Positions 1 to 31,646 of a DNA stretch of 31,646 nucleotides are shown here, in pieces. The translations under genes were made by a program, and so were the position numbers. The notes below the pieces were generated by a model. That model was not told the origin of the DNA. It ran no database searches and saw only the letters and a list, made by a program, of their open reading frames with translations. Position 1 is the stretch's first letter, and the number at the start of each line of letters is the position of its first letter. Origin of the DNA: a virus; IMG/VR virus record IMGVR_UViG_3300035161_000096, positions 1 through 31,646 of that record; one strand, given 5' to 3'.

Positions 1-1
1 C

Positions 2-349
2 GATGGGTTCATCGGCATGTTTGTGTGCTGGGTGCGGGGCCGCCGCATTCGGATCATCGCGAGCGATGGACTGGGCTGGCAGCACGTCTCGGTTTCCCTT
101 TACGGGTCCAGCCAATCCCCATCGTGGGGCATCATGTGCGCAGTCAAAGACCTGTTCTGGGAACCGGAGGACACGGTCATGCAGCTGCATCCGCCGCGCA
201 GCCTGTGGGTCAACATGCACCCGGGCTGTCTTCATCTTTGGAGGCCCACCGCAGATGGAGTCACAATTCCACTGCCTCAGCCACTGATGGTGGGCACGCA
301 TTTTGAGAGCGGCGAAGCTGTGCCGCCCCTCGATTCAAAACCCAGTTAG
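2..349 (+). CDS. DUF7694-like phage protein, 5'-partial
   Basis: The reading frame is open to the left edge (codons before the first Met read D-G-F-I-G), so the true start probably lies outside the window. The body holds the pattern ASDGLGWQHVSVSL, then MCAVKDLFWEPEDTVMQLHPP and NMHPGCLHLWRP. These match my memory of the DUF7694 family of small phage proteins, whose function is unknown. The conserved His, Trp and Cys residues suggest a folded enzyme-like or metal-binding unit, but no reaction can be assigned. It is the first gene of the plus-strand replication block and ends 42 nt before the HNH gene start. The family call is from recall and moderately sure; the coding call is strong. Confidence 0.7.
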   Translation, partial: DGFIGMFVCWVRGRRIRIIASDGLGWQHVSVSLYGSSQSPSWGIMCAVKDLFWEPEDTVMQLHPPRSLWVNMHPGCLHLWRPTADGVTIPLPQPLMVGTHFESGEAVPPLDSKPS

Positions 350-391
350 AAACCAACAACCACCATGCCTTCGATGAAAGGACTCCGATGC

Positions 392-850
392 ATGATAGTT
401 GATCCGCAGGCCTATATGTTCCCCGAAATGGAAGTGGCGTTTCCACCAGACCGGTCACCGCACGATTGGGTGGTCTGGGCGGATATCAACGTCCCTCCCG
501 ACTACGACTTCCCAGGTTACGAATGCTCCACCCTAGGACAATTCCGCAACAAGAAGACTCGACGTCTGCTTTTCGGAACCCCGGCGCGTGGAGGCTATTA
601 CCAGAACATCGGCCTGGTGAAAGAAGGCAAGCAGTTATGGCGTCAGGCTCACATCGTCATCGCGACGGTGTTCCTGCCAAAACCGATAAGCCTGAAACGC
701 CTTGAAGTCGGGCATCTCAACGGAATTGGCACCGACAATCGGGTTGTGAACCTCTGTTGGTGCACCCGCAAAGAGAACTCGCTGCATGGGTGGGTGCTGC
801 GGGGGATTCGGCTGCGGCAAGAGGCTGTGGCAGCACTGGCACTGGCCTAG
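392..850 (+). CDS. HNH/NUMOD4-type homing endonuclease-like protein
   Basis: The 152-aa product has a NUMOD4-like segment (YECSTLGQFRNKKTRRLL, about residues 40-57) and an HNH core. In the core, QAHIVIATVF is followed by VGHLNGIGTDNRVVNLCWCT and KENSLHG near residues 115-135. This is the usual order of free-standing phage HNH endonucleases, which nick or cut DNA and often spread as homing genes. The first catalytic His is probably in QAH; the GHLNG and N-x-x-x-N-L-x-W-C-T parts are the classic HNH signature. I start at ATG 392 because AAAGGA sits 9 nt before it. An in-frame ATG at 365 lacks such a site and would add nine residues. A 10-bp hairpin follows the stop. Confidence 0.8.
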   Translation: MIVDPQAYMFPEMEVAFPPDRSPHDWVVWADINVPPDYDFPGYECSTLGQFRNKKTRRLLFGTPARGGYYQNIGLVKEGKQLWRQAHIVIATVFLPKPISLKRLEVGHLNGIGTDNRVVNLCWCTRKENSLHGWVLRGIRLRQEAVAALALA

Positions 851-854
851 AAAA

Positions 855-900
855 AAGATGGGCGACCTCGAGGTGCCTTCTCCTCTGGGCCGCCCATCTT
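855..900 (+). terminator. 10-bp perfect hairpin after the HNH gene
   Basis: AAGATGGGCG at 855-864 pairs perfectly with CGCCCATCTT at 891-900 around a 26-nt loop that itself contains the palindrome ACCTCGAGGT. It begins 5 nt after the HNH stop codon. There is no U-tract on the plus-strand side. On the minus strand the hairpin is followed by six T, so it may be a minus-strand terminator, a transcript-protecting hairpin, or a regulator of the primase gene that starts 37 nt later. Confidence 0.45.
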
Positions 901-936
901 ACTCAAAACCACAGTTCGTAGAAGGATCGTTAACAC

Positions 937-3036
937 ATGACCGTCTTTGAGCAAGCCAAAAGATATTTGACCGCGATTCCCCCCGCCATTTCAGGCCAGG
1001 GGGGCCATGCTCAAACGCTCAGCGCGGCCCGGGCCCTCAAGTGGGGATTCAATCTCTCCGATTCGGAGGCCATGGGATTGCTGCAGGACTGGAACCTAAC
1101 CTGCCTCCCACCGTGGACCCAGAAAGAGCTCGAGCACAAACTGCGCGAAGCGGACACCAAGGATTTCGGCAAGCCCCGGGGCTACCTGTTGACCGGCCGC
1201 CCCAACCGCGACACCCGGCCAACTCCTCAGAGCGGCGAGCCCAAACCAGATCTGCCCTCGGGCGAATACGACCTCTCCGACTCCAGCGTGACCCAGCTTC
1301 CCGAGGCTCTCCCTGATGGATTCGAGAAGGTCCTCCGCTCATGTTTCCAGCCGGGCGAGGGGGTGCGAGTGATGAGTGGGCTGACCGAGGATGGGTTGGT
1401 GGGCTGCGATTCCAAAGGCGGCCTGGTTCTTTCCCGGGAGGAATGGCTCAAGAAGCTCGAGGAGGCTGGCGACATCAACGGGCTCTACTACCGCCTGGGT
1501 GGCCCGGCCGTCGGCGTCTACCTGGGCGTCAACCCGATGAAGGAGGACGGCCGGGGGCGCGACTCCGACGTTCTCCACCACCGGCACTGCTTGCTCGAGT
1601 TCGACAAGATCAGCCTGGAGGAGCAGTGGCTGCTCTACACCCGCAGCAATTTGCCCTGCGCGGCCATCATCTACTCGGGCAACAAGTCCCTCCATGCCTG
1701 GGTCAAGATCGATGCCAAGGACCGGAAGGAATACGACGAACGGGTCAACCTGGTCTACAACCACTTCGCCCCCTACAAACCCGATCCCAAGAACAAGAAC
1801 CCGGGCCGGTTCTCCCGGTGCCCCGACGCCAAGCGCGGCGACGGTTACCAGCTGCTCATGGCCGTGGACATCGGCGCGGCCAACTTCATGGAGTGGAGCC
1901 GGCACCTGTTGGTCCAGGGAATCGGCACCACCTACGACCAGAACACGATCATCGCCTACGAACCCGATGCAGACGGCCTGACCGTGGCCGGGCATCGGTG
2001 GCTGCGCAAAGGTGGATCCTGCATTCTGTGCGGCCCCTCGGGTGTAGGGAAAAGTTCCCTAGGTCGCCAGTGCGCCATTTCTTGGGCCTTAGGTCGCCCC
2101 TGGATGGGCGTGAAGCCCTCCCGGCCCCTCAAAATCCTCATGGTGCAGGCCGAGAATGACATGGCCGATCTGCACGACATGGACATCGGGATCTACCAAG
2201 GCCTCGGTTTGCTGGAGGACAAGGCCGCCATGGCCCAGGTGCACAAGAATCTGATCACCAACCACAACGTCGCAGACACCGGATTCGACTTCATCAAAGC
2301 CCTCCAGAAGCTGGTCGACCACCACCAGCCCGACCTGGTGATCATCGATCCTCTGCTCTCCTTTATCGGTAACGACATCTCGAAGCAGGAGGTTGTGGGC
2401 CAATTCTGCCGCAACTGGCTCAACCCGATTCTGGCCGGCTCGAACGTCGCGATCCTGGCCATTCATCATACCGGCAAGCCCCCGAAAGAGATCGTCCCCA
2501 ACAAGAAGGGCCAACGTCCTGCGCGGAGCATGGCAGAGTCAGCCTATCAGATGCTGGGATCCTCAGAGCTGACCAACTGGGCCCGGGCCGTCATGGTGCT
2601 CCAGCAGCTGCCCGACCGGACCTATGAGCTGACCTTCGCCAAGCGTGGAGCCCGGGCCCGGGCGACCCATCCCGACGGCACCCGCACCGACACCATCTAC
2701 CTGCGGCATTCCTCCGAGAACATCTACTGGATCCAAACCAATCCACCTGAGGAGTGCGCCACCGGCAACGATGACGTTCTGCCGCAGGAGGCGAAAGAAG
2801 ACAAAATGACCATCCCCATGAAAGTCGCTAAAGCTAACGCCCACGATTTCCTCGCCAAATGTCCCGTGGAGGGTGAGCGCCACGGCGAGATCTGCGAGCG
2901 TCTGGCTGAGTTTGCCGCCAACCAACTGGGCATCGATATCCAAGGCGGCAGCCTGAAACGCACACTCGGGCTGCTGATCAAGAACAAGAAACTGCAGAAG
3001 AAAGGCCAGCTCTACGTGAAAGGACCCAACGCATGA
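937..3036 (+). CDS. AEP primase fused to RecA-like replicative helicase
   Basis: The 699-aa replication protein should make primers and unwind DNA at a replication fork. Residues 1-90 look like a PriCT-type helical domain (repeated Trp, W-T-Q-K-E-L). Residues about 180-330 carry archaeo-eukaryotic primase motifs: LLEFD with E221 and D223, KSLH with S251 and H253, then PGRFSRCP at 289-296. Residues about 345-560 are a RepA/AAA_25-type RecA fold: Walker A GPSGVGKS at 366-373, Walker B LVIIDPLL with D471, and AILAIHHTGK ending at 514. The last 75 residues look like a winged helix. An AAGGA site precedes ATG 937. The stop overlaps the next start (ATGA), so translation is coupled. Domain assignment by motif is strong; primase activity is inferred. 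Confidence 0.85.
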   Translation: MTVFEQAKRYLTAIPPAISGQGGHAQTLSAARALKWGFNLSDSEAMGLLQDWNLTCLPPWTQKELEHKLREADTKDFGKPRGYLLTGRPNRDTRPTPQSGEPKPDLPSGEYDLSDSSVTQLPEALPDGFEKVLRSCFQPGEGVRVMSGLTEDGLVGCDSKGGLVLSREEWLKKLEEAGDINGLYYRLGGPAVGVYLGVNPMKEDGRGRDSDVLHHRHCLLEFDKISLEEQWLLYTRSNLPCAAIIYSGNKSLHAWVKIDAKDRKEYDERVNLVYNHFAPYKPDPKNKNPGRFSRCPDAKRGDGYQLLMAVDIGAANFMEWSRHLLVQGIGTTYDQNTIIAYEPDADGLTVAGHRWLRKGGSCILCGPSGVGKSSLGRQCAISWALGRPWMGVKPSRPLKILMVQAENDMADLHDMDIGIYQGLGLLEDKAAMAQVHKNLITNHNVADTGFDFIKALQKLVDHHQPDLVIIDPLLSFIGNDISKQEVVGQFCRNWLNPILAGSNVAILAIHHTGKPPKEIVPNKKGQRPARSMAESAYQMLGSSELTNWARAVMVLQQLPDRTYELTFAKRGARARATHPDGTRTDTIYLRHSSENIYWIQTNPPEECATGNDDVLPQEAKEDKMTIPMKVAKANAHDFLAKCPVEGERHGEICERLAEFAANQLGIDIQGGSLKRTLGLLIKNKKLQKKGQLYVKGPNA

Positions 3037-3392
3037 CCCCCGATCAATTTGAATTCCCAGGATTCCCGACGCCGGCCGAACAGGCCCGAGACCAGGGCAT
3101 CAACCAGGTGCTGGAAAACAACAGTCAGTGGGCTGTGCTCGTCATGTGCTGGTTCCAGCAGAACTGGCTGCCTTCCAAGCCGCACGGGTTCGAGTTCATT
3201 GGAGAGGATTTCCGCCGCGAAGCCTCAGCCTGCGGGATCCCCCAACCCCGACATCACAACGCTTGGGGCGGCATCTTCTCCCACATTTCCCGGCATCCAG
3301 AAATCGAGAACACCGGGCGAACGCGCCAGATGCGCGACGTCAGTTCCCACGCCCGGCGCAGTTTCATCTACCGCAAAAAAGAACCAGCATGA
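3033..3392 (+). CDS. Small protein coupled to the primase-helicase
   Basis: This 119-aa protein has no function I recognise. It starts inside the helicase stop (ATGA) and its own stop overlaps the next start in the same way, so three genes are translated in series. The centre holds a helical stretch (GEDFRREASACGIPQP) followed by RHHNAWGGIFSHI, a His/Trp-rich segment, and the C-terminus is basic (HARRSFIYRKKEPA). The position suggests a replication accessory role, for example helicase loader or DNA-binding partner, but this rests on context only. Confidence 0.7.
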   Translation: MTPDQFEFPGFPTPAEQARDQGINQVLENNSQWAVLVMCWFQQNWLPSKPHGFEFIGEDFRREASACGIPQPRHHNAWGGIFSHISRHPEIENTGRTRQMRDVSSHARRSFIYRKKEPA

Positions 3393-3643
3393 AAACGCTC
3401 TTCCACATGCTCCTGTTCCGGCCCCAAGGCTCGACCACCTGGACTCCGTATCCCTGCCAGGATCGGGCCTCGGGCAATTTCTTCACCACCAGCCTGGCCG
3501 CCCGGGCCTACGCCCGTATCCACTCCAAAGACCGGCACTTCATCCACGGCACCAAAGGATTCGTGACACTCGAATTCAAGGTGGCCCACGTCAAGGTCGA
3601 GGACCTGGAACCCGACACACTTGATTCAAGCCCGAAAAAGTGA
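3389..3643 (+). CDS. Small basic hypothetical protein
   Basis: The 84-aa product begins MKTLFHMLLFRPQG. I chose ATG 3389 because it overlaps the upstream stop as ATGA; the same frame stays open further upstream, but only across the previous gene. The sequence is rich in His, Arg and aromatic residues (DRHFIHGTKGFVTLEF) and predicted to be a small alpha/beta protein. The stop codon lies inside a perfect 8-bp hairpin. No family recognised. Confidence 0.6.
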   Translation: MKTLFHMLLFRPQGSTTWTPYPCQDRASGNFFTTSLAARAYARIHSKDRHFIHGTKGFVTLEFKVAHVKVEDLEPDTLDSSPKK

Positions 3644-3666
3644 CACCCTCCCGCCCACGGTGTCAC
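3640..3666 (+). terminator. Hairpin spanning a stop codon
   Basis: GTGACACC at 3640-3647 pairs perfectly with GGTGTCAC at 3659-3666 across an 11-nt loop. The TGA stop of the preceding gene is inside the left arm. No U-tract follows. It marks the end of the primase operon and may act in termination or transcript protection. Confidence 0.4.
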
Positions 3667-3811
3667 TCGGGCCGAACGGGCTGGGTTATCGCAAATTCAT
3701 GTGAACCACCCCAGCCCCCTCCCTTGCCCGGTGATACCCCCAATCGCCTTATGAACCCACCAATAACCAAAAACCCAGTTATTCACACATTGTTGGTAAT
3801 CGCCCCAATAC

Positions 3812-4048
3812 GGTCCACCCCTAACCCCACTTCTGGACCAAATCGGTGTAAGTGCCTCAAAATCAGTCGGTCCAAACCGTTTCGGTCCAGGGGCATTTTC
3901 GCCCCCTCCATTTTCGCCTAAATCCTTCCATTTCATGGACATCGCGCAGTCCAGTCCACGGGGCCCCCATCCTCCCCTATTAAGGGGAGGAGGATGGGGG
4001 GACCCCCCCGTGGCCCTGGACTTGATCGCGATCCCCCACCCATGGACC
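3812..4048. repeat. Cluster of GGTCCA/TGGACC sites in a non-coding region
   Basis: The gap 3644-4118 has no convincing gene. Within it GGTCCA occurs at 3812, 3869 and 3884 and its complement TGGACC at 3834 and 4043. Three direct copies are extended to CGGTCCA. A 6-mer counted on both strands is expected about once per 2 kb in random sequence, so five in 237 nt is notable. The GC-rich hairpin at 3956-4013 lies among them. Directly after a primase-helicase gene, such a set of repeats could be iterons of a replication origin or sites for a regulator. Confidence 0.4.
3956..4013. other. Very strong GC-rich hairpin
   Basis: CCACGGGG at 3956-3963 faces CCCCCCCGTGG ending at 4013. Inside these, CCCCCATCC and TCCCCT face AGGGGAGGAGGATGGGGGG around an ATTA loop near 3979-3982. 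Small asymmetric bulges interrupt the stem. It could be a bidirectional terminator or part of a replication origin. It lies about 105 nt before the methyltransferase start. Confidence 0.55.
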
Positions 4049-4118
4049 AGTTAATTCACAACCCAAAACCCCTCCCAAATCACCAGCCAAATCAGCAGCA
4101 AAAACATCAGCCAAACTT

Positions 4119-4670
4119 ATGAACTCCCACCCAACCAGAATCAACCTCGGCTGCGGCTCCGACCTTCGCCCCGATTGGATCAATATCGACGCCTCCCAAA
4201 CCTACCACCCCGACCTAGCCCTCAACCTCGAACACGACTCCCTCCTCCCCCACTTCCGCGCCAACTCCGTCCACCTCGTCCTCGCCCAAGACATCCTCGA
4301 ACACCTCTACCGCTTCCGCGCACTCCACGTCTGCCAGGAAATCTTCACCCTCCTCATCCCAAAAGGCCTCCTCGTCACCCGCATGCCCAATACCCGCCTC
4401 ATCATCGATGCACCCATCGAATTCTCCCGAAAAATCCCCTACCTCTACGGAGGCCAGGACGTCCCACAACAAGACGACGCCATCAAAAAACAAGTCCGAA
4501 AAAGCCGGCCAGACCTGTTCGCCCACAAATTCGGCTGGGACCCAGATACGTTCCACATGGAACTTTCCAAAATCGGCTTCGTCGACATCGTCCAGGTCAC
4601 CGAGTGGCCTAATTTCACCACCAAAGCCTACAAACCTTCCACCCTTGAAAAATCGCCCAACATGGAGTAA
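4119..4670 (+). CDS. Class I SAM-dependent methyltransferase
   Basis: The 183-aa protein has the Rossmann motif I INLGCGSDLRPDWINIDAS at residues about 8-26 (glycine-rich loop plus the acidic residue that holds the ribose of S-adenosylmethionine). AQDILEHL lies near residue 58, where D-x-x-E-H is typical of Methyltransf_11/COG4627-like enzymes. The substrate is not visible; small molecules, glycans and proteins are all used by this group. There is no target-recognition domain or N/D-P-P-Y motif, so a DNA base methylase is unlikely. Codons are strongly C-ending and the plus strand here is C-rich. No clear Shine-Dalgarno site precedes ATG 4119. It leads a short plus-strand group with three small genes. 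Confidence 0.75.
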   Translation: MNSHPTRINLGCGSDLRPDWINIDASQTYHPDLALNLEHDSLLPHFRANSVHLVLAQDILEHLYRFRALHVCQEIFTLLIPKGLLVTRMPNTRLIIDAPIEFSRKIPYLYGGQDVPQQDDAIKKQVRKSRPDLFAHKFGWDPDTFHMELSKIGFVDIVQVTEWPNFTTKAYKPSTLEKSPNME

Positions 4671-4681
4671 AATAGCCCACC

Positions 4682-4900
4682 ATGGACAACCAGAAGCGAG
4701 TCACCGATATCCTTGAGTGGAGACCCCAGTGCTGGTATCGCACCCTCCGCAACCGGCGCATGGGCCGCTCCTTCTTCTGCCACAACGTCAACCTCCATAC
4801 CAACGAGGTCGAACTCATCGACTCCGATGGCCTGCCCTCCACCCTCGCCAAATCCCAATGGAAAGGCCGATTCACCCGTGTCCCCACCTCGGAAGCCTAA
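4682..4900 (+). CDS. Small hypothetical protein
   Basis: This 72-aa protein starts 11 nt after the methyltransferase stop, with GGAG inside the upstream gene end. It has many Trp, Arg and Cys residues early (LEWRPQCWYRTLRNRRMG) and a beta-rich second half (NLHTNEVELIDSDGLPSTL). I do not recognise it. Coding is supported by position, frame and the same C-ending codons as the neighbours. Confidence 0.55.
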   Translation: MDNQKRVTDILEWRPQCWYRTLRNRRMGRSFFCHNVNLHTNEVELIDSDGLPSTLAKSQWKGRFTRVPTSEA

Positions 4901-4937
4901 ATCCCCGTCACACCGCACAAAGTATTCTAAGCGCAGT

Positions 4938-5108
4938 GTGACATACACCCACCAGGACCAAAACGGCATCTACTGGCGCTTCGTCAACGGGGCCCCAGTC
5001 TCCGAATTGGCTGACCGCGCCATGCACGAATCAGGCCTCCCAGTGCAACAAAACCCCCGTCCTGTGAAACGAAAACCCCATTCCGTGAAATCCCACCCCA
5101 AAAAATGA
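4938..5108 (+). CDS. Small GTG-start protein coupled to the next gene
   Basis: The frame reads VTYTHQDQNGIYWRFVNGAP from GTG 4938 and ends SHPKK after 56 residues. I chose GTG 4938 because upstream codons of this frame lie inside the preceding gene. The TGA overlaps ATG 5105 as ATGA, the spacing seen through this operon, which supports translation. The C-terminal half is very basic (PVKRKPHSVKSHPKK). Function unknown; it could be a small nucleic-acid-binding protein. Confidence 0.45.
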   Translation: MTYTHQDQNGIYWRFVNGAPVSELADRAMHESGLPVQQNPRPVKRKPHSVKSHPKK

Positions 5109-5299
5109 GCAACGACACCGTCATCGCTACCCTCGAAAATATCCGCCGCGAAACCACCGCAGCCATCCGCACCATCAAACACTTCGATACCGTCTGCGGC
5201 CACCCCCCAACCCCAGCCAGAGAGAAAAAATTGCGCTCCCTCCGCAGCCAAATCGATCACCACCTCCAAACCCTCGAAACCCTCGCCTCCCAGCTCTGA
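5105..5299 (+). CDS. Small helical protein, last gene of the plus-strand block
   Basis: The 64-aa product is almost wholly helical, with heptad-like Leu/Ile spacing in two segments (VIATLENIRRETTAAIRTIK, and LRSLRSQIDHHLQTLETLAS) separated by a Cys-Gly-His-Pro-Pro turn. A two-helix hairpin that dimerises is likely. It is translationally coupled to the gene before it by ATGA. Nothing in it tells its role. Confidence 0.55.
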   Translation: MSNDTVIATLENIRRETTAAIRTIKHFDTVCGHPPTPAREKKLRSLRSQIDHHLQTLETLASQL

Positions 5300-5527
5300 C
5301 CTTCCAAAACCCAGCCTGATCACAGAGCCCCCCCACGCGCACACGCCCCGGGCCCGATTCCCCCCCCCGCCCCCTCCCCGGGGCCCCCCCTCGCTGGGCC
5401 AAAAAGTAGACTTCCTACCGGGCCTTTCCACCACCCGTTTGGCACCGAAAGTGTCAGGGGGTGTCAGGGGGGGAGGGGATTGCCTGGAAAAGCGGGGTAT
5501 CGGCCAAGTGGCCAACACTCATTCGGC
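5300..5527. other. G/C-tract intergenic region between converging operons
   Basis: No gene is seen. The region holds long C runs (5361-5391) and then G runs, and separates the plus-strand replication block from the minus-strand integrase operon. A perfect 10-nt tandem repeat, GTGTCAGGGG, occupies 5451-5460 and 5461-5470. It probably contains termination signals for both operons, but no standard hairpin-plus-U-tract was found. Confidence 0.5.
5451..5470 (+). repeat. Perfect 10-nt tandem duplication GTGTCAGGGG
   Basis: Two adjacent identical copies, directly at the 3' end of the minus-strand operon. It may be slippage in a G-rich tract or a paired protein-binding site. Confidence 0.6.
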
Positions 5528-5917
5528 TCATTCGGGGACCAGGAGAGGTCCCGGCTCGGCCCGGCGACGGGGTGCCGACGGCCGATAGGCCCCAGGTGCT
5601 GGCCTGCCGGCAAGGGTGCGTTCGACCTCGCTTAGCCGGGCAGCTGCAGCTGCCAACCGGTCGAGTCGCTGCGGGTCAAGTTCGAGCAAGAGCATGCCAT
5701 CGATTCGGTCCAATTGCGCACGCACCCGGGCAAGTCGCTGGGCAACGTAGGCATCGCTCGGCAGCGGGTTTTGTGCGGCCTGTCGGATGCGCTCTTGTTC
5801 CTCAGCTTGGCGCAGTTGTTCAGCTGCCTTTTTCCTGCGGCGGGACTCGGCGGAACGGAGCGCCATGAGCCGGGCGTTTTCGGGGGTGAACTGATGCTTG
5901 CCGTTAGCGGGGAGCAT
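5528..5917 (-). CDS. Basic coiled-coil hypothetical protein
   Basis: This 129-aa protein is the last gene of the leftward integrase operon. It opens with FTPENARLMALRSAESRRRKKAA, a pattern seen in small phage DNA-associated proteins. A charged coiled coil follows (EQLRQAEEQERIRQAA, then RLARVRAQLDRIDGMLLLEL), and the tail is Pro/Arg-rich. DNA binding by the N-terminal basic segment is plausible. It resembles the small-terminase-like or HTH-less proteins found near phage control regions, but no family is certain. It is separated from the previous gene by about 165 nt that contain a short hairpin. Confidence 0.55.
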   Translation of the reverse strand: MLPANGKHQFTPENARLMALRSAESRRRKKAAEQLRQAEEQERIRQAAQNPLPSDAYVAQRLARVRAQLDRIDGMLLLELDPQRLDRLAAAAARLSEVERTLAGRPAPGAYRPSAPRRRAEPGPLLVPE

Positions 5918-6031
5918 GACGGGTCTAGAATGCCCTCAGGAGCGTCCGGTGTCCAGGCTGGCCTCTCTACCCTCCCCGGGGGCTTGCAGCTTGTCCTGGG
6001 CCCGGCCAGGGGGCAAGGCGGGGGGAAAAGG

Positions 6032-6046
6032 AAAGCCCCCGGCTTT
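6032..6046 (-). terminator. Short GC-rich hairpin between small leftward genes
   Basis: AAAGCC at 6032-6037 pairs with GGCTTT at 6041-6046 around a 3-nt loop. On the minus strand it is followed by CCTTTTCC, a weak pyrimidine tract rather than a true U-run. It lies in the 165-nt gap between the 55-aa membrane protein gene and the last gene of the operon, and could attenuate transcription. Confidence 0.3.
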
Positions 6047-6082
6047 GGGCCAGGGGCGTTTCTGGTGAGCTCTCCTGAGCAG

Positions 6083-6250
6083 CTATTTCAACTCGGCAGC
6101 CAGGAAGAGGAGCAAGGCCAGGAGCACGGCACCGACGGCCAGGGCACCTCTGATGTTGTGCTGGTAGGCCAGGACGGCACTGATGCTGCCCAGCGCGACG
6201 GTCCAGGCTGCCATTGCCTGGAGGATTGAGCGGCGTTGCCAGGGGCTCAT
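6083..6250 (-). CDS. 55-aa protein with two membrane helices
   Basis: The start at 6250 overlaps the upstream stop (ATGA), which fixes the frame. The product begins MSPWQRRSILQAM and has two hydrophobic helices, about residues 13-30 (AWTVALGSISAVLAY) and 34-52 (ALAVGAVLLALLLFLAA), joined by a short polar turn. It is probably an inner-membrane hairpin with both ends inside. Size and shape fit a small holin-like or superinfection-exclusion protein, but its place in the integrase operon rather than near lysis genes argues against calling it a holin. Confidence 0.55.
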   Translation of the reverse strand: MSPWQRRSILQAMAAWTVALGSISAVLAYQHNIRGALAVGAVLLALLLFLAAELK

Positions 6251-6762
6251 ATGGCGACTCCATGGCCCCCGCACTCGGGGCACTCGGGGTGCACGGGTGT
6301 CTGCCCTGGTTCGTAGTCGACCAGCCCAGCGGTTTGGGCGTCGACCTGCAGGTTGAGCCGGTGGCATGACTGGCAACCGTGCGTGTCGCGCCAGATGGCC
6401 TCGGCCTCGGCGTTGACTGTTTCGATGGCGGCAGCTACTGCGGCGACTGCCTGGGCCGTCGTTTGGAACTGGCGCAGGTTGACCACCTGGGTGGAGGTGG
6501 TGGCGTCGACTCCCTCCACGATGCTGCTGACGTGCACCTCCAGGGCAACATGCTCGCAGGGGAACTTGCTGAGGTCATCGGTCCAGACCACCTCGCTTTG
6601 CCCCTCGAACAGGATGCCGACGGCCGGGCCGCAGTCGGTGTATCGGTAGATGCCCCGGGCGAAGGCAGCCCAGGTGCGGCCCAGGCTGCTGAACTGGCGG
6701 AACACGGCATCGGAGTTTTGGCGGATATGGCTGAGCCACCGGGCGGGGCGCGAGTTAGTCAT
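6247..6762 (-). CDS. Hypothetical protein with C-terminal Cys-pair zinc site
   Basis: I start at the Met of MTNSRPARW (position 6762) because GGAGG lies 7 nt before it and the upstream gene stops just inside it. A longer frame exists but covers the previous gene. The 171-aa product has an alpha/beta body, an Ala/Val-rich helix (residues about 95-120) and then two Cys pairs: CQSC near residue 136 and CPEC near 163, with His nearby. This is a zinc-ribbon or treble-clef-like site. Function unknown. A binding role in protein or nucleic-acid recognition would be typical. Confidence 0.65.
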   Translation of the reverse strand: MTNSRPARWLSHIRQNSDAVFRQFSSLGRTWAAFARGIYRYTDCGPAVGILFEGQSEVVWTDDLSKFPCEHVALEVHVSSIVEGVDATTSTQVVNLRQFQTTAQAVAAVAAAIETVNAEAEAIWRDTHGCQSCHRLNLQVDAQTAGLVDYEPGQTPVHPECPECGGHGVAI

Positions 6763-6988
6763 GGTGCACCTCCGCTTTCCAGGTGACCGTGAGGTCAGGC
6801 CGGGCGCGGCCGATACTGGCGACTTGCCGTCCGAATGCAGACCGCAGCCGGGCCCAGCATGCCGCGCACACAACGTGCCGGTCGATTTCGGTCTCAGGCT
6901 CGCAGGCACTCGCGGCCAGGATGGACACCGTGACGGTGTTGGCGGGGAGCAACGCAACCCCGCAGATTGGGCACTCTCGGTTATTCAC
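6755..6988 (-). CDS. Zinc-ribbon-like small protein, GTG start
   Basis: The 77-aa product starts at GTG 6988, preceded by GGAGG with good spacing, and overlaps the upstream stop. CPIC at residues 6-9 and CAAC at about 41-44 form the two knuckles of a zinc ribbon, separated by a beta-rich segment. The C-terminus (DLTVTWKAEVHHD) ends at the next start. This gene and the next both carry Cys pairs, so they may act together. No specific family recognised. Confidence 0.65.
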   Translation of the reverse strand: MNNRECPICGVALLPANTVTVSILAASACEPETEIDRHVVCAACWARLRSAFGRQVASIGRARPDLTVTWKAEVHHD

Positions 6989-7496
6989 TGTGCGCCTCCG
7001 TTGGTGTTAGGGATTCGATCAGCCGACGATACGCTTCCTCTCGCATGTCATCGTAGTAGCCGGAATTGGCCACAAAATCCTCGGCGCTCTTGTAGCAGCA
7101 CCCACCGAGGAAATCCTGCCCCTGATGTTCCGCGCCGGTCACCGGGTTGGTCCAGTGCGCCGTGACGGTCACCGAGGCCCAGGCCCATGGGTCACCTTCG
7201 TTTAGTCGTCGGTTGATTTCCTCGACCAGTGACTCATCCAGCTCATCCCCTGGCCGGGTGTAATCCTGAACGGCCTCCAGGGTGAATTCCACGTCATCTT
7301 TGGTGGGCCGCACGCGCAGCCCATCGATCATCCCGCCGATCTTGTGTTGCAATCGCTCGGTGACTGCCTGCGCGGACTCCAGGTCCTGCAGGTCCTGGGC
7401 GTCATGGGTGTATCTCAACTGATCGTGAATCGACTGCAGCATGGTGTCCAGGGAGTCCCAAATCCGTTCGAGCTCGGGTAGTGTCAGGGTGGTCAT
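6981..7496 (-). CDS. Conserved-type phage hypothetical protein
   Basis: The 171-aa product has an N-terminal coiled coil (LERIWDSLDTMLQSIHDQL and following, to about residue 65). An alpha/beta C-terminal domain follows, with WAWASVTVTAHW and the motif FLGGCCYKSAEDF near residues 130-142. I have the impression of similar Gly-Gly-Cys patterns in other phage hypotheticals, but no function is known to me. GGAGGTGCC precedes ATG 7496, and the upstream stop overlaps it by ATGA. Confidence 0.65.
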   Translation of the reverse strand: MTTLTLPELERIWDSLDTMLQSIHDQLRYTHDAQDLQDLESAQAVTERLQHKIGGMIDGLRVRPTKDDVEFTLEAVQDYTRPGDELDESLVEEINRRLNEGDPWAWASVTVTAHWTNPVTGAEHQGQDFLGGCCYKSAEDFVANSGYYDDMREEAYRRLIESLTPTEAHSE

Positions 7497-7858
7497 TCGG
7501 CACCTCCGTTTCCGTTCAGCGCGAGGCTGAGTTGGCCGTCATGTCTGGCTTCGAGCATGCGCCGGTAGATGGCCCGGTCCCAACCCCAGAACCGTTTGCA
7601 GGCCAGCCCCGCCTTGGGCCCCCAAACATCGATCTCGGTGCATGCGAACTGCCCGACGTCCTGGGTGACGTGGTTGGCAGCGTCCTGCGCAGTGTGCGCC
7701 GTGACGCGCACCTCGAATTTCGGGTAACGGTGTTCCTGGGTGAGGCTGGCGATTTCGCCCACCGTGACCGTGACAGGCCAGGAGTAAACCTTCCGGCCGT
7801 TCAGCTTGCCCAGCAACCGGGCGCGGAGTCTTTTCGGATTTGCGTAGTATGGTCTCAT
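7493..7858 (-). CDS. Hypothetical protein preceded by an ACTCAAAACCAC leader
   Basis: The 121-aa product starts at ATG 7858. No Shine-Dalgarno site is present; instead ACTCAAAACCAC abuts the ATG, a leader shared with two other genes here. It is beta-rich (YSWPVTVTVGEIASL, KFEVRVTAHTAQDAANHV) and contains C-x-E-I-D-V-W-G-P-K-A-G-L-A-C-K. The C-terminal half has WGWDRAIYRRM and ends NGNGGAE, whose stop overlaps the next gene. Function unknown. Confidence 0.65.
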   Translation of the reverse strand: MRPYYANPKRLRARLLGKLNGRKVYSWPVTVTVGEIASLTQEHRYPKFEVRVTAHTAQDAANHVTQDVGQFACTEIDVWGPKAGLACKRFWGWDRAIYRRMLEARHDGQLSLALNGNGGAE

Positions 7859-7870
7859 GTGGTTTTGAGT
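7859..7870 (-). promoter_or_regulatory. ACTCAAAACCAC translation leader
   Basis: On the minus strand ACTCAAAACCAC is immediately followed by ATG 7858. The same element abuts ATG 9636 (as ACTCAAAACCAT) and, two bases shorter, ATG 8107. It sits where a Shine-Dalgarno site is missing, so it may be a non-standard ribosome-binding leader or a regulator site over the start codon. Confidence 0.5.
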
Positions 7871-7879
7871 GGTTAGGGG

Positions 7880-8107
7880 TTAACTGCGGGTTGTTTGCTC
7901 TTCCTGATAATGCCGTGCGGCTCGCTCGCTCAAACGCTCAAACGAGAGCTTGCGCTTGGCGCACCAATGCATGAGGTCTGCCAGTAAATCGAGGCAGGCC
8001 GTTTGATCATCATCGGGCCCGGTCAATTTCCGGTAGTGGTTGATGGCGGATTGGGCCCAGCTTGCGCGTTGCGCATTGGTGGGCGTGTTTGGATCTTTTG
8101 CGAACAT
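7880..8107 (-). CDS. Small conserved-type phage protein (HWC motif)
   Basis: The 75-aa product is all-helical and reads RASWAQSAINHYRKLTG, then DLLADLMHWCAKRKLSFERL and ARHYQEEQ. The D-L-L-x-D-L-x-H-W-C core is a pattern I recall from many small phage hypotheticals of unknown function. It starts 20 nt after the integrase stop with no Shine-Dalgarno site but with the ACTCAAAACT leader touching the ATG. The position next to the integrase suggests a recombination or lysogeny accessory role, which is only inference. Confidence 0.65.
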   Translation of the reverse strand: MFAKDPNTPTNAQRASWAQSAINHYRKLTGPDDDQTACLDLLADLMHWCAKRKLSFERLSERAARHYQEEQTTRS

Positions 8108-8117
8108 AGTTTTGAGT
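8108..8117 (-). promoter_or_regulatory. ACTCAAAACT translation leader
   Basis: The minus strand reads ACTCAAAACT directly before ATG 8107. It is the shortened version of the leader at 7859-7870 and 9624-9635, and the preceding bases (CAACCG) also resemble the 7858 gene leader (CTAACC). Confidence 0.45.
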
Positions 8118-8127
8118 CGGTTGATTG

Positions 8128-9270
8128 TTACACGTTGAATTTGTCGGGAGTCAGGGACCAGAACATCTCACAGTGCTGCGGCTTGACCGGCTGCAGGTAG
8201 TGTTTGAGGACGATCACAACGGAGTTGCCCATCTCGCTTGCGGTCATGGCGTGATCGCGAACCAGTGAGCTGTAGTAGCTGCCGAACGAGTGGCGCATAA
8301 CGTCATGAGGCCATTCCTCCCACCCCAGATGCGTGCGCAGGGGGGCGAGCTCGCTGTACTTGCCAGAGGCGAAGTCTGCCCCGATTTTGCAGCCCCACTC
8401 CTGAGCCAATCGCACCCAGGCCACCGCAGTCGCATGCATGTGAATGATGCGGGGACGGTCGACCTTGGTGATCCAGGCAGGCAGGTGGATGAGCCCCTCG
8501 TCGACGTTGACCATCGACCAGTCCATGCGATTCAGCTCTTCCGGCCGGATGCCGCAGTAAGTGCCGAGAACAAAGTAGCCCAACAGTTCCCGGGCCTGGG
8601 TGGTGATGAACTGCAGCGCACTCTGCATTTGGTCAGGCGTGAAGATCGTAACCTCCGAATATTTGATCTTCTGTTTGGGGATGCCCTTGAGCAGAAACTC
8701 CTGGCAGTATTTCTGATCGTGACAGTAACCGAAAAAGGAACGCGCAGCGTCCCGGTGGTTATTGTAGGTGTGCCGCTGAAACTGACTGAGCCAGGAGACA
8801 ATGTCCTGCCGGGTGACTGAGCTCACGGGTTGCGTTTCCCGGCCCCTCGCGAACCGCCGGATCCACCGGTCAGAGTTCCCGACGTGAATTTCGGAGTTGC
8901 CCCGCGACTTGAGCATGGCAACCCATTCCCGCCCCGCTTTCTCCAGGGTGACCTGCAGGCCTCCGTTGCCATTCCCGTTTCCGTTCCCGTTGCCCTTCCC
9001 CGCCAGCCACTGATCGATCATCTGGTTCAGGGTGACGTCCAGTTGCCGGATCCGATCATAGCCGGTCACCAAGTCGGTGCGTTCTGCGGTGGTGAGAGCA
9101 AGCCATCCCTCCCCGGCCTTGCGTGCGATCTTGCGCTCCTCATCGGCGGCACGCTCGGCGTCGGCGCGAGATTTGAAGAAACGGCGCTTCCGTTTTCCTC
9201 CCTCAGGTTTCCAGTCGAGCACGTAGCGGGTGCCCTCTCGTTTTCCCTCTTTTCGGATGTTCAATTTCAT
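8128..9270 (-). CDS. int: Tyrosine recombinase (phage integrase)
   Basis: The 380-aa enzyme should catalyse site-specific integration and excision. Residues about 1-70 look like an Arm-type DNA-binding domain (RYVLDWKPEGGKRKRRFFKS), residues 105-200 a SAM-like core-binding domain, and 215-370 the catalytic domain. R242 in GIRPEEL, R326-H327 in DVMRHSFGSYY and the nucleophile Y358 in KHYLQPV are visible, with H357 before it. The usual first His of H-x-x-R is an Asp here, as far as I can align it. A Gly-Asn repeat linker (GNGNGNGNGNGG) near residues 92-103 joins the first two domains. I prefer ATG 9270; an in-frame TTG lies at 9288. A strong promoter lies at 9325-9353. Confidence 0.9.
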   Translation of the reverse strand: MKLNIRKEGKREGTRYVLDWKPEGGKRKRRFFKSRADAERAADEERKIARKAGEGWLALTTAERTDLVTGYDRIRQLDVTLNQMIDQWLAGKGNGNGNGNGNGGLQVTLEKAGREWVAMLKSRGNSEIHVGNSDRWIRRFARGRETQPVSSVTRQDIVSWLSQFQRHTYNNHRDAARSFFGYCHDQKYCQEFLLKGIPKQKIKYSEVTIFTPDQMQSALQFITTQARELLGYFVLGTYCGIRPEELNRMDWSMVNVDEGLIHLPAWITKVDRPRIIHMHATAVAWVRLAQEWGCKIGADFASGKYSELAPLRTHLGWEEWPHDVMRHSFGSYYSSLVRDHAMTASEMGNSVVIVLKHYLQPVKPQHCEMFWSLTPDKFNV

Positions 9271-9324
9271 GTCGTTCTTTCGGTTCAATGTTTACTGCTA
9301 TTTCCACCTCCATGCGGCAGTCAA

Positions 9325-9353
9325 AGTATCTGACAAAAAGTGACAGTTGTCAA
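9325..9353 (-). promoter_or_regulatory. Sigma70-type promoter for the integrase operon
   Basis: On the minus strand TTGACA (9353-9348) is followed by exactly 17 nt and then GATACT (9330-9325). The -35 box is perfect and the -10 box matches TATAAT at four of six bases. It lies about 55 nt upstream of ATG 9270. TGACA/TGTCA half-sites cover the spacer and -35 box, suggesting repression. Confidence 0.6.
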
Positions 9354-9368
9354 TGCTCAACACTGACA
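9331..9368. promoter_or_regulatory. TGACA/TGTCA half-site cluster over the integrase promoter
   Basis: TGACA occurs at 9331, 9341 and 9364 and TGTCA at 9348. The pair TGACA-GT-TGTCA (9341-9352) is an inverted repeat lying on the -35 box. Another TGACA lies at 9551. This is the layout expected of an operator for a repressor or excisionase that switches integrase transcription. Confidence 0.45.
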
Positions 9369-9635
9369 ATTTCTGCCAAACACTGCTCACCAGAGCAGAA
9401 TCGGGAAAACGTGCGAAAGGCCCAGAAAACCGCGTTTTTGTTGGCGTTTAAGCCGTTTTTGGAAAGGTGCCGAGACAAGTGCCTGGCACGCTTTGAAAAC
9501 CCCCATTTTATTGGACTTTTGAGGGGCCCGGCCGGGGCTGACGTTTCTGCTGACAAAAAAATCGTATACATGCGCCCACTTTGGGCTTGCGCGTATGCAA
9601 GCGATTGCATTATGCCTGGAGCCACTCAAAACCAT
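9369..9635. other. Divergent control region between integrase and rightward operon
   Basis: No supported gene. It holds a GTGCC...GGCAC inverted repeat (about 9473-9490), CTTGC-GCGTAT-GCAAG (about 9588-9603) and a further TGACA at 9551. It must contain the promoter of the rightward operon, but no clear -35/-10 pair was identified. By position next to the integrase it is also a candidate for the phage attachment site; no host sequence is available to test that. Confidence 0.4.
9624..9635 (+). promoter_or_regulatory. ACTCAAAACCAT translation leader
   Basis: ACTCAAAACCAT directly touches ATG 9636 and matches the leader of the gene at 7858 at 11 of 12 bases, at the same distance. No Shine-Dalgarno site is present. 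Confidence 0.5.
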
Positions 9636-10028
9636 ATGAAAACCAGCAGCCCAAACACCCGCAGGTTGCGCTCCGATTCCAGGCCTCAGGAGGAGGCAGT
9701 TTCAGAGGCGCAAGATCAGCAGAAATTCGTCAACATATTGACCGGCGAAATCGTCGTTGCCGCACTGGTGGAGGACGGTCGTTTTTGGCGTCATGATGAG
9801 CTCGACAAAAACGGCCGCCCCCTCAGACGGTGCCGGGGTGAGCTTTGCCAGATCTCACCATCGACCCATGGGTCCTACTTCACCGGCAGCTACGCTCCGT
9901 TCAGCCCCTCCCGGGAGTCTGAAACTGAGCCACTGCGCAGGCGCATATTCGAGCTCCGCACCGAGGCGAACCGACTCAAGACGCAGTTGTGTAGCCTCTA
10001 CCTCAAACCCGTTCAGAACGAAAACTAG
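9636..10028 (+). CDS. Hypothetical protein, first gene of the rightward operon
   Basis: I start at ATG 9636 (MKTSSPNTRRLR), giving 130 aa. The frame is open back to 9288, but those codons cover the integrase control region and look non-coding. The product has a charged N-terminus and a beta-rich middle (KFVNILTGEIVVAALVEDGR, then DKNGRPLRRCRGELCQIS). A C-terminal coiled coil follows (EPLRRRIFELRTEANRLKTQ). Standing alone opposite the integrase, it is the place one would expect a lysogeny regulator, but no helix-turn-helix is visible. Confidence 0.55.
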   Translation: MKTSSPNTRRLRSDSRPQEEAVSEAQDQQKFVNILTGEIVVAALVEDGRFWRHDELDKNGRPLRRCRGELCQISPSTHGSYFTGSYAPFSPSRESETEPLRRRIFELRTEANRLKTQLCSLYLKPVQNEN

Positions 10029-10044
10029 TCGTCCCGACAATGCA

Positions 10045-10305
10045 ATGGATTTGCAACATCTCCATGAGCGTCTGGATCAACTGGTCCAGACGTACTCACT
10101 CGAAACCATCCTGGGCATGCTCAGCGATGTATGCGAGGCCCGGTCCCGACATACCGTCCAACTCCACCAGGACTCGAACATCGGCCGGGAATGGTCAAAG
10201 ATGGCAGTGATGCTTGACCGGGTGCGGGAGGAGGCGCACGCATCCCGCACTCGCAGCATCAGCCGACTGAGGCAACCCCGGCGCGACAAACCTCACCAAT
10301 CATGA
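10045..10305 (+). CDS. Small helical hypothetical protein
   Basis: The 86-aa frame starts at ATG 10045 (MDLQHLHERLDQLVQTY) and its stop overlaps the next start by ATGA. It is helical and charged, with a first amphipathic helix, then SLETILGMLSDVCEARSRH, and a basic C-terminus (RSISRLRQPRRDKPHQS). Upstream codons of the same frame overlap the preceding gene and are not needed. Function unknown. Confidence 0.55.
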   Translation: MDLQHLHERLDQLVQTYSLETILGMLSDVCEARSRHTVQLHQDSNIGREWSKMAVMLDRVREEAHASRTRSISRLRQPRRDKPHQS

Positions 10306-10763
10306 ATCTGCGCGTTCTCATCATCGACGAGACCACCCGGGAAAACATCCGCCGACTGCGGGGCTATGCCGAGTCAAACCGGGTGAGCCTGGATGCCCTG
10401 CGGCGAATGCAGGAACACCCTGAGCAGGCCGTCGGGAATAACCCGGCGCATGCCATCATCATCCCCCAAGGTTACCGGGTGGTGTTCTCGGTGGAGGAGC
10501 AACCGGCGGGGCTGGCAGAGCACCTGTCGATTAGCGTCCTGCCCCCCCGGCCGAATACCTACCCAAGCACCGAGTCGGTTACCCAGATCTGCCTGGAGTT
10601 TGGCTGGCCCAAACTGAGCTTCGAGCCGGGTCAGCAGCTGGGCTTTGGTTTCACGGTTTGGATGGAACCTGAGGCCTGCGCAATCAATTTGCTGCGACTG
10701 GTTGACACCCCCGCAAATCTCCTGAAGCTGCCCCGTGACCATGGCCTGGATCCGGCCACCTGA
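10302..10763 (+). CDS. Hypothetical protein
   Basis: This 153-aa protein is coupled to the gene before it. It has a helical N-terminal third with several Arg residues (ENIRRLRGYAESNRVSLDAL). A globular alpha/beta part follows, including IIIPQGYRVVFSVEEQPAGL and AEHLSISVLPPRPNTYPS. This arrangement gives the feel of a compact phage protein that is probably conserved elsewhere, yet I cannot name its family. It ends before a 400-nt non-coding gap. Confidence 0.6.
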   Translation: MNLRVLIIDETTRENIRRLRGYAESNRVSLDALRRMQEHPEQAVGNNPAHAIIIPQGYRVVFSVEEQPAGLAEHLSISVLPPRPNTYPSTESVTQICLEFGWPKLSFEPGQQLGFGFTVWMEPEACAINLLRLVDTPANLLKLPRDHGLDPAT

Positions 10764-11166
10764 TTCCCCTCGGCCGGGGCAACCCAGCCCCCCGGGCCAT
10801 GGTCCTTGGCAGCCCCCCGCTGCCGCTCCTGCAGGGGGCCTTGCTGCGCGTCTCTTCCGCCCCCACCATCTGGCCAGCCACCCCCATGAAAAGCCTCTCC
10901 TGGGCCAATCTAGAGCGTAAAGTTCCCCGACAAACGGCCCCAAAAGTCGGTTTTCGGCCCCCGGGCCCCTGGACCGTAGTTTCCCCGATGGGGCCTCGGG
11001 GCGGCCCCGGGGGGCTTAGCCTGGGGGTGGGGTCCGCTCGAGCAGTTCTCTTCGGTTCAGGGGCCAGCTACGAAGCCAAAGACGAGTACTCGCGAGGGGA
11101 CTTTGAGGGTTTACCGTTTCCTAAAATCCTTGCCATGAGCAAACGCTTGCAGAAAGGTTGCGACCG
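10764..11166. other. GC-rich intergenic region
   Basis: No convincing gene. It is full of G/C tracts and inverted GGCCCC/GGGGCC elements (around 10936-11020). AGTTCCCCGA (10920-10929) is nearly repeated as AGTTTCCCCGA (10978-10988). It probably ends the first rightward group and starts the second; TAAAAT at 11121-11126 is a possible -10 box with no good -35 partner. A tiny frame at 11135-11170 overlaps the next start. Confidence 0.45.
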
Positions 11167-11478
11167 ATGATCAACGCTGAATCCTACGTTTCCAATGATG
11201 ACCTCCGAGGCTACGTGCGCCTGGAATGGGGAAAAGAGAGGGGTAAGTTCACCCCCGCCGAGGCTCGCATGTTCGCCATGACGATTTTGGCCTGCGCGGA
11301 AGCGGCCGAAACCGACGCATTCATGATCAGTTTTTTGATGGACAAAGTGGAGGTTGATTTTCAGAAGGCAATTTTGATCCTCCGAGACTTCCGCGAATAT
11401 CGGTTGGCTCAACAGGAGGCTGAGGACCCACCTCCTCCAGGCGATGAACCGGGCCCCGCAAAGCCAGAGCAAAACTGA
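11167..11478 (+). CDS. Hypothetical helical phage protein
   Basis: The 103-aa frame is read from ATG 11167, with AAAGG 11-12 nt upstream. Most of the protein is helical: KFTPAEARMFAMTILACAEA, then AETDAFMISFLMDKV and AILILRDFREYRLAQQEAE, followed by a Pro-rich acidic tail. The F-T-P-x-E-A-R segment followed by an Ala-rich helix and E-T/S-D-A is a recurrent pattern in small phage proteins of unknown role. Its stop overlaps the next ATG (TGATG). Confidence 0.6.
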   Translation: MINAESYVSNDDLRGYVRLEWGKERGKFTPAEARMFAMTILACAEAAETDAFMISFLMDKVEVDFQKAILILRDFREYRLAQQEAEDPPPPGDEPGPAKPEQN

Positions 11479-11708
11479 TGAAAAAACCGACGCTGAGCGA
11501 GGCTGCTGCTCTTTTGGGTCGCAAAGGAGGCAAAGCCGGCGGTAAATCCAAGAGTCGCACCGGCATCTCGGAGCGGATGAAGGCATGGTGGGCGAGTCCC
11601 GCCGCTGCCCATCGGCGCAAGAAGAAAAAGGCGAGCTATGTCGAGGAAACCTACGTTGAAAACGATCAGCATAAAGGTCATGGAAGCGTGTTATCTGGAA
11701 GACATTGA
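11478..11708 (+). CDS. Small Lys/Gly-rich basic protein
   Basis: The 76-aa product begins MKKPTLSEAAALLGRKGGKA, then GGKSKSRTGISERMKAWWAS and a run of HRRKKKK. GRKGGKAGG is typical of small basic phage proteins that may bind nucleic acid. It overlaps the upstream stop (TGATG). Its last 23 codons overlap the next gene in another frame, which is unusual here; the true gene could be read through both. Function unknown. Confidence 0.5.
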   Translation: MKKPTLSEAAALLGRKGGKAGGKSKSRTGISERMKAWWASPAAAHRRKKKKASYVEETYVENDQHKGHGSVLSGRH

Positions 11709-11916
11709 ACGGATACTTGGCTGCGGGTGCACCCAGCCGGGCTGTGATTGCGCCAAAACGGACACCCTCTATGTCCGCTCAAAATGCCACCCCAAAGCTC
11801 CGATAGACGTTGTTCTGAAAGCTGGCACCGGAGTGGTGCTGGTGATGTGCCGGGAGTGCAGTCAGCCCATCATCGCTGTGGCCATTGCCTCGCGTCTCAG
11901 ACCGGAGAACAACTAG
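11638..11916 (+). CDS. Cys-rich zinc-binding-type small protein
   Basis: The 92-aa frame has AAGG 7-8 nt before ATG 11638; a second in-frame Met (MEACYLED) would trim the basic start. The body carries eight Cys: CYLEDIERILGCGC, QPGCDCAKT, SKCHPKAP and CRECSQPI. Two zinc sites are possible. A C-x-H-P-x-A-P-x-D-V-V segment and C-x-E-C-x-x-P-I end resemble small phage zinc proteins of unknown role. Overlap with the preceding gene is 71 nt. Confidence 0.6.
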   Translation: MSRKPTLKTISIKVMEACYLEDIERILGCGCTQPGCDCAKTDTLYVRSKCHPKAPIDVVLKAGTGVVLVMCRECSQPIIAVAIASRLRPENN

Positions 11917-11919
11917 TCC

Positions 11920-12036
11920 GTGAATCCGCATCTCAGGATTTTGAAAACTCCTCCACCCAGGCCCCCTTCGCGATGCCTGCCTTGGATCCTGGCTGCGCTG
12001 GGTTGGCTGGCCTTTCTGATCTCGATACTGCAATGA
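11920..12036 (+). CDS. 38-aa single-span membrane protein, GTG start
   Basis: From GTG 11920 the frame reads VNPHLRILKTPPPRPPSRCL, then one hydrophobic helix of about 17 residues (WILAALGWLAFLISILQ) and stops. It starts 4 nt after the preceding gene and its TGA overlaps the next ATG exactly as ATGA, the coupling used throughout this phage. That is the main reason to believe it. The Arg/Lys- and Pro-rich N-terminus should stay in the cytoplasm with the helix in the inner membrane. A regulatory or lysis-related role is possible. It is too short for most gene callers. Confidence 0.5.
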   Translation: MNPHLRILKTPPPRPPSRCLPWILAALGWLAFLISILQ

Positions 12037-12317
12037 CACCAACACAAGCCCGAACGATTGAACTGCTCAAACACGCTGACTGGCAGGACCTGGAAGATGA
12101 AACGGTGGCCAAGATCCGCGCTCTCAAAGAGGTGGTGCTCGGAGTGAAAGAGGACGATACCCACCTCCCACTAATGCGCGATGCTATCATTCCCGTGTTG
12201 GCGTGTCTGGCTCGATTCAATATGGCGATCACCATCAACGAGGAGGAAATCTCGGTTACCTCGGCTAGTCCGTTCGATGGAGAAAGCACGAATCAAAGCT
12301 TCAATATTGGAAATTGA
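12033..12317 (+). CDS. Hypothetical helical protein
   Basis: The 94-aa frame begins MTPTQARTIELLKHADWQDL at ATG 12033, set by the ATGA overlap with the 38-aa gene. It is acidic and helical in the first half (ETVAKIRALKEVVLGVKEDD), with a hydrophobic second helix (DAIIPVLACLARFNMAITI) and a polar tail. Unknown function. Confidence 0.55.
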   Translation: MTPTQARTIELLKHADWQDLEDETVAKIRALKEVVLGVKEDDTHLPLMRDAIIPVLACLARFNMAITINEEEISVTSASPFDGESTNQSFNIGN

Positions 12318-12335
12318 TCTGCTCAACTCATCCAC

Positions 12336-12449
12336 ATGAGAAAGAGCAAAGCCGTTTCCAAGAAGGCTACCCGCAAGAAAGCAGCCCCCGCCAAGACCTC
12401 TCGCTCCAAGACAAAAGTCAGCACTCGACTGAAGCGGACCAGGATCTGA
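12336..12449 (+). CDS. 37-aa Lys/Arg-rich histone-H1-like peptide
   Basis: The frame from ATG 12336 reads MRKSKAVSKKATRKKAAPAK and ends TRLKRTRI. Sixteen of 37 residues are Lys or Arg (10 K, 6 R) and none is acidic; the rest are mainly Ala, Ser and Thr. This composition is that of histone H1-type tails and small DNA-condensing peptides. It lies 18 nt after the previous gene, and its stop touches the stop of the giant gene on the other strand (TGATCA). Binding to phage DNA or a packaged role is an inference from composition only. Confidence 0.45.
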   Translation: MRKSKAVSKKATRKKAAPAKTSRSKTKVSTRLKRTRI

Positions 12450-15400
12450 TCAGTAGGTTCGCGTTCCTTTTTGCCCCCGGCCGGATGGTTCGTAGGTGTT
12501 GACGCCAGCCCCAAACTGGTTCAACGCCTCGAGGATCATGCCCTCGGTCCATCCCCGGTCTCTGAGGATTTCCGCTATGCCTGCAAACGGCAGCGGGATC
12601 ACCAGGTCCTCGGTCACGCCAGCCACTGTCAGCGGTTCTCCTCGGAAATCCCCTCGGCTGGCGAGGTCTAGCGCGATGCCGATATCGGGGCGCACCTTGC
12701 TGCGGAGGAACCGCGCCAACACAACGCCCAGGTCAGGTTGGCCATACTTGCGCTTGGCGGTCAGGTCGTAGGTGTTGCCCTTGAGCGACTTGGTTTTGCC
12801 GGTAGCCAGCCTGGACATCAGCACGACCATCTGCTGGAGACCTCCCCAAATGTCGATGCGAGTATTGCCACGCACGATCTTCCCGTAATCTGAGGACAAC
12901 GGACTGCGCTCTTTCTTTTCGTCAAACATGCTGGCCACCAGAGCGAGCAAAAAGCCCGTCCCGATTACCCGGGCGTATTCTTTGGCGATGATTTTGCGAG
13001 CCCGGGCGGAATTGCGGAGCTGGCCCCCACCCCAGAGAGGTTGTCCAAGGAGGAACTGCAGCCGGCTGACCAAAAGTTTCGGGGCCCAAAACACCTGGGC
13101 TGCGGCCTGGGCACTGGCAGGATTCATCGCGCCACGACCTGTGGCGACGTTCACCCAGTTCCCCAGGATCCTCAGTTCGTTTTCGGTGGGGACCTCCCCC
13201 TTGAAATTCAAGTCGAGGAGTTCATCCCAGAGGGTGGCTCGGGTTGCGTTCAGGAACGTCGCAAACGCTCGATTGGATCCGGCCACGCTCTTTGCAACCC
13301 ACTTGCCCGGCATGAGCGCAATGTTCTTGATCGGCTTGCCTTTCTCCCACCAGGGGACCAGAGCCCACTCATCAAAAAGCGACTTTGCGGTTTCTTCCGC
13401 TTTGGTGAATCGCGGGGTGTCGATGCTAGTGAAGGCGATGTTGCCGATTCGATCCGCTCCCGATTGGGCATTGGGACGTTGCTTGAGGGTGTTCTCAATC
13501 TGCAACGCCCAGTCTCTGCGCATCGCAGCCCTGAACATCTGGTAGAAAACCTTCCCGATTTTCTTGGGCATCTGAATCGGAGAGGTCGGCACCCGACTGG
13601 CCAGGGAGGCCATGGCAATGAGGCCTTGGCGTAAACCAGAGAAGTCGAACGAACTTTTCAAGTTCACCATGGCCTGCCGGGCGGCTTTAATTCCCGCGCC
13701 GACTTTCTCCAAGCCCGTCTTTTGCTCCCATCGATCCTGGGCCAATGCCAGGTAGTAGTCGTTGACCACCTTGTCCCGCTCAGCCAACAGTCTGATCGCC
13801 TCGGGGCTGCTCGAGAGGTCGGTAGGCGCAGGACGTTGGCGCGGCTTGAAATCGCGGTTTGCGATTCGATCCTGATAGTCGGCAATCTGTCGGCGCAACT
13901 GGGCCATTCGGTGGGTGATGGCCAGCTCGAGAGGACTGGGCTTGGCGGGGCCCAGACGTTCTCGCATCTCCTTGCGTTGCTGTTTGAGGTCCTCGAGTCT
14001 GGCGGCCAGACGCTGATTGCTCGGCTTATCCTCGGCGCGAACCTTCTTCCCGGGCCCAAATGGATTCTGATCGGCCAACTGCTGCTCGATCTTGCGGATC
14101 GATTTATCCAGAGCGAACCACCGTTTGATATCAGCTGGCTCAGTCAGGTCAGGGGGCGGGTTGAGTTGGCGTTGAGCCCATTCCTGCTCAGCCTTGAGCT
14201 GCACGATCCTGGCGCGAAGAGCCTCGAGCTTGGCGCTGCCCTGTCGGCTGGGCTTTCGACTCAGTGTGCTGCGACCTTCGGCCAGGTCCTTCTCCATCCG
14301 CGCAATGATCCGTTCAGCTGCTGCCTCGGCCAATGCCAGACGTTGTTCTGGAGTCAGGCCTGGGCGAACGAAGATCTGCCGGTGCTGCTGGCGCACCTCT
14401 TCGTATTCAGCCTTCAAGGCTTCGAGTTCTGGGTCCGTTCTGGGCGGATAGGTGGTGCGGTTGATGAGCTCTCGGTTGGCGATTTCCACCCTGAGGTCGG
14501 CAATCCGGTTGCGGTAGTAGGTTTTCCGCGAATCCAGATAGCTCTGGAGTTGTGCGCCAGAGTCGGAAATCAGCTCTCCGACTTTCTTCTTGAGCTCGGT
14601 GAATTTCTTGGTCAGCCGGCGTTGCTCGTCAGTCGGTTTGTCGCGGAGGAAACCAGTCGGCGGTGGCTTGCGAGGCGGTTCAGCCTCCAAGTCGAGAACG
14701 TGTGCAGCCAGGCGAATCTGGGCTTTGAGATCGCGCATTGTGCGCGGGACCAAACCAGGATCAGGAACCCGATAGCGACCTCGGCCAGAGATGGCATCCA
14801 TGACCTGCTCTCGATCCAAGAGCGGCGTCATTTGAAGCTGGGTCATGACTTCGTTGAGCACGGCATGGACTCGGTCAACGAGTTGGTCTCGATTGATGAG
14901 CGGATCCTGGGTGATGATCACCCGAATCAGAGCCTGCACCGGGTAGTAAAGCTCATCACTGGCAGTCTTTGCTGGCTCAGTGGTGTTCCTTCGTTGCTCC
15001 AGAACCTTGCCCAATTTGACCTTGGCCAGCTCGAGTTCCTCCTCGGGAGTCGGGTCCCTTCTGGCTGGCGGGGCCGGCCGGGCCGGCTGCCCTGGCGGCT
15101 GAGGTGGCGAAACTGTGGGTTGCCCGGGGGCAGGCTCGCCCGGGGCAGGCCTGACCGGGACTTTTCTCGGAGCGCGGCGTCGTGCAATTTCGGCGCGACC
15201 AGTTGCTAGCTCTGCCGCGAAGTGAGCTTCTGCTGCTGCGCGAGCGGCCGGGAGATATGGGCGGATGAACTCACCGGTCTCGTTGACCATCGCATCGTTC
15301 CACGCAACCTCCTCCGTGATGTTGGCCGCCAGCTTGGCACCTCCCATAATGGCCAGCTCGCGCAGCAAATCGTCAGGCAATGGCGGGACTTCTTCGCCCA

Positions 15401-18400
15401 CGCTCGCACGCAGGGGTTGGTCTGGATGCAGCCGTTGCCATTTTACTTTGAATCGGTCTCGAGCGTTTTTGGCCTTCTTGTTGTAGCTGTCGATCCAATC
15501 CTTGGCATACTGGAGCACTGATGGATTGATGGCCGCCAGCTCGGCTCTGGCTGCAGCTATCTCGGCATCGACATCGCGTTCGCGAAGCTTGCGGTTCTCG
15601 GCCTCCAGCTGTTCGTTGATCTTCTTGTAACGAGCAGCCGTTTTGGCCAGTTCCTTCATTTCATCATCGGTCAGATCCCTCCAACCAACGGCCTCCCGCT
15701 TCTTGTTGATCAAAGATGCGAGAGTGAAATCCCAGTTCAGCGCCAGCTGGCGAGCTCGGAATGCCCGGCCAGCTTCGGTGCCTGCGCGGTAGGTGACCTC
15801 GGCCAATTTCTCCAAGGCTTTCCCCCAGAACTGCGCATTCTGGGCATGCACGGCCGCGAAGTCGGGGCGACCAGCCTGATCTGCCTGGGCCTGGAGATCG
15901 GCCTCCTGCTCATACATCTGCCTCAGTTGAAGCATCCACCAGTCGAGCGCCAGGGTTTCCTCGTCGGAGAGCAATCCCGGTTGCTTGAGCTCACGGTCGA
16001 CGATGCTGTCCACCCAGCCGGGTTGTTGGGCCATTCGCGCCTGGACGTTCCTCAACAGTTCAGCGTCGGGCTTGCCCAGCATCTCCTCCCGGGTTGGCAG
16101 GCCGGCCTTTGCCAGGGCAGCGTCCATGTCCTCAAACTTGATAGCCAGAGGCGTAACCGAGTAGCGGAAGAATTCCTCATCATGCTGTTTGATGGGATCT
16201 TCGGTCTCAGGGAACGTCGCCACCCCACGGGTTGTCGGAGGCCTCGGGAGCGATTGTCCTGCCGGCTCGGGGAGCGCCGTGCCCCCCTCAGAAACTGAAA
16301 GGCGAGTTGTGTCGGGCAGAATCGGAGTGGTAGTTCTGCGCTCGGCCAAGGCAGCGACTGGGTCCTCGGCATATTCCAACTGCAAAGCAGTCAACCTGTC
16401 CCAGGTCGCATCTTCATAAGCTGGGTTTTTGGCGACCTCTTCTCGATAGGTCATGAGGTCATCTGCCATCATGTTGACCAGCTTGGATGAGGTCTTGATG
16501 ATGTTGCCCCTGGCCCCGCCGTACAGGTCTTTCTTCTTTGCCCAGGCCTCCATCAACTGCCCAAACACCTTGCGGTCGAACACAGGTTGCAGGGGAAGTT
16601 GGGGTGTGTCTGTGCGAGCGTAATCCTTGAGCAGCTTCGCGGCATTGGGGTCCTCGTTCCCGTCCGCATCGTACATGAACCGCTGGAATTGCAACTCGAT
16701 GCCGTATCGCTCAGCGTCAGCCAGTGCATTGGCCACTATGTCGCCGTCGGACATTGCCTGGCCTTGGAGGAACCAACCAATGGTCCAATGCGGCTCATAC
16801 GCGGTGCCGTATCGCTCGGTCCACTCCTTCTCGAACCGGGCATACCGTTTCGGGTCGATGACTTTGTAACGCTGTTCGCTCTCAAAGTTCTGCCAGCCCT
16901 GCTGTTTGACGTAGGCGTCAAACTGGTTTTTGTACATCCCGCTCCGGTGGTAGGGGATGATCTGACCAATGTGCGGGTGCTTCATCGCCCACCGCACCTG
17001 ATCATCATTGAACGCAACAAAGACGATCCCGATGTTGGAGTTCTTCTTCTTGAGCCGAATGGCCTCGTCCCATGGAACCGAGTTGCCCTGCCATTCTTTG
17101 ATCTGGCCGTCTTTTCCAATCACCGGCACCCAGCTGAGGTTGATCTTCATGTTGCTCTTGGCGAGCAACAGAGCTGTATCGAGCTGCTTGGTGTAGGTAT
17201 GCCCTGGCAGGCCTTGGCCCGATGCATCAGTAATGGCCTGCAAGATGTCAACGGCATGCTCGAACAGGAAATCACTGAAAGAGTAGAACCGCAGGCCTCC
17301 CTGGACAATCTGGCGGCCCTTCTGCCAATCCTTGATGTATCGGTATTGCCCGGTGTAGCTCTGCCGTTCAAACACCAGGTTTGCGTTCTGAATCGACTGC
17401 AGGTGGATGGCGTTGTAGAGATTCGGGTACTGGTTCAGGTGGCTATTGGGATCTGCCTCTGCAGCATCCCATCTCGCCTGATCGATGAACACCGAATGAT
17501 CGATGTCCTCAGGACGCACCCCAGCTCGGATTGCATCTCGGCGGATCCGTTTGATGTTGGGCTTGGGGTTGAGCATTCCCTCGGTCAGGTCCTCCTCGGC
17601 AATTTCCTGGCCAGTCAGCCATCTGGACCACAGGCCTGCATATTTGCCCCGCAAAGCTCTGCGCGTTTCCACGTAGCAGAGAACACACATGCGGGGCATT
17701 CCGGCCACCACAAGCCGGGTGAGCACAATCTCACGCTCAGCGGGGCTTAGGTCGCTAGCAACTCCGCGCTTCACCAATTCATCGGTGATAGCGTTGAGGT
17801 ACTCTTGGGCCGGCAATCGCAGTGTGCAGATGCCTGATCCGTCCCAGGTCCAGATGTAGTCTGCATTGGGACGAACAGTCCCGCCTCCGACGCCCCGCGC
17901 CCGGGTCCCCACTGGGAACTCCTCGAGCAAGCCCAGCTTCTTGGCCAGGGCAGCGTTGAGAAGCGCCACCTGGTCGAGATCAGCCAGCCATCGATTTGCT
18001 GTAGCCTCATCGACCAAACCACCTTTGGTGATCTGATTGACGGCATCCTGTCTCCACCCATCGTAATCGCGGATGGAGAACCGGGTCATGACTTCGCCAT
18101 CGGTCTCTGAGTTGCGCAGATCAGCCAAGCCGGTCTTGGGATTGTCGGTCACCTCGTCAGCGGAGAGGCGCGTAATCGATCCAAAAGTTCTGGGCTTGCC
18201 AGTCTTGGCCGTCGTGGCAGCCTCTTCTGCTCCTCTTTGGCCCCGGGCAATCAGGCGAGCAATCTCAACGTCACTGTATTTGAGCGGCAAGCCAAACCTG
18301 CGCATCACACTGCGGATGGTGGCTGCTATTCGTTTCCAGATTGGGTTGCTCTTGCCCTCGGCTGCTACTCTCTCCGCTTCATAGGCGAGCCATTCTTCAC

Positions 18401-20759
18401 CTATGGTGCCCCGGTCGGTTGGTGTGATTCTGTTTCTGACTGCGATCTTGGCACGGTCCTGGGCGCTCAATCCGCGCCAGATGTCCCTCACCAAGCGCGA
18501 GAATCGCTGCTGTCCCAAGGTTTCGCGAAGGCCCAGGTGAACGAAGGCCTCATGAACGACCTTCTGGTAGACCAAAGTCGGATTGCCCGTCGGGAATTTG
18601 CTCGCATTGAAGATGACGCGCCCGTTGTGGTAAACGGCATCCAGAGCATCCAGGCTGAAACCCCGGTCCCTCAACTGCTGTTTCACAGCGTCTGGCAGAT
18701 CCTCGGCCGTATCGACGACCTCCAGGTTGGTCAGGGAAGGGAACAGTCGGGCCAAGGTGGTCCGCAATCCAAGGCCTCGATTTGTCTTCGGAGCGGGTGC
18801 CGTCGGTGGTCCTGGTGGGGCCGGCGTAGGCGTAGTGGCCGGGGCTGGAGTCGGGGCTGGAGTCGGGGCTGGAGTCGCGCCAGGAGCAGCCGGCGTAGGT
18901 GCGGGGGCAGAAGGTGCCCCGGGTGTCTCTGGGACGGGTTGAGGGGCCGTCTGCGCAGCCGGGGCTGGCTGCGCCACCGTTTCCGGTGGAGGTGTCACTG
19001 GAGTTTCACCCGGGGCAATTGGGGCCTCAGCCTCGAGGGGAGGTGGGGCAAGTGGTTCCACAGCGGGAGCAGGGGCTGGCTCCACGGTGGGAGCAGCAGG
19101 CACTGCAGTAGCTTCGGTGGCCACCTGACGAGCAGCTGCTTGTGTAGGGCTCACCTCCACAGGAGCAGGGGCAGTCTCGGCTCCAACCTCAGGCACCGTA
19201 AGATCCAGGGGCACTCTGGGCTGCCCAACCATGGCAGCTGCAGTTTGCTCGAGGCCAAGCGAGAGGGCTTGATTGACGATTTGCGCTCCTTCAACCCCCT
19301 CGACGGGCGGCAAGAGTCGCTGTGCTCGGGCTATGCGGGGCCCAGCTGGGCGCTCGACCGGCACTGCCATGGGGCCCTGCGGTGTCTGGAACGTGATTTC
19401 GACTGGCTGATCTTGCTGCTCGATTGCATGCCGAATCCCCAGCTCGAACGCTCTCTGCTCTTCGGCTTTTTTGAACTTCTCCCTGGTCAACCCAAGGCTT
19501 TCGCCGGCAAGCGTAATCGTCCCCCCGGCTATTGCTCCCTGAATCGCAGCCTCAAGTCGCTCTTCAGCATTGCCGTAACCATTCCAGAAGGTCTCCCAGA
19601 ATTTGCCTTGAGCTTCTGGATCTTGGGAGATTCGGGCAGCCTGTTCGATGGCTGTCTGCAGATATTCAGTGGGCCCCTCAGTGAGCGCCCCCTCAAAGCC
19701 AGCCACGCCCAGTCGAACCAGGCCTTTCTCCATGACGGCATCGCCAAGGGTGCTGCGAACGAAAGCCTCGACTGGACTTCTGACGGGCGTTGTTCCTACC
19801 CCTGCACGTCGGAGAACCAACAAAGGCGTAATCGCCTCGAGTGATCCGGCGGCCAGACCTCCTGCAAATGCCACCATAGCCGGCACCGGGCCCTGAATGC
19901 CATTGGCCACCATGTCAGAATAGATGGACCCGGTTTCAATCGCCGTCGATCCCGCGATTACCCCGCCAATTTCGGCTGCTGCGATTTTCCTGCTGCTCGC
20001 CGCGAGTGCCTGCTCGATCAGTTCCTTCTCGAGGCCCCGAGTGATCATTTTCTTGGCGACCGCACCACTCACACCTCCGGTCACCAAGCTGGGCACCATC
20101 GTCGGAATGTTTTGCGTGAGAGCCTCAACACCGTAGGTGAGGCTTTGGCGTAATCGAGGGAGCGCCCCTTTGTAGCCGGATTCGTATCCCTTGCCGATTC
20201 TCTTAAAGGTTCCAATGGCCGCCGGATTGGCTTCGATCTGTGCCTGATTGGCCATCCACTTGTCTCTCAGCCACGCTTTGAGACGATCCGCGCCAACCAG
20301 ATCTGACCCCCACATGCCCAGGCCATAGCCCAGGCCTTGCACCTGGTCGATGCCGCGCATCACGCCGTCCCATGCGTTGGCCCCCGCACCGGTCAGCTCT
20401 CCGTTCTCATCGAAATACTTCTCAAGCGCCCTCGGATCTCCTTCAAGTAGAGCATGGGCGTCTTCATCCATCTGTTCTACGGTCGCACCGATGATCGGAG
20501 AGATGGCCCGTCTCAGCTTATCCCTGCCCCACATCCAGAGCGTTTTGGGTTTGGGTTCGTAGGCCGTGATCTGCGGCTGCTCGATGACAGTTACTCGTTG
20601 CTGCTCCTCGGGCGTCAGGTCTTCTAGGTCATCGGCGGTTGGTGAATCACTCCAAGTAGTGTCTCGAGTTGGCAAAGGAACAACCATCTCGATATCCTCG
20701 AGCTCTTCCGGCCGGATATTCTGGAGTTCCTCTGGCGTCAATGTTGTGGGAGGAGGCAT
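12450..20759 (-). CDS. Giant 2769-aa polyvalent ejection-type protein
   Basis: One of the largest proteins one would expect in such a phage, most likely packaged and ejected with the DNA. Residues about 200-420 form an Ala/Gly-rich membrane-active-type segment (E-T-G-S-I-Y-S-D, then LTEGPTEYLQTAIEQAA). Residues 530-660 are a Pro/Ala/Thr linker. A zincin-like site H736-E-A-F-V-H741 with E788-E789-W790 follows. Residues about 880-1400 hold a domain with CVLCYVE (C1025, C1028) and C978, ending in IIPYHRSGM. Two long helical regions and a second Pro linker (1866-1898) come next. The C-terminal 350 residues carry a hydrophobic helix (TGFLLALVAS) and GNTRIDIWGGLQQ. Parts match domains I recall from large polyvalent phage proteins. 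GGAG precedes the ATG by 6 nt. Confidence 0.75.
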   Translation of the reverse strand: MPPPTTLTPEELQNIRPEELEDIEMVVPLPTRDTTWSDSPTADDLEDLTPEEQQRVTVIEQPQITAYEPKPKTLWMWGRDKLRRAISPIIGATVEQMDEDAHALLEGDPRALEKYFDENGELTGAGANAWDGVMRGIDQVQGLGYGLGMWGSDLVGADRLKAWLRDKWMANQAQIEANPAAIGTFKRIGKGYESGYKGALPRLRQSLTYGVEALTQNIPTMVPSLVTGGVSGAVAKKMITRGLEKELIEQALAASSRKIAAAEIGGVIAGSTAIETGSIYSDMVANGIQGPVPAMVAFAGGLAAGSLEAITPLLVLRRAGVGTTPVRSPVEAFVRSTLGDAVMEKGLVRLGVAGFEGALTEGPTEYLQTAIEQAARISQDPEAQGKFWETFWNGYGNAEERLEAAIQGAIAGGTITLAGESLGLTREKFKKAEEQRAFELGIRHAIEQQDQPVEITFQTPQGPMAVPVERPAGPRIARAQRLLPPVEGVEGAQIVNQALSLGLEQTAAAMVGQPRVPLDLTVPEVGAETAPAPVEVSPTQAAARQVATEATAVPAAPTVEPAPAPAVEPLAPPPLEAEAPIAPGETPVTPPPETVAQPAPAAQTAPQPVPETPGAPSAPAPTPAAPGATPAPTPAPTPAPATTPTPAPPGPPTAPAPKTNRGLGLRTTLARLFPSLTNLEVVDTAEDLPDAVKQQLRDRGFSLDALDAVYHNGRVIFNASKFPTGNPTLVYQKVVHEAFVHLGLRETLGQQRFSRLVRDIWRGLSAQDRAKIAVRNRITPTDRGTIGEEWLAYEAERVAAEGKSNPIWKRIAATIRSVMRRFGLPLKYSDVEIARLIARGQRGAEEAATTAKTGKPRTFGSITRLSADEVTDNPKTGLADLRNSETDGEVMTRFSIRDYDGWRQDAVNQITKGGLVDEATANRWLADLDQVALLNAALAKKLGLLEEFPVGTRARGVGGGTVRPNADYIWTWDGSGICTLRLPAQEYLNAITDELVKRGVASDLSPAEREIVLTRLVVAGMPRMCVLCYVETRRALRGKYAGLWSRWLTGQEIAEEDLTEGMLNPKPNIKRIRRDAIRAGVRPEDIDHSVFIDQARWDAAEADPNSHLNQYPNLYNAIHLQSIQNANLVFERQSYTGQYRYIKDWQKGRQIVQGGLRFYSFSDFLFEHAVDILQAITDASGQGLPGHTYTKQLDTALLLAKSNMKINLSWVPVIGKDGQIKEWQGNSVPWDEAIRLKKKNSNIGIVFVAFNDDQVRWAMKHPHIGQIIPYHRSGMYKNQFDAYVKQQGWQNFESEQRYKVIDPKRYARFEKEWTERYGTAYEPHWTIGWFLQGQAMSDGDIVANALADAERYGIELQFQRFMYDADGNEDPNAAKLLKDYARTDTPQLPLQPVFDRKVFGQLMEAWAKKKDLYGGARGNIIKTSSKLVNMMADDLMTYREEVAKNPAYEDATWDRLTALQLEYAEDPVAALAERRTTTPILPDTTRLSVSEGGTALPEPAGQSLPRPPTTRGVATFPETEDPIKQHDEEFFRYSVTPLAIKFEDMDAALAKAGLPTREEMLGKPDAELLRNVQARMAQQPGWVDSIVDRELKQPGLLSDEETLALDWWMLQLRQMYEQEADLQAQADQAGRPDFAAVHAQNAQFWGKALEKLAEVTYRAGTEAGRAFRARQLALNWDFTLASLINKKREAVGWRDLTDDEMKELAKTAARYKKINEQLEAENRKLRERDVDAEIAAARAELAAINPSVLQYAKDWIDSYNKKAKNARDRFKVKWQRLHPDQPLRASVGEEVPPLPDDLLRELAIMGGAKLAANITEEVAWNDAMVNETGEFIRPYLPAARAAAEAHFAAELATGRAEIARRRAPRKVPVRPAPGEPAPGQPTVSPPQPPGQPARPAPPARRDPTPEEELELAKVKLGKVLEQRRNTTEPAKTASDELYYPVQALIRVIITQDPLINRDQLVDRVHAVLNEVMTQLQMTPLLDREQVMDAISGRGRYRVPDPGLVPRTMRDLKAQIRLAAHVLDLEAEPPRKPPPTGFLRDKPTDEQRRLTKKFTELKKKVGELISDSGAQLQSYLDSRKTYYRNRIADLRVEIANRELINRTTYPPRTDPELEALKAEYEEVRQQHRQIFVRPGLTPEQRLALAEAAAERIIARMEKDLAEGRSTLSRKPSRQGSAKLEALRARIVQLKAEQEWAQRQLNPPPDLTEPADIKRWFALDKSIRKIEQQLADQNPFGPGKKVRAEDKPSNQRLAARLEDLKQQRKEMRERLGPAKPSPLELAITHRMAQLRRQIADYQDRIANRDFKPRQRPAPTDLSSSPEAIRLLAERDKVVNDYYLALAQDRWEQKTGLEKVGAGIKAARQAMVNLKSSFDFSGLRQGLIAMASLASRVPTSPIQMPKKIGKVFYQMFRAAMRRDWALQIENTLKQRPNAQSGADRIGNIAFTSIDTPRFTKAEETAKSLFDEWALVPWWEKGKPIKNIALMPGKWVAKSVAGSNRAFATFLNATRATLWDELLDLNFKGEVPTENELRILGNWVNVATGRGAMNPASAQAAAQVFWAPKLLVSRLQFLLGQPLWGGGQLRNSARARKIIAKEYARVIGTGFLLALVASMFDEKKERSPLSSDYGKIVRGNTRIDIWGGLQQMVVLMSRLATGKTKSLKGNTYDLTAKRKYGQPDLGVVLARFLRSKVRPDIGIALDLASRGDFRGEPLTVAGVTEDLVIPLPFAGIAEILRDRGWTEGMILEALNQFGAGVNTYEPSGRGQKGTRTY
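18841..18876 (-). repeat. Three perfect 12-nt tandem repeats in the giant gene
   Basis: The plus strand reads GGGGCTGGAGTC three times in a row. On the minus strand these encode part of the Pro/Ala/Thr linker (repeats of T-P-A-P). Such repeats can change length by slippage, so the linker may vary between relatives. Confidence 0.85.
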
Positions 20760-20762
20760 GGC

Positions 20763-22046
20763 TTACTCCGCAGATCGAACAACTTTTTTCAACTTCGTGT
20801 CATAGACGACCAGCTTCCCGCGATACTTTTTCAGGACCTCGCCAGGACCAAGGTAGACCCCAAACCGGGTCCCCTGTTGTGGCGCAGGCACTCCGAGGGC
20901 TTGGTTTGTCCGCACCAGATCGGTTGGAGAAATAGCCGGCGGGGGCGGGACTGGTGGGAAATAAGCGGGGGGTGGTTGCGCCGGGGGCGCGGCGGCACCC
21001 GGCGGATTAGAAGTGGGCCTTCTAAACTGCTGGTATCGGTCCCTACTGAGAGGGACGTTGGGCCCCATGTAGAAGCGGGAGGCATCAGGGGGCATTCGGC
21101 GCGGCATCGGCCGCAGCATTGGTTGGCCGGGCGGTTGTGCAAACCCTGGTGCAGCCTCCTGTGGCATCCAAACACCAGTTGATTGATCGCTGACCGGCGG
21201 GGGGTTGGCTCCGGTTTCCAGGCCCATTTCCTCAGCCAGCTTAGAACCAGCAATCACGTTCCCGGTGGTATCGATTCCGATCTGTCTCAGTTGCTCTTGG
21301 ATGCGAGCATTTTGGTTCGTGTAAGGTGTCGAGAATGGCCACCATTTGTCAGGTCCCCATTGTCTTTCGCCAGCTGCAATGTTTTGAAGGTTTTGGTTGT
21401 ACTCATCCAGTAGTGGCTGGGCTTTGAGCATTGCCTCGCGCTTGGCGTTCTCAGCTCGGGTCAGATACATCTCGGGGGTACCTGTTTCTGGATTCGCGGG
21501 GATCCGAACCGTTTCCGTTCTGCCAGGAGGAATGCGAGTTCCCGCACCCGTTCTTGGATTCACCATCATGTAGCCAGTCCCGGCTGGCAGCGGATAAACC
21601 TGCGGGATCTGCGGTTGGTTCACTGTCGGAGCACCTTGCCACTGCCGGTAGTCCAGGGGAACCTTGTAGACCTGCCCATCCGGCCCCACGACAGTTCTGG
21701 ACCCCATCCATGAACTCGGTACGGGGGTGATTCGCCCATTGGGTTGGGTGATGAACTGTTTGCCCGTGACGGGATCAGTGGAGATTTGACCTGGAACCGC
21801 AGCAGTACTCCCCACCGCACTGGCCAATGCCCTCGGGTCGTTGTAGAAAAGCTTTGGAGCAACCCGGGAGAAAGCTTCCTGCGGTTTGACTCCAGACCTT
21901 ACCAGGGTCTCATACTCCTGGGTGCCCTGCCATCGGATTGCATTGGCTTTTTGCTCATCCAGGTATTGTTTGACTGCGATTCTGGTGCGAATCAGATTGG
22001 AGACATCCGTCGCTTCCAGTCCAGGTGCTGTGTATGCGATTGGCAT
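20763..22046 (-). CDS. Pro-rich virion/ejection-type protein
   Basis: The 427-aa protein has a helical N-terminus (residues 1-90). A Pro/Gly/Gln-rich middle with repeating V-x-P-D-G-Q-V-x-K-V type turns follows, then a helix around residue 215, a long Pro-rich segment (about 280-380, with PPAQPPPAYFPPVPPPP) and a basic C-terminus. It lies 3 nt before the giant gene. In podoviruses the genes between tail tube proteins and the large ejection protein usually encode internal or ejected virion components. No family recognised; structural role from context. Confidence 0.6.
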   Translation of the reverse strand: MPIAYTAPGLEATDVSNLIRTRIAVKQYLDEQKANAIRWQGTQEYETLVRSGVKPQEAFSRVAPKLFYNDPRALASAVGSTAAVPGQISTDPVTGKQFITQPNGRITPVPSSWMGSRTVVGPDGQVYKVPLDYRQWQGAPTVNQPQIPQVYPLPAGTGYMMVNPRTGAGTRIPPGRTETVRIPANPETGTPEMYLTRAENAKREAMLKAQPLLDEYNQNLQNIAAGERQWGPDKWWPFSTPYTNQNARIQEQLRQIGIDTTGNVIAGSKLAEEMGLETGANPPPVSDQSTGVWMPQEAAPGFAQPPGQPMLRPMPRRMPPDASRFYMGPNVPLSRDRYQQFRRPTSNPPGAAAPPAQPPPAYFPPVPPPPAISPTDLVRTNQALGVPAPQQGTRFGVYLGPGEVLKKYRGKLVVYDTKLKKVVRSAE

Positions 22047-22055
22047 ATGACGATT

Positions 22056-23012
22056 TTAGTAGTAAAGCCAGTCATCTCCTGCGAGCCAGGCGTTGTAATC
22101 TGCAGCGGCATCCCCCTGTTGGTAGATCCCTCCCAGCCCATAATCGGATGGGGATTCGGTGCCCCACAAGATGCTGGTCTCGGCAGCTTGGTTGGGAGGC
22201 ATGTCCCCCGCATAAATGCTTCCGCTGCCTCCTCCGTAACCTCCACCAGGGACAACCGGAACAGAGGGCATGGCATACCAAGGTGGCTCTGGTGCGACTG
22301 GCGTTTCCTGGCGAGTGCCATAGCCCCCGAGTACTCCACCACTGTAACCACCTCCCAATTCGCCACCCAAACTCGCGAGCTCTCTGGCAAGCTGGTCCTG
22401 GCGATAGGCCTCGGTTGCAGCCTGGTTGGCCTGCGCCCATCGTTCCTCGGCGTTGAGTTTACCCCAGAACTGACTCTGTGAAACGTCGATGCCCCACCTG
22501 GCCAATTTCTCGCGGAGTCTGCGCTCGGCCTCAGCTTCGGCTTGGGCCTGGGCCAATCGTTCTTGCTGCATTCTCCATTGGAGCATCATGTTTGATCGAT
22601 CAGTGGGAGAAACAAAGGTGCTCGTCGGCGGGAGATTGGGAACCGCGCCATAGGCCGCCCCGTATTGCTGCAAGCCGAGGTTGGTCAGTTGCTGGCTAGA
22701 CAAACCGAGGGCACGCAGCATCGCGGAGGCATCATTTGCGCCACCATAACTGCCAATCCCGATGCCGCGCTCAGCGGCAGCTTGCCCAATTGCATACTTC
22801 GCCTCGGGCCCCAGCTTCCCAGAGATGTTGCGGAGAATGGCTTCATATCCCGGCTGCTGGGAGAGCGCGGCCGTGTAATAGTTGCCAACATCCGATCCGA
22901 CTTTTAGTGGATCAAACGCCGGGCCGCCAATCGCATTGAGCCAGTCGGGTGTCTCAAGATTGTAGCCAAAATCGGCGCTGTAACCGGTGCGTGTAGATGC
23001 TCCTCTTGCCAT
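22056..23012 (-). CDS. Gly/Ala/Tyr-rich virion protein with coiled coil
   Basis: The 318-aa product has an Ala/Gly/Tyr-rich N-terminal half (GNYYTAALSQQPGYEAIL and GIGIGSYGGANDASAML). A coiled coil rich in Gln, Ala and Glu follows (residues about 150-215, QQERLAQAQAEAEAERRL), then a Gly/Tyr/Pro-rich tail ending DDWLYY. Low-complexity Gly-Tyr stretches suit a disordered or membrane-interacting ejected protein. It follows the adaptor-like gene by 1 nt. Function by context only. Confidence 0.6.
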   Translation of the reverse strand: MARGASTRTGYSADFGYNLETPDWLNAIGGPAFDPLKVGSDVGNYYTAALSQQPGYEAILRNISGKLGPEAKYAIGQAAAERGIGIGSYGGANDASAMLRALGLSSQQLTNLGLQQYGAAYGAVPNLPPTSTFVSPTDRSNMMLQWRMQQERLAQAQAEAEAERRLREKLARWGIDVSQSQFWGKLNAEERWAQANQAATEAYRQDQLARELASLGGELGGGYSGGVLGGYGTRQETPVAPEPPWYAMPSVPVVPGGGYGGGSGSIYAGDMPPNQAAETSILWGTESPSDYGLGGIYQQGDAAADYNAWLAGDDWLYY

Positions 23013-23013
23013 A

Positions 23014-24033
23014 TCAAATCATGGTTGAAAGTCCAATTCGACGAAACGAGGCCTGCTGGAGTGAATCCACGACCACTGCGGGTTGCTCGATGCCGAGGTA
23101 ATGATCCATCTCCTGCTTCAAAAGTTTGATTGCCCGTTTTTCATGGGTGATTGCCATCTCCTGCGCGGCCGTTACTTCTTGGCTGTAGCCTCGCAGAGCT
23201 TGGCACATTTCGGCCAGAGCCGGCAGGTTACCGATGATGAGCGGGTCTGAATCCCGAATGGCTGGAATGAACTCGAGCTTGGCCAGAGCGGTGACCGTGT
23301 AGCTGCTGCAGCTGGTGCACAGAGGGCTGATGTAATACCGGCGATAGGCAGGATTGGTTTCACTGGCCAGGTATCGAGACAACAGGACCTGCTCCCCACT
23401 TGTCTGGTCTACCTGATAAAGCAGAACATCGCCATAGGTGAGGGGCTTGACCACAGCTGTGATTTTCGACACATCAAAGATCGAATCTGCAAACGGGTTC
23501 AGGAACGTCAGGTAAAACCCCGTCGCGGTGTTCAACCCGTCCATGTCGTAAATGGTGTTCCCGTTCTGATCCAGCGCAACGAACAGCATCTTCATGCCCT
23601 CGTCGCGAGGGTCGGTGATGTAGACGCGCAGCCGTTGGTTGGTTTCGGTCAAATCAACCTTGGTTGGCCAGACGCCCCGTTCGTAACCGGCCACCGATCC
23701 GCACCAATCGGAGCAGCAAGGTGTATCGGGCATCGGCCCCGGGCCGCCGGGGAGGACCTCGTAGAATTCGTTGTGGATGTAGATGGGTTGCTCGCAGACC
23801 GCCATGTTGATCACCCTGGCGAATTCCCTCGGCAGTGTGATGTATGGCGCGGCGGCCGTGACCGAGAACCTGGTTTTGACCCAACCCTCCCACCAACCCG
23901 CATCCTTGCCGGCATATATCAGCCGTTGCTGCGCGTCATTGACAATCGCAGCCAGGCGGTATGTGTCGTCTGCGCAGATTCCGAGAAGCTCTGGGATTCT
24001 GCTCAGCTTGACGTTTTTGAGTGTGATTCTCAT
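23014..24033 (-). CDS. Tail adaptor/tube-A-like structural protein
   Basis: The 339-aa protein begins with a helical segment typical of adaptor or tail-tube-A proteins (DDTYRLAAIVNDAQQRLIYA). A WWEGW turn and YITLPREFARVINMAVCEQP follow, so the N-terminal half should sit at the portal-tail joint in a short-tailed phage. A Cys-rich loop (TPCCSDWCGS) and another (PLCTSCSSY) are unusual in such proteins. The C-terminal third is helical (SQEVTAAQEMAITHEKRAIK). It overlaps the upstream gene by ATGA. T7 gp11-like function is an inference from pattern and order. Confidence 0.55.
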   Translation of the reverse strand: MRITLKNVKLSRIPELLGICADDTYRLAAIVNDAQQRLIYAGKDAGWWEGWVKTRFSVTAAAPYITLPREFARVINMAVCEQPIYIHNEFYEVLPGGPGPMPDTPCCSDWCGSVAGYERGVWPTKVDLTETNQRLRVYITDPRDEGMKMLFVALDQNGNTIYDMDGLNTATGFYLTFLNPFADSIFDVSKITAVVKPLTYGDVLLYQVDQTSGEQVLLSRYLASETNPAYRRYYISPLCTSCSSYTVTALAKLEFIPAIRDSDPLIIGNLPALAEMCQALRGYSQEVTAAQEMAITHEKRAIKLLKQEMDHYLGIEQPAVVVDSLQQASFRRIGLSTMI

Positions 24034-25682
24034 GGGACGATATCGAGCTTGATGATCATGGTAGCTTGGCCTCCTCCATACAGGTTGCTAGGACTGCACG
24101 GCCCACAGGTGCTTCCTACACCATGAGAAAAGGCTCCATGCCAAGTCGAGGCACCAGGCGGGATGGGGAAGAGGAAAGGTCCATACACGCCAGGACCAAC
24201 GGGCGTAATGCTGTTGGCGTAAACAATGGCTCCACCATCAGTCCGTTCCAATAGGTACGCGGTGCCTGCAAACCCCCACTGAACCCCTGGACATGGCTCT
24301 GGCGGTATTCCATTAATCCGCAACTGCGTAACGAGCAGACTTCCTATGATCGTGTCAGGTGTCGGATTGAAGCAGTTCCAAGTAAACCCTGCCTGTGCCG
24401 TGCCCCCACTGGCAACGCAAGTGCCACCAGGATCCAAAACAAACAACTCAACATTCTCACCACTACCAGTTGCCGAGGCGGAACCATTGCCGTATGGAAT
24501 GGCCGCGAAGGTCCATGGAATGCTGCCAAAGATGTTGGGATCGATTGTCAGGGTAAACTCTTTTGTGCAGCTGGCATCGTACAGATCAGTGACCACGATG
24601 CTGAAAGTGTAGGTCCCGTAACCCGTAGGAGTCCCCGAGATGACACCTGTGTTCCCATCAAGGACCAACCCATCGGGCAGTGAGTCGCCCGATTTAACGG
24701 CAAAGGTCTTGGGATCCCAGCCTGCTTGGGTGCTGATCGCGTGGCTGTAGGCCTCGTCCTGCTGCGCATTGGGTAGCACATTGGGCTCATCAATCTCCAT
24801 GACCGAAACACGGTAAACGCGATAAGTGTAGGTTCCGTTCGCATCGGTCAACGTCAGGCGGAATCCCCACAGCCCAGCGATGGTGAATTGCCCGTAGATC
24901 CGCATGGCAATTCCGTTGGGCTCGAAATTAATGCCCGGTGGCAGCGCCCCGAAAACCTCCCACTCTAGTGGGTACTCAAACGCTCCGGTACGATCAGGGA
25001 CAATGAATTGGTCGATGCTCTCATCTTTGCAGACGCTCTTTGGGAATGGGATGAGGCACCCGACGTTGTTGCTGAGAAGATTCTCGGCCACCCCCCTGGC
25101 TTTTTCATTGGCTGAATCCTTGTTTGAGCCCCAGACATAGCAAGCCGGCAGCACGATTCCCTTGCCCCCCTCGAAACAAGCCACCTCGACCTTGATCTCA
25201 TCATTGCACGCTTTTCCATTGGGTGGATTTGGGAAACGCAGAACCGGCGTCGGGCCCGGGTTGGGATTGTCGGGGCAGAGAATCGAATCACAAAGCTGGG
25301 TGAGGTAATCATCCGCCCAGTCTGCAGCGAGCGCATCGGCCTGGGCCTGCGATTCAGCGTAGAAAACCCCCTCGGGTATCGTGGCCGAATATTGGTTCCC
25401 ATCGCAGCAGGTGCGATAAAAGGTGTTGGCCGTGTTGGGGAAGAGTTTGTCGCGTTCGCAGATCTGAGCGTTGTTCTGGGCGCAAAGATCAGCCGCAGCC
25501 TGCGATTCCTCGGAAACACAGAGGCCCAGGCAGGCAATCCATGGCCCCTGATCATTATCCCAGACCTGATTGGGGAAGTAGGTCGACCTAAAAAGCAGCC
25601 GATCTGGATCTTCGGAAGAATAATTTCCGAGAGAGTTTGCATCGTCGATGCACGGCGCTTTGGTTGGACATGGCATGTTCAT
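24030..25682 (-). CDS. Cys-rich tail fibre with putative Ig domains
   Basis: The 550-aa protein has about 21 Cys, many in pairs, which is unusual for a phage fibre. An N-terminal region repeats S-x-E-S-Q-A-x-A-D motifs (VSEESQAAADLCAQNN, YAESQAQADALAADWA), like DUF5977-type repeats. Residues about 230-390 form two putative Ig domains, with LPPGINFEPNGIAMRIYGQF and GLVLDGNTGVISGTPTGYGT, the second a clear He_PIG-type signature. The C-terminal part is beta-rich. Ig-like repeats in phage tails often serve surface binding. It lies between the propeller-like and adaptor-like tail genes. Disulfide bonding would need an oxidising step or extracellular assembly. Confidence 0.6.
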   Translation of the reverse strand: MNMPCPTKAPCIDDANSLGNYSSEDPDRLLFRSTYFPNQVWDNDQGPWIACLGLCVSEESQAAADLCAQNNAQICERDKLFPNTANTFYRTCCDGNQYSATIPEGVFYAESQAQADALAADWADDYLTQLCDSILCPDNPNPGPTPVLRFPNPPNGKACNDEIKVEVACFEGGKGIVLPACYVWGSNKDSANEKARGVAENLLSNNVGCLIPFPKSVCKDESIDQFIVPDRTGAFEYPLEWEVFGALPPGINFEPNGIAMRIYGQFTIAGLWGFRLTLTDANGTYTYRVYRVSVMEIDEPNVLPNAQQDEAYSHAISTQAGWDPKTFAVKSGDSLPDGLVLDGNTGVISGTPTGYGTYTFSIVVTDLYDASCTKEFTLTIDPNIFGSIPWTFAAIPYGNGSASATGSGENVELFVLDPGGTCVASGGTAQAGFTWNCFNPTPDTIIGSLLVTQLRINGIPPEPCPGVQWGFAGTAYLLERTDGGAIVYANSITPVGPGVYGPFLFPIPPGASTWHGAFSHGVGSTCGPCSPSNLYGGGQATMIIKLDIVP

Positions 25683-25685
25683 GGC

Positions 25686-27923
25686 TCAACAGGTCATTCC
25701 CTCAAACGGGGCCTTCTGAACGGGGATGGCAAAGACCATGATGCCTCTGATTCGGCACCATCCTTTGACCACAACTTTCATCTGGAACTGATAGCCGATG
25801 TTCATCGGCCGCCTCTGGCAGTTTCCGCAGGCCGGCAGTGGGGGTGTTGGGAGCACGACGGGGAATTTGTAGCACTCTCCGTAGGGCTGTTCTGGGTAAC
25901 AGATGGGATTGATGACATCTTCGCAGGTTGAACGTGCGGAGCAGAATTCCGTCCGATGCCAGAATTGCCAGCAAGCTTCTGCGTCCGGCCGATAATACAC
26001 GTCGAGGTATACGGTCCCAAAAACACGGTCGATCCATATCTCACCACCGTCGAGTTTCTTGAGCTCGAACTCTCTCCCCCACGTCCAGGCCGGCGTCTCG
26101 ATAAACCATTCAACGCGCCGATCATCTTCATCATTCCGCTGCAGGGTGGTCAGCTCCCAAACCTGAATCGATCCATCCTCCTGGGCGAGCACGACAGCAA
26201 ACGCACGCTGCAGGCCTCCATAGTCCCCCTCGAAAAGCTGCAGGACTTTGAGTCCTTGCCACCAGCCTTCCCATGCCGGTGGACTGGTTTGGCCACTTGC
26301 CGCCATCTGCAGTGAAGAGACCAGGTCGAAATCCAAAACAGCCATGCCGTTGTAGGCGGTCCCCACGACCGTCTCTTCCGGCAGCGCGGTTTGGAGCATG
26401 CGATTGTCGAAGTAGATGCCGCTCGCAGGATCCAGCAACGCCCGGTCGTAGAAGTTGAGAAGGCGATTGATGTTCCGAGAGACTGCGGTGTTGGCATACT
26501 GGGCGAAATCGCGAATGGCGATGAACAGAGAGCGGTAGCCATCCCAGCTCAAAAAGAACAGGTCACCGTTGACGTGAACGACATTGCGATCTCCGTAGGT
26601 TCCATTCCGCAGGAGGGCCACCTTTTGCAGAGGTTCAGTCGAGGTGATCCAGTTGGCCCGGCTCACTGGCACGCTCAGCGCGTACACAGCCTTGCGTGTG
26701 AAAGCGTAGAGCTGCCCTTCACCAAGCGCGGTGTCCAGGTTTGCCGTATGCTTGAGAGCTCGGATGATCCCATCTTCAGTCGGGACAACAAACCCGTCGC
26801 CAGCCAGAGCCAAAGGATTTTCGGTGATCTTGAGGATCGAATCGGTTTTGCGATAGGCCGTCGTTCCCGATGGTCCAAGCACAATGTCGCCGGCCGTGTA
26901 TTGGCGGTCCTGGGCGTACCAGATTCGGCCCATGTAGTAGTCCATGGCCGTCGCGGGTGGCAGCTCGGAAACGGTCAACAGGTTGGTATCAGCATTGATG
27001 GCATCCCCGGGGTTCGCGCTGATGTTGACCAGATAGACGTGATTTACTGCGGGGGCTGGCTCGGGGGCGACAGCCGTAATCGTCCATGCATCCCCAAAGA
27101 TCGTCACGGCCTGCGGGGCAGCGACAGCTGGATTGACCCAAACCGAAAAAGCAGTTGTTGCACCTATTGCCGGCACGATGAAGTTGGCCAGGGTGGTCGC
27201 CAGCAGGGTCCCGCCGGCATCGAGGATTTGGGTGCCAGCCGGGACGATAAAACCCACTGGTGCAGTCGCACCATCGTTCCTGAGCGTGATCGACTGAGTG
27301 TTGAGGACATGAATGTAGGCCTCCCCGTCGATCATGACGATTTGGTTCAGCACCCCGGTGTAGGGGCCGTAGAGCGTGATGTCTACGTAATCGCCGGCCG
27401 CCGGGACAACGGCACCCGCCGCGACGACCCCCACAATTGCTCCAGGCCCAGTAGATCGTCGCAAGGTGCTACCATCCCAGAAAAGCGGAAGCGTGACACC
27501 GTCGCCTGCTTGTTTGACCAGAAACTGCTCTCCCTGGACAAAGTATCCATGGGCAATATCGGCCGGGTCAAACAGACCAAAATCGGCAGAGAGATTGCGC
27601 ACACTGTTGTCCAGATCTACCCTGACCTGATAAAGAGCGCCACCGATAGAGAGAACCAGGTAGGGAAAAGTTCCCTGGATGAAGTTGTCGTAGAGGTAGC
27701 CCCCCTGGTAAAGGACGTTGCCTGGATGCACGGTGCAGAGCTTGATCCACCCCGTTCTCGGAGAGATGCCACCTCCTCGACAGGTGCAGTTGGTCATCCA
27801 GGCCAACTGATCTCGGGCGAGACCGTTGGGGACCAGCTGAGAGGCAATCGTCGTTACTTTTCCAGAGTCAACGCCACCCAACCAGTTCCACGATCCATCC
27901 GTGATCCTGACGTTTGAAGCCAT
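25686..27923 (-). CDS. Tail tube-B/propeller-like tail protein
   Basis: The 745-aa product is the first gene of the virion operon. Its N-terminus (LVPNGLARDQLAWMTNCTCR, then GGGISPRTGW) and the later repeats (GRIWYAQDRQYTAGDIVLGP, ALKHTANLDTALGEGQLYAF, VVHVNGDLFFLSWDGYRSLF) look like the beta-propeller tail proteins of short-tailed phages (T7 gp12-like). The last 105 residues carry nine Cys (EACWQFWHRTEFCSARSTC and PACGNCQRRP), a sign of metal sites or disulfides. No Shine-Dalgarno site is seen before ATG 27923. Family by pattern, not certain. Confidence 0.55.
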   Translation of the reverse strand: MASNVRITDGSWNWLGGVDSGKVTTIASQLVPNGLARDQLAWMTNCTCRGGGISPRTGWIKLCTVHPGNVLYQGGYLYDNFIQGTFPYLVLSIGGALYQVRVDLDNSVRNLSADFGLFDPADIAHGYFVQGEQFLVKQAGDGVTLPLFWDGSTLRRSTGPGAIVGVVAAGAVVPAAGDYVDITLYGPYTGVLNQIVMIDGEAYIHVLNTQSITLRNDGATAPVGFIVPAGTQILDAGGTLLATTLANFIVPAIGATTAFSVWVNPAVAAPQAVTIFGDAWTITAVAPEPAPAVNHVYLVNISANPGDAINADTNLLTVSELPPATAMDYYMGRIWYAQDRQYTAGDIVLGPSGTTAYRKTDSILKITENPLALAGDGFVVPTEDGIIRALKHTANLDTALGEGQLYAFTRKAVYALSVPVSRANWITSTEPLQKVALLRNGTYGDRNVVHVNGDLFFLSWDGYRSLFIAIRDFAQYANTAVSRNINRLLNFYDRALLDPASGIYFDNRMLQTALPEETVVGTAYNGMAVLDFDLVSSLQMAASGQTSPPAWEGWWQGLKVLQLFEGDYGGLQRAFAVVLAQEDGSIQVWELTTLQRNDEDDRRVEWFIETPAWTWGREFELKKLDGGEIWIDRVFGTVYLDVYYRPDAEACWQFWHRTEFCSARSTCEDVINPICYPEQPYGECYKFPVVLPTPPLPACGNCQRRPMNIGYQFQMKVVVKGWCRIRGIMVFAIPVQKAPFEGMTC

Positions 27924-27984
27924 ACGCTAGGTTGTGATAGGCAGTTTTCACTGTGGTCTGGTCACGCTGTGACGACTAGCGTAT
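27922..27984. promoter_or_regulatory. Inverted repeat in the virion/terminase divergent region
   Basis: ATACGCTAG at 27922-27930 is a perfect inverted partner of CTAGCGTAT at 27976-27984. Between them GTCAC-GCT-GTGAC (27961-27973) is a second, inner palindrome. The region separates the minus-strand virion operon from the terminase and is the natural place for a regulator that turns on both. The left arm overlaps the ATG at 27923. No clear -35/-10 pair was found. Confidence 0.5.
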
Positions 27985-28004
27985 TACGTCTGCAGTTAGT
28001 ATCT

Positions 28005-29789
28005 ATGCCACCAGAGCGGATCTGCAAGTATAATGCATTCTGGCCCCCTGAGGCGACCGACCTCGCCATAGAGATGGCCTGCATTCAGCATGGAGGTCGC
28101 TGGACCAAGGAGGGGAGAGAGTGCGGCGAAGGCCTGGCGTACCACTACAACGCCATGCGGAAGATCCTGTGGCCGCACCTCGATGATCATCGATGGAACC
28201 GGCTCTGTCTTGATGAGATCACCAACAGTAAGATCACGGTGCTCATGGGGGCCGGGTCAACCGGGAAGACGCACACTGCTGCTTGGTGGGCCCTCTGTGA
28301 TTATTACTGCTTCCCCGATGTTACCTGTGTGCTGATCTCCTCCACCGATCTGCGGGGGCTCGAGTTGCGCGTTTGGGGCGAGATCAAGTCCCTGCACGAT
28401 TTTGCCATCAACCGGTTCGATCTGCCGGGCCACATGGTCGAGAGCAAACACGCCATCAGCACTGACGTCATCGATGAGGCCAACATCCGCGACCTGCGCA
28501 AAGGCATCATCGGCATCCCCTGCGTCCAGAACGGAAAGTTTGTCGGGCTGGGCAAATACCTCGGGATCAAGCAACGCCGCATGCGGCTAATCGCGGATGA
28601 GGCCCAGTTCATGGGGGCCACCTTCCTCAATGCCTTCGCCAACCTGGACAAGAACGTCGATTTCAAGGCCATTGTCCTGGGCAATCCCAACGATGTTTTG
28701 GACCCCCTCGGGCGAGCTGCAGAGCCCAAAGATGGGTGGGGATCCCATCTCGAACCGGAGAAGACGGCCGTCTGGGATACCCGGTTCATGAATGGCCGAT
28801 GCGTGAATCTGATCGGCACCGACTCTCCGAATTTCGATGACCCCGAGGGCACCCCCACCCGCTTCCCCTACCTGATTTCCAGGGAGAAAATCGCCAACAC
28901 TCTGAGCTTTTTCCCAAAGGATTCTGCTGAGTATTACTCGCAGTGCATCGGTGCCATGAAAGTGGGCACCCTGTTGAAACGGGTTTTGACCCGGGATCTG
29001 TGCGTCAAGTTCCAGGCCAACTCTCGGGATCTGGTTTGGGATGGGCCCACAACCAAAATCGCCGGGCTCGATGCTGCCTATGGTGGGGACCGTTGCGTCA
29101 CTGGCTACATTGAGTTTGGCAAGGACACGACCGGCAAGACCATGTTGTTGGTTCATCCGCCAGTCCTGGTCCCCGTATCTGGAGGAGGAGGAGTTCCCCC
29201 AGAGGATCAGATTGCGGATTTCTGCAAATCATACTGCAGGCGCAACTCCATAGCCCCCGAGAATTTCTTTCATGACTCCACCGGGCGCGGCAGCCTCGGC
29301 ACTGCCCTGGCCAGGATCTGGTCAGCTCGATGCAACCCAGTTGAGTTTGGTGGATCCCCGACGACCAGGCCGGTCAGCCTCGATCTCTACATCTGGGACG
29401 ACAAAGAGCGGCGACGTCGACTCAAGCGATGCAACGAACACTACAGCAAATTCGTCACTGAGCTCTGGTTCTCGGTTCGCTACACCGTGGAGGCCGGGCA
29501 GATGCGCGGACTGCCCGAGGATGTCATGGAAGAGTTTTGCATGAGGGAATGGGAAAAGGTTCGAGGTGACAAAATCGAATTGGAATCGAAGCCAGACATG
29601 AAAGTCAGAGTGGGGCGTAGTCCCGACTTCGCAGACTGGTGTTCCATCTGCGTAGAAGGTGCCCGGCAACGGGGATTCTCCATCAGCCGGCTGGCCAACG
29701 CAGAATCCCTGCTTGCAGATCGGGAGTGGTTCCGTCGTCTGTCAGACAAAGCCAACACCCACAAAAGCCATGAACTGAGCTACAGCTAG
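28005..29789 (+). CDS. terL: Terminase large subunit
   Basis: The 594-aa product is the packaging motor and nuclease that cuts and drives DNA into the capsid. The ATPase part has Walker A GAGSTGKT (residues 82-89) and Walker B RLIADEAQ with D198-E199. The nuclease part has the acidic residues D356 in GLDAAYGGD, D424 in HDST and D541/D544 in SPDFADW, the layout of an RNase H-like fold. I prefer ATG 28005; an in-frame GTG at 27969 would add 12 residues. Neither has a Shine-Dalgarno site. The gene is alone on the plus strand between two minus-strand groups. No small terminase is recognised next to it. Confidence 0.9.
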   Translation: MPPERICKYNAFWPPEATDLAIEMACIQHGGRWTKEGRECGEGLAYHYNAMRKILWPHLDDHRWNRLCLDEITNSKITVLMGAGSTGKTHTAAWWALCDYYCFPDVTCVLISSTDLRGLELRVWGEIKSLHDFAINRFDLPGHMVESKHAISTDVIDEANIRDLRKGIIGIPCVQNGKFVGLGKYLGIKQRRMRLIADEAQFMGATFLNAFANLDKNVDFKAIVLGNPNDVLDPLGRAAEPKDGWGSHLEPEKTAVWDTRFMNGRCVNLIGTDSPNFDDPEGTPTRFPYLISREKIANTLSFFPKDSAEYYSQCIGAMKVGTLLKRVLTRDLCVKFQANSRDLVWDGPTTKIAGLDAAYGGDRCVTGYIEFGKDTTGKTMLLVHPPVLVPVSGGGGVPPEDQIADFCKSYCRRNSIAPENFFHDSTGRGSLGTALARIWSARCNPVEFGGSPTTRPVSLDLYIWDDKERRRRLKRCNEHYSKFVTELWFSVRYTVEAGQMRGLPEDVMEEFCMREWEKVRGDKIELESKPDMKVRVGRSPDFADWCSICVEGARQRGFSISRLANAESLLADREWFRRLSDKANTHKSHELSYS

Positions 29790-29835
29790 TGCCCCCGGGT
29801 GCGAGCTCTGCGCTTCCTGCACTTTTTCGCCATGG

Positions 29836-30429
29836 TTATTTCTTGGCTTGGCCCTTCTGGGCCATCTTGATCAGTTCATCTGCCACCATTTGGGCAGTGT
29901 CCTTGTCGACTACCTGCTTCAACAGTTTGGCAACCTCGAGCACCACCCCGGTCTCGGTTTGATGCTTGCTCATCCAGGCGACCCACTGAGTTTCCAACCC
30001 CTGGCCTTGGGGCGTAGTCGCCAGAATTTTGCGGCCGGCCTCGATCACCTGAGCGAGAACCCCAGCCGTTTTCTGGGCCTGGTTCCCCCTCATTCGCGCC
30101 CAGACTCCAAACAGACCAGCCAAAATCGTCCCCACCAAACCACCCACCCCCCAAAAGTCTCCGATGCGCTCGCCGGTCTCAATCAGAGCCGTGGCATTGG
30201 TGTTGGGCGCAAAGTCGTAGCCCTCGTAAATGTTGGTAACGATGACAGGGTTGGTCACCAAAACGCCATCGGGCCCAGCCGAGATTTGCTCGTTGGTGGT
30301 GACCACTGTCACGTAGTTGGTGATGACCGTGAAAAAATGCTCCTCGAGTGCGCTCGGGGGCTTGGTGGAGGCGCAGCCCACAATTGCCAGGGAGACGCCC
30401 AGAAATGCTCCTGCGAGTAATGCTTTCAT
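29836..30429 (-). CDS. Lipoprotein with a second membrane helix, lysis-type
   Basis: The 197-aa product has a signal peptide and lipobox (AIVGC, with Cys19 as the lipid-anchored residue). A Thr/Val/Asn-rich periplasmic part follows (FFTVITNYVTVVTTNEQ), then a second hydrophobic helix near residues 95-115 (VGGLVGTILAGLFGVW) and an amphipathic helical C-terminus. Its start overlaps the upstream stop by ATGA, so it is made with the 96-aa coiled-coil protein. That pairing could be an outer-membrane spanin, but o-spanins are usually much shorter and lack a second helix, so this is uncertain. Confidence 0.6.
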   Translation of the reverse strand: MKALLAGAFLGVSLAIVGCASTKPPSALEEHFFTVITNYVTVVTTNEQISAGPDGVLVTNPVIVTNIYEGYDFAPNTNATALIETGERIGDFWGVGGLVGTILAGLFGVWARMRGNQAQKTAGVLAQVIEAGRKILATTPQGQGLETQWVAWMSKHQTETGVVLEVAKLLKQVVDKDTAQMVADELIKMAQKGQAKK

Positions 30430-30716
30430 CGCTTTTTCATGCTTTCATTTAAGAGGCGGATCGATTCAGTCAAAGCCTGATGGGTGGTCTCATGCCTCTG
30501 CTCGGCCTTGTCCCATTCCAGTCGTTCCACAAACGTGGACTGGTTGTCGTGGATCTCGTTGACCTTTTCTTTGAGCGTGCCAACGCTCACTTGCATGGCC
30601 TCGGTTGTGGTGCGCGTGTCATTTGTGATTTTCAGCAGGTACAGAGTCAACCCGAGGATAGCTGATAGAAACATCCCAATAGCTGTTAACAGTCCCGCAA
30701 GCCATCGATCAGTCAT
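30426..30716 (-). CDS. N-terminal membrane helix plus coiled coil, i-spanin/holin-like
   Basis: I start at MTDRWLAGLL (30716) because the longer frame above it covers the preceding gene. The 96-aa protein has one hydrophobic segment (residues 6-28, LAGLLTAIGMFLSAILGLTL) and then a charged coiled coil to the end (TEAMQVSVGTLKEKVNEIHD, WDKAEQRHETTHQALTESIR). This is the shape of Rz-type inner-membrane spanins and of some XhlA-type holins. It overlaps the upstream gene by 8 nt and the lipoprotein by ATGA. Confidence 0.6.
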   Translation of the reverse strand: MTDRWLAGLLTAIGMFLSAILGLTLYLLKITNDTRTTTEAMQVSVGTLKEKVNEIHDNQSTFVERLEWDKAEQRHETTHQALTESIRLLNESMKKR

Positions 30717-31302
30717 GCCGTTGTACGTCACGGGATGGGATGGGGGGTATGGTGGGGAACGTCGCATTTTGCCAGAGTTCTTGCCACTCTTCTGGAGTGA
30801 TTTCCCGCCCCGGCGGGGCGTTTGGATCTTTCCAGAGTGACGCCGCAAGTTCCGTTTTGAAGAAGGCTTGGGTGTTTGTCGCATCGAGAATAACCTCATC
30901 ATAGTTCCGCAGCACCGTCCAGGGCTGCCCAGGCCTATCGCTCTTCAACAGAACTGCAGTCAACACGATCTTGTTGGTCCGCAGATTAGATGGGGGTTGG
31001 GGCTTGGCGGGAATCAGAGCTGTCACCTCATTCGAGTAATCGCTTTCCAAGCCCGACGTATTGAACGCTGTCGCCACAAACCAATATTGCACACCGTAGA
31101 GGAGATTGGAGACGGTTCCGGTCGTTCCATTGGTCACCGTCACACTCCTGGCCGGCGCATAGCTCGCCCCGTTGGTGCGAAAGTAAATGATGTAGCCAGC
31201 AAGGTCCGGTTCTGGGTTGGGATCCCAAGCCAAGGTCACTGATGCGGCTTGAGCTAGAACCAGGCTGCCGAACAAGGCGATTAGTGCGAGTAGTTTTTTC
31301 AT
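30709..31302 (-). CDS. Secreted fibronectin type III protein
   Basis: The 197-aa product has a Sec signal peptide (MKKLLALIALFGSLVLAQAA, cleavage likely after residue 19-20). One FN3 domain follows (VTLAWDPNPEPDLAGYIIYF, then LLYGVQYWFVATAFNTSGLE with the usual Trp, Tyr and S-x-x-S-N-E-V-T end). The remaining 100 residues are Pro-rich and unassigned (PREITPEEWQELW-type region near the end). Exported FN3 proteins are common in Verrucomicrobia-like hosts. A signal peptide on a phage gene between lysis genes and fibre genes suggests export rather than particle assembly, unless it is a lysogeny-expressed gene. Confidence 0.7.
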   Translation of the reverse strand: MKKLLALIALFGSLVLAQAASVTLAWDPNPEPDLAGYIIYFRTNGASYAPARSVTVTNGTTGTVSNLLYGVQYWFVATAFNTSGLESDYSNEVTALIPAKPQPPSNLRTNKIVLTAVLLKSDRPGQPWTVLRNYDEVILDATNTQAFFKTELAASLWKDPNAPPGREITPEEWQELWQNATFPTIPPIPSRDVQRHD

Positions 31303-31305
31303 GTG

Positions 31306-31646
31306 TTAGACTGCAATCCCGTAACGATTCGCCAGGTAATTGATGGCGTCTGTTTCCTGCTGTGCTGTGCGCGTTCCTTCGTACATGATGATCTCGGGGA
31401 AGTAGATTGAACGGGCTGCTGTTCCTGAGAGGTTGTTCTCTCCCCCCCAGGTAAACCCTCTCCTAATAGTCGCCCCAGATTGGACGTTGGCTCCAGAACT
31501 GGGCGCTTCGAGATTCTTCCGAAAATAGGAGTTGACTCCATTTTGGAACGAACAGGTGAAGATGTAGGCCTGGTTCGAGACCGGTTGAGGGTTGTTCAAC
31601 GCTAGTCGAACTCCTGAGGTGTTGCCGTACATATTGAGGAGGGCAA
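31306..31646 (-). CDS. LamG/concanavalin-like protein, N-terminus missing
   Basis: The frame is open to the right edge, with the last complete codons reading A-L-L-N before the first internal Met, so only about 113 residues are present. The C-terminus EIIMYEGTRTAQQETDAINY followed by LANRYGI is the typical end of a LamG/concanavalin-type lectin repeat, in which a strand is followed by a helix. The rest (RGFTWGGENNLSGTAARSIY) is beta-rich. It is probably a glycan-binding fibre or secreted protein. It stops 3 nt before the FN3 gene. Confidence 0.6.
   Translation of the reverse strand, partial: ALLNMYGNTSGVRLALNNPQPVSNQAYIFTCSFQNGVNSYFRKNLEAPSSGANVQSGATIRRGFTWGGENNLSGTAARSIYFPEIIMYEGTRTAQQETDAINYLANRYGIAV

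What the first reader, a model, noticed from the sequence alone, without database searches (positions are those of the whole stretch)
12450..20759. 2769-aa polyvalent protein combining a zincin-like site and a Cys-motif domain
A single gene fills a quarter of the window. It holds a membrane-active-type N-terminus, H736-E-A-F-V-H741 with E788-E789, a separate domain with C978, CVLCYVE (C1025/C1028) and IIPYHRSGM, long helical regions and a conserved hydrophobic C-terminus. Parts recall domains that recur in large polyvalent phage proteins, proposed to be delivered into the cell with the DNA. The Cys domain has no function known to me; C-x46-C-x2-C could bind iron-sulphur or zinc. A new combination would be worth describing.
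Basis: partly seen in the sequence, partly recalled or inferred. Interest (0 to 1): 0.7.

Follow-up and report, generated by a model that had tools for sequence, protein, structure and literature searches.

The report
Giant phage protein with undescribed three-cysteine domain
A bacterial virus carries a 2769-residue protein, probably injected into the host with its DNA, that joins a known type of protease-like domain to a widespread but apparently undescribed domain built around three never-changing cysteines, probably a metal-dependent enzyme used at the very start of infection.

Summary
In detail: one 2769-aa ORF (12450-20759, minus) with HEAFVH at 736-741, EE at 788-789 and only three Cys in the whole protein (978, 1025, 1028). 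Residues 666-849 are a polyvalent-protein metallopeptidase of the HEXXXH subtype, already described in 2017 (92 bits to a model from 106 viral relatives; EE aligns with their conserved EE). Residues 952-1405 are a real, recurrent domain. I found it in 54 other IMG/VR contigs, inside giant proteins of up to ~6900 aa, with all three Cys invariant in 47/47 aligned members (C-x41-60-C-x2-C[FY]V). It matches nothing in Pfam, PHROGs or the PDB, and tblastn found none in INPHARED or PLSDB. Thirty of 36 relatives with enough upstream sequence carry a HExxH motif N-terminal to it, so the pairing is a theme rather than unique; variable spacing argues against one shared metal site. A confident AlphaFold model (pLDDT 92) of a relative shows a TIM-like beta/alpha core with invariant polar residues mostly at strand ends. 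Radical-SAM enzymes (QueE, PflA) lead the fold hits, but weakly, and profile comparison gives no support. Best reading: an ejected polyvalent virion protein carrying a new metal (perhaps Fe-S) enzyme domain. The metal and the reaction are inferred.

The parts
12450..20759 (-). 2769-aa polyvalent-type virion (ejection) protein gene
   Evidence: located downstream of head/tail-type genes, like its relatives
19470..20162 (-). aa 200-430: Gly/Ala-rich, moderately hydrophobic N-terminal region
   Evidence: hydropathy peak at 298-316; weak PHROG virion RNA polymerase hit E 0.043 over 213-437; N-terminal homologue in L228, E 4e-10
18780..19172 (-). aa 530-660: Pro/Ala-rich low-complexity linker
   Evidence: sequence; N4 vRNAP has a comparable 100-aa low-complexity linker after its N-terminal domain (PMC12633501)
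18213..18764 (-). aa 666-849: zincin-like metallopeptidase domain, HEXXXH subtype
   Evidence: 92.3 bits, i-E 1.8e-30 to a profile of 106 nonredundant viral relatives
18537..18554 (-). HEAFVH (aa 736-741), predicted Zn ligands and general base
   Evidence: aligned with HEalGHyGLR of relatives
18393..18398 (-). E788-E789, predicted third Zn ligand
   Evidence: aligned with the conserved EE of aEEvLAemA in relatives
16545..17906 (-). aa 952-1405: three-cysteine domain
   Evidence: 169.5 bits to a profile built without the window; 47-member family; AF2 models
17826..17828 (-). C978, invariant first cysteine
17676..17687 (-). CVLC (C1025, C1028), invariant second and third cysteines
16935..16961 (-). 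IIPYHRSGM (aa 1267-1275): last strand of the beta/alpha core, with invariant H1271
13800..16202 (-). aa 1520-2320: charged, probably helical region with a Pro-rich linker near 1868-1905
   Evidence: sequence; no family match
12453..13298 (-). aa 2488-2769: conserved C-terminal domain
   Evidence: 29.8% identical, E 3e-23, to the internal part (956-1250) of UOF78006.1 of MW202497.1
20763..27923 (-). upstream co-directional genes: 427, 318, 339 (weak SU10-adaptor-like), 550 and 745 aa; probable tail/virion module
   Evidence: position only for most of them
27969..29789 (+). terminase large subunit
   Evidence: phrog_2, E 5.8e-10

Best explanation
The gene encodes a polyvalent ejection (internal virion) protein: a string of loosely linked domains packed in the virion and passed into the host with the DNA. 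The N-terminus and conserved C-terminus serve packaging and translocation. The HEXXXH zincin (666-849) cuts the chain, or a host target, once inside. The domain at 952-1405 is a separate enzyme with a TIM-like beta/alpha core. Its three invariant Cys bind a metal centre near the active site, most likely an Fe-S cluster used in a radical-SAM-like way, and it modifies a host or phage macromolecule early in infection. Shown here: the domain boundaries, the family, the Cys invariance, the pairing with zincins, the structural-gene context of relatives. Predicted: the fold (AlphaFold). Inferred: packaging and ejection, proteolytic activity, which metal, the chemistry, the target.
For: Cys-domain family: 54 further viral contigs, all three Cys invariant, about 18 invariant residues in all. 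Confident model of a relative (pLDDT 92.3, pTM 0.90): invariant C62, C105 and C108 lie before beta2 at helix N-termini; R207/S210/D213, Y239/K241 and H323 sit at or just after strand ends; N257/S259 lie within a strand. That is active-site topology of a TIM-like barrel. Radical-SAM enzymes are over-represented among the top fold hits: PflA, QueE, SuiB, LIAS, BioB, DesII; QueE is rank 1 for the confident model. Zincin; its wider family carries ART-PolyVal, LPD1, LPD3 and PBECR1. A HExxH motif lies upstream of the Cys domain in 30/36 relatives. Virion context: relatives follow a T7-type internal virion protein (phrog_418, E 5.7e-18) and an endolysin-like protein (L022), terminase and portal (L025), or a major head protein and phrog_511 internal virion protein (L053); UOF78006.1 follows portal, capsid and stabilization protein. 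N4 vRNAP, an ejected giant protein, has the same plan: membrane N-terminus, low-complexity linker, enzyme, HExxH, helical C-terminus (PMC12633501).
Against: No fold hit reaches E 0.001 (best 0.075-0.1; TM 0.17-0.21 by query), so the radical-SAM resemblance may be generic TIM-barrel similarity. hhalign to PflA and QueE alignments is not significant (prob 0.6-3%, scores near the 95th percentile of shuffles), while QueE versus PflA scores 97.9% in the same test. The motif is not CX3CX2C. No proteomic evidence places any member in a virion. The model of the window's own domain is only moderate (pLDDT 76).
Confidence: 0.5

Rival explanations
1. The three Cys bind zinc (with a fourth ligand such as a His) in a structural role. 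The beta/alpha core is a non-redox TIM-barrel enzyme (lyase, hydrolase or transferase) unrelated to radical SAM.
For: C-x2-C pairs are typical zinc ligands. Fold hits also include phosphodiesterase, ThiE-like, aldolase and triosephosphate isomerase barrels. No profile link to radical SAM. No CX3CX2C motif.
Against: Exactly three invariant Cys lie in the beta1-beta2 region, where radical-SAM enzymes hold their cluster (topology read); an invariant fourth ligand was not identified beside them.
Confidence: 0.35
2. The Cys form disulphides or act as redox switches that lock the chain in the virion and open in the reducing cytoplasm.
For: The protein has only three Cys, all in this domain, and would pass from an oxidising to a reducing compartment.
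Against: An odd number of invariant Cys, and about 15 further invariant polar, glycine and aromatic residues, suggest a catalytic metal site rather than a disulphide.
Confidence: 0.07
3. A minor tail or purely structural protein; the enzyme-like domains are degenerate.
For: Location in a structural gene cluster; HEXXXH departs from canonical HEXXH.
Against: Catalytic-type residues are kept: zincin H, E, H and EE aligned with 106 relatives and 3 Cys in 47/47.
Confidence: 0.1
4. The Cys and the His/Glu residues form one composite metal site.
For: The domains are neighbours in this protein.
Against: HExxH-to-Cys-domain spacing varies from about 100 to about 1900 aa in relatives and no HExxH is found upstream in 6/36. 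Each region matches its own independent family.
Confidence: 0.02

Closest known systems
Polyvalent-protein zincin-like MPTases, HEXXXH set (Iyer et al. 2017, PMC5512222)
   Same: HEXXXH helix and downstream EE; long multidomain phage protein; relatives carry ART-PolyVal, LPD1, LPD3 and PBECR1
   Different: Here HEAFVH (V instead of the usual G before the second His) is followed by the three-Cys domain, not by the published partner domains
Coliphage N4 virion RNA polymerase gp50 (PMC12633501)
   Same: Giant ejected protein: membrane-type N-terminus, low-complexity linker, enzyme, HExxH domain, helical C-terminal region
   Different: No polymerase domain found here; the three-Cys domain lies after the zincin; domain order differs; PHROG hit only E 0.043
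UOF78006.1, 1582 aa, Caudoviricetes sp. MW202497.1
   Same: Homologous C-terminal domain (E 3e-23); follows portal, capsid and stabilization genes
   Different: HELGHH motif instead; matches neither the HEXXXH zincin profile nor the three-Cys profile
Radical SAM enzymes, notably QueE and pyruvate formate-lyase activating enzyme
   Same: Top-ranked though weak fold hits; three Cys between the first and second strands of a beta/alpha core; noncanonical spacings are known (QueE CX14CX2C, PhnJ, HmdB, ThiC; PMC4389238)
   Different: C-x41-60-C-x2-C spacing; no sequence or profile similarity; no GGE motif (GGxRxxSF[ST]D instead)

Membership tests
Polyvalent-protein zincin-like MPTase (HEXXXH set) | HEXX(X)H on a helix plus downstream Glu ligand | tested here: met
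   736-741 and 788-789 align with 106 relatives, 92.3 bits; HEXXXH described in PMC5512222
Polyvalent-protein zincin-like MPTase (HEXXXH set) | Proteolytic (or autoproteolytic) activity | not testable with these tools
   needs expression and an active-site mutant
Phage polyvalent / ejection protein | Large multidomain protein encoded among head/tail genes | tested here: met
   relatives L022, L025, L053 and MW202497.1; in the window only the terminase is a firm marker
Phage polyvalent / ejection protein | Packaged in the virion and delivered into the cell | not testable with these tools
   no proteomics
Phage polyvalent / ejection protein | Named LPD/ART/PBECR-type Pfam domains in the same chain (common, not obligatory) | tested here: not met
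   no Pfam match in the window protein; zincin relatives do carry them
N4-type virion RNA polymerase | Single-subunit RNAP domain | tested here: not met
   only a sub-threshold hit (E 0.043) over 213-437, in the N-terminal region of both; no Pfam RNAP hit
Radical SAM superfamily | CX3CX2C cluster motif | tested here: not met
   C-x46-C-x2-C here; x41 to x60 in relatives
Radical SAM superfamily | Detectable sequence/profile similarity | tested here: not met
   hhalign prob 0.6-3% to PflA and QueE; no Pfam radical SAM hit in 25 members
Radical SAM superfamily | (beta/alpha)6 partial barrel with Cys loop after strand 1 | tested here: inconclusive
   model topology is compatible but the best fold hit is only E 0.075-0.1
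Radical SAM superfamily | [4Fe-4S] cluster and SAM cleavage | not testable with these tools
   needs biochemistry

The most novel reading that the evidence does not exclude
The three-Cys domain is a new radical-SAM-like [4Fe-4S] enzyme family with a split cluster motif (C-x41-60-C-x2-C), borne by phage virions and injected into bacteria beside a protease, so that these phages begin infection with radical chemistry on a host macromolecule.
Probability: 0.22. Interest if true: 0.88.

Novelty: new variant of a known kind. Interest (0 to 1): 0.6.

Why it matters
Polyvalent ejection proteins are thought to be the first phage effectors inside a cell, yet most of their domains are uncharacterised. 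This one adds a conserved, enzyme-like domain with three invariant Cys that is missing from Pfam, PHROGs and the PDB, occurs in at least 55 viral contigs (window included), and usually travels with a zincin protease. An injected metalloenzyme, above all an Fe-S one, would be unusual and directly testable.

Tried and rejected
Single-sequence Pfam, PHROGs, NCBIfam and PDB scans of the protein found nothing useful. tblastn of the Cys domain against phages and plasmids: no match. Two GTDB genome scans found no confirmed relative, but they depend on short exact peptide patterns, so absence from cells is not proven. The first viral scan with the window sequence alone failed; the IIPYHRSGM pattern broke the case. 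The radical-SAM hypothesis was tested with profile alignments to PflA (A6) and QueE with column-shuffled controls: not supported. A single-sequence profile test of the window zincin against the HEXXH zincins of Cys-domain relatives was not significant; the HEXXXH family then gave a decisive match. A composite Cys + His/Glu site was rejected on variable spacing. A literature search found no paper describing the domain, within an open-access library only.

Full report
Observation. The window is a complete IMG/VR record of 31,646 bases (linear). The ORF at 12450-20759 (minus) encodes 2769 aa and is coding by codon-position composition.

Zincin. A DNA pattern for HExphi[GV]HxGLRxxLG matched at least 120 viral stretches, where scanning stopped; my own estimate of chance matches, from uniform base composition and an assumed collection size, is about one. 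A profile of 106 nonredundant hits matches window residues 666-849 with 92.3 bits. HEAFVH aligns with their HEalGHyGLR, and E788-E789 with aEEvLAemA. Three of these proteins scanned against Pfam carry PBECR1, or ART-PolyVal with LPD1 and LPD3, the domains named in the 2017 polyvalent-protein paper, which also describes a set of MPTases with HEXXXH (PMC5512222). That part is therefore a new member of a known kind. tblastn to isolated phages gives weak hits, including proteins of Bacteroides phages (best E 1e-4).

Cys domain. The window sequence alone found no relative. A pattern for IIPYHRSGM found two viral loci with the same domain, and iterative searches brought the total to 54 further contigs. 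In 47 aligned members the three Cys are invariant, with N, Y, R, GxR, S, D, Q, YxK, NxS, G and H. Spacing is C-x41 to x60-C-x2-C. A profile built without the window matches residues 952-1405 at 169.5 bits. No Pfam, PHROGs or PDB sequence match is significant. The one strong structural neighbour in the viral fold library is a large uncharacterised uncultured-phage protein (E 1.5e-20), evidently another member.

Modularity. The relatives are giant proteins (the longest open frame is 6940 aa, incomplete at the locus end). Thirty of 36 with at least 600 aa upstream hold a HExx(x)H motif N-terminal to the Cys domain, most with a downstream E-[VIL]-[VI]-x-[DN]-like pattern. L037 also carries MuF_C just upstream. 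Outside the Cys domain no region of the window protein is recognisably shared with these relatives by phmmer. Its C-terminus is instead shared with UOF78006.1, which matches neither the HEXXXH-zincin profile nor the Cys-domain profile. Constant ends and exchanged effector domains are what polyvalent proteins show.

Fold. AlphaFold2 of the window domain is moderate (pLDDT 76); of relative L053, confident (pLDDT 92.3, pTM 0.90). The core is a run of beta-alpha units (strands near 46-56, 206-208, 236-240, 255-265, 295-301, 318-321). The three Cys lie before the second strand at helix N-termini; invariant R/S/D, Y/K and H follow or end strands, and N/S lie within one. Foldseek against the PDB gives no match below E 0.001. 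Profile-profile comparison with PflA and QueE alignments is not significant, while QueE against PflA is (97.9%). Radical-SAM membership is therefore not claimed. An Fe-S or other metal centre remains the simplest reading of three invariant Cys beside an active-site-like set of residues.

Context and mechanism. In relatives the giant gene follows a T7-type internal virion protein and an endolysin-like protein (L022), terminase and portal (L025), or a major head protein and a phrog_511 internal virion protein (L053); in MW202497.1 it follows portal, capsid and stabilization protein. In the window it ends a co-directional run beside a terminase gene. N4 vRNAP, which is ejected through the tail, has a comparable beads-on-a-string plan (PMC12633501). 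I infer that the protein is packaged, threaded into the host, possibly cut by its zincin, and that the Cys domain then acts on a host or phage target. Packaging, cutting, metal identity and target are not shown.

Verdict. The zincin is known. The Cys domain is a real, widespread and, as far as these tools reach, undescribed domain of viral giant proteins. The pairing with zincins is general. E-values from searches against one protein are for that single target. Absence from cellular genomes rests on pattern scans only.

Noticed in passing
window 5550-5641 and 8128-9288: A tRNA-Gly gene and a tyrosine-type integrase (phrog_1, E 1.4e-18) near each other suggest a temperate phage or provirus; the attachment site was not examined.
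   Followed up: no
window 937-3036: Primase-helicase fusion (phrog_2597 E 1.4e-48; Pfam AAA_25).
   Followed up: partly
window 11638-11916: Small 92-aa ORF with clustered Cys (CGCTQPGCDC, CREC), possibly a zinc-ribbon protein.
   Followed up: no
window 24030-25682: 550-aa protein with a stretch resembling putative Ig-type repeats (LPDGLVLDGNTGVISGTPTGYGTYTFSIVVTD), read by eye only.
   Followed up: no
L031 giant ORF aa 1269, L048 giant ORF aa 2617, also L104 and L111: Several Cys-domain giant proteins carry a recurrent GHEGRHRMRAL-type motif, perhaps a ParB-like domain rather than a zincin.
   Followed up: no
L037:5420-15814, aa 1341-1434: Pfam MuF_C domain (E 5.8e-9) directly upstream of a Cys domain.
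   Followed up: no
L228 minus-strand ORF of 1398 aa starting at 3334: Shares the window protein's N-terminal region (E 4e-10) and lies on a HEXXXH-zincin locus; it may be the closest overall architecture.
   Followed up: no
window 4119-4670: 183-aa ORF resembling a class I SAM-dependent methyltransferase (NLGCGSDLRPDWINIDAS), by eye only.
   Followed up: no
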